Notes under the pieces: generated by a model
Databases searched by the model: none
Told to the model about the DNA's origin: nothing
Seen by the model: the letters and a program-made list of their open reading frames with translations, nothing else
Translations under genes and position numbers: made by a program
In this document: in pieces, positions 1-54,439 of the stretch
How positions within the stretch are numbered: position 1 is the first letter of the stretch
Layout of the letters: each line of letters begins with the position of its first letter
Source of the DNA: a virus
Reading direction: 5' to 3' (one strand)
DNA length: 54,439 bases
Virus record (IMG/VR): IMGVR_UViG_3300025102_000037
Coordinates: 1-54,439 of that record

Positions 1-1
1 C

Positions 2-3000
2 GGATCTAATGCTGAGAAAACCCTTTCGTTTGCTCTATTTGGTACTGCTTTAGTAGCATTAAATAAACAAGTCTCGGCTGGGTATAGAGAAGGGGCGACT
101 AAAACTGTCTTAAATTCTTACAATGAGGGTACTGAGTACAATTCGGGCTCTCATTCCTTTGTGCTGCGTTCCAATAAGGTAGATGGACTCTTCGATCACT
201 TTACTCTCGAGGAGGGCGCTACGGGGGGTACACGGTCTGCCAGAACCTTCAGAGGATTCCCAATAGATAACAAAAATAAGAATGGTTTAAAGCCTGAGAC
301 ATTTGTTTTGTCTGTTTATAGTAACTCTGACAGGACTACTCTTGTGGGTTCGTTTAAATTAGTTAACTTTAAAGACCCAAATCTGGCGTTTAAATTAAAA
401 AGAGAAGACTTACAGTTATTGAGCGGTAGATTTCCTCTTGATGAGGGATATTACTACTGGTCTGTAACTCCCAGAGCAGAAGATGTTCGGGGTAGACCTA
501 TTCAGTATAGAGTATCTGCATTGCCTACTACAAAAAACCTTGTGCCTATCTCAGAAACTACGCTGTTATCTGCTTTAGACACAAATCCTACTACTAAATT
601 ATTTGATGGGGATCAAGCATCTCCTAAAATGCATTTAATTAACAACAGTACAACTAATACAAATGTAGGTAATGTTAAAGATCCCAGTACTGCTTCTACA
701 GGCGATACTTATTTTGCAGATAAGTTCTTTATTAGCCGTGGATCTGTACAGTATGGAGTAGAATTAAATGAATACGATACTAATATCCAGCCGGGATCTA
801 TTGGATTAGCTCCTAAAGCTGCTGCTTCTGATCAAGCGGTGGCTTTATCTGATTTAAAAGTTACACAAAAACTTAGACCCTTAACTGCATTTACTATCAA
901 TAATGGGGGTGGCGCAGGTATTACAGTAGATGCTGGTGGTGAAGTAAGTAATCCGGGTAATAACTTAGTATCTACTCCTGATGAAACTAAAACTATTAAA
1001 GATCTTAAGGATCTTATTGAAAACTCTGGTGCTGATGCTACTCTTAAGATTGATTCTGATACAAATAGAATTAGTATTGTAGATGATAGCCAAGAAAATC
1101 TTACGTTGTTGGCTACTGGAGAAAACTTTAATACGGGTCAGCAGGGTAATCAAAACTTTGTAGAAGTATTAGGATTAGGTAATACTAACTCTAAGGCTCT
1201 ACGGACTATTAATAGAAATACGTTAATCTTTGAAGAACTTTTTGATGCGGATGGAAACAACTTAATTACTTTAGAAAACAGAAACGATATTAAAATCTTT
1301 TCTCGCGCTATTAATACCACTACAAATAAGTTTTCCGATCTTAATTCTTTTACCGTTAGTTTAACTACGTTAGATTCTAAAGCAGATTTACTTCAACTTG
1401 CTGAAAAAATTAGAGAATCTACTAGATTAGACGATGCTGTAGATCCTACTTATGTTTTATGCTATGCTGATAACAACCTAGAAATTGTAGGAACTGGAAC
1501 TGATAACAAATCTGACGAAAGTGTTGGCTTACAAGTGTTAACCTTTACTGATTCTACTGGTAAAAAGCCAGATGAAACAGGTTTTGATGCTGCCAAACGT
1601 ACAGTCGCTTTGGTTATGGATGTGGCAAATGTAATTAATACTAAATTACTTGTTAATATGGAAGAACCGGCTGCAGAATTTGCCAAACTGTTGGGCATTC
1701 GGAATATGTCAGAAGATCACACTCTTGTTGTAGAAGATAAAAACTTTAATATCTCTCAGCAAACAGATCTTGGTCAATCTATTGTCTCGTTCCAAAATGT
1801 ACCAATTCCTACAAGCAATAATGATACAATTAAAGTAAATAATGCAGAAGAAACTTTGTTTTCCCTGTATGAAAATGGTCCTCTTACGTCTGCAGCTAAG
1901 TTTTCTAGCCGTGGTAGGGGTAAGGTATACGAAGCTAGAGAAAGATTCTTTGATTTTACCCCGGGTTTCTACCGTGCTGTTGCTGAGCCTGATAAAGGCA
2001 ACCCTTACTATGAGAAGGTTAGGTCTGAGGCAGCTTATTCTGTATGGGACGAGAACACATTACCCATTATCATAGACTTTGATAGCTCTTCGGGACTTTG
2101 GAAACTTATTACTCCCTCGTGGCAACCTCGTAAGTCGGGTGACTTAGATAGTAATCCGGGTCCTTCTCCATTTATAGACAGTGCTAATACTAATAATAGA
2201 ATCCGAAGGCGAATTAGTTCAATTACAACTTGGCGTAATAGACTTTGGTTTGCTATTGATGATACTGTATTCTCGTCAGAGTTTGGGCAGTTCTTTAATC
2301 TGTTCTTAACTGATCCGGGTACTATTACAGATGTCGATATGATTGATGTTAGGTCTTCTGTAGATAAAATTTGTAAAATTAACAACATGATTGCCTTCTA
2401 TGACTTCCTGTTTATTAACACGGATAATGATGTACAGTTTGAATTGCAGGGATCTGAGAACCAGATCACTCCATTTACTGCGGAGTTGTCTCCTACAACC
2501 TTTTATTCTACGGATCCAATTGCTAGACCACAGTTATTAGGATCTCAAATTTATTTCTTTGCTCCTGAAAAAGTATATTTATATTACTCCACAGCTAATA
2601 AGAATGTAATTACTCAAGCAGTAGAAACTTCTGCGCATTGCGAAGGGTATTTGCCTAAGAATTATGGTGCAATTGCTCGTGCTCCAGCACAAGATTTAAT
2701 TGCAATGGTAGATGCAGACAAGAAAAATGAAATGTACCTGTATGTAAATAAATTTACTGGCGATAAGATTCAACAAAATGCATTATATCGTTATATCTTT
2801 GATACAAACTTTAACATCCAAGCTATGGAATCGTTTGACAACTTTATGTACATGGTTGGTACACGGCCTTACTCTAATCAAAGCGGGGATACTACCAATC
2901 AATTTTATATTCACCGCACTTTCTTAGAGCAAGCAGATAAAAATCAACCGAGACTAGATAACTTAATGTTAATTGCACCTGATTCTTCTGGTACAGATGC

Positions 3001-3742
3001 TACAGTAACGTATGATGCTGCTACTAATAAAACAACATTTATTTTACCTATGCAAGATGCTAAAATTGATACTGCTGTATTCTCAGAAGATTTCTTTAGA
3101 GGCACAGGTAAAGTTGAATTCCAATCCGTACCTGCCACTGTGACAGAAACTACGGCTGGTCAACGTACTCGGGTTACAATTGATGGTGACTTTAACGATG
3201 TAGTTACTAGTCAAGATAACCAAGGTAGTATTAACGGTATTATTGATGCAGAAGAAGAACAGGGATTAATTAATAGTCCTACCACTTCTACAGAAGATCA
3301 AGGATTCCTCTTGGCTCCTATTAGTGGGGGTACACGGGGTGTATTCTTTGGCAATTCTTACGATATGAACATTCAATTATCTACTCAGTTTATTAGAGAT
3401 GGTGAAATGAATGTAGTAGATGGCGTTCTCAACCTTAGAACTATCTCTACACGGTATTCTGACACTGGTATTTACAGTGTTAAGATACAGAGAAAGGGTG
3501 ATACAGACTTTAAGAGTGTGACTACTAAACGTAATCCGTTCTACAGGACTGCCCTTAATAATAAAACGCAGCTAGATCAAGCAATCCCTATTGATGAAGA
3601 GGGTGAGTTTATAGCTAAGGTCTTTGGCGACTCAGAACGCATGAATGTGTTCATCACCAGTGACCATTATACCCCGTGCAACATTACGCATATTGAGTTT
3701 AAAGGTGTATTCAAACAGACCTACAGATCAGGTCAAAATTAA
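2..3742 (+). CDS. Tail tubular protein B (T7 gp12-like), 5' end missing
   Basis: The frame is open from base 2 without a stop, so this is the C-terminal 1246 residues of a gene that starts upstream; the GTG at 161 is not needed as a start. A signature typical of T7 gp12-type tail nozzle proteins lies at nt 2203-2330: an RRRISS-like strand, then WRNRLWF, a DDTVFSSEFGQFFNLF-like segment and an acidic DVDMIDV stretch. T7 gp12 has 794 residues, so this protein is much longer. Part of the surplus is two inserted domains at about nt 880-1190 and 1340-1570 that look alike (threonine/valine strands, a helix like LKDLIENSG, then an I-V-G/S strand) and recall flagellar-hook-IN-type or adhesin repeats. 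It is followed 11 nt later by the fibre gene. The protein would form the tube tip in the virion. Confidence 0.85.
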   Translation, partial: GSNAEKTLSFALFGTALVALNKQVSAGYREGATKTVLNSYNEGTEYNSGSHSFVLRSNKVDGLFDHFTLEEGATGGTRSARTFRGFPIDNKNKNGLKPETFVLSVYSNSDRTTLVGSFKLVNFKDPNLAFKLKREDLQLLSGRFPLDEGYYYWSVTPRAEDVRGRPIQYRVSALPTTKNLVPISETTLLSALDTNPTTKLFDGDQASPKMHLINNSTTNTNVGNVKDPSTASTGDTYFADKFFISRGSVQYGVELNEYDTNIQPGSIGLAPKAAASDQAVALSDLKVTQKLRPLTAFTINNGGGAGITVDAGGEVSNPGNNLVSTPDETKTIKDLKDLIENSGADATLKIDSDTNRISIVDDSQENLTLLATGENFNTGQQGNQNFVEVLGLGNTNSKALRTINRNTLIFEELFDADGNNLITLENRNDIKIFSRAINTTTNKFSDLNSFTVSLTTLDSKADLLQLAEKIRESTRLDDAVDPTYVLCYADNNLEIVGTGTDNKSDESVGLQVLTFTDSTGKKPDETGFDAAKRTVALVMDVANVINTKLLVNMEEPAAEFAKLLGIRNMSEDHTLVVEDKNFNISQQTDLGQSIVSFQNVPIPTSNNDTIKVNNAEETLFSLYENGPLTSAAKFSSRGRGKVYEARERFFDFTPGFYRAVAEPDKGNPYYEKVRSEAAYSVWDENTLPIIIDFDSSSGLWKLITPSWQPRKSGDLDSNPGPSPFIDSANTNNRIRRRISSITTWRNRLWFAIDDTVFSSEFGQFFNLFLTDPGTITDVDMIDVRSSVDKICKINNMIAFYDFLFINTDNDVQFELQGSENQITPFTAELSPTTFYSTDPIARPQLLGSQIYFFAPEKVYLYYSTANKNVITQAVETSAHCEGYLPKNYGAIARAPAQDLIAMVDADKKNEMYLYVNKFTGDKIQQNALYRYIFDTNFNIQAMESFDNFMYMVGTRPYSNQSGDTTNQFYIHRTFLEQADKNQPRLDNLMLIAPDSSGTDATVTYDAATNKTTFILPMQDAKIDTAVFSEDFFRGTGKVEFQSVPATVTETTAGQRTRVTIDGDFNDVVTSQDNQGSINGIIDAEEEQGLINSPTTSTEDQGFLLAPISGGTRGVFFGNSYDMNIQLSTQFIRDGEMNVVDGVLNLRTISTRYSDTGIYSVKIQRKGDTDFKSVTTKRNPFYRTALNNKTQLDQAIPIDEEGEFIAKVFGDSERMNVFITSDHYTPCNITHIEFKGVFKQTYRSGQN

Positions 3743-3753
3743 GGAGTTAACAC

Positions 3754-5001
3754 ATGGCAAGTAGAGTACAAAAACGTAGAGGAAGTAAGACGGATCATAC
3801 TACCTTTTCTTCTGGAGCTGAAGGCGAACTTACGGTAGAGATTCCGGGTACAAGAGGATACGGAACTTCTAGTCGAGATTATGGAGCTATTCATTTACAC
3901 TACGGCGATGGAAATCCGGGCGATAGAATTCCTGTAGGCGAAGAATTAAATAATCAAGTACGAACTGTTGTTGATGAAACAAAATTCTTAGCTAAACTTA
4001 CACACTTTAAACCCTTGAACCATGACTTTGATGCCAGCTCTCCCAACTCCTTGCCTAATAAATTTCTCTATGCGTGGGAAGAAGTATCTATTGGCAGTAC
4101 ATTCTATGATGTAGCACAAGTTTGGACTATAACTGTGACCGGCACTGCAAATGCTTCCGCTGGTGATCATGATATTTTTATTCCTAATAGTGCTAATGAG
4201 TTACAAAAAGTAGAAATTAATGATGTAGACAATAATGAATCAAATACTGATGTTGCTACTCGTATTTATAATGCAGTAATTGCAGCGACAGACGATACAA
4301 CTGGTAGTATAAAATTAGCTTCAGCTACTACATCAGGTGGAGTATACCAAGTTGTAAACGCTGGAAGCGGTGTACTTAGGTTTACTGCATTGGGTTCATA
4401 TAAGGGCGACAGAGCAACCGCTAAGTCTTTTACTACAGATGCAGATCAATCTGTGCCTATTGCTGTAGAAACAGAAGGTAGATCCTACGTTCCGCAAATT
4501 AATATTACAAATGCAGATTTAGGTAGAGAGTCTGATACAGATACTGGTGGCACTCATATTGATGCCGCTGTTAATATTAATGAGTTAGCAAATAATTCTA
4601 CATTTGTCTTCCCCGGTATTCGAGGGAATGTTACTCAAGATAATAATGGTGATTGGCCTACTAATGCTAGAGTTATTCCTATTGGTGGCGTTGCCTCTTA
4701 CGTTTCTGGCTCAGCCAATAATCAAGCAGATACTGAACAAGTGTATACTGCTGGTGCCGGTACAACGGGCGAAGCTAATTACGAGTCAAACTCTGAAGAT
4801 GGTTCAGCTAACGATGCGGGCTATCAGGATAACTCCAAGGGTTGGAGAGTTGTTGATGAGCAAGTAATTGTTGAGATGACTGAACGTAGGAAACTTGCTG
4901 TAGGTACTACTAGTGGAACAACTGCAGGCCGTACTGATTCTACGGGTGTTAGCAAAATGTATTACTTCTCTGCATCTAACGCTCTTGTAGGCCCTTGTTA
5001 A
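3754..5001 (+). CDS. Tail fibre / receptor-binding protein with Mtd-N-like head-binding domain
   Basis: 415 residues, with start ATG after an AAGGAG site. The first 65 residues (VQKRRGS...F.SGAEGELTVEI...AIHLHYGDG.PGDRIPVG) follow the pattern of the N-terminal domain of the major tropism determinant and many phage fibres: an RRG start, a GELTV strand, a long loop, then IHxHDG-like residues. The remainder is rich in T, S, A, N and G with short beta-strand patterns, as in trimeric fibres. It lies between the tail nozzle gene and a cysteine-rich protein, which fits a fibre or fibre-adaptor. No catalytic motif was recognised. The N-terminal family assignment rests on pattern only; the C-terminal part could bind a receptor or another fibre subunit. 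Confidence 0.6.
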   Translation: MASRVQKRRGSKTDHTTFSSGAEGELTVEIPGTRGYGTSSRDYGAIHLHYGDGNPGDRIPVGEELNNQVRTVVDETKFLAKLTHFKPLNHDFDASSPNSLPNKFLYAWEEVSIGSTFYDVAQVWTITVTGTANASAGDHDIFIPNSANELQKVEINDVDNNESNTDVATRIYNAVIAATDDTTGSIKLASATTSGGVYQVVNAGSGVLRFTALGSYKGDRATAKSFTTDADQSVPIAVETEGRSYVPQINITNADLGRESDTDTGGTHIDAAVNINELANNSTFVFPGIRGNVTQDNNGDWPTNARVIPIGGVASYVSGSANNQADTEQVYTAGAGTTGEANYESNSEDGSANDAGYQDNSKGWRVVDEQVIVEMTERRKLAVGTTSGTTAGRTDSTGVSKMYYFSASNALVGPC

Positions 5002-5013
5002 TAGGAGGTTAAT

Positions 5014-7791
5014 ATGCCAGCAACAGATATTACTAATAAGTGTTGTCCAGATTATTATAAAGCAACTAGATGCGATGCTAGTTGTTTTGATACAGGAGTA
5101 GCATATATTGCCGCTACTGTATTTGCCGGACAAGCAGTAGATAAAGTTTTTGTTCAAGCACAAACTGATGACTGTGATCCAAATGGAACAAGTGGTGATA
5201 AACTGTGTTGGCAAGTAGATCGTAATACTGCATACAATGGCGCACCTGCCGGGGCTAATATACTTACCGGAGTATCTGGTAGCGATCTGTTTACTACCGC
5301 TGATGCTATTCTTGACCAGTCGGGAACTCAAGATGATAATCTGTGGGTTGTTGTATGTCTTTGTAATAAGAACGAGTACTTTCAAATGCTGTCTGGCGGC
5401 ACAAGCGATGTGCTTGTAGATACAGCTAATAACTTGCAAGCATTAAAAAACAAATACAACTGCACGGGTGATAACCACGACGATCAATGTTCTCGTCAAC
5501 AATACTTTGCCTTTAATGTTATTGGTGCTACCATAGATGGTTCTACTAACAATGCTACCAATCCTTTAAGTGTAGGAGATTACATTACACTTTCTGGTTC
5601 TTTAGTAGATGTTGGCGGCACTGCGTCTGCTGTCTATGGTACACCTAGTTCAAGTACTGCTAATGCCGCTAATGCTCAGTTGGTAGGCGGCGGCAGTAAC
5701 GATAGATTAAAATCAGCTACTCTTGCTGAAGATATCTTTCGAGTTGTAGATAGAACTAAACAAATACAGCCTGACTGTGCTACAGATCTTACTGCTTACG
5801 AAGCAAGATTACAGTATCCTTACGAGGTAGATGCGTTTGTTAATAGTCCGATAGTTAAAACCCATGCTACTGGCGGTACTAGTGCTGGCAGTGCTTATGC
5901 CTATTTAGAAAACTGTCAAGATTGTTTACAGGCATACCTTGGGTTAATGGCAGGGGATAGTGCAAGAGCTACAAAAACTTTAAACGATGTCATTGCTATT
6001 GGCGATGCTACCTACAACGATACTCTTAGTACCTGTCCTTCTACATGGCCTTGTAGTGTACAGATTTCTAGAACCTTTTCTGTAGATTGTTCTATTGGTC
6101 AGAATCTAAGTTCTACAAATAATCATGCTAGACCTTTAGTTAGTGGTATAGATTTAATACCTTCGGGAGGAACTATTCTCTGTAATGATGGCGATAATCA
6201 AACAGGCATTTTAGAAAACTCAGGTTTTGGTTTTGCTAAGGAAGCATCTGCATCTTTAGAAGGTCATTATGTTACTGATAATATCATTAACGCAGACAGA
6301 AAAATTATTAGTACAGGTAGTGCTACAGTAAATGGAACAACCGCAGTAACTACGGTAACTATTACTGCTGAATATAAAAGAAACTTAAAGATTAGTCAAC
6401 TATCTACACGATCTACAGCATGTCCTAATGCAACTAATATTGATTCAACTAACGGGTTTGACTATAGTTTAAATAGTGTATCTGTAACCTCAGATGCTGA
6501 TCCAAACTTAGGAACCCTAGTTCTTTCTATTTTAAATTCTTCAGAAAATCCTTTGGCTGCAGGAATATCTAATCCTCCCTTGTTGCCTGCTTATGAAAAT
6601 GCTCAAGGAAAACAATGTGGTGGTGATGATGGTGGGGTTGGCAACGGTGGAGATCAAGGTACAGATTTAATTGTAGATCAAAGATTTAAAAATAATCCAA
6701 CCTTAAGTATTGTTCCTGCTCCCGCTATTGGATATGATGCTGCATCAAACACTTATAAGGGACGTTTATTTATTCAACGAAATAATGGAACTATTACTCC
6801 TTTCTATAAATATGTAGGTTATTATTCTAATCACCTTGCAGATCAAACTAATGGAGCTGGATTTCCTGATGATTATACCTGCCCTGAAGACGATACAACA
6901 AGATTTACTGCAGCGGAACGACAAATATTTGCAGGCGATGGCGGACTAGTTGGTAAAAAAATAGATGAAGTTATACCATTTGCTCCATACCTGCAGTTAG
7001 CTGCTGGTTTTAATGTTAATGGATTTAATCATACAAAACAATTAACTGCTGTTGTAGGTCTTGGTGGGCGTGATGATGCTGTAACCGTAGGTAGTGATAG
7101 GCTATATCCGGGCAAGAGTAATACCTCTAAGATTACATTTGGCTCATCTGGTGTATCAGGTACGTCTATTACTGGACTGCCGTTTTATTTTGATTCATAC
7201 TGCACGGCTATTAGTAGTATGGAAACTTGCAATTTACAACAAGTTAGACAAGCTTATTCGCATGTTCAACAAGGCACAAACTTTAGTAGAGCTGGTTTAA
7301 CCTTTAATGAAGTAGAAACTATTGAAGAGGCGGATAGATGTATAGGTATCGGCAATGGTGATAGGGTTACTAATATTGATGATGGCACTGGTGATGAGTG
7401 TGATCCAGATGGTAATGCACAAGCCTGCATGGATATTTATAGATTCTCATCAGATGCTCATCATTCTTGTTTTAATTACAATAACGAAATAACTAGAATA
7501 AATGGATCTCGTACTGGTGCTGATGGTACTAATAATGATGATACTTTAGATAGTGGTACTATTGAAAGATACGGCGGAAATGGAACTGCTTTTGAAAATA
7601 CTGGATTAAGTGGTAATGCAGAAGAAGCTGTAGGTATTGATAGTGAGTGGTCTAGTGTATTTATTACTGCACAAGATCCATGGTGTCGCAGCTGTGACGC
7701 TTGCTTAAGTCAGGTTGCCCCATTTAGTGCGGGCAGTCCCGATAAATATTTAATGATGGGAATTCCAAGCCCTCGTTCTGGTACAAAATAG
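5014..7791 (+). CDS. Very cysteine-rich putative tail/fibre protein
   Basis: 925 residues with a strong AGGAGG site before the ATG. Not recognised as a known family. Cysteines (roughly 30 or more) are spread over the whole chain, often as close pairs: CC, CxxxC, VCLC, NCQDC, TCPSTWPC, and near the C terminus a WCRSCDAC cluster (nt 7681-7710). The rest is low-complexity G/T/S/N/D sequence. Position between a fibre gene and the packaging genes, and composition, suggest an exposed tail or fibre protein. So many cysteines are unusual for a protein folded in a reducing cytoplasm; disulphides could form after release, or the pairs could bind metal. Function otherwise unknown. Confidence 0.5.
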   Translation: MPATDITNKCCPDYYKATRCDASCFDTGVAYIAATVFAGQAVDKVFVQAQTDDCDPNGTSGDKLCWQVDRNTAYNGAPAGANILTGVSGSDLFTTADAILDQSGTQDDNLWVVVCLCNKNEYFQMLSGGTSDVLVDTANNLQALKNKYNCTGDNHDDQCSRQQYFAFNVIGATIDGSTNNATNPLSVGDYITLSGSLVDVGGTASAVYGTPSSSTANAANAQLVGGGSNDRLKSATLAEDIFRVVDRTKQIQPDCATDLTAYEARLQYPYEVDAFVNSPIVKTHATGGTSAGSAYAYLENCQDCLQAYLGLMAGDSARATKTLNDVIAIGDATYNDTLSTCPSTWPCSVQISRTFSVDCSIGQNLSSTNNHARPLVSGIDLIPSGGTILCNDGDNQTGILENSGFGFAKEASASLEGHYVTDNIINADRKIISTGSATVNGTTAVTTVTITAEYKRNLKISQLSTRSTACPNATNIDSTNGFDYSLNSVSVTSDADPNLGTLVLSILNSSENPLAAGISNPPLLPAYENAQGKQCGGDDGGVGNGGDQGTDLIVDQRFKNNPTLSIVPAPAIGYDAASNTYKGRLFIQRNNGTITPFYKYVGYYSNHLADQTNGAGFPDDYTCPEDDTTRFTAAERQIFAGDGGLVGKKIDEVIPFAPYLQLAAGFNVNGFNHTKQLTAVVGLGGRDDAVTVGSDRLYPGKSNTSKITFGSSGVSGTSITGLPFYFDSYCTAISSMETCNLQQVRQAYSHVQQGTNFSRAGLTFNEVETIEEADRCIGIGNGDRVTNIDDGTGDECDPDGNAQACMDIYRFSSDAHHSCFNYNNEITRINGSRTGADGTNNDDTLDSGTIERYGGNGTAFENTGLSGNAEEAVGIDSEWSSVFITAQDPWCRSCDACLSQVAPFSAGSPDKYLMMGIPSPRSGTK

Positions 7792-7799
7792 GAGATGTT

Positions 7800-8108
7800 A
7801 TGTCTAAAGCTACACAAACCTTAAGTTTTTTAGACGATGACCAAACAGTAAAGACGTTAAAGGTTGTTGTTAATGACGATTACTCTGTTTCAACGAGTTG
7901 GTTGAACAAGGAGGGTCAAGAGTTAACAGTAAATCCTGAGGCTGAACCTGAAAAGAAATCCTTGGGTAGTAAAGTAGAGGGCATTATCGACGGATTAACC
8001 GGCGGTAAATTAAAAAAATGTGGCGGCTGTGCTCGCCGTAAAGCAATGTTAGATAAGTTAGGAGCTTTAAATGAACAAGTTACAAAAACTACAAGAAATG
8101 TTAATTGA
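7800..8108 (+). CDS. Small protein with C-terminal CxxC knuckle
   Basis: 102 residues, ATG preceded by AGGAGA. The N-terminal third looks like a small beta domain (TLSFLDDD.TVKTLKVVV), the middle is acidic and charged, and the end carries KKCGGCARRKAMLDKLG, a CxxC followed by basic residues and a helix. Similar CxxC-RR tails occur on small proteins beside phage structural genes. The stop lies 38 nt inside the next gene (terminase small subunit), so the two are probably translationally coupled. Possible roles are a structural accessory or nucleic-acid-binding protein. No specific family claimed. Confidence 0.5.
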   Translation: MSKATQTLSFLDDDQTVKTLKVVVNDDYSVSTSWLNKEGQELTVNPEAEPEKKSLGSKVEGIIDGLTGGKLKKCGGCARRKAMLDKLGALNEQVTKTTRNVN

Positions 8109-8283
8109 TGCGTTAATTGAAGATCTTAACGATCCAACTATTAGAGGCCCGGGTTTGTATGGAGTAGTCCGTGGTGTCATTAATGACCACAAAGAAGATG
8201 TAAATATTCTACCGCAAAATACTATTAAAGAGATCGAAGATGCTATGTCTTCGGCTGCTCCATTTAAGATTGAGGCAATCTAA
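8071..8283 (+). CDS. Terminase small subunit (T7 gp18-like) candidate
   Basis: 70 residues, start ATG after AGGAG. The N-terminal helix (MNKLQKLQEMLIDALIEDL) is followed by a DLNDPTIRGPGLYGVVRGVINDHKEDV segment and an ILP motif. This pattern fits the short podovirus small terminase subunits, which recognise concatemeric DNA and regulate the large subunit; T7 gp18 has 89 residues. The large terminase begins 164 nt downstream, with only one 54-codon gene between, as in T7 where gene 18.5 separates 18 and 19. The call rests on that synteny plus the sequence pattern. Confidence 0.6.
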   Translation: MNKLQKLQEMLIDALIEDLNDPTIRGPGLYGVVRGVINDHKEDVNILPQNTIKEIEDAMSSAAPFKIEAI

Positions 8284-8447
8284 TGGACGAGTTAGTATTT
8301 ATTGAGCTAATTATTGGAGGCGGTATTATCAACTTTCTATGGCAGATTCAAAAAGAACTGGGCAAGATAAATGCTAACTTAACTAATTTACATCATATCG
8401 TAGAGGACCATGAGAATAGACTGAGGGCGATTGAAGGAGAGCATTGA
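8283..8447 (+). CDS. 54-residue peptide: N-terminal membrane helix plus coiled coil
   Basis: The ATG overlaps the small terminase stop (TAATG), and its own TGA overlaps the ATG of the large terminase, so the three are tightly coupled. Residues about 4-19 are hydrophobic (LVFIELIIGGGIINFLW). The rest is a heptad-like amphipathic helix (IQKELGKINANLTNLHHIV) ending in charged residues. Membrane anchor plus coiled coil is the shape of small spanin/Rz-like, antiholin or XhlA-like lysis peptides. T7 encodes its Rz homologue (gp18.5) in exactly this slot between terminase genes, but gp18.5 is much longer. A lysis accessory role is inference. Confidence 0.6.
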   Translation: MDELVFIELIIGGGIINFLWQIQKELGKINANLTNLHHIVEDHENRLRAIEGEH

Positions 8448-10141
8448 TGGAAATACCCCCGGAAATGAAAGATGATTTTAGGAATCACTTGTGGGCGTGC
8501 TTTAAATATTTAGGTTTGGGTGAACCAACACCCGTACAGTATGCTATGGCAGACGCTCTTCAGAACGGCCCTAACGACATGCAGCTTCAAGCTGGGCGGG
8601 GCTTTGGTAAATCTGTTATTACCGCCTGTCTAGCCTCGTGGTTCCTTGTACGGGACCACAACTCAACCATCATGGTTGTGTCTGCTACCGGCAACAAGGC
8701 GGTAGAATTTATTAGCATGACACGCAGGATTTTAGATCTTGTTCCTTATTGTGAACATCTTAGACCCGGAGATCATACAACCGATAATGCCTTTGGCTTT
8801 AATGTAGAGTCTCGTACTCGTATCGGGCAGGATAAGTCCTGCTATGCCAAAGGTATTACTGCCCAGATTACAGGGTCGCACGCAGAGTATCTTATCTTTG
8901 ATGATGTAGAGATTGAAGGTAACTGTGAGACGGCGGTCACTAGGCAGAAACTATTAAATAAATGTCTTGAAGCAGAACAAATTCGGAACGTGGGTGGGCG
9001 TGTTATCTTTCTAGGCACACCTCAAATTAAAGATAGTATCTACAACCAATTAAAAACTGGCTACCCAGTGGTTAAATTCCCTGCAATTATGCCAGACAAG
9101 AATGTAGAATCTGAATGTGAGGATGTTTCGCCATGGATCTTTGAGCAAGGCTTTGAAGCTGGAGATCCTACGCAGCCAGAAAGATTCAGTATGGAGACTC
9201 TAATGGAGCGTCAAGCAAAGGTAGGACCCACGCTCTTCAGTCTCCACTACAAACTAGATACTAGTCTGGCTGATAAAGATAAGTACCCACTTAAGTTACA
9301 AGATCTTATTGTATTAGATGTAAACCCTGATCTAGCTCCCGAGAAGATTGTATGGGCTACGTCTGACCCGAATAGGAAAATCCCATCCTTTGGTATGTCT
9401 GGTGATTGTATTTATAATCCTATGTGGGTATCAAATCAGTTTAATGAGTATCAAGATAGAGCAATGTTTGTTGACCCCTCTGGTAGAGGTAGGGATGAAA
9501 CGGGTATTTGCATTGCTAGTTTTAGTAATGGTTACATCTTTGTTCACGAATTGTTGGGTTTAGAGGGAGGCTATGAAAGATCAGTTCTCCAAAAGATAAG
9601 TAAGCTAGCTTACGAATATGATGTTAATCATGTTAGAATTGAATCTAATTATGGTGATGCTATGTTTAATTCTCTACTCCGTCCTGTCATTACAGAGATC
9701 TGTGGACAGGTAGCAATTCAAGAGTATAGGGTAACTGGTCAGAAGGAACGCAGAATGCTTGCTGCTCTGGAGCCTACAATGGCTCAGCACAGGCTTGTGT
9801 TCGATAAGAAGCCCGCGAGGGATGAAACGAACCAGAGGCAGCTCACACGGCTCACAGACCGCCGTGGAAGCCTCACACATGATGACCGCGTAGATGTCCT
9901 GTCTGCGGCGTGCTCCTACTGGGAAGAACGACTCCATGTTAATGTGGATTCTGTTGTTCAGAAGAGAAGAGAGCAGGCACATCTAGATACTATCGAAGAA
10001 TGGAAGTCTGATAGAAGAGTAGAGGGAATGTTTAGCTCTAGATTGTCTGGAGCTTTGCGTCATAATGATGAAATTTATCAACGAAACCAGCCTAAACGAG
10101 TAGGGAAATCTGGTAGAATGCAATGGGGAAGGAGAGTCTAA
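8447..10141 (+). CDS. Terminase large subunit (T7 gp19-like DNA maturase B)
   Basis: 564 residues from the ATG at 8447; the upstream TTG at 8444 is unnecessary. The packaging ATPase shows Walker A at residues 49-56 (AGRGFGKS), a coupling/adenine region, and Walker B at 149-155 (LIFDDVE). The nuclease domain shows the first acidic residue in MFVDPSGRGRDETG (D343) and a late acidic cluster HDDRVDVLSAA near residue 480. This matches the T7-type terminase, which pumps DNA into the prohead and cuts the concatemer. Stop and next start overlap (TAATG). Here the terminase pair lies between the tail genes and the internal virion proteins, not at the right end of the late cluster as in T7. Confidence 0.93.
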   Translation: MEIPPEMKDDFRNHLWACFKYLGLGEPTPVQYAMADALQNGPNDMQLQAGRGFGKSVITACLASWFLVRDHNSTIMVVSATGNKAVEFISMTRRILDLVPYCEHLRPGDHTTDNAFGFNVESRTRIGQDKSCYAKGITAQITGSHAEYLIFDDVEIEGNCETAVTRQKLLNKCLEAEQIRNVGGRVIFLGTPQIKDSIYNQLKTGYPVVKFPAIMPDKNVESECEDVSPWIFEQGFEAGDPTQPERFSMETLMERQAKVGPTLFSLHYKLDTSLADKDKYPLKLQDLIVLDVNPDLAPEKIVWATSDPNRKIPSFGMSGDCIYNPMWVSNQFNEYQDRAMFVDPSGRGRDETGICIASFSNGYIFVHELLGLEGGYERSVLQKISKLAYEYDVNHVRIESNYGDAMFNSLLRPVITEICGQVAIQEYRVTGQKERRMLAALEPTMAQHRLVFDKKPARDETNQRQLTRLTDRRGSLTHDDRVDVLSAACSYWEERLHVNVDSVVQKRREQAHLDTIEEWKSDRRVEGMFSSRLSGALRHNDEIYQRNQPKRVGKSGRMQWGRRV

Positions 10142-10788
10142 TGGTAGCAACACTGGTAGGAATGCAAGTAGCTGGTCAAATTATGGGCAGCATTATGGGC
10201 GGATATGCTCAAGCGGAACAACATGCTAGACAAGATATGCAGTTTAGACAACAGGAGTTTCAGCGTAATCTTGAGGTAGATAGAGTTAATGATATTGCAA
10301 ACCAAAAGAATGCACAAAGACTTATTACTAATAGACAATTGGCTATGTCTGCAGGAAAGCAATATGAAGCTACTTTGCAAGACAACTTACGAGGATTCCA
10401 GGCTAATCAACGAGCTTTATACAATGCATTTGCAGCTAGTAAGTCTTCTACAAAAATGGCATTGGCTGGCAAAAACATGTCAAGTAGCTCAGGAACCGGA
10501 GCAGCTTTATTAAGAATGAGTAAACAGAACGCTAAGATGAGCCATCAAAATTTAATTATGAGTAAAAATATTGCTGATAGAAACGCAGATACTCAGCGTC
10601 AAAATGTATTAAATAGCAGAAACTTAAACATGGAACCCGCGACTCATTTTGTTCCCGGCATTTCTCCAGCTGGCGATCCCGGTGCTGCTATTGCAGCAGG
10701 TTGGATTGGTGCTATTGGAGCAGGTGCTGGGGCTGCAATTGGAGCTGGCATGGGTGGTAGTAAACCTGCACCAGCAGGAGGTGGATAA
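10141..10788 (+). CDS. Internal virion protein B (T7 gp14-like)
   Basis: 215 residues from the ATG at 10141, which overlaps the terminase stop and sits 8 nt after an AAGGAG site; an in-frame ATG at 10123 inside the terminase gene is less likely. The N terminus (VATLVGMQVAGQIMGSIMGG) is a glycine-rich hydrophobic helix. Then comes a long Q/A/R-rich helical region (MQFRQQEFQRNLEVDRV) and a Gly/Ala C-terminal tail. Size and composition match T7 gp14 (196 residues), which is ejected first and forms a channel in the outer membrane. The following genes occupy the gp15 and gp16 positions. Confidence 0.75.
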   Translation: MVATLVGMQVAGQIMGSIMGGYAQAEQHARQDMQFRQQEFQRNLEVDRVNDIANQKNAQRLITNRQLAMSAGKQYEATLQDNLRGFQANQRALYNAFAASKSSTKMALAGKNMSSSSGTGAALLRMSKQNAKMSHQNLIMSKNIADRNADTQRQNVLNSRNLNMEPATHFVPGISPAGDPGAAIAAGWIGAIGAGAGAAIGAGMGGSKPAPAGGG

Positions 10789-13700
10789 TGCCAAGACCAG
10801 ATAACAAACGAGCCAAGCAGGGCAGACCAACAGATCCTAGAACCACAGTGTTTCAGGAAGCGTTTACTCCCAATATGCCATCTGCTCAGCAAAATGTATT
10901 TATTAAACCGGGACCAGAGATTATTGATCAACCATCTAAAACTTCGTACGGAAACATGGTGCCGGGACCGTCTGGTGAGTTAGAGGTTTTAAAGGGAATT
11001 GTTGGTGGATTTAATAAAGGTGTAGATGCCTATAATCGAGTACATCAAGATAGAGTAAAACGCGATAGAGAAAAAGCAGATAAAATTTTTAATCAAGAGT
11101 ATGTAAAGGTAACTCTTGCCGATGGCTCTACTGATATGGTTAAAAAAGGCGGTCGACAGCACACCAAATATTTAGAAGAACAAAAGGTTGATCCCGATAC
11201 AATCACATCTATGACTGATGGTACAGATGTATCTTCTTTTGAGCATAAAAGAGAAAGACTACAAGGTTTATTAGGTGGAATGACTAGAGAGGGTAGGCAG
11301 TATACTAAAACAAAATTAAATAGTGCAGGCAAAGTACATCAACGTAACTTAGATCAACAGGCGGCTAATCAATTAAGAATAGATTTAGCTGGGGCCAAAA
11401 CTGAAACTGAAAGAGAGGCTGTTTTAGATGCTGCTGAAACAAACGGTTATGTAGAAAATGGCGATGAATGGACAATGATTCAAGTTGAGCGGGCTAAGAT
11501 TGCTACTCGACAAGCTGATGCTGCAGAGTCAATGGCATTAAGTGAGTTTGAAAAAGACTGGCGGATGGCATATAACGAAATGGATGTTGCTGACTCTCGT
11601 GCATTAGGAAGAGATTTTATTACTGATAGAATAATCGATAGTGGTGTCTTTGATGATATTCTTAAGGTTAAAGAGTTTGATGCGAAGGGTAACAAAAAAG
11701 ATGAAAAAGATATAAAGGCTGCAAGAGAGTTGGCGTATGACAGTGCTGTTGATTTGCAAGCTAAAATTGAAAATATGGCTGATGATTTTGAAGTAAAGCA
11801 ATCTGAATTGCAAAGACAACATCGGGAGTATTTAGAAAAAGCTAACGATGAGGAATTCTATGCTAACTGGGATGGTATGGATACTGCTAAAAAATTAAAA
11901 AATCTTAGCTCTTGGGAAACAAGATTAAAAACTACTAAAACACGACAGGGATTAGAGTTTGATGAAGATGCTCTAAGGGTCGAAAAAACAAAACTTTTAA
12001 AAGAAATGCTTGATGATTTATCCTCCGATGATACTGGATCTTTATTATTAAGATTAGCAGATGATTTAGGTATTGACGGAGCAACAAACTTTAATGGCAG
12101 AGACTTAGCTGAATTAGTTACAAGAAGATTAGGTGATGCACTTGGCTTAACAGAGCAATTAGAAAATGACAATGTGCATACACAATCTGCATTTAATTCT
12201 GCAGAAGATGCTTTTGTTTCTGATATTGCTACACAACAAGATCGACTTAGAACATTTGTTTTATCTCGTGGTAGTATGAATTTGTACGAGCAGGCAGCAA
12301 TTCAAGAAGAAATTGTTGGTTTAGATACTCGTAAAGACCTATATCAAAAGGCAGATGAAGCAGGCAAGATAAAAATTTTAACCGACCTTAATTTTCTTGG
12401 TCCCCCTACTGATTTAGATGGAGAAATTGGCAGAACACTGGATGGACCTGAGTGGCAAGATCTATATGAAGGCATGGCTCAAGCTCAAGCACAAAGTTAT
12501 GAAGCTAATTTTACAGCGAGAATTAATGAGAATATCAAAGATGTAACATTAGATCCTACAAAACCTTTATTAACTTATGAAGATTGGCTATCAGACACAG
12601 ACTATAGAGTTAGTTATATTGATTCTAGATTAACTTCTTTGGATGGGAATACTGATTTTCTCGTGGAATTTGTAGAAACTACAGATCCAGAAGCTAGAGT
12701 TAAATTGCTGGCAGAGGCATTAGAGGGCAAAGGAAATAGACCTGAAACTATTAGAGCGCTTACTGAAAAAATGTCTCAACAACTAGGCGATGAGCAACGA
12801 AAGTTTGGACAATTATCAAGCTCAGCCAGTAGTGATCTAATGCGGAGGCAAGCAGCAGCAAGGGCTGCATTAGAAAATCAATCTCTTCGAGAAAAAGCAG
12901 TTGCTGCATTAAATAAAAATGGTCTTGATATATCTTCAGTTACGCAATTACCAAAAGATACTGATCATTCAGGTAAGGTTAATAGAGAGGCTTACAGATT
13001 AGTTTCTACAGATGCGTATGTTAATGGTTGGAATGCTTTATCTTCTAGAGCTTTGCCTTCAGCATTATATGATAGCACTACACCGGGTGGTCAAATTCTT
13101 AATACACTTATTTCTGATGAAGGATTTAGACCGGCTCTTGAAGCTCTTCGAGAGGGAGATGTTGCCGCTATCGGTGAGTGGATCACTGGACTAGAAGAAG
13201 ATGGCAAACTGCAGCAACAAGATACACAGGCTGTAGGTGAAATTTTACAAATCTTAGATTATAGTACTTACTCAGGTGCAGGTGGTTTTACTGTTAGAAG
13301 ATATGACACTCCTATTGCAATGAAGTTACAGGCTTCTATGTTAGCTCAAGTTGTTAACTTAGAAGGAAAGACTTATACTATTGATGATCCTAATTTGGTA
13401 GGAACGCCTCAAGAATTTAAGTTTAAAATTACAGAAGCAGCTAACTTTAAAGAAAATATTACCGCTCAAATTTTTGATGCCTTTGGTGAACTTACTGAGG
13501 GTGGAGAGAATGAAAGACAGATAACTTTATTTTATCGTGAACTAATTGAAGATATGTATATTGCTAAAGAACTAGAAGCAATTGGCACTTCAGTTGATGA
13601 TGAAAACGAAAGAAATCAAAGAATGCTTGCTATTGATAGTGGTTTATTCTTACGAAGTCCTGAGTTTGTTCAAGCGGCACAAGAGTTTGGATTGACCGCA

Positions 13701-16022
13701 GACTTTGCTAAAACTATTCAGCTAACTGGTATGATATTTGGCGGTAACTTTGATGAAACTACATTAGCATCTTTGCCTCCAGAATCTCAAAAGTTAGTTA
13801 GAGATGCCCTTGATTATTTCTTAAGTCCTAATAATGGTTCTGTATTCTCAGAACAGCCCGGTTATGTAGGAGCTGAAAAATCTTTTAGAAGATATTTTCA
13901 AGGCGTAATGTCTGATATTCGAGAGCAAGGAGCTAAAATAAGTTACGCAGATCAGCTTAGAGTTTTATACAAATATGCTACTGGCACTGGAATTAATGCA
14001 GATTATATTTTAAATAATCGTATTCAAACACCCAAAGAATCTTTTTCTGATGAGCAAATTGTAGATATCTTGCAACGGTATGTGCCTGCTGATATGGCTG
14101 AAAGACGAGATGCTGAAGAAATGTCAGAGTTTGTATTTAGAGCTATAAACGATAATCAAACCTTAGATGGCATTAATGCTTTTACTATAATGAATGTATT
14201 AAATAGACAAAACGCTGAAGAACGACCCTTTGTTCTTGGTGAATTAGATCCTGAAGCATTATTCTTTATGGCTTTAAAACCATACGAACTTCCGTTTGAT
14301 ATGCGATATGAATCAATGCTTGGTCCTGTAACTGGCTTTATGCCTAGACCTTTTACAAGAAAAGCTGAGTTTGGCGGCAATATTGTTTTTAGTGCAGAAG
14401 ATGCTTTATTTGCTTCATCTATTCAGAAACAATCAGCTGCTCCTTTTGTTAGAAGTTATGTACAACAGCATCAACATCACGATCAATTTGGTGGATTAAC
14501 GGGCGAACAGTTGACACAAGCAGAAGAAATGGCAACGATATTAGCTGAACAAATTTCCAACAGAGATCAATTTGGTCATCCTACAGATTTGCTTACTGCT
14601 ACTGTAGCTTCAGAAATGATTTTAGCTCAAGTCTCTGGTAGAGCATCTGATATGTTAACTAACTTAATGGCGGGTGCGCCTGCGGATATTACTCCTACAG
14701 ATTATTTAGATTTTGCTGGTATTGGACAACTTATCTATACTGCTAGTGCGTATGGAGATACAACAGCTGAAGAGAATATGGCATTTAGATTGCGTGATGG
14801 CACTAGGTTTGCCTCTGTTCCTAATATAAATCCCTTTGGAGAGATCAGTCCTAACCAACAATATATTACAATTGGCGGAAAAACTAGAGTACTGACCTTA
14901 GGAGATATGCAAGAGGGAAGTCTTGGTGGATCTTATATTTATGACAACCCTCAGTCTTTGCCCAATCAATTAGCTGAAGTTTCTCATCTTGTTCGAGATA
15001 CTAAAAGACGGCCCTCTGAAAATCCGTTACTGTCAACAAACAGATATGGTTTTTCTGTATTGCTTGCAGATATGTCTTTAGAAGATCAAAATGAAGTCTT
15101 AACTAGATTAGAAGATAATCAAAATAATATGATTTTAGATTCTTTAGCAGACTTTGGATATATTACAATTAACGATAAAACAGGTATTATTGATATAAAA
15201 GATGATGCCGTACCGGCTTCTACTTTACAAGACGCAGGTATTAGTATTGGTAATATTGATCCTAATCATTTAGTGTCTATTGATGTAGCTTTAGAAATGG
15301 TTCAACAGCCCTTAGAGTTAAAGAAAAGATATTTAGAATACTTAATGGCTGGTAATCAGGGTGCTGACATGAGTGCATTTATGCAGCAAAAAGGTATGAC
15401 AAGTTTAGCTGGATTACCGAGAAGAGTTTCATTGGGCGAAGAAAAAGTAGATTCAAGATTAGGTACTACTCGAACTCAATTTGGTGACTTTGTTGATCCC
15501 GTTACAGGTCAGCGTACTCAACGAACCTATAGACTTCCCTATGAGTATCAACCAATTCAAACCATTAGTCAATTTGATCCAACATATCAACTTGATGAAA
15601 AAGGTCAAATTATTCCAGAAACTTATGTAGAAGGCGGAGATAGAGAAGGATACGGATATGGCGGAGCAAGTAGGCGAAAACTTTTAGGTTTAGTAAGAAC
15701 TGCTACTGCTAATATTGGAAACTTTTTCACTGATGGTGATTCATATGATGCAGCTCTTGAAAGAGGCAGGGCTGCAATGCGGCAACAACCTACTCGGTAT
15801 TTAAGAGATGCTTCTAAATATGATGTTACTGTTGCTAACTTATTAAATATTAGATATAAAAAAGTAGACGCTAATGGCAATCCTTTACAAAGACCCGGAG
15901 TTTCTAGTCCCTTTAGATCACCAGCTCAAAGAATGGGTATAGAGGAATTTGAAGTAGACGAAGAATTGAGAAGGCAATTAGAAGAACAGCAAACACAAGT
16001 TATCCCTGAAGGGATTGGATAA
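10788..16022 (+). CDS. Internal virion protein in the T7 gp15 position, 1744 residues
   Basis: The start ATG overlaps the previous stop (GATAATG). The first 350 residues are highly charged and helical with coiled-coil stretches; the rest is mixed helical with few cysteines and no membrane segments. No enzyme motif was recognised. T7 gp15 has 747 residues, so this protein is more than twice as long. Its place between a gp14-like protein and the giant protein, and its helical character, support a role in the internal core and periplasmic ejection tunnel. Homology to gp15 is inferred mainly from order and composition. Confidence 0.65.
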   Translation: MPRPDNKRAKQGRPTDPRTTVFQEAFTPNMPSAQQNVFIKPGPEIIDQPSKTSYGNMVPGPSGELEVLKGIVGGFNKGVDAYNRVHQDRVKRDREKADKIFNQEYVKVTLADGSTDMVKKGGRQHTKYLEEQKVDPDTITSMTDGTDVSSFEHKRERLQGLLGGMTREGRQYTKTKLNSAGKVHQRNLDQQAANQLRIDLAGAKTETEREAVLDAAETNGYVENGDEWTMIQVERAKIATRQADAAESMALSEFEKDWRMAYNEMDVADSRALGRDFITDRIIDSGVFDDILKVKEFDAKGNKKDEKDIKAARELAYDSAVDLQAKIENMADDFEVKQSELQRQHREYLEKANDEEFYANWDGMDTAKKLKNLSSWETRLKTTKTRQGLEFDEDALRVEKTKLLKEMLDDLSSDDTGSLLLRLADDLGIDGATNFNGRDLAELVTRRLGDALGLTEQLENDNVHTQSAFNSAEDAFVSDIATQQDRLRTFVLSRGSMNLYEQAAIQEEIVGLDTRKDLYQKADEAGKIKILTDLNFLGPPTDLDGEIGRTLDGPEWQDLYEGMAQAQAQSYEANFTARINENIKDVTLDPTKPLLTYEDWLSDTDYRVSYIDSRLTSLDGNTDFLVEFVETTDPEARVKLLAEALEGKGNRPETIRALTEKMSQQLGDEQRKFGQLSSSASSDLMRRQAAARAALENQSLREKAVAALNKNGLDISSVTQLPKDTDHSGKVNREAYRLVSTDAYVNGWNALSSRALPSALYDSTTPGGQILNTLISDEGFRPALEALREGDVAAIGEWITGLEEDGKLQQQDTQAVGEILQILDYSTYSGAGGFTVRRYDTPIAMKLQASMLAQVVNLEGKTYTIDDPNLVGTPQEFKFKITEAANFKENITAQIFDAFGELTEGGENERQITLFYRELIEDMYIAKELEAIGTSVDDENERNQRMLAIDSGLFLRSPEFVQAAQEFGLTADFAKTIQLTGMIFGGNFDETTLASLPPESQKLVRDALDYFLSPNNGSVFSEQPGYVGAEKSFRRYFQGVMSDIREQGAKISYADQLRVLYKYATGTGINADYILNNRIQTPKESFSDEQIVDILQRYVPADMAERRDAEEMSEFVFRAINDNQTLDGINAFTIMNVLNRQNAEERPFVLGELDPEALFFMALKPYELPFDMRYESMLGPVTGFMPRPFTRKAEFGGNIVFSAEDALFASSIQKQSAAPFVRSYVQQHQHHDQFGGLTGEQLTQAEEMATILAEQISNRDQFGHPTDLLTATVASEMILAQVSGRASDMLTNLMAGAPADITPTDYLDFAGIGQLIYTASAYGDTTAEENMAFRLRDGTRFASVPNINPFGEISPNQQYITIGGKTRVLTLGDMQEGSLGGSYIYDNPQSLPNQLAEVSHLVRDTKRRPSENPLLSTNRYGFSVLLADMSLEDQNEVLTRLEDNQNNMILDSLADFGYITINDKTGIIDIKDDAVPASTLQDAGISIGNIDPNHLVSIDVALEMVQQPLELKKRYLEYLMAGNQGADMSAFMQQKGMTSLAGLPRRVSLGEEKVDSRLGTTRTQFGDFVDPVTGQRTQRTYRLPYEYQPIQTISQFDPTYQLDEKGQIIPETYVEGGDREGYGYGGASRRKLLGLVRTATANIGNFFTDGDSYDAALERGRAAMRQQPTRYLRDASKYDVTVANLLNIRYKKVDANGNPLQRPGVSSPFRSPAQRMGIEEFEVDEELRRQLEEQQTQVIPEGIG

Positions 16023-16034
16023 GGAGATTATCAC

Positions 16035-19000
16035 ATGGGAGAAGCGGAACGTAGATTATTCGAAATCGAAGATCTTAAGAATGTTACTAGAGATCTTCGG
16101 AGAAGACATACAACTTTAGACGGCGGCCAGAATAATGGGTTAACGACTGAAGACTATAATCGAAACCGCGCAATGGATGCCCAAGATCGTACGCTTGAAA
16201 CCTTAGAAAGAAACTATGCATACAGTGAGCATACTGCAAACTCTCAAGCGGCTAACGCTAGAGAAGCTGCAACCTATGGGCAAAAACGATTTGGCAAGAT
16301 GAAAGACAATGCTGTAATAGCCAAGTTCCTCGGTCATAGAGATCCTAAAGGTGCTCAGGCTTATAATGATTTTATGTATAAGATTGCTACTCCCGATGCA
16401 ACAGGTAATTTAAAAATTGCAGATCAAAGAACAACTGGTTGGGCCGCTGCTTCTTCCGCCAGTTGGTTCTTATCTAACGCAGAGTTAGAAAGAGGTATTA
16501 CATCTCGAAATGCTAACAATATTAAAATTAATATGAATCTTATGCGAGGCGGTTTACGAGATTATTTTGAAGGCGAAGGTCTTAAAGAATATCGTGGTGA
16601 TGAAGAAATTGAACGAGGAATGGATAGTATCACTGTTGCGGGAGATGGTTGGAATGTAAACCCATTAAACTTTGATGAATCTTTTGATGCTTTTGGATTG
16701 ATGGATTCTCCTGATCTTCAAGCGCTTCGTTATACTGATTCTAATTTTAGTGCCGATACTTATTTAAACGAGATTCAAGAAATTAATCCTGAGTTTGTTT
16801 CTTTAATGAATAAATCCGGCGTTGATATGGATGTTTTAAAACAAACCGGCAACGCTAATGAGTTTTGGTGGAATGTTAACAGAGGCATTGCTATGTTGGG
16901 TGCTGCCAATACTATTGCTCATTGGAAAGAAACAGTTCCAGAATATCAAGAGTGGGCAATGATGGCTAAGGATTTTGTTAGAGATTCTTTAATGAATGAC
17001 CCTGACTTTGCGGGTGAGCTTGTTATTGGCGGGATGTTAGCCTTGTCTACAGGACCTGTTGGAATAGCAGCTCTAACTGGTTTAAAAGTAGCAAAACATG
17101 TTGGCAAGGGTAAGAAGTTTGCTAGAACTTTAGTTAATGCAGCTCGAACCATGAGAAAGGCTGCACAAAAAGCTAACAATGCTTTGCCTCAAAACTGGGG
17201 TCTTAGTATTGGATATGGACTTAGAAAAACTGCTGTAGGTAGATTCTTAAATGTAACTTCAGATGATTTTATTGTAGACGGTATGAAGTTTGGTACCACA
17301 AGAAAATACGGTTCTAAACTTACTGGGTACATGATGGCGGAACTTCCTGCTGGTTTTGTCGAAGAAGGTATTGCTGGAGCATACAATGCTTACAGTATGA
17401 ATCAGACTCAAGTAGGTAGAGATCAAGACCTGTTTAAAGCCTTTATTGATGAGGGTGTTGCAGGGTCTTTGGTTAGAGCTTTTGGTATTAATCCTGCTTT
17501 AAGAAGTATTAACTTTGGTATGAGATACACTGGAGCTAAAGCAGAAAAGTATTTAGTTGATAACTTTGGTAGCATGTTTGATGAAGATGCCGATGGTATG
17601 GGATGGACTCGCAATATTGGTGCATTCTTTCACAGAGCGAAACAAATCACTTCTTTAGATGATACTACTTTCTTATCTAATGAATTAGATGCATTAGATG
17701 TAATGATTGCCTTAGATGAATTAAATATGACTGAGGCAGAAGCGATTGCTGAAATTGAAGGTAGTAATGTACAAGAGCTGGTTAATAAACATCCAGCTTT
17801 GCAAGCAATTGCTACAATGTTAGAGTTTGATAAAGAAGGTAATATTATTGGTAGGGAAACTCTTACTGATGGTAAGAAGGGTGAATTAAAACTTGTTAAG
17901 TTAATTCGTAAAACAAGAGAAGATATTGCCCGGCAAAAATTAGGTATTGATCGTACCGAAGACTTTACCGAACAAGAAGGCGATACCGAAGATGTAAGAA
18001 AGTTTAAAGCTGAGCAAAGAGAAAAGATTGCTAAAGAAGTTAAAGAAGGCACTGTTAGTAAGGATGAATTTAATCTTGCTCTTATGGGGGCCGTCTGGGG
18101 TAAACTGGATAGCGAAGCAAAATCAGCTTCAGAAGCTAGAGCACATAGAGATGCTGCATATTTCCAAATGAGCTTACGATCTTTGGCGTTAGAAAAACAT
18201 CAAGAGATGAAGAAGACTAATCCTAAAGCAACATTCCAAGAAGCCTTTGATGCTGTCTTAGATGATCCCGACTTGTTAATTAAGATGGATCAAGGCGGTG
18301 TTTCTAGAGAAATTGACCAAATTATTGCAGAACAACATCCCGATTTATACGAGACAGCTACAGATGAAAATAGTGGTGAGGAATATTTTGTTCCTAAAAA
18401 AGATACAGAAGATAGAAAGTATAGTGAAGAACTAGCTAAGCATCGCAGAAATGTAGACTTTGATACGCAACTTGCTGCTATTAAAGCACACAGAAAGCGG
18501 CTTGGTATTGTTAAAGATATGCGATTTGCTATTGATGATGCACTGCAAGAAAAAGCAAATACCGCATTCCGCGAGTTAAATAATAAAATTAATCACGAAG
18601 CTAGTTTTAATACTGTTGTTGAATTTATTGAAGCTAACGATGATGGTAGTACGCTTATCATTGACGGAGGCAAAGGTTTAATTGAAGATCTTAATGATGC
18701 TGATATTATTGAAGTAACAGTTAATATGCGTGGTGTTAAAATGCCAATGAGACTTTCTGTGCGTAGACCCAAAGCATTTGAGAGAAAAGGTAGGGGCCAA
18801 ACTCTTAAAACTGTTAAGGTTGAAGTTCAAGCACTAACTGTAGAAAAATATGATAGTGTTAGAGAAATGCTTAACAAGCTTCAAATTGTTACAGGTATTG
18901 ATGAGGTTAAAGCAGCAGAAAAGCTTAGACCTTTAATTAAACAAGCGATTGCAGACAGACTAGGTATTAAAGATGCGTCTGATACTGATCTTGTTGCTAT

Positions 19001-22000
19001 GTTTACAGGCTTGCGTCGAGCTCAAGGAAGAGAATTAACTGAAGCTGAAGCTGATTTAATTAAAGGATTAAAATCGGATTCTAAAAAGAATAGACAAAGA
19101 AAGATTAATTCTAGAACAGCTATGATTGATCTTATCCAAAACGATCTTACAGAAGTAGCTGTAGGCCAGTTAAGTGTACAATATTTTGATGGGATTGGTT
19201 TGGATTCTTCAAATGTTTTAGCACGACTATCTGATCCAGAAGCTAGCAGATTTATTCTTACTATTGAAAATGCAAGAAAAGAAGCACAAGATAATTTGGC
19301 ATTATCCGAAGTCTTAAGCGGTTTAGGTGGTATGTTTAATATTGAAATTGTTCCTGATGCTGATCCTAGAGCGATTGCCGAAAGAGATCTTATTAGACAG
19401 AAAGATGCTGCTAAAGTAAAAGCTATGAACCTTAAGGGCAAAGCATTAACCGCTGAGCTTGATAGATTGGGTCTTAAAAAATCTGGTAACGCAAAAGCTA
19501 AAAAAGAACGTGTGGCTCAAGCGTATGCTAGGCTTTTAGAGGAAGGCAAGCCTATTGATGGTAAACCGGAAGCAGAAGCCAAGCCCGAAGAGCCAGCTAA
19601 AGAGCCAACGGCTGAAGAAACAGAAATTACAGAGATTGAAAGTAGATTAGCTGAAATTGCAAAAATGGAAGCTGAATCAAAAGAAAATAATCAAGAGCTT
19701 GCGGTTCATATTATTGAAGAAAAAGAAAGATTAACTGAAAGGTTAAATGAACTTAAAGAAAAGCAACCTGAAACAGAAGACGAAGGTAGGGGTATTACAT
19801 TTGATCCTGCCGATGCACGAAGACCCGGAGTAGATCAAGAAACTAATGATTTAATGAACAAGTTTCTTCAAGAAGCAACAGATCCTACTTTACCCAGAGG
19901 ATCTATTGAAAGATCAGAAGACAGGCTTGTTGCTCTTAAAAAAATGAAAGACGGTAAAGTTCTGGACGAAAAAGAATCAGATGCTATTGACGCTCTTATT
20001 CGCGAAGAAACGGAAAGATTAGAACGAAGAAAAGCCGAGCAAGTTGAAGAAGAGTCTCCTGTTGAAGTTGAAGTGTTACAAGCTGTAGAGGAGTCTATGG
20101 ACGAGAGTGCTAAAACAACCGACGCAAAAACTGGCGATGCTATTGATCAGGCTAATAAGGATGCTGATAGTGGTGAAATTATTGCTGAAGATGGTACTGT
20201 ATCAGAAGATGGAAAAAAAGCTGCAGCTATTCGTACAGAACGACAGGCAAATACCGATAGGGCAGTTGACTCTCAACGAAAGGCAGAAGATGCAGATACG
20301 AGCAGTCAGCGAGTTAAAGAAAATTACAATACGCGAAGACCAATAATTTTACAAGAGCTTCGTAGTATTGAAGCTGAGAGAGAAAGACTTCGTGAGGAAG
20401 CACGAGAACAAGAAGGCGAAAAATTTGATGACGAAGATTTTGCTACGCGAAAAGATGTTGTTAAGTTAGATCAAAGAGAAGCTAAACTTAAAAAAGAATT
20501 AGCAACTATGGAAGAAGCATTGGGTAATGCATCGCAACGTATAGCAGAAAAAAATAAAGATGCATTGCAAAAGGCACAAGTTAAGGAAGAAGAACTTAAG
20601 GAAAGAGAAAATGCTCTTGCTCCCGATATGGATCAGTCTATTGCTGAAAATGTCTGGGCTCAAATTGAAGTAAGACGTATGAAGAAAGACAAAGCCAACG
20701 ATGCCAGAAGAATTCTTCGTAAACTTAAAGAAAAAAATCCGCAGCCCACTATTGAAGAAATGCATGCAGCTTTGCTAGAGGTAGGTTTTAGTGAGTTTGA
20801 TGCTAAAACAATTGCAAACTTTATGACAGAAGAAGTTAATGGTGCAATTGAAGCTGATAAAAAGTTATCTAAAAAAGAAAAGGAAAGAAAAAAGTTAACT
20901 AATATTCGAGAACGTGGCGATACTACAATTAATCAAGATCACTTTAATACAGCATATGAAGCATTTAAGAAACGATTAAAGACTGAAGCTGAAGGTGAGT
21001 TAACTCAACGAGAGCTGCGTCAAGCAAAAATTATGGCTCTGTATGGTAAAGAGGAATGGGAAAGAGTTCGTGCCGCTAGCAATCCAGATATTGAATTAGA
21101 TATTGCATTAGAAGGTAATGATGCTATTGTTCCCATTAGAGGTAAACCTTTTACTGGTTTAATTAATACTGCCTTTGATCCCGTTGACAGAAACGGTATT
21201 GATATGTCTGACGATGATAAAACAGCCGTTTTAAACGCTAATAATCAACTTGCTTTAATTAAAGCTTTGGAAAGAGCTATTAATAACCTTGCAACTATTG
21301 AAGGCAGAACCACCATTACTAGTGCAGAGTTAGCCAGCTTTGCTTTAGCTGTTGGAAAAAGAAAAGGGTTTGATGTTAATGTAGGTCAACTCTTTGCTAA
21401 AATGAATTGGGCTGTTATCTTTAGAGAATCTATGGTGACAGGTGTTGATGAAGGCGTTGAATACTTTGATCCTGAAAGTTTATTAGATGAGTTAATGATG
21501 CACAAGGCTCGTCTTGAATATAAGACAAGAGGTAGGAAGACTAAGCTTCGAGCATTGGAAGCACAAAAAGAATCTCTTAGTCGCGATGAGCACTTGCAAG
21601 ATGAAGAGTTATTGTTAGAAGAAACTTTAGAAATTGCTGAAGGTGATTCAGATACTCTTAAAGAATTGGGTCGTATTTTATTCAGAAGCGAAACTAGTTC
21701 CTTAAGAGGTCAGTTCTTAGTAGGTATTGATCCTACTAGTAGAAAGTTGGTTAGAACATCTAATAAAGCAGAGTACGAAGCTACAGTCTTAGGTGCTATT
21801 GAAGAACGAATGAAGTTGTATTTTGCACAGCCAAGAAAGTTAGCCAAGATTGTTAACTTCTTAGTAGAAGAAGGATTATTGGATCCCTCATATAGAGATA
21901 ATACATCTCCAGATCAGACGGCACAAAAAATGTATGTGCAAGCTGTAGCTCAATACTTAAGAACATATCCGGGGAATAAGTCTGGTGACTTGTCTTCTTG

Positions 22001-25000
22001 GGGCAATGGCGATATTTCATATTCTTTTGCTGATCAAATTGGTATGGGTATTGTTGATACATTGGCTGGTGAACAAATTGGCACGACTCACGAAATGGTT
22101 GAAGATTACGAAGATGACTATGATTCTAGCGGTGCTAAGATTCATGGTAGTGATCGTATGGATCCAGTTAAGCATCGTGGTGCTCCAATTAAGATTAATA
22201 TGGCTGAACCCATGTTGCCGGGACGTTTAGAAAAACTTAAAGAAGATCATAGATTGATGATGGTTAATCAATTCATTATGGAATTAGATTTAACCGAAGA
22301 GGAAATGGGAATGATCTTTGACTTTACTGATCCTGAAAAAACACCAGATAAGACTGCTGTGGGTGTAGTTGCAGATAGATCTAAGTTTATTGCTGGTGAA
22401 AGACCAATGCCTAGAATTATCTTTGCTGATCCAACCGCTAATCTTCAATCTAGAAAAAAGTTATTAGAAGACATGGCTTTTGCTTTATCAGGACTGCATG
22501 ATGTTCTTTTGTCTAGTATTCACGACTCTGTAAACAATCAAGTGTATGGGGAAAGTATTCCTAGTGGTTTCTTAGATGAAGGAATTGTTTCTGAACTGTA
22601 TGAACGTCATGGTATTGGCTTACCCGGAACTACGGTTGCTATTCCGGGCAGAGAAGATGCCTTAGGACGGGGTGCTGGTGAAGCTGGTGGCTTTGGAGTT
22701 GCTGGTGCTCGCTTTGGTACACTGGCCTATCACGCGGCTCGAAGCTACGGCAAAATGTATCCAGTGTTTAGAGATACTGCTATTGAAGGATTGGCTACAT
22801 GGTCTGCCTTTAGTAAAGCAATCAATGAAGCCACTGATATTGGCATTAAGTCTGCGGAAGAAGCTTTAAGCAAAGATACATACTTTGACGGTAACTTTAA
22901 TGGTATTCACCACAAGATGGCTTTGTCATTTACATTTACAGAAATGGAACTTGATTGGTCATTTCCTACAGATAAATTAAGAGCTGCCATTGCAGACAAG
23001 GGAGATGCTTTAGATAGGTTCTTGTTTGATCATCATGAGATGATGGGTAACAAATTTGTTGGTCGATATAAGAATAGAAACAAAGAAGATTATTATATTA
23101 AGAGTGCTCACGATATCTTGTTAGCTTTATTTAAACGGGCGTATCAAGGAACGGGACCTGAGCAAAAGCTAGCACAAGATACTGTGGAAAAACTGCAAGA
23201 GATTGGCTTCCTTCCAGAAACCTTATCTGTTGCAACATTCGAAGACGGTATTACAATTGATAATCTTTTGGATGGTGAAGAGTATGCTAAGGTTCGAGCA
23301 TTGTTTAAAAAACCAGTGATGACCTATCTTTATGGGGCTAAAAAAGATACTATCAATAAAGAATTTAAAAACTTTTTGGTAGATGAGATGGGATTAAATG
23401 CTACAGAAGCTTCAAAAGTTTCAGATCCTCTTACAAGAATTGCACTTGGCTTTGGCTTAAAGAGTAGACAGATTGCTCTTACTGATCTAACTAATAAAGA
23501 TCGAACAGAAGATCCGTTATTAAAAAATATTTTAGGCGATGACTCTCAGTTAGATTCTATCTTAAAAGCTATGCGTACTCGTATGGATGCTCATGGGTTT
23601 ACCGATGACAATCAAAGAAAACTTAGAGAACATATTAGAAACATGATGGTTGATCCAAGCAACCCCATGGCATTGGAAGATATTACCTTTAACAATCTTG
23701 CATTCCAAATTCAAATGCGTGATTCTATGATTGAAGGATTGATTCAAGGACAACTTGGCTACCAGCCCGGAACACCTGAGTATAACCGGATGAAGTCTAA
23801 GATTAATAAAACAATGCAAGCAGCTTCAGATAAACAAATGGAGTTCTTGGGAAATAGAATTAGAAAGGGTATTGAACGATTATCTGCTCCTGCCTTGACT
23901 AGTGATACTCCTCTTTTAAAATTAACCGATAAAGAATTAGAAACTGTACCTAAGGTTGTTGGTATTCTTTTGACTAAACCTAAATCAGAATGGTCACAGT
24001 TTGAAGAAGTGAAACCATACTTAGATAAAAATGGTAACATTAGTGATGAACCTGTAGGGGAAACTTTAAATCTTAAAAAGAATATGGGTTCCTTTATCCG
24101 TCACATTAGAGTAGAAATTAATGAAGGCATTACAAGAGAAGAAGCTCAAGAAGTTCAAAAGGAAGCAGATGCTGCTATCGAGCCACAAGAGGGTCTATTC
24201 CAAGCAGTAAAAGCTATGGGCGAAGTCGGTAGAAAACTAGACATGGTTGCTCTTGATGAGCTAATGGAGTTTGCTGGTATTTCCGTTGGCGATCCTAATA
24301 TGCGAAATACTCTTGAAAAATACTACAAAAATAATCTTACCTATCGTGGTATTGGTAGAGATGGCTATGCTGGACGCTGGTACGGCACTGAGCACGAGGG
24401 AACTCACCAAGGACCCAAGGGGGCTCAGGATCAAGGGGTAGCCGCTGACGAGCCCCTGCTGGCTATGGGAGCTATGCTTAAGGCTCGTAATGAGGTTAAT
24501 TTTGATAAGGCAGAACAAATGTTTGCTAGGTATTTATTACACCGCACGGCAAATGTTCATACAAATGTAGAACATGTTATTGTTAAAATTGCCAAACAAA
24601 AATTAGAAGGTGAAAAAGATCCTGATCAAATTAGAAGACTAAAAGCAATTATTGCAATTATGACTCCCGATAATGAGTTAACACCAGAACAAAGAGTTGA
24701 ACGCGATATTCAATTCTTTGAAGATTGGCATTCACAATATGAAGTTGCTAAGGCTGTTGAAGATGCAGTTAAAACCCAAGGTGGGTTTGAAAGTTTAACT
24801 GATTCAGAAAGACAGCAGGTTAAATTAAGCTCTATGTTAACACAAGCCACTGCTGCTCATGGTATGGATCCTGAAACTGTAGACACACCAGCTACAACTG
24901 TAGAAGAACTTGAAGATCGTAAGATTAATTTGGGGCAGAATCATGGTATGTTTGCCACTAGGGCAAAAGCTTTTGATACCTCGTTTAGAAACTTAGGTGT

Positions 25001-28000
25001 GCCGGAATTTAAAAAGATTAGAGTTAAACGAATTTTACAAGGCACCGGAATGGTTACAGGTAAGATTGAAAGCCTTCGAGACTTTATGGATAATGCCGAA
25101 GAGTCAGATGCTTTAATGATTGAGCAAGAACATGTAAACAATCTTGTGGAAAATCCATATAGCACTGAACCAAATGATTTGCTTTATCCTGAATTAAATA
25201 TTGCTGAAAGCAGTGATATTGCTATGCAGGCTAGCAGACAAACTATTCAAAAGTATGCTACATCATTAAGAACTAAACTTATTAGATTTGCATATGATCA
25301 TGGATTAATTGAAATGATTCAACGTGGCGAATGGCAGCGTGTTGACTATCTTATGAAGGTTCGTATTATCAGAGATAGAAACCACGAGCAACGTAGAACT
25401 GAGTTAAACAGACTCCCTGCTGAATTGTCACGAGAAGAATTAACTAAGAGACGCGAAGAAATTATCCATAGATACAGAAGAAAGACTGCAAGGGAAATTA
25501 AATTAATTAATCAAAGAGCAGAAGAAAATGCAGATGCAGTTAGCACGATTGTAGAAATGGCTCCCGGTGGAAATGTGTCTACTATTTCTACAGGAACCTT
25601 GGTAAACAAAGATGGTACGTCTAAGAATCTTGGAGAGATTTTAAATACTTTAAGAAACGAATTGAATAACCTAGGTGCATACGGAGCATTGTCTCCTGTT
25701 GAAGGCGTAGCCATGGATGACTTATCTAGAGCTGTGTTTGTTACAGAAGAAACAGCTGACAGACCTAGAATTGTTCACGCTTCAGATGCTGCTCACATTC
25801 TTACTCTTATTATTGATATGCAAGATACTGCAGATTTCTTACGAACTGAGGGAAGAGAGTTAGTTGAAACTATTATTAAGAGAAACGATCTTGATATTAC
25901 TGTTGAAGAATTTACTAAAAGGCTCCCTGTTTATGGTAAATATTTGTCGTTAGATGAAGCTATTTTTGTCATTGATGAGTTAGATAAGAAAGAAACTTTA
26001 GCTGACAGAAATATTCTTACCTTAGCTAAGAGTGCATACTTGGGTCAACTAGATCAAGAAGAAACAGAAACAGCTTTGCGAAGCACTAGTTCTAGAAGAG
26101 GTTTGATTGCCGGTACTGGCGAAATTGCTACAGAAAATAAAATTCAAGGTACGACGGGTAGAATTAAACTTACACTGTCTCAAGCAAGGCAGGCTCTTTT
26201 AAATATTAGAAACAGTACTACCTTAGATTTAATTACTGATACACATTACACTGGTATTAGCCACCTTAATAAGCATAAGTCAAGAGGTACGCGTCTTGAT
26301 CAAATTGATCATGTTACAGGCCAACGTGTTTCTGAAATGCGTCTTAGAGATGAAGTACACGCTGAGGGTATGCAGTATCTTGTAGATGAATACAATGTAC
26401 GAGAAGGCAAACCTACAGAATTAAATACCAGTCTTAATGTTGTTGTAGGCGGCAGAGATAGATCTATGTTGTCGCAAACTGAAGGCGGTAACAGAAGGTT
26501 GCCAGCAATGGGTGGCGTGTTTGCCGAAGGTCCGTTTAGAAAACGACGCGGTACTCAACAAGCTATCTATTTAGACTATAGTCAATTTGAGGGGGAAACC
26601 GATCAACTTCATAGCGGTGTATTAAAAGCGCAGTTAACTGCATGGAAACAACTTGAAGTATTGCCCGATGAATTAGAATCATTGGTGGATATCAAGCCGC
26701 CATTTAGAGGGGAAAAACTTAGATTGCTTAAGCAGCAAAGAGTTTTAGGATATCTGGCAACTCACTATTCTATTTCAGATGAAACTAGAATTACTATTCC
26801 TGCGGTAATAAAAGATGGCAAGGTTGAACAAAAGGCAAAATCCTTTGGTTCTGTTGCAGTTAACACTGCGTTAGCTTACATGGAATTGTATGGCAATACT
26901 AAGGAAATGTTTGTAACTGAAGGCGGTGTTACAAGATCCTTAACGTTAGAAGAAGTAATTCAATTGCCAGAAGTTCAACGAATGATTACCAAAGCTGAAA
27001 CATGGGCTACTACTGCATTGATGGTTAGAACTGGAGAGAATGGTAAGTACTATGATGAGGCCAGAGGTTTTGTTATGTGGCTTGCTGAAAATCCTGCAAG
27101 CTTTACCTCGTCAGATGAAAATCAGTTAGATATTCAATTCTTTGAGTATCTTAAGAGCAGAAACAAAAGTATTGATTTGCTTGATAAAGCTGAAATGAAA
27201 GCTGCTCAAGATGCTCTTAGAAAAGCTATTAGTCAAATTGAAGTTGAAGATAGCTTACAAAGCAGAGAAGTTCCGCTAACTCTTACGGTTGATCCTGATA
27301 CTGCTGCAAAGAATCTTGAGAATACTATCTCAGGTGTTGCATTTAAGAGTTCATTAGAGCAGGCTGTTGCTGATGGTTATATCTCCGAAACAACTAAGGA
27401 TATTGTTCTTGCTGTAGTGGCTAAGATTTCTGCTAGCAATGCAGACTTCTTAAATAGAGTTGATATTCAGTTTGGTGCTAATAAGAGTAGAGCTATTAGT
27501 GCTATGGCTGGTGATAGATATCTTATTGAGCTTAGTACAGCTGATGGCAAAAAGAATCCCATGACTGCAGCTAAGATTCTTCTTCACGAATTAGTTCACG
27601 TTGGTACATATAAGTATTTTGATTTAGAGTCTACCTCAGATGAGATGTTACAGATTAAAGAGCTTATGAGATTTAGATCTGTTAATAAGCTTATGTTTGA
27701 TATGACCGCTGCGTTTACTAAGGGCGATAGAACTGCTACATTCCAAAGACATAGACAGTTTATGAAAAAACCAGAAGAGTTTGTTGCTGAGTCTGCTGCT
27801 ATGTTCTGGCTAACAGAAGCAAGAGCAGAGATTGAACAGATTCTTAGTGATGCAGAAGGTAAGATTGAGTTTAGTGAAGTAGAGGATGCGGGTAAACAAA
27901 ACTTTATTAAACGAATTAGAAAAGCAATTGTAAGAAGTATTGACAGCACTAGAAATACTTTAAGATCTATGATTGCTACTATGACAGAGTTTGAAAGTTA

Positions 28001-31000
28001 TTACGGAGAAGAAGGTAAGGCTGAGCTTGCTAAAATGAAAGAGCTTGCTTTACAAGCTGCTGGTATTGTTGTTAAGAATGGCAAACCAGATGCATCCTTA
28101 GTGGCTAAACCAAACAATCATCGTTATGTATTTCATCATGATGGTTCTGAGTCAGGAACAACTACGGAAAAAACAGATGATGAAGTTTTAGATTTATTGG
28201 GCAAGATTAGATCTATTAAGGATCAAATTAATACACAAAGAGGTAAGGATGGAAATGATTTATCTCCAGAAGAATTAAGTGCATTGGGCGATGAATTAAC
28301 TGCAAGAAACAGCGAACTTGATGCTGTTGATGCACTACCAGATGAGTTTGGTACATTTAGAAGCCAAAGAATTATAGCTGAGCAAGAGCTTAGAGATAAC
28401 GGTAGATTTAGATCTGGTGATGGTGTTCTTGTTGTTGACATGAAAGATTTACTGGTAGAAAAACCGGGAGTTGCCTTAAGTATCTTTACTCGTAACCTTA
28501 AAAATAATAATGGTAAAATCCATAGAGGTTTCTTAGATAGAATTGCTTTGAATCGAGAAGGTCTTAATCAACTTACTTTAGGTCCTTCACAAAATGATAT
28601 GACTTATGATTCTATTTATGATTTAGCTGTTCAACTTAGTTTAGTGATTGATCAACAAATTCTTATGACTGAACATATGATTAATCCTGAAGGAACTTCT
28701 GATTTGCTTAGAGCAAAACAAAAAATTGATAATCAACTTGCCTTCTTGCGTGGACAAATTAGAGGCAACAAAGATATTAAACCTGAGCAAGAAAGTAAAA
28801 TTTTGTATTACTTAGCTCATCCTAAAGCAAAACCAGAAACAGGCGAAGAAGCGTTGCATGACGTAGCCAAGTTAATGCGTACACAATTTAATGATGTTAT
28901 TGATTTAGCTAAAGATACTGGACTCTTGTTTAAAGGTTTAGATTATTCTCCAGTTCCAATTAAGATTAATGAACAAGCCTTAATGGAAAACAGAAATGAA
29001 ATTATGAAATCATTAACTGGCGATATTGCCAAAAAGATTCGTGGTAACATGGCAGATGCTATTGACCCTATTACCCTAATGAGTTCTGGGCTGCTTCCTC
29101 CAATGTTCTTAACAAGCAAAAGAACCGATCCTAACTCTTTATCAGAAGATCAAAAGAAAGATTTTATTAATGCTGTTCAGAAACTGGCAAAGACTGAAGC
29201 TGGTCGAAAAGTTATTGAGCATGCAATTGGATTGCTACGTCCAGAACAGAAAGAACAATTTGAAGGATATCCTATTAAAGAATTATTAGGATATAAATAT
29301 CCTGTAGGTGGAGACTCTAATTGGAAGACTCATCATGTTATGAATCTTATGATTGCGTTTGAAACTTTATACGAAAAGGGATTTAAACAACAAGGATTTA
29401 GAAAAGGTGCTGGCAGACATAATGTTTTAATTGAGTTTGTAAATCAAAAACAAAACAGACAACAGTATATTGATGCAGTTAGTAGCCAAATTAATACTAA
29501 TCAATATACTATTATGAGAGCTAATAAGAAATTTAATGTTAGTGCAGTAAGAGCTACGCCCCTTGATCCGGGCAAGTCTACAGACACACCTGTTTATAGC
29601 CCCGCTACTTACAGAGCAGAATTATTTTTAGGCGAAGTTCAAAGCGGTGTTAGATTCTTGGCTGCTGATAAAGTATTTGAGCCTACCTCTTCTGAAATTG
29701 TATCTCAAATGTTGGGTACTGCTGCTGATAGAGCTGATGGTACACACACCTTAGGTGATGCTTTTGTTAAAGATAGTGAAACTTTGATTGAAGGCGTAGG
29801 TACAGGATTAGGTTTTGATGCAGTTGCTACTCTAGCAATTGGACATAGAGCTAGAGGTAATGGCTACGAAATTGAAGGTATACGTTTTGATGACATTCTT
29901 GGTGCATTGTTAGAAACGGGATCAGATGCAATCATTAGAGATCCTGTGCTTACTGAGGGTGTTCGAGATGGACTTAGAAAGAATAGAAGTATTAGCGGTC
30001 TTAGGGATTCACTAAAGGTTGTTCAAAATAAATATGATACTCTAGCGGGTCGAAGAGTTCGTGTTGATAAGACTCAGGGCTCTGGGTTGATAAACCGAAT
30101 TGCCTCTATGGGTAGTGATCTTGTGCTTGCGTCCTATGGTGGTAACTTAGCTTTGGCTACCTCTATTGTGGAAGGTACTGCTACTGCATTCCAAATGGCT
30201 GGTCGAGGTGATATGTTGCGTGGTCCTGCTATGTTGTTAAAGTCTATGTTAATGGGCGGTGCTCAAGGTACGTTGGGTGGATTGGTAAAAGCTGGTAGAT
30301 TGTTTGGATTTGAGTCTAATAGATTCCAAATTAAAAGCACTGCTGCAGAGTTATCCTATGCGTTTGAGCATACAAAAGTTAGAGGAATGGAAACAAGTAG
30401 CGATGATCCAAGTTTAGTAACAGAAGGCACTATGTCTAAAATTGGAGCATTTGTTGGACAAGTTCCTAGATCATTAGCTGATGCAGCTACTGGTGCGTCA
30501 TCTGGTGTTACTAACGGAATTAAATTTGCTGTTGAGGGATTAGCTATTAATACTTTAAATAAATTAATTCGTAGTGGCGGCTTAATGAAGATGGCCAAGT
30601 TCTTAGAAACTGATAAAGGTAAAGAACTACTGGCTTTAGGTGAGTCTGAAAACATAGCAACATCTAAATTGTATAGCCAAGTTAAAAGAATTCTAAAGGG
30701 TAGTGGCCTTTCTGATTTTGCATTCTTGGGTAAACATGATGTAAAAGTGTTTATGGCTATGATGGATTCAGGTGTATTACGTCCTGATTTCTTAAAAGAT
30801 TTAAATGATTTAATTAACGTAGCTGGCTTAGAACAGTTTATCTTTGATGGTTCTGCGGCTAAGTATAGTCCAAGAAGTTCTGCACTAACTCATATTGCCC
30901 AACTTCAAAGAGCCGCGTTAATGACTCAGGATAAAGCTAAGCGTGACAGATTTATGAATACGCTTAGTCAAATTAAAGAATATGTAAACAGAGAGATTGA

Positions 31001-32018
31001 AGCTAGATTTGTGGGTGGTAATCCATTGATGATGGATACTGCTAACTCTGCTGGTGCTATTCTATTTAAAATCTTTAGATCATATCCGACTCTGTTCTTT
31101 GGTCAAAGGTTAAGACAAGATTCTAGATACTATGGTCCGTTACAAAATGGTATTAGAATTGCTAATCTTATTTCGTTAGATATGCTTTACATGGTTGCAT
31201 CTGCTGTTGCCTCCGGCGGCTTAGATGAAAAACGTATAGATCTTTTAATGCAAGAAATTCAACAAAAGGATGCTTTAATTCGTCTTATTGCTCGCACGCC
31301 AACCTTTGGTATGTTTGGGGGAGTTCTTGCTTCTGCTGTTGCTGAAGCAGGAATCTTTGTTACGGGCGGAAAAGGTTACACACAAAACCTTTTGAACCAA
31401 GCATTTATTCCAATTCCTCTTGCTAAGATTCAATCTAGTGGCGTAAACGGTTTGCTTAATATGTTGAAGTATGCTGGTGAACATGGTGCTCAAGCAGATG
31501 CTCGTTTTAATTTAGCCTTGATGAATCTGTTAACCTCGTTACCAGTTCTGCAAGAGGCATATACCAAGGCAGCAATCCATCATTATTTCTCAACCCCTAT
31601 GATGAGAAATCTTCAAAACGAAAAACTGCAGAGAAAAATTAATGCAGGTAATCGTAGAAGAAGTGGTGGGTCTGGCGGTAGAGGAGCTGGCAGTGGAGGT
31701 CGACTCTATTATCAAGACCCTGAGGATTACAGAGCCAACCCCGGAGCTATTGAGTTTGCGGCAGATAGAAACATCTGGCCTGATGAATTAATATCTTATG
31801 ATATGTTGGCAGTTTTAGCCGGAGAGCCATTGCCGAGCCTGATGGGCCCTGCACCGCTTCCCAAGGCCGAAGACGACCCCACCCCCTCTGAAGCTGCTCC
31901 TCCGCCTCCACCGGCCCCTGAGGCCCCGCAAAAGCAAGTGGACACTTCTCCATCATTGTCAGCTAAGACTGGTAGCCCCAGTCAACGGTTCGCAGAATCA
32001 TTAGGTCAGTTCTCGTAA
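16035..32018 (+). CDS. Giant 5327-residue virion protein with candidate N4-type RNA polymerase domain and zincin
   Basis: Starts after AAGGAG and occupies the T7 gp16 (ejected protein) position. Seen: a Gly/Ala hydrophobic segment at about 330-352; a SAP-like motif at about 1130-1168; long charged coiled coil at about 1170-1660. The RNA polymerase signature is motif A DGNFNGIHH (D2285; T7 has DGSCSGIQH), an EDYY..SAHDILLALF helix like the DLY..VA helix that follows motif A in T7-type enzymes, and motif B with R2421, K2425, PVMTYLYG, Y2433, G2434 (T7: R627, K631, Y639, G640). HASDAAH at 3248-3254 parallels HSxDxxH before motif C. Motif C itself is uncertain (LITDTHYTG, D3402). A zinc-protease motif HELVH lies at 3851-3855 with EEFVAES about 60 residues later. 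The C terminus has hydrophobic helices and a proline-rich tail. N4 vRNAP (about 3500 residues) is the known precedent for a polymerase inside a giant ejected protein. The fold is inferred from motifs. Confidence 0.8.
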   Translation: MGEAERRLFEIEDLKNVTRDLRRRHTTLDGGQNNGLTTEDYNRNRAMDAQDRTLETLERNYAYSEHTANSQAANAREAATYGQKRFGKMKDNAVIAKFLGHRDPKGAQAYNDFMYKIATPDATGNLKIADQRTTGWAAASSASWFLSNAELERGITSRNANNIKINMNLMRGGLRDYFEGEGLKEYRGDEEIERGMDSITVAGDGWNVNPLNFDESFDAFGLMDSPDLQALRYTDSNFSADTYLNEIQEINPEFVSLMNKSGVDMDVLKQTGNANEFWWNVNRGIAMLGAANTIAHWKETVPEYQEWAMMAKDFVRDSLMNDPDFAGELVIGGMLALSTGPVGIAALTGLKVAKHVGKGKKFARTLVNAARTMRKAAQKANNALPQNWGLSIGYGLRKTAVGRFLNVTSDDFIVDGMKFGTTRKYGSKLTGYMMAELPAGFVEEGIAGAYNAYSMNQTQVGRDQDLFKAFIDEGVAGSLVRAFGINPALRSINFGMRYTGAKAEKYLVDNFGSMFDEDADGMGWTRNIGAFFHRAKQITSLDDTTFLSNELDALDVMIALDELNMTEAEAIAEIEGSNVQELVNKHPALQAIATMLEFDKEGNIIGRETLTDGKKGELKLVKLIRKTREDIARQKLGIDRTEDFTEQEGDTEDVRKFKAEQREKIAKEVKEGTVSKDEFNLALMGAVWGKLDSEAKSASEARAHRDAAYFQMSLRSLALEKHQEMKKTNPKATFQEAFDAVLDDPDLLIKMDQGGVSREIDQIIAEQHPDLYETATDENSGEEYFVPKKDTEDRKYSEELAKHRRNVDFDTQLAAIKAHRKRLGIVKDMRFAIDDALQEKANTAFRELNNKINHEASFNTVVEFIEANDDGSTLIIDGGKGLIEDLNDADIIEVTVNMRGVKMPMRLSVRRPKAFERKGRGQTLKTVKVEVQALTVEKYDSVREMLNKLQIVTGIDEVKAAEKLRPLIKQAIADRLGIKDASDTDLVAMFTGLRRAQGRELTEAEADLIKGLKSDSKKNRQRKINSRTAMIDLIQNDLTEVAVGQLSVQYFDGIGLDSSNVLARLSDPEASRFILTIENARKEAQDNLALSEVLSGLGGMFNIEIVPDADPRAIAERDLIRQKDAAKVKAMNLKGKALTAELDRLGLKKSGNAKAKKERVAQAYARLLEEGKPIDGKPEAEAKPEEPAKEPTAEETEITEIESRLAEIAKMEAESKENNQELAVHIIEEKERLTERLNELKEKQPETEDEGRGITFDPADARRPGVDQETNDLMNKFLQEATDPTLPRGSIERSEDRLVALKKMKDGKVLDEKESDAIDALIREETERLERRKAEQVEEESPVEVEVLQAVEESMDESAKTTDAKTGDAIDQANKDADSGEIIAEDGTVSEDGKKAAAIRTERQANTDRAVDSQRKAEDADTSSQRVKENYNTRRPIILQELRSIEAERERLREEAREQEGEKFDDEDFATRKDVVKLDQREAKLKKELATMEEALGNASQRIAEKNKDALQKAQVKEEELKERENALAPDMDQSIAENVWAQIEVRRMKKDKANDARRILRKLKEKNPQPTIEEMHAALLEVGFSEFDAKTIANFMTEEVNGAIEADKKLSKKEKERKKLTNIRERGDTTINQDHFNTAYEAFKKRLKTEAEGELTQRELRQAKIMALYGKEEWERVRAASNPDIELDIALEGNDAIVPIRGKPFTGLINTAFDPVDRNGIDMSDDDKTAVLNANNQLALIKALERAINNLATIEGRTTITSAELASFALAVGKRKGFDVNVGQLFAKMNWAVIFRESMVTGVDEGVEYFDPESLLDELMMHKARLEYKTRGRKTKLRALEAQKESLSRDEHLQDEELLLEETLEIAEGDSDTLKELGRILFRSETSSLRGQFLVGIDPTSRKLVRTSNKAEYEATVLGAIEERMKLYFAQPRKLAKIVNFLVEEGLLDPSYRDNTSPDQTAQKMYVQAVAQYLRTYPGNKSGDLSSWGNGDISYSFADQIGMGIVDTLAGEQIGTTHEMVEDYEDDYDSSGAKIHGSDRMDPVKHRGAPIKINMAEPMLPGRLEKLKEDHRLMMVNQFIMELDLTEEEMGMIFDFTDPEKTPDKTAVGVVADRSKFIAGERPMPRIIFADPTANLQSRKKLLEDMAFALSGLHDVLLSSIHDSVNNQVYGESIPSGFLDEGIVSELYERHGIGLPGTTVAIPGREDALGRGAGEAGGFGVAGARFGTLAYHAARSYGKMYPVFRDTAIEGLATWSAFSKAINEATDIGIKSAEEALSKDTYFDGNFNGIHHKMALSFTFTEMELDWSFPTDKLRAAIADKGDALDRFLFDHHEMMGNKFVGRYKNRNKEDYYIKSAHDILLALFKRAYQGTGPEQKLAQDTVEKLQEIGFLPETLSVATFEDGITIDNLLDGEEYAKVRALFKKPVMTYLYGAKKDTINKEFKNFLVDEMGLNATEASKVSDPLTRIALGFGLKSRQIALTDLTNKDRTEDPLLKNILGDDSQLDSILKAMRTRMDAHGFTDDNQRKLREHIRNMMVDPSNPMALEDITFNNLAFQIQMRDSMIEGLIQGQLGYQPGTPEYNRMKSKINKTMQAASDKQMEFLGNRIRKGIERLSAPALTSDTPLLKLTDKELETVPKVVGILLTKPKSEWSQFEEVKPYLDKNGNISDEPVGETLNLKKNMGSFIRHIRVEINEGITREEAQEVQKEADAAIEPQEGLFQAVKAMGEVGRKLDMVALDELMEFAGISVGDPNMRNTLEKYYKNNLTYRGIGRDGYAGRWYGTEHEGTHQGPKGAQDQGVAADEPLLAMGAMLKARNEVNFDKAEQMFARYLLHRTANVHTNVEHVIVKIAKQKLEGEKDPDQIRRLKAIIAIMTPDNELTPEQRVERDIQFFEDWHSQYEVAKAVEDAVKTQGGFESLTDSERQQVKLSSMLTQATAAHGMDPETVDTPATTVEELEDRKINLGQNHGMFATRAKAFDTSFRNLGVPEFKKIRVKRILQGTGMVTGKIESLRDFMDNAEESDALMIEQEHVNNLVENPYSTEPNDLLYPELNIAESSDIAMQASRQTIQKYATSLRTKLIRFAYDHGLIEMIQRGEWQRVDYLMKVRIIRDRNHEQRRTELNRLPAELSREELTKRREEIIHRYRRKTAREIKLINQRAEENADAVSTIVEMAPGGNVSTISTGTLVNKDGTSKNLGEILNTLRNELNNLGAYGALSPVEGVAMDDLSRAVFVTEETADRPRIVHASDAAHILTLIIDMQDTADFLRTEGRELVETIIKRNDLDITVEEFTKRLPVYGKYLSLDEAIFVIDELDKKETLADRNILTLAKSAYLGQLDQEETETALRSTSSRRGLIAGTGEIATENKIQGTTGRIKLTLSQARQALLNIRNSTTLDLITDTHYTGISHLNKHKSRGTRLDQIDHVTGQRVSEMRLRDEVHAEGMQYLVDEYNVREGKPTELNTSLNVVVGGRDRSMLSQTEGGNRRLPAMGGVFAEGPFRKRRGTQQAIYLDYSQFEGETDQLHSGVLKAQLTAWKQLEVLPDELESLVDIKPPFRGEKLRLLKQQRVLGYLATHYSISDETRITIPAVIKDGKVEQKAKSFGSVAVNTALAYMELYGNTKEMFVTEGGVTRSLTLEEVIQLPEVQRMITKAETWATTALMVRTGENGKYYDEARGFVMWLAENPASFTSSDENQLDIQFFEYLKSRNKSIDLLDKAEMKAAQDALRKAISQIEVEDSLQSREVPLTLTVDPDTAAKNLENTISGVAFKSSLEQAVADGYISETTKDIVLAVVAKISASNADFLNRVDIQFGANKSRAISAMAGDRYLIELSTADGKKNPMTAAKILLHELVHVGTYKYFDLESTSDEMLQIKELMRFRSVNKLMFDMTAAFTKGDRTATFQRHRQFMKKPEEFVAESAAMFWLTEARAEIEQILSDAEGKIEFSEVEDAGKQNFIKRIRKAIVRSIDSTRNTLRSMIATMTEFESYYGEEGKAELAKMKELALQAAGIVVKNGKPDASLVAKPNNHRYVFHHDGSESGTTTEKTDDEVLDLLGKIRSIKDQINTQRGKDGNDLSPEELSALGDELTARNSELDAVDALPDEFGTFRSQRIIAEQELRDNGRFRSGDGVLVVDMKDLLVEKPGVALSIFTRNLKNNNGKIHRGFLDRIALNREGLNQLTLGPSQNDMTYDSIYDLAVQLSLVIDQQILMTEHMINPEGTSDLLRAKQKIDNQLAFLRGQIRGNKDIKPEQESKILYYLAHPKAKPETGEEALHDVAKLMRTQFNDVIDLAKDTGLLFKGLDYSPVPIKINEQALMENRNEIMKSLTGDIAKKIRGNMADAIDPITLMSSGLLPPMFLTSKRTDPNSLSEDQKKDFINAVQKLAKTEAGRKVIEHAIGLLRPEQKEQFEGYPIKELLGYKYPVGGDSNWKTHHVMNLMIAFETLYEKGFKQQGFRKGAGRHNVLIEFVNQKQNRQQYIDAVSSQINTNQYTIMRANKKFNVSAVRATPLDPGKSTDTPVYSPATYRAELFLGEVQSGVRFLAADKVFEPTSSEIVSQMLGTAADRADGTHTLGDAFVKDSETLIEGVGTGLGFDAVATLAIGHRARGNGYEIEGIRFDDILGALLETGSDAIIRDPVLTEGVRDGLRKNRSISGLRDSLKVVQNKYDTLAGRRVRVDKTQGSGLINRIASMGSDLVLASYGGNLALATSIVEGTATAFQMAGRGDMLRGPAMLLKSMLMGGAQGTLGGLVKAGRLFGFESNRFQIKSTAAELSYAFEHTKVRGMETSSDDPSLVTEGTMSKIGAFVGQVPRSLADAATGASSGVTNGIKFAVEGLAINTLNKLIRSGGLMKMAKFLETDKGKELLALGESENIATSKLYSQVKRILKGSGLSDFAFLGKHDVKVFMAMMDSGVLRPDFLKDLNDLINVAGLEQFIFDGSAAKYSPRSSALTHIAQLQRAALMTQDKAKRDRFMNTLSQIKEYVNREIEARFVGGNPLMMDTANSAGAILFKIFRSYPTLFFGQRLRQDSRYYGPLQNGIRIANLISLDMLYMVASAVASGGLDEKRIDLLMQEIQQKDALIRLIARTPTFGMFGGVLASAVAEAGIFVTGGKGYTQNLLNQAFIPIPLAKIQSSGVNGLLNMLKYAGEHGAQADARFNLALMNLLTSLPVLQEAYTKAAIHHYFSTPMMRNLQNEKLQRKINAGNRRRSGGSGGRGAGSGGRLYYQDPEDYRANPGAIEFAADRNIWPDELISYDMLAVLAGEPLPSLMGPAPLPKAEDDPTPSEAAPPPPPAPEAPQKQVDTSPSLSAKTGSPSQRFAESLGQFS

Positions 32019-32028
32019 GGAGTTCTTT

Positions 32029-32478
32029 ATGTTATCAGCTTTTCTTAATCCTGAAATGTTATCCCTGCTGACGGGAAGTGTCACAGGGTTTATCTTTAAG
32101 AGTATGGCGGAGAAACGAAAAAATGAACAAGAAAAATTTATGCGAGTACTTCAGGCTCAAGAGGCATCGGATGACTCAGCGAATCAAGCTGCTGAAAGAG
32201 TTAGTGATGCAGGAGGCAAGCTGGTTAGGCGTTGTATTGTTATATGTATTTTGTTCGCTACTATTATTGCTCCTTTTATCATTGCTTTCAATGACGGGAT
32301 AACTACAGTAGTGGAGCATACTGAGACAGTGTATGGATGGTGGGATCTTTTGAAGATGTTCCCTGAAGAGAAAACTATATTTACTGAAGTTGACGGGTTT
32401 TTATTTACTCCTGAGAATAGAAATATTCTAGTGACTATCGTAGGATTTTACTTTGGTCAAGCTGTGAAAGGGCGATAG
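32029..32478 (+). CDS. Three-TM holin candidate
   Basis: 149 residues with AAGGAG before the ATG. Three hydrophobic segments are visible: residues about 4-24, 69-87 (IVICILFATIIAPFIIAF) and 131-145 (NILVTIVGFYFG). They are separated by a charged cytoplasmic stretch (EKRKNEQEKFMRVLQAQE) and an aromatic/acidic loop. Short polytopic proteins of this shape just before an endolysin are usually holins or gene-transfer-agent-type 3TM holins, which open the inner membrane. The endolysin gene starts 461 nt downstream with a small gene in between. Family not proven by sequence alone. Confidence 0.5.
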   Translation: MLSAFLNPEMLSLLTGSVTGFIFKSMAEKRKNEQEKFMRVLQAQEASDDSANQAAERVSDAGGKLVRRCIVICILFATIIAPFIIAFNDGITTVVEHTETVYGWWDLLKMFPEEKTIFTEVDGFLFTPENRNILVTIVGFYFGQAVKGR

Positions 32479-32556
32479 GGGTCACGAATTTGTAAGGGGC
32501 TTTCTAAGATTTTTGTTTTGAGATGACCCCCATTACCCCCCTTGAAAGGATTTGTG

Positions 32557-32775
32557 ATGAACTACGATATTTCTGCTTTGACTGACTGGCTTGACATGCA
32601 ACAGATTACTGCTGTCATTGACAAGCACGAGCACCAGCTCGGGCCTTGGCCCATTAAGCCTTATCCCGGCAGCACGGCGTTTAGGCGTGCCCTCTATCGC
32701 TACCTCAGCACTCGGGACAAGACACCCGAGCAATGGGAAGAGGATCGCTACGCCGATTGGTGCGACTCTCTCTAA
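32557..32775 (+). CDS. Hypothetical 72-residue protein
   Basis: The ATG at 32557 has GAAAGGA six bases upstream, so it is preferred to the in-frame ATG at 32542, which is inside the ribosome-binding site. The sequence has several tryptophans (DWLDM, GPWPIKPYPG, EQWEEDRYADWCDSL) and no membrane segment. Base composition is clearly more GC-rich than the structural genes. It lies between the holin candidate and the endolysin and is followed directly by a perfect hairpin. Function unknown. Confidence 0.6.
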   Translation: MNYDISALTDWLDMQQITAVIDKHEHQLGPWPIKPYPGSTAFRRALYRYLSTRDKTPEQWEEDRYADWCDSL

Positions 32776-32784
32776 CCACCGCCT

Positions 32785-32806
32785 CGCTAGGCTTAACGGC
32801 CTAGCG
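32785..32806 (+). terminator. Perfect 8-bp hairpin after the 72-residue gene
   Basis: CGCTAGGC and GCCTAGCG pair perfectly around the loop TTAACG, ten bases after the stop codon. The following bases (TTGCTTTCCTT) are pyrimidine-rich but not a clean T run, so this may be a weak terminator, an RNA-processing site or a hairpin promoter rather than a classical intrinsic terminator. Confidence 0.5.
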
Positions 32807-32859
32807 TTGCTTTCCTTAACGCCGGGAGTTATGACCCTGAGCGGAGGTGCACTGGCACC

Positions 32860-32895
32860 GCTGGGCTACCCTTAGCGGGGTAGCTCAGTCATTCC
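32860..32895 (+). repeat. 36-nt hairpin repeat, copy 1 (upstream of endolysin)
   Basis: The element reads GCTGGGCTACC, six variable bases, GGGGTAG, six variable bases, CATTCC. It forms a 7-bp stem (GCTACCC/GGGTAGC, loop TTAGCG). A second copy of identical length follows the endolysin. It sits 44 nt before the endolysin start. Role unknown: promoter hairpin, processing site or recombination scar. Confidence 0.6.
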
Positions 32896-32938
32896 ATAGG
32901 CACACTGCAGCCTTCAATGCAGAGATTAGGAGACTGTT

Positions 32939-33424
32939 ATGAAACAGTTGATTACTACCGTAGCGTGTGTTGCTATCCTGTCGTTCGTCTTTGGCGTGGC
33001 TGTGGGTAGCTCTGAGCCGAAGCCTGCCCAAGCAGTGGGCTTTGAGCTTGAGCGATCACCAGCTGTTGCCATGGCTAACACCTTGCTGGAGATGTCACCA
33101 CTCGAGGATGCTATCTGGTTGGCTGAGTCCAACCGATGGACCGGAGAGTTGGGACCAATCTTTGGTGACGATGGCGATGCCTGTGGTCCGTTGCAGATTC
33201 ACTATGCCTGTTGGGTTGATGCTCTTGAGCACGACCCAAGCATTGGTGGTCAGTACCGGAACTGTCAGGATCTAGGCTATGCCCTGTCTATCTTCCGTGC
33301 TTACATGGATAGATACGGTCAGGGTAAGACTGATCGACAGAAGGCACGCATCTGGAACGGTGGACCGAAAGGCCACCTGAAGGCTGCAACACTTAGCTAC
33401 GCTGCCTTGTCCTACTTGGACTAA
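32939..33424 (+). CDS. Endolysin, lysozyme-like, with N-terminal signal/anchor
   Basis: 161 residues, TAGGAG before the ATG. Residues 4-22 are hydrophobic (ITTVACVAILSFVFGVAVG), followed by a PAQA region, so the protein is either cleaved by signal peptidase or is a signal-anchor-release endolysin. The catalytic part recalls invertebrate-type and related phage lysozymes: AESNRWTGE (candidate catalytic Glu), GDDGDACGPLQIHYACW, CQDLGYALSIFRAYMDRYG, and a closing ARIWNGGPKG. It would cleave peptidoglycan glycan strands in the periplasm at lysis. Neighbours support this: the holin candidate is upstream. Identical 36-nt hairpin repeats flank the gene. Family assignment is by motif only. Confidence 0.75.
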   Translation: MKQLITTVACVAILSFVFGVAVGSSEPKPAQAVGFELERSPAVAMANTLLEMSPLEDAIWLAESNRWTGELGPIFGDDGDACGPLQIHYACWVDALEHDPSIGGQYRNCQDLGYALSIFRAYMDRYGQGKTDRQKARIWNGGPKGHLKAATLSYAALSYLD

Positions 33425-33430
33425 GGCACT

Positions 33431-33466
33431 GCTGGGCTACCTCGAAAGGGGTAGTGCCAGCATTCC
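33431..33466 (+). repeat. 36-nt hairpin repeat, copy 2 (downstream of endolysin)
   Basis: Starts seven bases after the endolysin stop. It has the same conserved blocks and spacing as copy 1 at 32860 (GCTGGGCTACC, GGGGTAG, CATTCC), while the loop (TCGAAA) and the six bases before CATTCC differ. The stem CTACC/GGTAG is kept. An overlapping alternative stem GGCACT/AGTGCC (33425-33430 with 33453-33458) is also possible. Confidence 0.6.
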
Positions 33467-33578
33467 CACCTCTTTGCTGGTTGCGGCGGGGGATGGAAGG
33501 TGGGTAAGCCACCATCGCAGGTAACTGTGGTGGTGGTATTAGCGGTGGTTAGCCGTGAGCTTGCTGGTGCGTACCAGC
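33465..33578 (+). other. Hairpin cluster in spacer before the 165-residue gene
   Basis: No reading frame with a plausible start fits this spacer. Three stem-loops are visible: CCCACCT/AGGTGGG (33465-33504), CCACCA/TGGTGG (33509-33533) and GCTGGT/ACCAGC with loop GCGT (33563-33578). The last ends just before the AGGAA site of the next gene. Confidence 0.45.
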
Positions 33579-33595
33579 GATAGGAATACTTTACC

Positions 33596-34093
33596 ATGAA
33601 CAGGTATAAGTTTCTTCTTGATCGTGTAGCAACAGATGTGTTCGCGTGGCCTCGTGGTCCACAACATCCACCTCTGTTCTATGTCACCATTTACAAAGTC
33701 ACACGCTGTTACGGTGGTCCTGAAGAGGGCGGCTGGGATTACGACCATACAGATTATCTGTCATCGTGTCCAGTCCGCGATCTTCACTACGCTGCAGAGT
33801 TGATTGAAGCATTGGAGGCTGAGCCCTCATTGCAGAAACAACCTAAACCGTATCCAGTGAGTCCGATGCATGGCGATCCTTTTGATCTCATGAACGACTC
33901 GGATGACTGGACACCACGCGGTGCGGACGGGGATGTACGGTATGAGTTCAGTATTGAAGTCATGCCAGACCACCCCAACCTCACTCATTATAGAAACAAT
34001 CTTGAACGAGTATCGTTCTATGATGATGGCGACCGACGGTTCTATACCGTTGGCTGGAGACAATCACCCGCTGGTGTCCCTCGTTACGAGTGA
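33596..34093 (+). CDS. Hypothetical 165-residue protein
   Basis: Starts at an ATG with AGGAA about ten bases upstream. Soluble, rich in proline, tyrosine and tryptophan (WPRGPQHPPLFYVTIYKVTRCYGG, split here by a GGWDYDHTDYLSSC segment). No membrane segment and no recognised motif. It belongs to the GC-richer block with the endolysin and the first RNA polymerase, each gene standing alone with hairpin-filled spacers. Function unknown. Confidence 0.65.
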   Translation: MNRYKFLLDRVATDVFAWPRGPQHPPLFYVTIYKVTRCYGGPEEGGWDYDHTDYLSSCPVRDLHYAAELIEALEAEPSLQKQPKPYPVSPMHGDPFDLMNDSDDWTPRGADGDVRYEFSIEVMPDHPNLTHYRNNLERVSFYDDGDRRFYTVGWRQSPAGVPRYE

Positions 34094-34108
34094 TGCCCTC
34101 ACCGCCTT

Positions 34109-34267
34109 GTGCTCTCGGAGGGGAGCACTTGGCCTTTCCCCTTGCTTGCAGGGGACACGCGAAAGGAGTTCGCAATGCGATTGCCAGTGATGGCAAACCG
34201 CAGGACTATATGCGTCCGCTGAGGATGACAGTCCTCAACTGGGCAGTCCTCAACCTTCGGGCTGAGG
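34109..34267 (+). other. Hairpin cluster in 226-nt spacer
   Basis: Four hairpins follow one another: GTGCTCTC/GGGAGCAC with loop GGAG (34109-34128), CCCCT/AGGGG (34138-34154), TGAGGA/TCCTCA with loop TGACAG (34220-34237), and CCTCA/TGAGG closing a CC-TTCG-GG tetraloop (34248-34267). The 11-mer CAGTCCTCAAC occurs twice (34229 and 34244). A good ribosome-binding site (AAAGGAG near 34163) is followed by an ATG with only 15 codons. Confidence 0.5.
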
Positions 34268-34319
34268 TATCTGGTGTGGCATAGTGAAGCCCTACATTTA
34301 CTGATTGGAATAGATTACC

Positions 34320-34877
34320 ATGAAGAATTTCTTCAAGAAATCGGAATCGACATTCAAGACCCCTGAAAAGGTCATGTCGGTTGTCTCCTTTTCCTTTGAC
34401 CGGAACGAGGGATGGCAAGTAATTGCTACTACCCTCCTTCCCAATGCCAACTTCCGAGCTGAACGCGAAGTTGTTGGTACTCTCGGGTTCGAGGCACAGC
34501 CTGATGCTGTTGTCAAGAATCTGGTCAAGCAGGCCCATGCGTCGAATCGTGAACTCGTTTCGATCATCCCTGCTGGCAAGGACGGCGAGCAAGTACGCCC
34601 AGCTTACTGGGCTACCGTTGCTTGCTCGACAGACGGTTACACTTTGACCGTCGAGGCCCTGATGCCAAAGGCCATCGCCCCGTATATCGAGGGTGTTGGT
34701 GCAGGCTTCAGCGTTGATCTCAAGACCAAGACCTACGGGCGTAAGCTCAAGGCTGAGGTCGGGCAGATCCTTTCCAGCTATGATCCGCAGGACGCTCCTG
34801 CGGGGAGCATCGTGTTCTCACTCTGTGTCGCGAACGGCTCAGGGTACATCTCAATGTACAAAGCCTTGAACGGCTAA
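34320..34877 (+). CDS. Hypothetical 185-residue protein
   Basis: ATG start without a strong ribosome-binding site. Soluble; alternating beta-strand pattern (VMSVVSFSFDRNEGWQVIATTLL, then YWATVACSTDGYTLTVEALM broken by polar stretches) and a GFSVDLKTKTYGRKLKAEVGQ segment. No cysteine cluster or membrane helix. GC-rich codon choice (CTC, GGC, AAG) differs from the structural genes. Not recognised. It is isolated between two hairpin-rich spacers. Confidence 0.65.
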   Translation: MKNFFKKSESTFKTPEKVMSVVSFSFDRNEGWQVIATTLLPNANFRAEREVVGTLGFEAQPDAVVKNLVKQAHASNRELVSIIPAGKDGEQVRPAYWATVACSTDGYTLTVEALMPKAIAPYIEGVGAGFSVDLKTKTYGRKLKAEVGQILSSYDPQDAPAGSIVFSLCVANGSGYISMYKALNG

Positions 34878-34904
34878 ACACATTGGGCTTCACACCACAC
34901 CACT

Positions 34905-34930
34905 CTTACCCTGCTTAGCGGCGGGGTAAG
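34905..34930 (+). terminator. Hairpin CTTACCC/GGGTAAG after the 185-residue gene
   Basis: A 7-bp stem with a 12-base loop starts 27 nt after the stop codon and is followed by GGCTTTGCC. The loop again contains TTAGCG next to GGGG, like the hairpin at 32865, so it may belong to the same class of element. Termination is the simplest reading but there is no long T run. Confidence 0.45.
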
Positions 34931-34944
34931 GGCTTTGCCGATCA

Positions 34945-35110
34945 TCTCTTATGATAATATTATGTTATCATATGCCATCATACATCATGGGTAGTGGTTG
35001 TGGTGGTGGTGATGGTGGCGGGCTTGGGTCTATCTTGTGGATAACCCGGGTCTACATCCGTATCCCATGGCTGTCCGTCCATAGGGGTACCTGCTTTTTT
35101 CCACGGACGA
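34945..35110 (+). other. AT palindrome plus GTG/ATG triplet tract (origin-like spacer)
   Basis: The spacer holds an 8-bp AT palindrome, TATGATAA/TTATCATA with loop TATTATG (34950-34972). Then come a strand-biased run of GTG/GGTGATGG triplets (about 34990-35025), the palindrome ACCCGGGT (about 35047), and a GTCCGT/ACGGAC inverted repeat (about 35071-35106). A spacer of similar make-up occurs at 37670. No gene supported. Confidence 0.4.
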
Positions 35111-35124
35111 TAAGGAGATCACCA

Positions 35125-35442
35125 ATGAGTGATAAACGTGTTTACAATCATAGAACTCCTCACAACTTGTATCCTATGGGGTACCAGTACATGATGATAG
35201 CTTGGAATGATCGTCATCCAGATGATCAGATGGAGAGCCGTCAAGTCATGGAGCATGCTGTCAAGCGTGCTGAGTTTTCGTTTGTACAGGCTCTGAGCAA
35301 TGACCCTTTGATCAGGGATATCTTAGAGGCTACCGTTCCTCTTCCTAATCCAACTGACCAACAGCGTAGGCTGACACGGATAGTTGGGCTTAAAGAGGGG
35401 ATGCCCGAATCGTTTAATGAATTCAAAAGGAATCAATTCTAA
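35125..35442 (+). CDS. Hypothetical 105-residue protein
   Basis: The ATG at 35125 follows AAGGAG with ideal spacing; the in-frame ATG at 34951 would translate the triplet tract and is rejected. Sequence is soluble and charged (YQYMMIAWNDRHPDDQMESRQVMEHAVKRAEFSF, shown here only as a pattern of helix-forming residues), ending with an LTRIVGLKEGMPESFNEF region. No recognised domain. Its stop overlaps the start of the next gene (TAATG), so the pair is coupled. Confidence 0.7.
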   Translation: MSDKRVYNHRTPHNLYPMGYQYMMIAWNDRHPDDQMESRQVMEHAVKRAEFSFVQALSNDPLIRDILEATVPLPNPTDQQRRLTRIVGLKEGMPESFNEFKRNQF

Positions 35443-35636
35443 TGTCATTATCTGATAATGAACGTATTGAACTGAAGGAACTCCGAGCAGATAAAGCTGT
35501 TTATGAAAATAGAATAGCATATCTGGAGCAGACAGTTAGATCATATAAGATTGAAATTAATTGTCTACGCAACAAGAGACTTAGCCCTGCTGAGGTTAAG
35601 CAAGAGACAATCCGTCGACTGAAGGCTGGATTGTAA
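35442..35636 (+). CDS. Small coiled-coil protein, 64 residues
   Basis: Starts on the stop of the preceding gene. Almost the whole chain is predicted by eye to be one amphipathic helix with heptads (ELKELRADKAVYENRIAYLEQ, then SYKIEINCLRNKRL) and a basic end. Likely dimeric. Could be a regulator or structural adaptor; no family recognised. It is the last gene before the hairpin array in front of the first RNA polymerase gene. Confidence 0.65.
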   Translation: MSLSDNERIELKELRADKAVYENRIAYLEQTVRSYKIEINCLRNKRLSPAEVKQETIRRLKAGL

Positions 35637-35655
35637 GCGGAGAGTTGAAGAGAAT

Positions 35656-35685
35656 GGATGGCACTGGGGAAACCTAGTGTCATCC
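35656..35685 (+). terminator. 13-bp hairpin with GAAA tetraloop
   Basis: GGATGGCACTGGG pairs with CCTAGTGTCATCC (two G-T pairs) around a GAAA tetraloop and is followed by TTTGCC. It lies 20 nt after the stop of the coiled-coil gene and is the first of four successive hairpins before the RNA polymerase gene. A stable GNRA-capped stem fits a terminator or processing site. Confidence 0.6.
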
Positions 35686-35729
35686 TTTGCCTGTGTCGCA
35701 TTACGATACAACAGGTTTACTTTCTCCTC

Positions 35730-35803
35730 GTGACCTGTCTCCGGCAAGAGGCAGGTCGCCTTTAGTACCAACTGTGGTACTGACTCTGCCACTGAGTTAG
35801 TGG
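35730..35803 (+). promoter_or_regulatory. Array of three hairpins upstream of RNA polymerase gene
   Basis: Hairpin 1 (35730-35759): GTGACCTGTCTC with GAGGCAGGTCGC, loop CGGCAA. Hairpin 2 (35764-35781): AGTACCA with TGGTACT, loop ACTG. Hairpin 3 (35789-35803): CCACT with AGTGG, loop GAGTT, then TGATTTTATT. The ribosome-binding site GAAAGGA follows. N4 virion RNA polymerase uses small DNA hairpins as promoters (5-7 bp stems with three-base loops); these loops are larger, so a promoter role is only a hypothesis. Confidence 0.4.
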
Positions 35804-35830
35804 TGATTTTATTCTTGAAAGGATTCCATT

Positions 35831-37615
35831 ATGCAGACTATGCAAAAGTGGATGACTGAACTCATCTCCCGTGTGGAGTGTGAGTGTGGGATCTCTGTTA
35901 CCACGGAGATCAAGAACATGTTGTGGGATGGTCGGACTAAGGCTTACATCGTCAACGCTCTGCGTAAGACGGTTATGGTCCACTGCTCCGGTAAGTACGC
36001 ACAGGATCCGTCCTATGCTGAACGTGCATTGCTGGCTCTCATGGTTACTAATGGACTGACAAGTCCAAAGGAAAGCCGTGAAGGTCGTGTGCTCTTCAAT
36101 CCCCCTGAGCTGGCTGAACGTCGTGCTCTTGTGTCCAAGAACGTACATGTCAATGTGCCTGATGCCTATCGTGACTCGCTTGCGTGGGCTCAGGCTACCC
36201 CTTACCGGGTGAACACTGACATGCTTGGACTGCTCATGGATGCCAACCTCTTGGAAGAGTGGGAGGCTGAAGAAGCAATTCGTGTTGTCTCTGACAACGA
36301 TGGTATCTTCTACCTTGATTGCTTTATGGATTTCCGTGGTCGTACCTACACGAATCACTATGGTAGCCTGTCCCCGCAGGCGAACCAGAACGTCCGTGCC
36401 TTGGTCGACTTTGGTTACGAGACTCCAGTTGGATTGTGCAGTGATAACTACAACATGCTGATGGGTGTGTTGGAGGAGGAGTACAAGGTCAACTGGAAGA
36501 ACTACACCAAGATCCTGAAGAATGCAAAGTCTCTCCTTGCAGACAAAGCACATGGGAAGAAGACTGCCGGTGTTATCCGTGCAGCCCTGTGCCTGAAGGA
36601 GATTGCTACGACTGGCAAGTCTGCGTACATTGTACAGCAGGATGCTACTTGCTCTGGCTTCCAGCACATGGCTGCGCTTCTGCGTGACCGTGATCTGGGT
36701 AGTCTGGTCAACCTCACGGCTGGCACTCGTAGTGACTTGTACATGGCTGCTACCGACTTCCTGTGTGAACAGGGGACGGCAGTTGGCGTGTTCTTGGCTG
36801 ACCATGACCGAAAGGTTGTGCGTTCTGAACTCGCTAAGCCAACTGTCATGTTGACAGGCTATGCCTCTACCGCTGAGGCACTAGCCCTGTCGTACCTTGG
36901 GTACGATGGCAAGGCAGAGTACACGGACAAGACCGGCGAAACTGTCATTGCGACACGTTTCAAGGATGTGAAGCAGGCACTGAAGCAAGGTGCTGATGTC
37001 AACTTCAATCCTGATTCAATCATGACTCAATGGTTGGATGGTCGGACTGGTGAGAAAGCTATGTATGCTGCACTCACCTTTGCTCGTGAGTTCCAAGAGG
37101 CATTGTTCACGCTCTGCCCCTCGGTCAAGGAACTCATTACTTCAATCAAGGGTGCTGCTTTATCGCACTTCAACAAGACTGGGGCAACTCTATCTTGGAC
37201 TACACCATTGGGATTGTTTATCTTTCTTTCCCCTTGGAAAGTCACTGAAGATACGCACACTGTCTCTTTCCAATCTGGAGGGATTCGCAAATCCATGAAC
37301 GTCTTGTCATTGCGACCTGACTCCATGGGTGGTGCAGCAGGAGCTTTACCCAACTTGATTCACTCCTTGGATGCTTGCCTTGTTCACATGGTAAACCTTG
37401 CCCGCATCGGGCTGGGTATGCCATGGGCTGACATCCATGACTCCTTCGGCTCCACTGTTGGAGATGTCAAGCGTACCGTTGAACTGGTGAATGACGCTTT
37501 CGTTGAGGTTCACACCAAGTTTGAGATCAATGATGATGTGCTTCGATTGCACAATCGTTCGATCTTGAGCAAGGGTGATCTCTGTCTCTCAGAGTTGGAA
37601 CAAATTATCTTCTGA
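35831..37615 (+). CDS. Short single-subunit RNA polymerase (T7 family), 594 residues
   Basis: All polymerase core motifs are present: DFRGR at 167-171, motif A QQDATCSGFQH with D271, motif B LAKPTVMLTGYAS with K336 and Y344, an HSLDACLVH element, and motif C IHDSFG with D537. T7 RNA polymerase has 883 residues with DxxGR at about 421, so about 250 N-terminal residues (the promoter-contacting and initiation domain) are missing. Motif B is unusual: Ala345 replaces the glycine after the tyrosine, and the arginine lies five, not four, residues before the lysine. The size recalls N4 RNAP II (two small subunits that need helper proteins). Starts at an ATG after GAAAGGA and is preceded by a hairpin array. 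It probably transcribes phage genes, perhaps with a cofactor. Confidence 0.88.
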   Translation: MQTMQKWMTELISRVECECGISVTTEIKNMLWDGRTKAYIVNALRKTVMVHCSGKYAQDPSYAERALLALMVTNGLTSPKESREGRVLFNPPELAERRALVSKNVHVNVPDAYRDSLAWAQATPYRVNTDMLGLLMDANLLEEWEAEEAIRVVSDNDGIFYLDCFMDFRGRTYTNHYGSLSPQANQNVRALVDFGYETPVGLCSDNYNMLMGVLEEEYKVNWKNYTKILKNAKSLLADKAHGKKTAGVIRAALCLKEIATTGKSAYIVQQDATCSGFQHMAALLRDRDLGSLVNLTAGTRSDLYMAATDFLCEQGTAVGVFLADHDRKVVRSELAKPTVMLTGYASTAEALALSYLGYDGKAEYTDKTGETVIATRFKDVKQALKQGADVNFNPDSIMTQWLDGRTGEKAMYAALTFAREFQEALFTLCPSVKELITSIKGAALSHFNKTGATLSWTTPLGLFIFLSPWKVTEDTHTVSFQSGGIRKSMNVLSLRPDSMGGAAGALPNLIHSLDACLVHMVNLARIGLGMPWADIHDSFGSTVGDVKRTVELVNDAFVEVHTKFEINDDVLRLHNRSILSKGDLCLSELEQIIF

Positions 37616-37633
37616 TAATCCTCTCTGACCAAC

Positions 37634-37663
37634 GATGTATGGATGTGAAAGCATCCATGCATC
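37634..37663 (+). terminator. 12-bp terminator hairpin after first RNA polymerase gene
   Basis: GATGTATGGATG pairs with CATCCATGCATC (one G-T pair) around TGAAAG, 18 nt after the polymerase stop, followed by TTTATG and an AT-rich stretch. This fits a transcription terminator. Confidence 0.65.
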
Positions 37664-37669
37664 TTTATG

Positions 37670-37880
37670 CCGATTAATAATTTATTATTACTATTTATTA
37701 TTATCAATGTATCTGTAATGGTTATGGATGTGATGGTGATGGTGGTGGTAATGGTGGATGCAGGACGCAGGACTCCCGAGAGGGTCCCCCCCGCAAGCGG
37801 GTCCCCCCCAAGAACCTCGGCAGATCCAGCGTCCTAGGCGACCCCGGTCAGACGGGGCTGACACAACTTCATAGGAGAAT
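37670..37880 (+). other. AT-rich tract, GTG/ATG triplets and GC-rich multi-hairpin element
   Basis: 37670-37710 is nearly pure A/T with TAATAA/TTATTA repeats. 37715-37765 is a run of GGTGATGGTGG-like triplets resembling the spacer at 34990. 37765-37860 is GC-rich and foldable: an outer stem AGGACGC/GCGTCCT encloses GGAC/GTCC and CCCG/CGGG hairpins, with GGGTCCCCCC present twice, and CCCCG/CGGGG follows outside. AGGAG then leads to the next gene. No reading frame supported. Confidence 0.45.
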
Positions 37881-37884
37881 AAAC

Positions 37885-38172
37885 ATGAAGGTGAATGTGA
37901 TGGATACTAAATCCAAATACGAGGCTATGGTGGCTGATGGTAAGGCTGCTGTGGTGAAAGGTATTGCTTGTGGCCCTGCTGGGTCTAAGCAAAAGGTAGC
38001 CAAGCAAGTGTGCGAGGCTAATGGAATCTCACTGGAAAAGACAGTGAAGAAAGTAAAGGACTACACCACGATGGATGATGCTGTGCTGGCAAACATTCTG
38101 TCGATGGATCATGTAGGTGAAGACAAGAAGGCCGCTGTGCAAGCAGAGGTTGATCGGAGAGCAAATGCGTAA
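37885..38172 (+). CDS. Hypothetical 95-residue protein
   Basis: ATG after AGGAG. Small, soluble, Lys/Ala-rich. The centre (KQKVAKQVCEANGISLEKTVKK) looks like a helix-turn-helix-type or similar helical bundle; the rest is acidic at the end (DHVGEDKKAAVQAEVDRR). It overlaps the next gene, a predicted HTH protein, by eight bases. Probably a small regulatory or host-interaction protein; no family recognised. Confidence 0.65.
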   Translation: MKVNVMDTKSKYEAMVADGKAAVVKGIACGPAGSKQKVAKQVCEANGISLEKTVKKVKDYTTMDDAVLANILSMDHVGEDKKAAVQAEVDRRANA

Positions 38173-38389
38173 AGCAACAATCTCAGATGCAAGAGTTGAT
38201 TATCTGTACTATATCAAGGGATACAGTTTACAACAAGTTGCTGAATCACTTGGCTATACACCAGATGGTATTTACAAAAGCATGAAACGACGAGGTAAGA
38301 AACTTCGTCCACGAGGTCGACACAAGATGGTAACAATCAACTTGTCTGGCGACTGGCGTAAACAATTGAACGCATCACTGCGTAAGTGA
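38165..38389 (+). CDS. Small helix-turn-helix DNA-binding protein
   Basis: 74 residues from the ATG at 38165 (CGGAGAG just upstream, overlapping the previous stop). Residues about 8-40 read as an HTH of the resolvase/RNA polymerase sigma-like type: ARVDYLYYIKGYSLQQVAES, then LGYTPDGIYKSMKRRGK, i.e. a helix, a turn at LGY-T, and a recognition helix with basic residues. The tail is very basic (KKLRPRGRHK). It probably binds phage or host DNA and regulates transcription. It is the last gene before the gene-free stretch with its terminator. Confidence 0.7.
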   Translation: MRKATISDARVDYLYYIKGYSLQQVAESLGYTPDGIYKSMKRRGKKLRPRGRHKMVTINLSGDWRKQLNASLRK

Positions 38390-38829
38390 TGTACTGAATC
38401 ACATAGAGGTGATAAACTATCGACGCTATCAAGGTGTAGTGGTCAAATCAAACACACAAACTACTTCACTAGTCTAATTAACTAGTGATTAGCCGTGGCG
38501 GAATAACTCTTTAACAGAGGAGTAACGCACAACTACCAAGATGGAGACCCATCTGGCAGAGTCCAATCGGATGAGCCAACCTTAGTCAGGTTCGTGTAGG
38601 TGGTACGAAGTAAGGACACTCGAACTTGATCTGTTCCCGAAAAGTTGTAGGTAAACAAGCAATCCTACCGGCACCAAACTATTTGATAACATTATCACCC
38701 GGACTGAAATGTTCGCGTTAACATGTGTGCTGTTATCAACGCCTTACCCCACAGGTGTAAAGAGGTGGGTAGCAGGGGTGCGATTCTGCTAAACCAACGC
38801 ACACTTTTTCAACAAGGTAATTGTGATAG
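38390..38829 (+). ncRNA. Candidate structured non-coding RNA, about 440 nt
   Basis: No credible reading frame on either strand. Several local stems are visible: CACTAGT/ACTAGTG (around 38465-38485), AGATGG/CCATCT with loop AGAC (around 38540), AACCT/AGGTT with loop TAGTC (around 38580), GTAGG/CCTAC (around 38650-38670), AGCAG/CTGCT and GTGCG/CGCAC interleaved near 38770-38805 (pseudoknot-like). It is closed by a strong terminator at 38830. No match seen by eye to tmRNA, RNase P, 6S or group I intron cores. Could be an RNA gene, a long leader, or an origin. Confidence 0.4.
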
Positions 38830-38890
38830 AACACTAGTAACTTGAGTGACCAACACTTGAGTTGCTAGTGTTTTATTTTATTTTTGGGGG
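38830..38890 (+). terminator. Strong intrinsic terminator, 19-bp stem
   Basis: AACACTAGTAACTTGAGTG pairs with the 19 bases at 38854-38872 (three G-T pairs, loop ACCAA) and is followed by TTATTTTATTTTT. This is the clearest rho-independent terminator in the window. It ends the gene-free stretch upstream. Confidence 0.88.
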
Positions 38891-38927
38891 GTATTTGTGG
38901 TGGCTATTGTGGCCCCAAGGAGATAAC

Positions 38928-39014
38928 ATGTACCCAATCGAAGATGATTTCGATGACATTCAATGTGAAGACTTTTATGGAGATGACTATGAGGCCGTGG
39001 AAACTGACTCTTGA
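38928..39014 (+). CDS. Acidic 28-residue peptide
   Basis: ATG with an excellent AAGGAG site directly after the terminator. MYPIEDDFDDIQCEDFYGDD is nearly all acidic or aromatic. The stop lies 26 nt inside the next gene. Short acidic peptides of this type are often early phage inhibitors or DNA mimics, but nothing proves that here; the gene may also serve as a leader that delivers ribosomes to the next start. Confidence 0.55.
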   Translation: MYPIEDDFDDIQCEDFYGDDYEAVETDS

Positions 39015-39348
39015 TATCGACGCTACCCACAAGTATGATGGTGAAGGTAGTGGAACAAAGGTAGCATACTTTGTAGATACTATGGCTAGTAAAGCTTGGT
39101 GTCAAACTATTACATCATACAATATCAATGTGACTAGAAAATATGGCTATCAACAAAACTATGATGATGCTTTCAAACGCTTTGAACTTGTAATCAATGG
39201 TGAATTTCTAGACAAAGCATTGGAACAATGCCGTACAATTATGCGATCATTGTCTGTTACATCTTACTTGAACTACTGTCAGGTAGAAAGAGAGTATCAT
39301 AATGGAACGGAAGAAGCCGAAGAAGCTGAAGTTTCCCCGCCGTATTGA
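38989..39348 (+). CDS. Hypothetical 119-residue protein
   Basis: Start chosen at ATG 38989 because GGAG lies six bases upstream; longer versions would begin inside the acidic peptide gene. The chain has a beta-rich part (PWKLTLDIDATHKY, TKVAYFVDTMASKAW) and a helical part (DDAFKRFELVINGEFLDKALEQ), ending in an acidic tail. No recognised family. It overlaps the downstream basic gene by 47 nt. Confidence 0.6.
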   Translation: MRPWKLTLDIDATHKYDGEGSGTKVAYFVDTMASKAWCQTITSYNINVTRKYGYQQNYDDAFKRFELVINGEFLDKALEQCRTIMRSLSVTSYLNYCQVEREYHNGTEEAEEAEVSPPY

Positions 39349-39460
39349 ATCGGACGGGGAGGTTCGTCGCCCTAGGTCTAAGACATGGGGTGGCGAGGAA
39401 CGTAAATCAAATAGACAACAACAAAAGAGGAGACTCCGTGATGGAGACTACGACATTTAG
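39302..39460 (+). CDS. Small very basic protein, 52 residues
   Basis: Begins MERKKPKKLKFPRR and contains about 20 Lys/Arg residues, with QQQKRRLR near the end. A GAAAGAGAG stretch precedes the ATG. It overlaps both neighbours in other frames. Composition suggests nucleic-acid binding. Overlap on both sides reduces certainty, but the basic bias and the start context support it. Confidence 0.5.
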   Translation: MERKKPKKLKFPRRIESDGEVRRPRSKTWGGEERKSNRQQQKRRLRDGDYDI

Positions 39461-39761
39461 GTACGATTGTACCGGCGATGCATCTCATATTATTAAACAA
39501 GAGGTGCATTTTATTGCAAATAATTATTTCTTCGTAAGTAAAGTCAATCGACCAGAAGATGGCGAGCCTGAGACTATGATCTTTGAATGTACCGAAGCAG
39601 GCAATGTCTTAAACTGGAGCGAAGAGTATGCAACTTACGACGATATAGCTATTAAAGAGACAGTGGATAGATTCCACGCTATTCTTTTGACCCACGGTCT
39701 TGTTGAAAAATCAGAGGCTGATGCTTGTAACGAAAGGTTTCGACAAAGTGATGGGGAGTAG
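39441..39761 (+). CDS. Hypothetical 106-residue protein
   Basis: ATG at 39441 with AGGAGA eight bases upstream is preferred to the upstream in-frame start. Sequence METTTFRYDCTGDASHIIKQ continues into alternating strands (VHFIANNYFFVSKV, ETMIFECTEAGNVLNW) and a C-terminal helix. Soluble, mildly acidic, no recognised domain. The end overlaps a small lipoprotein gene. Confidence 0.65.
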   Translation: METTTFRYDCTGDASHIIKQEVHFIANNYFFVSKVNRPEDGEPETMIFECTEAGNVLNWSEEYATYDDIAIKETVDRFHAILLTHGLVEKSEADACNERFRQSDGE

Positions 39762-39927
39762 ACTACTATTGTTTTTTCTCTTTGGCTGCTCGGGACAACC
39801 CGTGTACGTGCAGCCTGAGTTTAATGAACCTGCCTCCTTACTCGGAGCTGGTGATCAGCTTGGTTATGATACTTATATGGACTATGAACTAAAGGAAGAT
39901 TTAAATGTCCGATTCATTTACGATTGA
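39751..39927 (+). CDS. Small predicted lipoprotein, 58 residues
   Basis: Begins MGSRLLLFFLFGCSGQPV: a positive residue, a short hydrophobic core and a lipobox-like LFGC, so Cys13 would be lipidated. The mature part is short and acidic (DYELKEDLNVRFIYD). Phage lipoproteins of this size are either Rz1-type outer-membrane spanins or superinfection-exclusion proteins; the lysis genes are 7 kb away, so exclusion or surface modification is as likely. Overlaps genes at both ends by 11 and 23 nt. Confidence 0.55.
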   Translation: MGSRLLLFFLFGCSGQPVYVQPEFNEPASLLGAGDQLGYDTYMDYELKEDLNVRFIYD

Positions 39928-40141
39928 AGTTGAAGTAACTTCGCAATACTATGAGACTGTACAGTTTACATTCTCACAAGAAACACTTGACGTACTTAAC
40001 TGTAAGAACAAAGATGATCTTCTTCTGAAGATTCAGAACGAAGACATTGATGCTTTTGATTACTCGGAAGAGGAACACTGGGACTCTTATGACAGTGAAG
40101 TAAAACAAATCTATTGGCAAGATGCTAAACATGTTAACTAA
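39905..40141 (+). CDS. Hypothetical acidic 78-residue protein
   Basis: ATG after AAAGGAAG. Starts with a strand-like SFTIEVEVTSQYYETVQFTF and continues into a strongly acidic stretch (EDIDAFDYSEEEHWDSYDSE). Soluble, no cysteine pairs that suggest zinc. No family recognised. One of a run of small acidic genes between the terminator at 38.83 kb and the promoter at 41.01 kb. Confidence 0.6.
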   Translation: MSDSFTIEVEVTSQYYETVQFTFSQETLDVLNCKNKDDLLLKIQNEDIDAFDYSEEEHWDSYDSEVKQIYWQDAKHVN

Positions 40142-40152
40142 AGGATATAACA

Positions 40153-40578
40153 ATGCCTAACTGGTGTATGAATGAAGTAAGTATGAGTGGTGGTAAGTCT
40201 GATATGGAAGACTTCCTTGCTGAATTTTGCGAAGAAGATCCTAGTCAAAAGGGTCGCTATCGTTTCTTATATGAAAAGATCTCGCCTATGGGTGAGTATG
40301 AATCAGATGAGACTGGTTTCTCTACCATTGAAGCCCAGCGTGAAGCTTGGGGCTGCAAGTGGGAGATGACTGACTATGCTCTAACTGTAGCCGAAGAAAA
40401 CTGGGGCGACAAAGATTGGATGCACCTTGATGGTAACTATGATACCGCATGGGGTCCACCCTACAAGATCTATGATCGTATTGTAGAGATCATTGAAGAG
40501 CGTGACTGGGACATTGAGTTCAATGAATGGTTCTACAAGGAACCCGGCATGCAAATTGCAGGGTGGTTGCCAGAATGA
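40153..40578 (+). CDS. Api92-like / DUF1281-type protein
   Basis: 141 residues. It begins MPNWCMNEVSMSGGKSD, the hallmark start of Api92-like phage proteins (MPNWCxNxVxxxG), and ends with a WGPPYKIYDRIVEI segment like the conserved W-PP motif of that family. Members are encoded by phages and plasmids and have a ferredoxin-like domain; the biochemical role is unknown. Stop overlaps the next start (ATGA). Confidence 0.7.
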   Translation: MPNWCMNEVSMSGGKSDMEDFLAEFCEEDPSQKGRYRFLYEKISPMGEYESDETGFSTIEAQREAWGCKWEMTDYALTVAEENWGDKDWMHLDGNYDTAWGPPYKIYDRIVEIIEERDWDIEFNEWFYKEPGMQIAGWLPE

Positions 40579-40787
40579 GAAGCTGGCACTACCTTACATT
40601 GGATGAATCAACAGTCAAGCATGGATCATGCGATGACTTTCGATTCTGTCGAGGAGAAGAAGACGTACCCAAGGTGCGTGCTATTGATATCCCTCGATTA
40701 ATTGAACGTTTACAATACCACTATGAATCATATGAAATCTTAGAACAGGAACACTGGGATAAGATGCAACATAATCATGGAGATTAA
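40575..40787 (+). CDS. Hypothetical 70-residue protein
   Basis: Start ATG overlaps the stop of the Api92-like gene. Begins MRSWHYLTLDESTVKHGS with a CDDFRFCRGEEDVPKVR region and a C-terminal helix rich in Tyr, Glu and His (LIERLQYHYESYEILEQEHW). Soluble. No family recognised; coupled expression with the preceding gene is likely. Confidence 0.6.
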   Translation: MRSWHYLTLDESTVKHGSCDDFRFCRGEEDVPKVRAIDIPRLIERLQYHYESYEILEQEHWDKMQHNHGD

Positions 40788-40789
40788 TA

Positions 40790-40993
40790 ATGAAAGTTGA
40801 GAATAAGAATGCTCACCAATCTGCTAACAAGGTGTATTACTATGCTACCTGCGTGGATGAGGTGGGTAAAATTAAACACCTGCTTCTTACAGAGGCTGAG
40901 CTGGACAAGTGTGAGGATCGGGCAAAGAAAAATCGTGAGGATTTACCGAGCGGGTTCACTGCTATTTATGTTCAGCGTAATACATTCTGGTAA
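40790..40993 (+). CDS. Hypothetical 67-residue protein
   Basis: ATG preceded by GGAG. Basic at the N terminus (KVENKNAHQSANKVYYY), then a helix (LLTEAELDKCEDRAKKNRE) and a final strand (FTAIYVQRNTFW). The helix TEAELDKCEDRAKKN followed by a short strand is common in small phage DUF proteins. Function unknown. The stop lies 17 nt before the consensus promoter. Confidence 0.6.
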   Translation: MKVENKNAHQSANKVYYYATCVDEVGKIKHLLLTEAELDKCEDRAKKNREDLPSGFTAIYVQRNTFW

Positions 40994-41010
40994 AAAATAA
41001 TAAAAATTGT

Positions 41011-41039
41011 TTGACACATAAGACAAGGACGTATATAAT
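41011..41039 (+). promoter_or_regulatory. Consensus sigma70-type promoter
   Basis: TTGACA and TATAAT are both perfect and separated by exactly 17 bases. Such a match is very unlikely by chance. It lies after an A/T-rich stretch (41000s) and would start transcription near 41046, reading into the next small genes. The -10 box overlaps the ATG of the 47-residue gene, so that gene may need upstream transcripts. Suggests use of the host vegetative RNA polymerase at some stage. Confidence 0.75.
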
Positions 41040-41181
41040 GTGCATGTTGCCTGATGATAAAGATGATCTTGAAGATGATGTTCATTGCTATGATTGTGAT
41101 GATATAGATGATAATAATATTATCTTTCAAGAAGAAGTTGACAGACTAGACTATAACCCTTATAATATAGAGGACAAATAA
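41038..41181 (+). CDS. Acidic 47-residue peptide
   Basis: ATG nine bases after AAGGA; an alternative ATG lies two codons later (41044). About one third of residues are Asp or Glu (DDKDDLEDDV, CDDIDDNN). Ends on TAATG, overlapping the next gene. If transcripts start at the promoter's +1 near 41046, the first codons would be missing, so this gene may be expressed from read-through only. Possible small inhibitor or DNA mimic; unproven. Confidence 0.5.
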   Translation: MCMLPDDKDDLEDDVHCYDCDDIDDNNIIFQEEVDRLDYNPYNIEDK

Positions 41182-41357
41182 TGAACTATATTGATCTTGC
41201 TATTCCAGAAGATGATGACATTCGTGATGAATGTATGTCAGTCATTGAAGACTGGATGATGAGCGAAGAAGACATGGAAAGATTTGCCAAGTATCTTTTC
41301 CCGTATCTTAAACCATACTTGGACAAACTGAAAGATGAGGAAACTAATCGTGCATGA
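41181..41357 (+). CDS. Hypothetical 58-residue acidic protein
   Basis: Starts on the stop of the preceding peptide gene. Predominantly helical and acidic (IPEDDDIRDECMSVIEDWMM, then KYLFPYLKPYLDKLKDEE). No membrane segment. It overlaps the DUF932 gene by 23 nt. Function unknown; likely co-transcribed from the promoter at 41011. Confidence 0.55.
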   Translation: MNYIDLAIPEDDDIRDECMSVIEDWMMSEEDMERFAKYLFPYLKPYLDKLKDEETNRA

Positions 41358-42336
41358 GATGTATGAAAATGATTCTGCGATGTATGCCGGAAGCTCTGCT
41401 TGGCATGGGCTTGGGACTGTTGTTGCTGATGCTCCTAGCCCCTATGATGCACTCCGACTTGCTGGGTTGGATTGGCGAGTCATTCCTTCGCACAGCATTT
41501 GCTGTAACTACATGCGTGACGGTGTTGAGCGGTGCAGTGTTACAACTGACAAGGTAGCCAATGTCCGTGAGGACACAGGCGAGGTGCTTGGTTGGGTTGG
41601 TAACAACTACAAGCGTATTCAAAACATTGACGTAGCCGAGCTGGCTTACGCCGTGGCTGGTAATGAGACTAAGGTAGAGACTGCTGGCAGTCTTCGCAAT
41701 GGTGCTCGTACTTACTTCTTGTTGAAGTTTAACGAGTTCTCTACGCAGCATAGTGATGATGTAACCAATGAGTATCTGTTGCTTGCCAACGGACACGATG
41801 GCTTGATGGCATTCAATGCTATCCCAACTGCTATCCGTGTTGTCTGTGCTAACACCTTGGCTATTGCTATGGCTCAAGCAAATGCATACCGCATTGCCCA
41901 CAAGGGTGATATGGATCAGAAGCTTGACGATCTTCGTGTAGCTATTGCTTCTGCTAAACAAGATAGCCGTGTCTTTGAAGACAAGGTTCGATACCTTGCT
42001 AATCAAGGCATGACTCGTCACACACTGAAAGATTACTACAATCTGATGTACAACAAACACTTTAATCAAGTCGATGATGATTCATCTGACCGTGATTGGA
42101 AGAAGAAAATTGAAACCACTTTGAAGTGGGAGAATAGATTTGAGATTGAATCTAACACTGCAGGTAATAACCTGTGGAATGCATTTAACTCTATCACTTA
42201 CTTCGTCGAGCACACCATGCCAACGCGTGGTCGTACCGATGCACAACGTCGAGAGAATCGACTACATACAAACATGTTCGGAACCTCTGGTTCTTTGAAG
42301 ACTAAGATCTTTGAGAACACTTTGGAACTGATCTAA
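41335..42336 (+). CDS. DUF932 phage/plasmid-like protein
   Basis: 333 residues. The N-terminal region MYAGSSAWHGLGTVVADAPS, then LRLAGLDWRV, DTGEVLGWVGNNYKRIQN and a later RVVCANTLAIAM match the DUF932 (TIGR03299, phage/plasmid-like) family, whose members have the AWHGLG motif and a conserved VVCxNT. The molecular function of the family is not settled. The in-frame ATG at 41359 may be the real start since neither has a clear ribosome-binding site. It is followed by a strong terminator, closing a three-gene unit under the consensus promoter. Confidence 0.85.
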   Translation: MRKLIVHEMYENDSAMYAGSSAWHGLGTVVADAPSPYDALRLAGLDWRVIPSHSICCNYMRDGVERCSVTTDKVANVREDTGEVLGWVGNNYKRIQNIDVAELAYAVAGNETKVETAGSLRNGARTYFLLKFNEFSTQHSDDVTNEYLLLANGHDGLMAFNAIPTAIRVVCANTLAIAMAQANAYRIAHKGDMDQKLDDLRVAIASAKQDSRVFEDKVRYLANQGMTRHTLKDYYNLMYNKHFNQVDDDSSDRDWKKKIETTLKWENRFEIESNTAGNNLWNAFNSITYFVEHTMPTRGRTDAQRRENRLHTNMFGTSGSLKTKIFENTLELI

Positions 42337-42370
42337 TGAATCACGCGCACGCCCTCTCAGCGTGAACCCC

Positions 42371-42405
42371 GAATACTACTCAGGAAACTGGGTAGTATTC
42401 TTTTT
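42371..42405 (+). terminator. Intrinsic terminator before second RNA polymerase gene
   Basis: GAATACTAC pairs perfectly with GTAGTATTC; an inner CAG-GAAA-CTG hairpin extends the stem, and five Ts follow. The element ends 19 bases before the RNA polymerase start, so transcripts from the promoter at 41011 should mostly stop here unless antitermination or a different polymerase is used. Confidence 0.9.
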
Positions 42406-42423
42406 CCAACATAAGGAGTATGC

Positions 42424-44862
42424 ATGCTTTGGGATAAACTGTCTTATGAAGAACAGCAAAGAAGAATTGATATCGAATCTACTATGGAAGAGGAGACGTT
42501 GTTATCTTCTATCCAAAAGTATTGGGATGATTATGACAGGGCACCCGATGAGGGTATCCCTGAACAAAAACTATTAGATGATTTTATTGATGAGCTAGCT
42601 CCCCAGTATCAGGAGTGGATTGATAAGGTATCTGATAGTCCTAAGTGTCCGCAGTGGGTCTACCCATTATTTGCATTAGGTGCTCACAAGATGGCAGACC
42701 TAACGCTTAGATCTGTGATGCGACTGTGGCTAAACAGTAATGCTTTCAAAGAAGACAGCGATGGTATTGTACACCCACCACTTGCACAGCATGTGGTTAG
42801 AATGATATCTAAAGATGCAGTAAATATTATTGCTTATCAGCTAGCTAAAGAAGAACACAGAGATGACTGGCAAAGACAGTCTAAGTTTATTAAAAACTGG
42901 TCAGAAAAAAGATGTATTGCTTTTGCTACTAAGATGGCAAAGATTCCAGACATGACGCTCAAACAGAAGGATGACTTTGGTCATCACATGTTGCGTATTG
43001 CAGAAGCTTCTGGCGTAGTGCAGACTACTAAACGCAGCAAGCGCAGGGGTAGAGGGTGGACTCATGCATTGCATGTAGAGTTTAGCCCTGCTATCCTAGC
43101 CTATCTTAATGAACGACACAAGCTAATGGAAACATCTATGCTTGTATATCGTCCAATGATTATACCCCCTGTTGAGCACAACTTAGATAGTTCCGGTGGG
43201 TATCTTCACCACTGGATTCGTAAAGAAGTTGTACATAGATATGTCTCTGAGTATGCAGAAGATAAAGTTGTACACCAAAAACACTCAGAGCCGTCACAGT
43301 TTGTGCTTGATGGTGTCAATGCTATGATGCAAACGGAATGGACAGTCAATGACAGAGTGTTAGAAGTTATGGAAAACATGTTTAAGTCAAACAATCAATT
43401 AGCTAATCTACCTGCATATAACTTTGATGAGTTCTCATATAATGAACCGTACCCTGAAGATGGGCCGAAAGATGTGCAGGCTAAATGGTGTCAGCGTAGA
43501 GAAGAGATGTACAGTAATTGGTTTAAACAAGAGCAGGCTAGAGCTAGAATGTTAGTTCGCTTGACTCTTGCTAAGAAGATGCAGAAGTATCAATTCTTTT
43601 ACATGCCAATGACGCTCGACTTCCGGGGGCGAGCGTACACTACATGTGAGTTACTGTCTCATCAAAGCTCTGACTTTGATAAAGCATTGATTCATTTTGC
43701 TGAGCCTGTAAAACAAACAGATCGTGGATTGTATTGGGTTAAAGTTCATGCTGCTAATATGTTTGATCAAGATAAACTTTCTTTTGATGAGAGAGTAGAG
43801 TGGGTAGATGATAACATGGATATGCTTCAAGCAATTAATGATGATCCCTACTCTAATAAAGAGTGGGTATCAGATAAAAAGAAAAAGAATCCATCATTCC
43901 AAAGGCTTGCTGCTGTGTTTGAAGTATGCCGTACAGATGGGTTGACTCAGTTAGCACCGCAGATGGATGGCGCATGCAATGGTTCGCAGCACTGGGCTGC
44001 TATCATGGGTGATAAGGTAATTGGTGCATTAACTAATGTGTTACCTGAAGACAAACCACAAGATCTGTACCAATTTATTGCAGATAAAACTACTGACTAT
44101 TGTCGAAAAAATACTAAGAATATTTCTTGGTGTGAAGACTTCCTTGAGTATTGGCCTGAAGGTATTGATCGTGCTGTAACCAAACGACCTACTATGTGTG
44201 ACGCATATGGGCTAACATTTTATGGTATTCAAAAGTATATTAAGATTGAAGGTCATGTTGACTGGGTGCCCAAGGAAAAACAAGGTGGAGCTATTGTAGA
44301 GTTAGCCCGAGCAATCCAGCATGGGCTAGGTGAGGCATTGCAGGAGCCCAATCGTGGCAAGGAATGGCTCAAGGAATGTGCTGAGATATGTGGTAATGCT
44401 GGCTTTCACCTAGAGTACACTGTCCCTAGTGGCTTTAAAGTAGTACATGCATACTACCAGATTAAAAAGAGAAGATCATTAGCGTCACTCTTTAACCACA
44501 AAGAACTTATATTTTGGAATGTTTCTAAAGAAGTGAATAGAGATAAAGCAATGCTTGGTATACCACCAAACTACATACACTCACTAGATGCAAGCCATAT
44601 GTTCTGCACTGTAAAACAAATGATTAATGCGGGTATTGAAAGATTCAGTATGATCCATGATTCGTATGGTTGTCCCGCACCATATGTGGATATGATGAAT
44701 CAATTTATTAGAGATGAGTTTTTAAAAATGCACAAGGAGAATCAACTTGAAGTATTCAAACGATGCGTCGAAGCAACCACGGGGGTCACACTCCCTGATG
44801 TCCCAGACAGAAGAGACATGGAACTCGAGCGAGTCTTGGACTCCAAGTACTTCTTTTCATGA
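42424..44862 (+). CDS. T7-type single-subunit RNA polymerase, 812 residues
   Basis: All signature motifs match T7 RNA polymerase (883 residues): DFRGR at 399-403, motif A QMDGACNGSQH with D515, motif B RAVTKRPTMCDAYG with R583, K587, Y595, G596 (canonical spacing), PPNYIHSLDASH, and motif C MIHDSYG with D746. About 400 residues precede DxxGR, so the N-terminal promoter-binding domain is present. Starts at an ATG with AAGGAG. It should drive phage middle or late promoters. Its gene lies just after a terminator, and its 3' end overlaps the next gene. This is the second cytoplasmic-type polymerase in the window and is more canonical than the 594-residue enzyme. Confidence 0.95.
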   Translation: MLWDKLSYEEQQRRIDIESTMEEETLLSSIQKYWDDYDRAPDEGIPEQKLLDDFIDELAPQYQEWIDKVSDSPKCPQWVYPLFALGAHKMADLTLRSVMRLWLNSNAFKEDSDGIVHPPLAQHVVRMISKDAVNIIAYQLAKEEHRDDWQRQSKFIKNWSEKRCIAFATKMAKIPDMTLKQKDDFGHHMLRIAEASGVVQTTKRSKRRGRGWTHALHVEFSPAILAYLNERHKLMETSMLVYRPMIIPPVEHNLDSSGGYLHHWIRKEVVHRYVSEYAEDKVVHQKHSEPSQFVLDGVNAMMQTEWTVNDRVLEVMENMFKSNNQLANLPAYNFDEFSYNEPYPEDGPKDVQAKWCQRREEMYSNWFKQEQARARMLVRLTLAKKMQKYQFFYMPMTLDFRGRAYTTCELLSHQSSDFDKALIHFAEPVKQTDRGLYWVKVHAANMFDQDKLSFDERVEWVDDNMDMLQAINDDPYSNKEWVSDKKKKNPSFQRLAAVFEVCRTDGLTQLAPQMDGACNGSQHWAAIMGDKVIGALTNVLPEDKPQDLYQFIADKTTDYCRKNTKNISWCEDFLEYWPEGIDRAVTKRPTMCDAYGLTFYGIQKYIKIEGHVDWVPKEKQGGAIVELARAIQHGLGEALQEPNRGKEWLKECAEICGNAGFHLEYTVPSGFKVVHAYYQIKKRRSLASLFNHKELIFWNVSKEVNRDKAMLGIPPNYIHSLDASHMFCTVKQMINAGIERFSMIHDSYGCPAPYVDMMNQFIRDEFLKMHKENQLEVFKRCVEATTGVTLPDVPDRRDMELERVLDSKYFFS

Positions 44863-45154
44863 GTTGGTGGAGATCTGGTGGTATGATGCGGAAACTTGTG
44901 GCGGCCCCGGTTGGGTTGACCGCGATGATGCTACTGATTATATTTATGGTGATCTTCCTACTATTAAATCTGTTGGCTTTCTTTGTGCTATTACCGATAC
45001 TCATTATTCTATTACCGACAATGTGGGTCACAACCAAATTGGCGGGGTCACAAAGATCCCCCTCGGTATGGTAAAGGAAGTGTATTACTTAGAAAGGACT
45101 AATGATGACACACTTAATAATCAATTCGGAAGGCGACATGGAGAAGGGAATTGA
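44798..45154 (+). CDS. Conserved-looking small phage protein, 118 residues
   Basis: The frame carries a recognisable phage pattern: LVEIWWYDAETCGGPGWVD, then SVGFLCAITDTHYSITD, GGVTKIPLGMVKEVYYLER. Proteins with this ExxWxDA...GFL...D.ggv.kIP layout are common near phage replication genes; function unknown. The start is uncertain: ATG 44798 lies inside the RNA polymerase gene; TTG/GTG starts at 44864-44867 directly after that gene are alternatives. The downstream gene starts before this one ends. Another frame here encodes a hydrophobic peptide, rejected as a shadow. Confidence 0.6.
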   Translation: MSQTEETWNSSESWTPSTSFHELVEIWWYDAETCGGPGWVDRDDATDYIYGDLPTIKSVGFLCAITDTHYSITDNVGHNQIGGVTKIPLGMVKEVYYLERTNDDTLNNQFGRRHGEGN

Positions 45155-45362
45155 AGAAGCAACTAAACTGGCAAAGATTGATGGCAGTAGTCTAACACTA
45201 GAGCTACCATCAGAACCGTTTGCTAAAGTGTTTATGGAAAATATGTTCGTAGCCTTTGTTGAGGCTGGTGTAAAGAAAGATACTAACATGCAGTTGAACG
45301 TAATGTTCCCTGTAGAGGAGGATATGGATGAAGAAGAAAGCGATGGAGCAGGCGAAGAGTAA
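45102..45362 (+). CDS. Hypothetical acidic 86-residue protein
   Basis: Two adjacent ATG codons (45102, 45105) follow AAAGGA; the second has better spacing. Sequence is helical then acidic, ending in EEDMDEEESDGAGEE. The middle (LELPSEPFAKVFMENMFVAFVEAGVKK) could be an amphipathic fold. The gene overlaps the preceding and following ones. No family recognised. Confidence 0.6.
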   Translation: MMTHLIINSEGDMEKGIEEATKLAKIDGSSLTLELPSEPFAKVFMENMFVAFVEAGVKKDTNMQLNVMFPVEEDMDEEESDGAGEE

Positions 45363-45663
45363 GCCTGCTACTAAGTTCTTTCACAAGGGAGAATGGTTTG
45401 ACGTTCTCGAAGTGAAAGAGTATAATAAGGATGAGCTCAATGCTCTGCAACAATTGCATATTGATGGTCTTGTTGACCTGTATGCATCGCGTAAAGCTGA
45501 GGCTTGTAAGTACAAGCACATTGCTGATGAGAAAGGTCAGTTCATTTCGGCTGAATATATTGAGGGCTCAGAAAGAATGGTAGATCTACCTTCCCATGTT
45601 GATCAATGGAAAGATGACTACAAACGGAGATTTAGAAATGGCAAGAGTACTCGTAATAGGTGA
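45328..45663 (+). CDS. Hypothetical 111-residue basic protein
   Basis: ATG with a strong AGGAGGA site six bases upstream, inside the preceding gene. Basic N terminus (MKKKAMEQAKSKPATKFFHK) and a mixed helical body; C terminus again basic (YKRRFRNGKSTRNR). No motifs of known enzymes. Overlaps the phosphoesterase gene start by 26 nt. Possibly nucleic-acid-binding by composition. Confidence 0.65.
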   Translation: MKKKAMEQAKSKPATKFFHKGEWFDVLEVKEYNKDELNALQQLHIDGLVDLYASRKAEACKYKHIADEKGQFISAEYIEGSERMVDLPSHVDQWKDDYKRRFRNGKSTRNR

Positions 45664-46321
45664 TACCCACTGTCCAGCCATGGACCTTGGGTATCCAAAC
45701 TTCCTAGAAGAAATGGCTCAGCAATGGGAGACTGATACCGTAGTTCATATCGGTGATGTCGTTGACTGGGCCAGTATTTCTTACCACGAGAAGATGCCGG
45801 GGTTTGATAACCCAGCCTTGGAATACCAGAAAGCTCTGGATCAAGTGCAGATGTTGTACAAGTTATTCCCTAAGGCTACTGTTATGACCGGCAATCATGA
45901 CGATCTACCCCGGAGACAGATGACTACTGTTGGCCTACCTGAAGAATGCTTAGTAGACTATAACTATTTATGGCAAACTCCGGGGTGGCAATGGAGGCCA
46001 AGATATGATTCTTACAATATTGATGGGGTTATATATCGCCATGGTGATTGCGGTCGTGGTGGCAAGTACGCTGCCCTAAACAATGCTATGGATAATTTTA
46101 ATTCTTATGTCCAAGGTCACACACACTCACTGTCTGGTGTTAACTACTATCGTAATGAAGGTGGTAAAGTCTTTGGTATGAATGTTGGTTGCGGTGTTGA
46201 CCATGATCAACTTGCTATGTATTATGCTAGACGTTATAATGCTAAACCTATCTTGGGTTGTGGTATTGTATTAGATGGTAAGTATGCATACTGGGAGCCT
46301 TACGATGGCGTTACGGGATAA
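45638..46321 (+). CDS. Calcineurin-like metallophosphoesterase
   Basis: 227 residues from the ATG at 45638 (CGGAGA upstream). All metallophosphoesterase signatures are present in order: GDTH at residues 8-11, GDVVD at 39-43, GNHDD at 85-89 and GHTH at 160-163, forming a di-metal site. The family hydrolyses phosphomonoesters or diesters (nucleotides, 2',3'-cyclic ends, protein or RNA phosphates). Phage members are frequent in DNA metabolism clusters, but the substrate here cannot be told. The end overlaps the next gene by 17 nt. Confidence 0.9.
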   Translation: MARVLVIGDTHCPAMDLGYPNFLEEMAQQWETDTVVHIGDVVDWASISYHEKMPGFDNPALEYQKALDQVQMLYKLFPKATVMTGNHDDLPRRQMTTVGLPEECLVDYNYLWQTPGWQWRPRYDSYNIDGVIYRHGDCGRGGKYAALNNAMDNFNSYVQGHTHSLSGVNYYRNEGGKVFGMNVGCGVDHDQLAMYYARRYNAKPILGCGIVLDGKYAYWEPYDGVTG

Positions 46322-46580
46322 CCTTAGAGACAAATGGTTTAAGGGTAATAAGGGTAGAACTAAAGACAGAGATGTTAGGTTCAATCGCCCCGGTGTAGGT
46401 GGTAGCCACAAGTGGAAACCAACTAATATGAACGATCAGAATGGTAAAGGTTCTGAACGAAGAGAAAAAATTATATCTTCTGAAGAAGAAGACTTGCGTT
46501 GGAAGCTTGCTTTTGGTAAAATATCTGAACAAGAATACAACGAAGCCATGGAGAAATTAAATGGCGAAGAATCAGATTGA
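46305..46580 (+). CDS. Hypothetical 91-residue basic protein
   Basis: Start ATG at 46305 overlaps the phosphoesterase end and has GGGAG upstream. N-terminal half very basic (LRDNLRDKWFKGNKGRTKDR), Gly/Asn-rich middle (RPGVGGSHKWKPTNMNDQNG), acidic helical C terminus (SEEEDLRWKLAFGKISEQE). Its end overlaps a 37-residue basic gene. Possibly RNA/DNA binding. Not recognised. Confidence 0.6.
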   Translation: MALRDNLRDKWFKGNKGRTKDRDVRFNRPGVGGSHKWKPTNMNDQNGKGSERREKIISSEEEDLRWKLAFGKISEQEYNEAMEKLNGEESD

Positions 46581-46674
46581 TAACAATACTGTTGCCCGTA
46601 TGAAGAAGGCGGGAAGAACTCGTCGGCAACATAAGAACAAGTATGGTCAGCGTAAGGCTGGCAGAAAGAACTGA
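46561..46674 (+). CDS. Tiny basic protein, 37 residues
   Basis: MAKNQIDNNTVARMKKAGRT continues with RRQHKNKYGQRKAGRKN: roughly 13 Lys/Arg. Starts with GAGAAAT upstream inside the preceding gene and stops nine bases before the SSB gene. Too short for a family call; composition suggests nucleic-acid binding, for instance a partner of the SSB encoded next. Confidence 0.5.
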   Translation: MAKNQIDNNTVARMKKAGRTRRQHKNKYGQRKAGRKN

Positions 46675-46683
46675 GGTAATTAT

Positions 46684-47199
46684 ATGAATGATCCTACAAA
46701 AGTTTTTAACACACACACGTTAGATGTGAAATGGTCACATCTGCATCGTCCCGATGACAAGTTTGGTGCTCCCGGCAACCACAACATCACTGTTGTCGTT
46801 GACGATCAGCTGCAGAAGCAGCTCGATGAAATCCAATCAGCTCTTGGTGGTAAGAAGATCAATGGTATGTATGAACAAGAAGGCGTTAACTCAATCAAAG
46901 TTAAGTCTACGATCTTTACCAACCCACCAGAGAATGGCGGAGAGAAGAAGGATTGCTACCCCTGTGTAGATGCTAACACCCAACCAACTGAGGCTGTGCC
47001 TTTCGGTGGTGACAAGGTGCGGCTTCGTCTTAAGCCTATGCTTCTCAAACGAGATGGCTCTGTATCATTCTTCTTGAATGGTGTCCAGATCATTGAGAAG
47101 GGTGAACAACAGCAAGGTAGCGGCTTTGCTAAGACTGAAGGATACGATGGCTCTGAGGCCACCGCTCCTGAGGTTGAGACTCAAGACACCCCGTTCTAA
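46684..47199 (+). CDS. Single-stranded DNA-binding protein (T7 gp2.5-like)
   Basis: 171 residues after GAGGT. An OB-fold-like beta pattern (LDVKWSHLHRPDDKFGAPGN, NITVVVDDQL, IKVKSTIFTNP, KVRLRLKPMLL, VSFFLNGVQIIEKG) is followed by a linker and an acidic tail ending in TQDTPF with a terminal phenylalanine. T7 gp2.5 also ends in an acidic tail with a final Phe, which contacts DNA polymerase and helicase. The gene lies at the start of the replication module and overlaps the RusA gene by one base. N4 RNAP II also needs a phage SSB, relevant to the short polymerase here. Confidence 0.85.
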   Translation: MNDPTKVFNTHTLDVKWSHLHRPDDKFGAPGNHNITVVVDDQLQKQLDEIQSALGGKKINGMYEQEGVNSIKVKSTIFTNPPENGGEKKDCYPCVDANTQPTEAVPFGGDKVRLRLKPMLLKRDGSVSFFLNGVQIIEKGEQQQGSGFAKTEGYDGSEATAPEVETQDTPF

Positions 47200-47579
47200 T
47201 GGAGTGGTCCTTTCCCATTAGTCCTGTTGCGGCTAGTAGACCCCGTGTGTCAAAGCACGGGGCCTACTTCGCCGGACCCTACAAGAACTTTCGACGCGAA
47301 GCAGCGGAGATTGTAGACGATGTATTGGGAGAATGGGAGCCGTTGTCTGGTCCACTGACTGTAGATCTTGAACTGTTTATTGGCAGACCTAAGACTACTA
47401 AGTTAGATGCACCAAGAGCGGACATTGATAATTTTGTAAAGGCTATCTTTGATGTCATGAATGGTAAACTATGGGATGATGACTCACAAGTAATTAAACT
47501 ATACGCTACTAAACAATGGGCTGAAGATGCAAATGGATATTTTGTTTTGGGAATTAACAAGGAGAAACCCAATGAGTGA
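47199..47579 (+). CDS. rusA: RusA-like Holliday junction resolvase
   Basis: 126 residues starting on the SSB stop. The RusA signature is clear: a basic N-terminal strand (SFPISPVAASRPRVSKHG), then PRADIDNFVKAIFDVMNGKLWDDDSQ, with D75/D77, K81, D85 and the DDD cluster at 93-95 matching the catalytic acids of this dimeric enzyme. It would resolve branched DNA formed in replication and recombination before packaging. Length is typical for the family (about 120 residues). T7 uses endonuclease I for this role, so this is an alternative module. Confidence 0.92.
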   Translation: MEWSFPISPVAASRPRVSKHGAYFAGPYKNFRREAAEIVDDVLGEWEPLSGPLTVDLELFIGRPKTTKLDAPRADIDNFVKAIFDVMNGKLWDDDSQVIKLYATKQWAEDANGYFVLGINKEKPNE

Positions 47580-47817
47580 TTGTAAAGAAAATAAATGCAG
47601 TGCTGAAGACTGCGTGAATCAAGCTGCTGTGTATTTGAGCGAGTTTGCAACTGTCGATAATGATTTCTTTGTTAACAAGATTGCCAATGGTTATCTTGTA
47701 AAGATTGATGGCAAAGATCATCATGACAATTGGATTAATAAACAGTTCGCCATGCCAACGATTGCATGTGTTGAACAAACCTTTGTCGCATGGGCAGAGC
47801 ACAAGCGGGACAGCTAA
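47572..47817 (+). CDS. Hypothetical 81-residue protein
   Basis: ATG with AAGGAGA upstream, overlapping the RusA end by eight bases. Starts MSDCKENKCSAEDCVNQAAV with three early cysteines, then FFVNKIANGYLVKIDGKDHHDNW, a strand/turn pattern, and ends HKRDS. The region NGYLVKI-DG--W is common in small phage DUF proteins. Function unknown. It is followed by the tRNA pair. Confidence 0.6.
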   Translation: MSDCKENKCSAEDCVNQAAVYLSEFATVDNDFFVNKIANGYLVKIDGKDHHDNWINKQFAMPTIACVEQTFVAWAEHKRDS

Positions 47818-47822
47818 CCGCA

Positions 47823-47895
47823 GGCTCCATAGCCCAACGGCAGAGGCAGTGGACTTAAAATCCATCCAGTCCGGGTTCGAATCCCGGTGGAGCTA
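47823..47895 (+). tRNA. tRNA-Leu (anticodon UAA), short variable arm
   Basis: Acceptor GGCTCCA/TGGAGCT (first pair G-U), D stem GCC/GGC, anticodon stem GTGGA/TCCAT with loop CTTAAAA (anticodon TAA), variable region CCAGT of only five bases, T stem CCGGG/CCCGG with TTCGAAT loop, discriminator A. CCA is not encoded. Leucine tRNAs normally have a long variable arm, so this is an atypical class I form; UAA would read UUA and UUG codons, abundant in the AT-rich structural genes. Confidence 0.85.
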
Positions 47896-47898
47896 TTT

Positions 47899-47972
47899 GC
47901 TTTTGTAGCTCAATTGGATAGAGCAACTGCCTTCTAAGCAGTAGGTTGCAAGTTCGAGTCTTGCCAAGAGCG
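47899..47972 (+). tRNA. tRNA-Arg (anticodon UCU)
   Basis: Acceptor GCTTTTG/CAAGAGC (one G-T pair), D arm GCTC/GAGC, anticodon stem ACTGC/GCAGT with loop CTTCTAA (anticodon TCT), variable AGGTT, T stem GCAAG/CTTGC with TTCGAGT loop, discriminator G. CCA is not encoded. It decodes AGA/AGG; AGA is by far the most used arginine codon in the structural genes. Three bases separate it from the tRNA-Leu. Confidence 0.93.
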
Positions 47973-47976
47973 TTAT

Positions 47977-48010
47977 GTGTCACCCAGTCGGTAGGGTGGC
48001 ACATTTATTT
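47977..48010 (+). terminator. Terminator after the tRNA pair
   Basis: GTGTCACCC pairs with GGGTGGCAC (one G-T pair) around AGTCGGTA and is followed by ATTTATTTT. It starts four bases after the tRNA-Arg, fitting a transcription end or 3' processing signal for the tRNA transcript. Confidence 0.7.
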
Positions 48011-48023
48011 TAGGAGATAACAT

Positions 48024-48467
48024 ATGTTATTAGAATTATTGTTGGCTGGTCTTAGTGGACCAGACTTTGTAGATCAAGTTGATGTTGGTGATGTGTCAGA
48101 AGACTTTCAATGGACGGGTAGCTTTGTAGCTTCCTACTTCTTGGATGAAGAAACTTCGACAGAATTGTTTGTGTATACATTCTCAAACGATGCAACGTCT
48201 GACATTGCAATCTTTGATCTTGTAATTGACGATACAATTACTTGGAATGTTGAAGTGAGCCCCGGTGAAACTGTTAGCTACAGCTACGTTACTGACGATG
48301 TGTATGGCTATGAGTATCAGTCGGCGGTTCTCTTCAATGCTGAAGAAGGATCGTATGATTTTTTTACTACGATTGGGACTCAGTTCGAAGGTAATGTTAT
48401 TCCTGCCCCCGGTGCTCTGGCTATGCTTGGGCTCGCTGGCTTCGGTAGGAGAAATAGAAAGGAATAA
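48024..48467 (+). CDS. Protein with PEP-CTERM-like C-terminal sorting signal
   Basis: 147 residues, AGGAG before the ATG. The C terminus reads IPAPGALAMLGLAGFGRR then NRKE: a PxP motif, a short hydrophobic span and a basic cluster at the very end, which is the tripartite layout of PEP-CTERM signals cut by exosortase in Gram-negative bacteria. The body is an acidic beta-rich domain (FQWTGSFVASYFLDEETSTE, LFVYTFSNDA, YSYVTDDVYGYEYQSAVLF). The N terminus (MLLELLLAGLSG) is only weakly signal-like and lacks positive residues. The last 60 bases are GC-richer than the rest. The protein may be displayed on or secreted from the infected cell. It lies directly before the primase-helicase gene. An exosortase is not encoded here and must come from the host. 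Confidence 0.65.
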   Translation: MLLELLLAGLSGPDFVDQVDVGDVSEDFQWTGSFVASYFLDEETSTELFVYTFSNDATSDIAIFDLVIDDTITWNVEVSPGETVSYSYVTDDVYGYEYQSAVLFNAEEGSYDFFTTIGTQFEGNVIPAPGALAMLGLAGFGRRNRKE

Positions 48468-48469
48468 GT

Positions 48470-50155
48470 ATGAGTGTTTGTACTCATCACGAACCCTGTC
48501 CTCAATGTAGGGGGCAGGGTCGTGATCAAACGGGAGACAATCTTGCTGTCTATGATGATGGTCACAAGTATTGTTTCGCATGTGGATATTGGGAAGGAGA
48601 TAAACCCATGAATGATATGAAACCAGAACCTGTTTATGATGAAGATTGGAAGCCCTACAAAGGTGCTTGTCAAGTTCTTTCGCATCGTGGAATCAAAGAA
48701 GATGTGACTAAGAAGTTTGACTATCAATCTGCAAACATGAACGGTAAAGATGTAGAGATTGCTAACTACTACAGAGATGGAGAGCTGATTGCTCAGAAGT
48801 TGCGTGGTCCTGATAAGCAATTCAAATGGATAGGTAAAGCAAATAACCTTCCGTTGTATGGACAATGGCTGTGGCCTTCCAAGGGTGGCAAGAAACTTGT
48901 CATTACCGAGGGAGAAGTCGATGCATTGACTGTCTGCCAAATCAATGGCGGCTGGCCTGTAGTCTCATTACCAACGGGAGCACAAGGTGCTTTGAAATCT
49001 ATCAAAGATAACTTGGAGTTTGTTAACTCGTATGATGAAGTCATCCTTATGTTTGATGAAGATGAGCCGGGAAGAGATGCGGCTAAGAAGGTAGCTGAGA
49101 CATTGCCTCCGGGTAAATGCAAGATTGCTAACCTGCCATTCAACGATCCAAACGATTGCTTGCTTGCAGGTAAGAGTAAAGAAGTTATGACTGCTATGTG
49201 GAACGCACAGCATTACAGCCCCGACGAGATCTTGCACATCTCTAACATTAATCTTAATGAAGATACTGAACAGAGTGTGTTCTCTTACCCTTGGGGCAAC
49301 ATGAACAAGTTCTTGATTGGTCAACGATCAGGAGAAATTACTCTCTGGACATCGGGTACTGGCTCAGGTAAGTCTACTATCATTCGTGAAATCATTTGGG
49401 ATCATCTCAAACGAGGACGCAAGTGCGGTGCTATCATGCTAGAAGAATCACCCAAAGAAACTATTGAAGATATTATCTCTTTGATTATCAACAAGCCTGT
49501 TCGATCTATTCGTGCTGAACGATTGATGCACAAGCTTATGGAATCAGAAGGTCAAGATGTATTGGCTACCAATGAGATTGATACTTTCAATGACGCAGAG
49601 TACCATGATGCTTTGGCTAAGCTGGGCAAGACTGGGTTCTATATCTATGATCACCTTGGTAACAACGGTGTAGAAAACCTTGTGCAACGCCTAGAGTTCA
49701 TGGCTGTGTCTCTTGGTATTGAGGTTATTGTTCTTGACCACATCACTGCTGCCGCTACTGGTATGCTTGGTTCTATGAATGATAACGAACGACTGTTGAT
49801 TGACAGTCTTATGAAAGAGTTGCGATCACTTGTGTCACGCACTGGCGTACACATTCACATTGTATCTCAGCTTGTCAAGAATGGCAAGGCGTTTGAAGAA
49901 GGCGAACGTATTACTATGCAGGATCTTAGAGGCTCAGGCTCTCTTGCTTCTGTACCTAATACTGTTATCGCATTGGAGCGTAACCGACAAGACCCAGATG
50001 AGGTAGTCAAGAACACAACTACAGTTCGTGTCTTGAAGAATCGTCTGACTGGTAAGTGCGGCGTAGCTTCAGCTCTCTACTACAATCATAACTGCGGTAG
50101 ACTGGAGGAAGTCGAGTATCAGGAATCTGATGCAGGCAACGTATCGTTTAACTAA
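48470..50155 (+). CDS. Primase-helicase (T7 gp4-like)
   Basis: 561 residues, close to T7 gp4 (566). Zinc finger: C10, C13, C35, C38 (CPQC and CFAC, as in T7). TOPRIM primase core: LVITEGEVDALTV with E147 and D151, and an MFDEDEPGRDA segment at about 194-204. Helicase (RecA-like): Walker A SGTGSGKST at 295-303, an EESPKETIEDI segment, VIVLDHI (Walker B type) and later HIVSQL and LRGSGSL motifs. It unwinds DNA and makes primers at the fork. Followed 16 nt later by DNA polymerase, its partner. All motifs are intact. Confidence 0.95.
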   Translation: MSVCTHHEPCPQCRGQGRDQTGDNLAVYDDGHKYCFACGYWEGDKPMNDMKPEPVYDEDWKPYKGACQVLSHRGIKEDVTKKFDYQSANMNGKDVEIANYYRDGELIAQKLRGPDKQFKWIGKANNLPLYGQWLWPSKGGKKLVITEGEVDALTVCQINGGWPVVSLPTGAQGALKSIKDNLEFVNSYDEVILMFDEDEPGRDAAKKVAETLPPGKCKIANLPFNDPNDCLLAGKSKEVMTAMWNAQHYSPDEILHISNINLNEDTEQSVFSYPWGNMNKFLIGQRSGEITLWTSGTGSGKSTIIREIIWDHLKRGRKCGAIMLEESPKETIEDIISLIINKPVRSIRAERLMHKLMESEGQDVLATNEIDTFNDAEYHDALAKLGKTGFYIYDHLGNNGVENLVQRLEFMAVSLGIEVIVLDHITAAATGMLGSMNDNERLLIDSLMKELRSLVSRTGVHIHIVSQLVKNGKAFEEGERITMQDLRGSGSLASVPNTVIALERNRQDPDEVVKNTTTVRVLKNRLTGKCGVASALYYNHNCGRLEEVEYQESDAGNVSFN

Positions 50156-50171
50156 TAGGAGGAAGAGTCTC

Positions 50172-51863
50172 ATGAACCGACTCGTACTAGACATTGAGGC
50201 CAACGGCTTAAATGAAATTAATTTAAATTCAAAAGGCAATGTGATCCCTGAGGTAACTCAGGTTCACTGCCTTGTTATCAAGGACGTAGACACAAATGAA
50301 ATTAAAACTTATACTGGTATGGACATTAGATCTGGCGTTGATGTGTTGCGCAATGCCGACTGTCTTATTGGCCATAACATTACGATATATGACATCCCTG
50401 TGCTCGAAAGGTTCTACGGTCCTATTCTCACTGAGCAACAAGATACTCTCATTATCTCCCGAATGATGTACCCTGAACGGGGTGATCATCCATTGGGTGG
50501 TAACTCTCTTGAGTGCTGGGGCAAACACCTTGGTTGTCACAAGCAAGACTATCAAGGTGGTTGGGAAAAATACTCAGATGAAATGCTAGAGTATTGTATT
50601 CAAGACGTAGAAGTTTCTCATAAGATTTGGGAAGCACAACAGGAGTTTATAGATGCAAATCCTAAATCCGTTTGGCTTGAGCAGCAAGTTACAAGAATTA
50701 TTGCTAATCAAATTGCTAATGGCTTTTGCTTTGACATTGATGCTGCATACGATTTGGAAGAAGAGTTGCAGTACAATAAGATTTCTATTGAAGATGAAAT
50801 GAGACAAACATTTCCACCTCTTACTGAAGAACGCTGGTCCGAGAAAACAGGACGGCGACTCAAAGATAAGGTAACAGTCTTCAACCCGGGTTCCCGCAAG
50901 CAAATTGCGGAGCGGCTTAGTACCAAGTATGGTTGGGTTCCCCCATTAACCGACAAGGGTAATCCAAAGGTTGACGAAGCTGTGCTTAGAGAACTCAAGT
51001 ATCCAGAAGCTAAGGTACTGATCAAATATTTTGATACTATCAAACTACAAGGTCAAGTATCTGACTGGATCAAGCGGGCTTACCATAGCCGTGATGGTAA
51101 GATTCACGGCATGGTAAACCCACAGGGTACAGTGACGGGTCGTATGACTGCATCACAACCCAACCTGCAACAAGTGTCAGGAGACAAGAGAGCACGAGCA
51201 TTGTTCAAACCTTCTACTGGTAATGTACAAGTCGGTATTGATGCTAGTGGTCTAGAAGCACGCATGCTTGCATCCCGTATGGCTAAGTATGACATGGGAG
51301 CGTATGCAAAGATTATTCTAGAGGGAGATATCCACTCTGAGAATCAACATGCTGCTGGATTGCCAACAAGAAACGATGCAAAGACTTTCTTCTATGGCTT
51401 CTTGTATGGTGCTGGTAATGTAAAGATTGGTAAGATCATTGGCAAGAATGCTAATGCTGGTGCTGCTCTTAAGAAAAAGTTCTTGACTCGTTTGCCAGCT
51501 TTGAAGAAAGTTATTGATGATGTCAAGGCACATGTTGATAAGACTGGTAAAGTTAAACTGCTTGATGGTAGGCTTGTACCCTGTCGATCACAACATGCTG
51601 CACTCAATGTGCAACTGCAAGGTGATGGTGCTATTGTAATGAAGGTAGCACAAGTTCTCCTTGAACGTAAGATCAAAGACATGCCTGTTAAGTTTATGGC
51701 TACGGTGCATGACGAGTGGCAGCTTGAATGTCCAGCAGATATTGCAGAAGAGGTAGGCAAGCTTGGTGTACAAGCTCTACTTGAGGCGGGCGATAAGTTA
51801 GATTGTAAGATGCCCATTGATGGTGAGTATCAAATCGGAAAGGACTGGTCAGAATGTCACTGA
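50172..51863 (+). CDS. Family A DNA polymerase (T7 gp5-like) with 3'-5' exonuclease
   Basis: 563 residues from the ATG at 50172 (AGGAGGAAGAG upstream); an earlier in-frame ATG at 50130 lies inside the helicase gene. Exonuclease: LDIEANGL (D7, E9) and a later YCIQDVEVS motif. Polymerase: motif A GIDASGLEARML (D357), motif B with R400, K404, Y408 (FFYGFLYG), and motif C VHDEW (H513, D514). The residue equivalent to E. coli Pol I F762/T7 Y526 is Tyr408. T7 gp5 has 704 residues; much of the difference must come from a smaller thumb/TBD region, so a thioredoxin clamp is unlikely. It overlaps the next gene by ten bases. Confidence 0.95.
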   Translation: MNRLVLDIEANGLNEINLNSKGNVIPEVTQVHCLVIKDVDTNEIKTYTGMDIRSGVDVLRNADCLIGHNITIYDIPVLERFYGPILTEQQDTLIISRMMYPERGDHPLGGNSLECWGKHLGCHKQDYQGGWEKYSDEMLEYCIQDVEVSHKIWEAQQEFIDANPKSVWLEQQVTRIIANQIANGFCFDIDAAYDLEEELQYNKISIEDEMRQTFPPLTEERWSEKTGRRLKDKVTVFNPGSRKQIAERLSTKYGWVPPLTDKGNPKVDEAVLRELKYPEAKVLIKYFDTIKLQGQVSDWIKRAYHSRDGKIHGMVNPQGTVTGRMTASQPNLQQVSGDKRARALFKPSTGNVQVGIDASGLEARMLASRMAKYDMGAYAKIILEGDIHSENQHAAGLPTRNDAKTFFYGFLYGAGNVKIGKIIGKNANAGAALKKKFLTRLPALKKVIDDVKAHVDKTGKVKLLDGRLVPCRSQHAALNVQLQGDGAIVMKVAQVLLERKIKDMPVKFMATVHDEWQLECPADIAEEVGKLGVQALLEAGDKLDCKMPIDGEYQIGKDWSECH

Positions 51864-52435
51864 TTAGTGTAGACTTTTATGAATTCAGGGATGATCCAGT
51901 GGCTAATTTGGTTTGGCTTACAACTAAGCCTTTGTTTACAAAGACACCGCGTAAAATTAGCCATTGCAATCTTGTACTAGAATTTGGTGGTAATAAATAT
52001 ACTGTAGTAACAAGCGATAAGTTTTCTGCTAGAGTAGTTGATAGAAATAAATTCAATGAGTTGTATGAGCCACCTGTATACAGCCATGTGTTTGGTGAAA
52101 CTAATCTTACCTATAGCACATTGAATAAACTAGTCACTGGTTATCGAGGTAGTATTTTAGAAACTGCATGGTGGCGATTGACTGGTTACTATTTGGGATG
52201 GAAACCAAGGTTGTGTACAATTCTGTCGCAAGAGATTTTACGAAGCAGTGGGTATATGGTACAATATAACCACAAACCTATTGAGTTTTATGAGGAGTTA
52301 AAGAATGAAAACTATTATGTTCTCAGGCAAAGCAAGGGTTGGGAAGACCCACGCTGCGAATCTGATTGCAGAGCTCGCATTTGCGGACGGTCTGAGGCCA
52401 GTATTTCTGCCCTTCGCAAAGCCTATCAAAGATAA
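51854..52435 (+). CDS. Protein with SHC...C papain-like (NlpC/P60-type permuted) pattern
   Basis: 193 residues starting inside the polymerase end. ISHCNLVLEFGGNKYTVV, then YSHVFGE, and later PRLCTILSQEILRSSGY give the His ... Cys order of permuted NlpC/P60 or papain-like folds (YiiX/CHAP-like hydrolases and acyl transferases). Such proteins sit near DNA polymerase in several marine phages. The last 40 residues overlap the kinase gene in another frame and look random, so the functional part may end near 52305. Catalytic role unproven. Confidence 0.5.
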   Translation: MSLISVDFYEFRDDPVANLVWLTTKPLFTKTPRKISHCNLVLEFGGNKYTVVTSDKFSARVVDRNKFNELYEPPVYSHVFGETNLTYSTLNKLVTGYRGSILETAWWRLTGYYLGWKPRLCTILSQEILRSSGYMVQYNHKPIEFYEELKNENYYVLRQSKGWEDPRCESDCRARICGRSEASISALRKAYQR

Positions 52436-52976
52436 AGCCAAGGTTGAAGGCTATACCAAAGAGGATAATCCTCAGGAGTATAGGTCTTATTGTCAATTGA
52501 TGGGCGAGACTGCTCGTGGTATTGATCCTGATCATTGGATTAAAGCATGGCAGAAAGAGTTTGAATCTTATCAAGATAAAGAGTCTGATTTAATTAGACA
52601 AGATAAGAAACATTGGGAGTATCTCGTTATTGTAGATGACTGCCGTTATTTAAATGAGATTGCATTGTGTAAAGATCTTAATGCACATCTTTGTTTTGTA
52701 TCACACGGTCCTCGTGAATTGGAGGATCATTATGGAAATTGGAGGAATCATGAATCTGAAGAATGGGCTAATGAAGTTGAGGACAATGGTCAAGATTACG
52801 ATGTGGAACATTGGATCGAAAATCATAATGGCATCAAGACGTATGAAAGGATGATCCGAGAAGTTTATTATCAAGTCAGTAAGACTGAGGCTGTCTCTAT
52901 TGCTAGTATGAAAAAAACTATTAAGAAGTTATTGGATATGTTAGATGATGAAGAAACCAAAGACAGCGGTAATTGA
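52305..52976 (+). CDS. P-loop deoxynucleoside-monophosphate-kinase-like protein
   Basis: 223 residues, AGGAG upstream. The N terminus FSGKARVGKTHAANLIAELA has a Walker A (GKARVGKT, residues 8-15), then a LPFAKPIKDKAKVEGYT segment and VIVDDCRYLNEI (Walker B-like). This layout fits dNMP kinases of phages (T4 gp1 type) that make dNDPs for replication. The C-terminal 50 residues are extra and helical. It overlaps both neighbours (131 and 32 nt). Confidence 0.65.
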   Translation: MKTIMFSGKARVGKTHAANLIAELAFADGLRPVFLPFAKPIKDKAKVEGYTKEDNPQEYRSYCQLMGETARGIDPDHWIKAWQKEFESYQDKESDLIRQDKKHWEYLVIVDDCRYLNEIALCKDLNAHLCFVSHGPRELEDHYGNWRNHESEEWANEVEDNGQDYDVEHWIENHNGIKTYERMIREVYYQVSKTEAVSIASMKKTIKKLLDMLDDEETKDSGN

Positions 52977-53715
52977 CGGAGATATCCTAGTATATCGTGC
53001 GTCATTCTGGGCGGACATGGAAGGCATTGACGAGCTTCCTGTACGCTTGAAGCATGATGTTAAGAGATGGACACCACGGGGCTGCAAGCCTATTGTAGCC
53101 CTGTCCTGTCCCCGTAAACAGAACTTTAGACGCAGGGTGTGGCCTGAATACAAAGCTCACCGTGATGACACCAATCAACCTGATTCTATTAACTATGCTA
53201 TTGAAATTATAGTTGATGGTTTTGATATTGTTAAGTATCCCCAGCTTGAGGCTGATGATATTATGGGTATTGAAGCATCAGCTGGCAATGCCATTGCTGT
53301 AACTATTGATAAGGACTTACGTTGTGTCCCCGGCTGGCACTGGAATCCTGATAAAGAAAAGAAACCTATCTGTATATCCGAAGAGGATGCGGATAGGTTT
53401 TTTTATGAGCAGTGGATGACTGGAGATACGACCGATAATATCCCCGGTCTATGGAAAGTGGGACCTAAGAAGGCTCAGAAATTTTTAGACAACACGCCTC
53501 CCGAAGATTGGGTAAAAGAGATCCAAGAAATGTATCGTGTCGAAGAGAGGCCAGAACATAAGGGTCGAGCAGGTTTAGATCCTATAAGGTTTGGGAAAGC
53601 TATGGCTTGGTGTGTACGAATACTCCGTGATGGAGAGTACGATAAGTCTAGTCAGCTCATAAACTTATGGAACTTTGGGTATAAAGGAGACAAGAATGGA
53701 TTCCAAATGTTCTAA
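52945..53715 (+). CDS. 5'-3' exonuclease / flap endonuclease (T7 gp6-like)
   Basis: About 255 residues (ATG at 52945 or 52948). Conserved acidic metal-binding motifs are all present: AVIDGDILVYRAS, QLEADDIMGIEA, VTIDKDLRCVPG and MTGDTTDNIPG with the helix-hairpin-helix-like WKVGPKKAQKFLD. It degrades 5' ends and RNA primers and supplies nucleotides. Genes for helicase, polymerase, kinase and this exonuclease form one replication run. Overlaps a small cysteine-rich gene. Confidence 0.92.
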   Translation: MMKKPKTAVIDGDILVYRASFWADMEGIDELPVRLKHDVKRWTPRGCKPIVALSCPRKQNFRRRVWPEYKAHRDDTNQPDSINYAIEIIVDGFDIVKYPQLEADDIMGIEASAGNAIAVTIDKDLRCVPGWHWNPDKEKKPICISEEDADRFFYEQWMTGDTTDNIPGLWKVGPKKAQKFLDNTPPEDWVKEIQEMYRVEERPEHKGRAGLDPIRFGKAMAWCVRILRDGEYDKSSQLINLWNFGYKGDKNGFQMF

Positions 53716-53794
53716 TTGTGGTGCTACTAATATGGTTCAAGCGGGCGTGTGTTCTGTATGTACTAATTGTGGTTCAACTAGTGGTTGTTCCTAA
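53696..53794 (+). CDS. 32-residue zinc ribbon resembling the C-terminal finger of class II RNR
   Basis: Reads MDSKCSNCGATNM then VQAGVCSVCTNCGSTSGCS: CxxC, about ten residues, CxxCxxC and a final GC. This is the cysteine spacing of the C-terminal zinc/redox finger of B12-dependent ribonucleotide reductases (CxxCG ... CxxCxxCG..xC). It stands alone, overlapping the exonuclease end by 20 nt, and its stop overlaps the next ATG. It could be a split subunit, an independent ribbon or a recruited fragment. Confidence 0.55.
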   Translation: MDSKCSNCGATNMVQAGVCSVCTNCGSTSGCS

Positions 53795-53985
53795 TGTATT
53801 TTGAAAAAGTAACTAGATGTAACTCCTGTGGTCGTTTGACTACAGGGGTTTTTGTTCATGGACACACACAATGTTCGTGGTGTAAAGTAAATATAGAGCC
53901 CTGTTGTCAGGGTCAGGAGAATAATCATGCCATATGTAAAAGAAACAATTATCAACAAAGCACAGAAAGCCGTAAGATTAACTGA
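53794..53985 (+). CDS. Small zinc-ribbon-like protein, 63 residues
   Basis: Starts on the stop of the preceding gene (TAATG). Contains CNSCG near the start, then FVHGHTQCSWC and PCCQG, so four to six cysteines plus a histidine could bind zinc. The end overlaps the next gene by 59 nt and is polar. Two small cysteine-rich genes in a row suggest a duplicated or split ribbon system. Function unknown. Confidence 0.45.
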   Translation: MYFEKVTRCNSCGRLTTGVFVHGHTQCSWCKVNIEPCCQGQENNHAICKRNNYQQSTESRKIN

Positions 53986-54160
53986 TGCTGAGTTGTCTAT
54001 TGTGATTGGACACCTTTTAATTGAAAATGAAAAGTGCCATGAAAAAATTGAGGAGTTAAAGAATGAAGTCAAAGAGCTTTCCACAAATCGACAGCCTCGT
54101 GCCAAAGCTACTAAGCGAAATGTACCCACCACTGGAGTATCAGGAGAAGGTAACTCGTGA
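53927..54160 (+). CDS. Hypothetical 77-residue coiled-coil protein
   Basis: ATG after AGGAG. Helical, with a basic N terminus (VKETIINKAQKAVRLTDAE), a long helix (LSIVIGHLLIENEKCHEKIE, ELKNEVKEL) and a basic unstructured tail (RQPRAKATKRNV). No recognised domain; small regulator or adaptor by shape. Overlaps the next gene by 98 nt, which lowers confidence in one of the two. Confidence 0.5.
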   Translation: MPYVKETIINKAQKAVRLTDAELSIVIGHLLIENEKCHEKIEELKNEVKELSTNRQPRAKATKRNVPTTGVSGEGNS

Positions 54161-54245
54161 AGAGTGGGCCTTCCGTGGCGGTCAACGTGACATCATTAGA
54201 AAGTTAGAAACAATTATTAAACAACAAGAGAAGGGAGCCCGATAA
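54063..54245 (+). CDS. Hypothetical 60-residue protein
   Basis: ATG with GAGGAGTTAAAG upstream. Sequence has a DSLVPKLLSEMYPPLEYQEK segment and a charged C-terminal helix (EEWAFRGGQRDIIRKLETII). The pattern YP-P--Y--------W-F--GQ-D is typical of small phage DUF proteins linked to packaging or virion assembly, but no family is claimed. Its stop overlaps the next gene start. Confidence 0.55.
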   Translation: MKSKSFPQIDSLVPKLLSEMYPPLEYQEKVTREEWAFRGGQRDIIRKLETIIKQQEKGAR

Positions 54246-54439
54246 TGCATGAACCATTTCATTTTGAGACACCATCTCAAGCACAAGCAAGATTAAGAGC
54301 AGAACGCGAAGCAGCAAGAGATGCAGCAGGTTATGGCTCCGGTCCCTTATCTAATGCTTTATATGATATACAAACTATCGAAGGTGACACTGGTATTGAG
54401 CGAGGAATGAATCGTCTTTATCGAACGGCAACAGGTAAA
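54245..54439 (+). CDS. Gene truncated at right edge, 65 residues visible
   Basis: Starts on TAATG and is open to the last base. MHEPFHFETPSQAQARLRAE then REAARDAAGYGSGPLSNALY, polar and Ala/Arg-rich. The start of a structural or morphogenesis gene (portal or scaffold region) would fit this position if the genome continues with head genes, but the visible part is too short to tell. Confidence 0.55.
   Translation, partial: MHEPFHFETPSQAQARLRAEREAARDAAGYGSGPLSNALYDIQTIEGDTGIERGMNRLYRTATGK

What the first reader, a model, noticed from the sequence alone, without database searches (positions are those of the whole stretch)
22650..26260. Candidate virion RNA polymerase inside a 5327-residue ejected protein
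Seen: a DGNFNGIHH motif A (D2285), an EDYY...AHDIL helix like that following motif A in T7 enzymes, motif B with R, K, Y, G at exactly the T7 spacing (2421, 2425, 2433, 2434), HASDAAH (3248-3254) like the HSxDxxH element, and weaker DALGR (2208-2212) and LITDTHY (D3402) for DxxGR and motif C. Known: N4 packages a giant vRNAP of this family. Inference: a T7-like chassis with an N4-like packaged polymerase. The B-to-HxxD gap (about 815 residues) is far longer than in T7, so large insertions must be assumed.
Basis: partly seen in the sequence, partly recalled or inferred. Interest (0 to 1): 0.95.

Follow-up and report, generated by a model that had tools for sequence, protein, structure and literature searches.

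The report
N4-type polymerase in T7-like phage
A marine phage built like T7 carries, inside a 5,327-residue protein that is probably injected into the host, a domain related to the injected RNA polymerase of phage N4, a combination I found in no isolated phage; its activity and its second catalytic residue remain to be shown.

Summary
The finding holds in substance. ORF 16035-32018 (5327 aa, no Cys) sits in the T7 gene-16 position behind a gp14-like and a gp15-like gene. Motif A (D2285) and motif B (R2421, K2425, Y2433) are invariant in all seven giant proteins recovered from IMG/VR relatives (16-51% identity). The region matches a profile of Schitoviridae virion RNA polymerases as strongly as true T7-like RNA polymerases do (score 66.9 against 67.1; unrelated families and shuffles at most 25). 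The one confidently modelled part (fingers) hits only mitochondrial single-subunit RNA polymerases above Foldseek probability 0.2. Downstream lies an HELVH...PEEF zincin-like domain where N4 vRNAP has HELVH...NEFMA. Portal, scaffold, capsid, nozzle and terminase are T7-type; the N4 portal and capsid families are absent. The phage also encodes two ordinary T7-like RNA polymerases. The second catalytic Asp is unresolved. The only other strongly T7-like element is an invariant IHDS (2162-2165), which lies before motif A; if that is motif C, the palm is permuted. Both AlphaFold models were poor. Packaging and activity are inferred. No isolate in INPHARED holds a relative.

The parts
16035..32018 (+). 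Giant ORF, 5327 aa, no Cys, in the T7 gene-16 position; contains the RNA polymerase domain
17019..17075 (+). Hydrophobic segment, residues 329-347, in the N-terminal module; one is present at about 310-347 in relatives (N4 reports membrane helices at 224-278)
21957..26534 (+). Approximate polymerase domain, residues 1975-3500 (boundaries inferred from conservation)
22518..22529 (+). IHDS, residues 2162-2165; H and D invariant in seven members; resembles T7 motif C but lies before motif A
22881..22913 (+). Motif A, YFDGNFNGIHH, catalytic Asp D2285
23085..23141 (+). EDYYIKSAHDILLALFKRA helix after motif A; D2352 invariant; aligns with N4 DLYQAS
23295..23339 (+). Motif B, RALFKKPVMTYLYGA (R2421, K2425, Y2433)
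25773..25796 (+). VHASDAAH, counterpart of the HSxDxxH element
25962..25985 (+). IFVIDELD; D3314 is one unproven candidate for the second catalytic Asp (6 of 7 in one alignment)
26229..26249 (+).
27252..27914 (+). C1-like zincin domain, residues 3740-3960, with HELVH (27585-27599) and PEEFVAE (27771-27791)
27915..32015 (+). C-terminal region (C2 equivalent by position); no detectable sequence similarity to N4 C2
10788..16022 (+). gp15-like internal virion protein by position, 1744 aa, no Cys
10123..10788 (+). gp14-like internal virion protein by position, 221 aa, no Cys
8444..10141 (+). Terminase large subunit, T7-type RNase H-like domain
161..3742 (+). T7 gp12-type nozzle protein (reading frame open to the contig start)
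35831..37615 (+). Second RNA polymerase gene (RNAP2), 594 aa, with DFRGR, DATCSG, K/Y motif B, IHSLDA and IHDSFG
42424..44862 (+). Full-length T7-like RNA polymerase (RNAP1), 812 aa

Best explanation
The giant protein is an internal virion protein of a T7-like podovirus that carries a single-subunit RNA polymerase domain of the N4 virion polymerase type. The likely sequence is: the protein is packaged with the gp14- and gp15-like proteins, threads through the tail into the cell at infection, its N-terminal module helps build the ejection channel, and its central domain (about residues 1975-3500) transcribes early genes before any phage protein is made. Early products would then include the 594-aa RNAP2 and, later, the 812-aa T7-like RNAP1. 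Shown here: the family, the motifs, the neighbourhood, the N4-like domain order and the T7-type structural genes. Inferred: packaging, ejection, catalytic activity, promoter type and the order of the three polymerases.
For: Invariant motif A and motif B residues in seven divergent giants. Profile match to Schitoviridae vRNAPs, score 66.9, E 3.6e-6, equal to the same profile against T7-like RNAPs (67.1), with control families at 16-25 and the best of 40 shuffles at 21.0 for the A-B sub-region, which scores 45.0. PHROG RNA polymerase family phrog_414 matches 4 of 7 members, best E 1.3e-6. Foldseek of the modelled fingers: POLRMT and yeast mtRNAP at probability 0.51-0.90, everything else listed at 0.13 or less. 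HExxH followed by EEF in the same order as N4. No Cys in 5327+1744+221 aa, as in N4 gp50 and in T7 gp15 and gp16, while other window proteins of 250 aa or more have 16 per 1000. T7-type nozzle and terminase in the window and T7-type portal, scaffold and capsid in relative G002.
Against: No conserved DxxGR and no secure motif C. AlphaFold models are poor overall (pLDDT 49.3 and 46.7). Foldseek E-values are weak (2.7-5.9). The profile E-values are for a single pairwise comparison. No Pfam RNA_pol match to the window protein itself. No proteomic evidence of packaging. Freedom from Cys marks ejected proteins in general, not polymerases: giants of a sister clade without the domain are also free of Cys.
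Confidence: 0.72

Rival explanations
1. The domain descends from a virion RNA polymerase but is catalytically dead and kept for folding, DNA binding or ejection.
For: The DxxGR motif is lost and no conserved motif C follows the HxxD element. Two other complete RNA polymerases are encoded in the window. A sister clade does without the domain.
Against: Motif A Asp and motif B R, K, Y stay invariant at 16-25% identity across the most distant members, which is unusual for a dead enzyme.
Confidence: 0.17
2. An ordinary T7 gp16-type ejection protein with chance polymerase-like motifs.
For: Gene position and freedom from Cys fit any ejected protein. No match in Pfam or by sequence search of the PDB.
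Against: Joint motif spacing 0 of 5000 shuffles; profile match as strong as that of true RNAPs; Foldseek singles out single-subunit RNAPs; phrog_414 hits in 4 of 7 members.
Confidence: 0.06
3. The phage is a member of Schitoviridae and the protein a plain N4 gp50 orthologue.
For: Shared polymerase type, HExxH domain and freedom from Cys.
Against: In relative G002 portal, scaffold and capsid fall in the T7 families and not in the N4 portal and capsid families. N- and C-terminal regions show no detectable similarity to N4 NTD or C2. tblastn finds no match to any record of INPHARED, Schitoviridae included.
Confidence: 0.03

Closest known systems
N4 virion RNA polymerase gp50 and Schitoviridae orthologues
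   Same: Giant protein free of Cys; central single-subunit RNAP domain with DGxxNG-type motif A and R...K.P....YG motif B; downstream HExxH...EF domain; long C-terminal region
   Different: 5327 aa against 3264-3644; motif B to HExxH is 1426 residues against 561 in N4; no TxxGR; motif C not identified; NTD and C2 not recognisably related; located in a T7-type genome
T7 gp16 internal virion protein (ejectosome)
   Same: Last and largest of three consecutive internal-protein genes; free of Cys
   Different: 1318 aa; annotated with an N-terminal endolysin domain and no polymerase
T7-like RNA polymerases, including RNAP1 and RNAP2 of the same window
   Same: Motif A and B spacing and residues; HSxDxxH-like element
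   Different: Sequence much further away than from N4 vRNAP (profile score 24.9-31.0); DxxGR and downstream motif C missing
P23-45 gp96 tape-measure-fused virion RNAP
   Same: Virion RNAP inside a structural protein of about 5,000 residues, with a separate non-virion RNAP (PMC10770324)
   Different: Two-barrel RNAP related to cellular enzymes, in a long-tailed phage; unrelated fold
StenR_269 2270-aa putative vRNAP
   Same: Large protein free of Cys in a podophage, proposed as vRNAP (PMC10747016)
   Different: There no motif or homology was found; here motifs and profile matches exist

Membership tests
Single-subunit (T7/N4) RNA polymerase | Motif A Asp in a D-G/A-x-x-N/S-G context | tested here: met
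   Invariant Asp in seven members
Single-subunit (T7/N4) RNA polymerase | Motif B R-x3-K-x7-Y | tested here: met
   Invariant R, K, Y
Single-subunit (T7/N4) RNA polymerase | Motif C Asp (second catalytic Asp) after motif B | tested here: inconclusive
   D3402 in 3 of 7, D3314 in 6 of 7, invariant IHDS lies before motif A
Single-subunit (T7/N4) RNA polymerase | D/TxxGR motif about 115-140 residues before motif A | tested here: not met
   DALGR not conserved; no conserved xxGR found
Single-subunit (T7/N4) RNA polymerase | Right-hand fold (palm, fingers, thumb) | tested here: inconclusive
   Only the fingers modelled with confidence; they match POLRMT at probability up to 0.90
Schitoviridae virion RNA polymerase (gp50) | Sequence-profile similarity of the polymerase domain | tested here: met
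   Score 66.9, E 3.6e-6 against controls 16-25
Schitoviridae virion RNA polymerase (gp50) | HExxH-bearing C1 domain directly after the polymerase | tested here: met
   HELVH 3851 and PEEF 3913; score 29.4 against shuffles of at most 18.8
Schitoviridae virion RNA polymerase (gp50) | Absence of Cys | tested here: met
   0 of 5327; 10 of 10 Schitoviridae vRNAPs also 0
Schitoviridae virion RNA polymerase (gp50) | Related N-terminal domain and C2 region | tested here: not met
   No match above noise
Schitoviridae virion RNA polymerase (gp50) | Presence in the virion and injection; transcription from hairpin promoters | not testable with these tools
   Needs proteomics and transcription assays
Schitoviridae (virus family) | N4-type portal and major capsid protein | tested here: not met
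   Relative G002 (TerL 91% identical to the window's) has T7-type phrog_449 and phrog_267, not N4 phrog_1216 and phrog_1357
T7-like podovirus | T7-type portal, scaffold, capsid, nozzle, terminase and internal-protein gene order | tested here: met

The most novel reading that the evidence does not exclude
A single-subunit RNA polymerase with a rearranged palm: motif C (IHDS, D2164) lies before motif A, giving the order C-A-B-HxxD, comparable with the permuted palm of some viral RNA-dependent RNA polymerases but never reported, to my knowledge, in the T7/N4 family. The case: H2163 and D2164 are invariant in all seven members; the T7 motif-C block finds this site (24.0) and the HASDAAH site (23.4) as its two best places in the whole giant family, with 18 or less elsewhere; and no conserved motif C follows HASDAAH.
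Probability: 0.25. Interest if true: 0.85.

Novelty: new variant of a known kind. Interest (0 to 1): 0.72.

Why it matters
Injected single-subunit RNA polymerases are treated as the hallmark of Schitoviridae, while T7-like phages are taught as relying on host polymerase for early genes. A T7-type phage with an N4-type polymerase in its ejection protein, plus two more T7-like polymerases, would show that this start-up strategy moves between phage lineages as a module, would suggest independence from host RNA polymerase in marine phages, and would offer a new enzyme family with a large insertion and a possibly permuted active site.

Tried and rejected
DALGR as DxxGR: not conserved. D3402 as motif C: conserved only in close relatives. 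A D....R element at 2776-2781 (both residues invariant, DGYAGRW) was considered as a displaced DxxGR: spacing differs by one residue and I could not test it. PDB sequence searches with the protein and with profiles gave nothing useful. N- and C-terminal profiles against N4 NTD and CTD gave no significant match except the zincin neighbourhood. Further scans of viral contigs found no additional relatives beyond those reached through the terminase, and genome contigs gave none. A search for repeated hairpin promoters between genes gave no convincing N4-type 3-nt-loop set. Freedom from Cys alone was rejected as evidence for a polymerase because T7 gp15 and gp16 and giants without the domain share it.
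Full report
WHAT IS THERE. The window is one IMG/VR virus record of 54,439 bases with no end repeats. It contains an uninterrupted ORF of 5327 codons at 16035-32018. The ORF follows a T7-type nozzle gene, two uncharacterised genes, a T7-type terminase, a 221-aa gene and a 1744-aa gene, the position of T7 gene 16. The window also encodes a full T7-like RNA polymerase of 812 aa (42424-44862, RNA_pol E 2e-80) and a second one of 594 aa (35831-37615, E 1.6e-29), a T7-type primase-helicase and a DNA polymerase.

RELATIVES. The giant has no tblastn match among 50,697 phage records (relatives' domains). Through the terminase I reached 38 IMG/VR loci. Six of these contigs encode a relative of the giant's central region: G001 and G002 (tblastn 47% and 44%), G005, G011 and G014 (23-26%), and G013 (E 3e-19 to a profile built without it). 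Aligned over the domain, identity to the window is 51, 46, 21, 24, 24 and 17%.

MOTIFS. In the seven-member alignment the invariant columns include motif A D2285, F2288, G2290 and H2292, the D2352 of the following helix, motif B R2421, K2425, M2429 and Y2433, and H2163-D2164. Shuffling the protein 5000 times gave motif A 5 times, motif B 8 times, and the pair at 80-170 residues never. The HASDAAH element is matched by HGADAAH, HAHDVAH and HGADATM in three relatives.

FAMILY. PHROG RNA polymerase family phrog_414 matches the window protein at E 1e-4 and four of seven members, best 1.3e-6. Profile-profile comparison with ten Schitoviridae virion RNA polymerases gives score 66.9, E 3.6e-6, aligning motif A with motif A and motif B with motif B. 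The same N4 profile scores 67.1 against T7-like RNA polymerases, and 16-25 against terminase, DNA polymerase, helicase, nozzle, gp15-like and N-terminal giant profiles. For the motif A-B region alone the score is 45.0, and column shuffles reach at most 21.0. Similarity to T7-like RNA polymerases is limited to motif A and is much weaker (24.9). So the domain is nearer to N4 vRNAP than to the T7 branch.

DOMAIN ORDER. N4 gp50 is organised as NTD, RNAP (1007-2101), C1 with HExxH (2124-2375), C2 (PMC12633501). All ten Schitoviridae vRNAPs have HExxH and no Cys. The giant has HELVH at 3851 and PEEF at 3913; N4 has HELVH at 2228, followed by an NEFMA element. The neighbourhood of HExxH scores 29.4 against N4 C1, with shuffles at 18.8 or less, and the N4 profile that includes C1 scores 40.1 against the giant C-terminal part, at the matching position. 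The N-terminal and distal C-terminal regions are not detectably related to N4. In G001 and G005 the gene is split between the N-terminal module and the polymerase-containing part, with a Shine-Dalgarno sequence before the second start, which fits a modular make-up.

VIRION PROTEIN. The 221-, 1744- and 5327-aa proteins have no Cys, while window proteins of 250 aa or more outside this trio have 16 per 1000. T7 gp15 and gp16 and N4 gp50 are likewise free of Cys. This supports an ejected protein but not a polymerase, since giants of a sister clade (G009, G010, G015), which keep the zincin-like region and show no polymerase domain, are free of Cys too. Packaging is inferred from position and composition only.

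CHASSIS. In G002, whose terminase is 91% identical to the window's, the portal, scaffold and capsid match phrog_449, phrog_1052 and phrog_267, the families of T7 gp8, gp9 and gp10; the N4 portal and capsid fall in phrog_1216 and phrog_1357. The window's nozzle is phrog_457, the T7 gp12 family. The phage is therefore T7-type, not Schitoviridae.

STRUCTURE. Two AlphaFold2 jobs with seven-row alignments were poor: residues 2230-3429, pLDDT 49.3, pTM 0.28; residues 1975-2500, pLDDT 46.7, pTM 0.37. Only the fingers part around 2350-2480 reached 70-86. Foldseek of the second model against the PDB listed four mitochondrial RNA polymerase entries at probability 0.90, 0.72, 0.69 and 0.51 (rmsd 3.1-8.7, 101-132 columns) and nothing else above 0.13 among the listed hits. 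E-values are weak, so I treat this as supporting, not decisive. The best BFVD match is an uncharacterised protein of an uncultured virus, A0A218MKS1, E 9e-6, 38% identity.

THE SECOND CATALYTIC ASP. This is the open point. D3402 fails by conservation. D3314 is kept in six of seven in an uncertain part of the alignment. The T7 motif C block, compared with the whole giant family, finds IHDS at 2162-2165 (24.0) and HASDAAH (23.4) as its two best places, with 17.7 or less in the N- and C-terminal parts of the family and 18.0 or less in control families. With a simple matrix the IHDS site ranks first in four of seven giants and second or third in two, but a giant without the domain reaches the same score elsewhere, so single-sequence significance is absent. 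If IHDS is motif C, the order is C-A-B-HxxD, a permuted palm. The alternative is that IHDS occupies the place of DxxGR (122 residues before motif A; 116 in T7, 138 in N4), although the conserved Arg of that motif is missing. I give the permuted reading 0.25.

MECHANISM, WITH STATUS OF EACH STEP. (1) The protein belongs to the gp14-gp15-gp16 ejection set: inferred from order and composition. (2) Its polymerase domain is of the N4 type: shown by profile and motifs. (3) It enters the cell with the DNA and transcribes early genes: inferred from N4, where this was shown experimentally (PMC4496689). (4) RNAP2 and RNAP1 then take over: inferred from gene order and from N4, where vRNAP transcribes the RNAPII genes.

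PRIOR WORK. I found no paper describing a virion single-subunit RNA polymerase in a T7-like phage. A survey of N4-like viruses lists 287 contigs in which the vRNAP is the only N4 hallmark gene (PMC10654107); relatives of this family may be among them, unrecognised. The library searched holds open-licence papers only. Statements about textbook T7 and N4 biology without a call number rest on my own knowledge.

Noticed in passing
window 35656-35685: A 13-bp hairpin with a GAAA loop (GGATGGCACTGGG-GAAA-CCTAGTGTCATCC) 145 bases before the 594-aa RNA polymerase gene, identical in G001 and G002 while most of the flanks diverge; a second conserved hairpin (GACCTG...CAGGTC) follows. Terminator, RNA element or early promoter region.
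   Followed up: partly
window 32000-38000: GC island of 0.50 between flanks of 0.37-0.42; includes RNAP2. The adjoining 149-aa gene is 98.7% identical in G001 although the giant next to it is only 46% identical, which suggests mosaic exchange.
   Followed up: no
window 35831-37615 and 42424-44862: Two separate, apparently intact T7-like RNA polymerase genes in one phage, also found in G002, G011, G013 and G014.
   Followed up: partly
L087 (G001) and L089 (G005): The giant gene is split into two ORFs at the boundary between N-terminal module and polymerase part, with a Shine-Dalgarno sequence before the second start.
   Followed up: partly
G015, G010 and G009 contigs (L064-L066, L070, L073-L076): Sister phages whose 3235-3579-aa giants free of Cys keep the zincin-like region but show no polymerase domain; no second RNA polymerase was seen in G015, though that contig is not known to be complete.
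   Followed up: partly
window 24360-24380: DGYAGRW: D2776 and R2781 are invariant in all seven giants within a long insertion; role unknown.
   Followed up: no
window 47823-47973: Two tRNA genes, Leu (TAA) and Arg (TCT).
   Followed up: no
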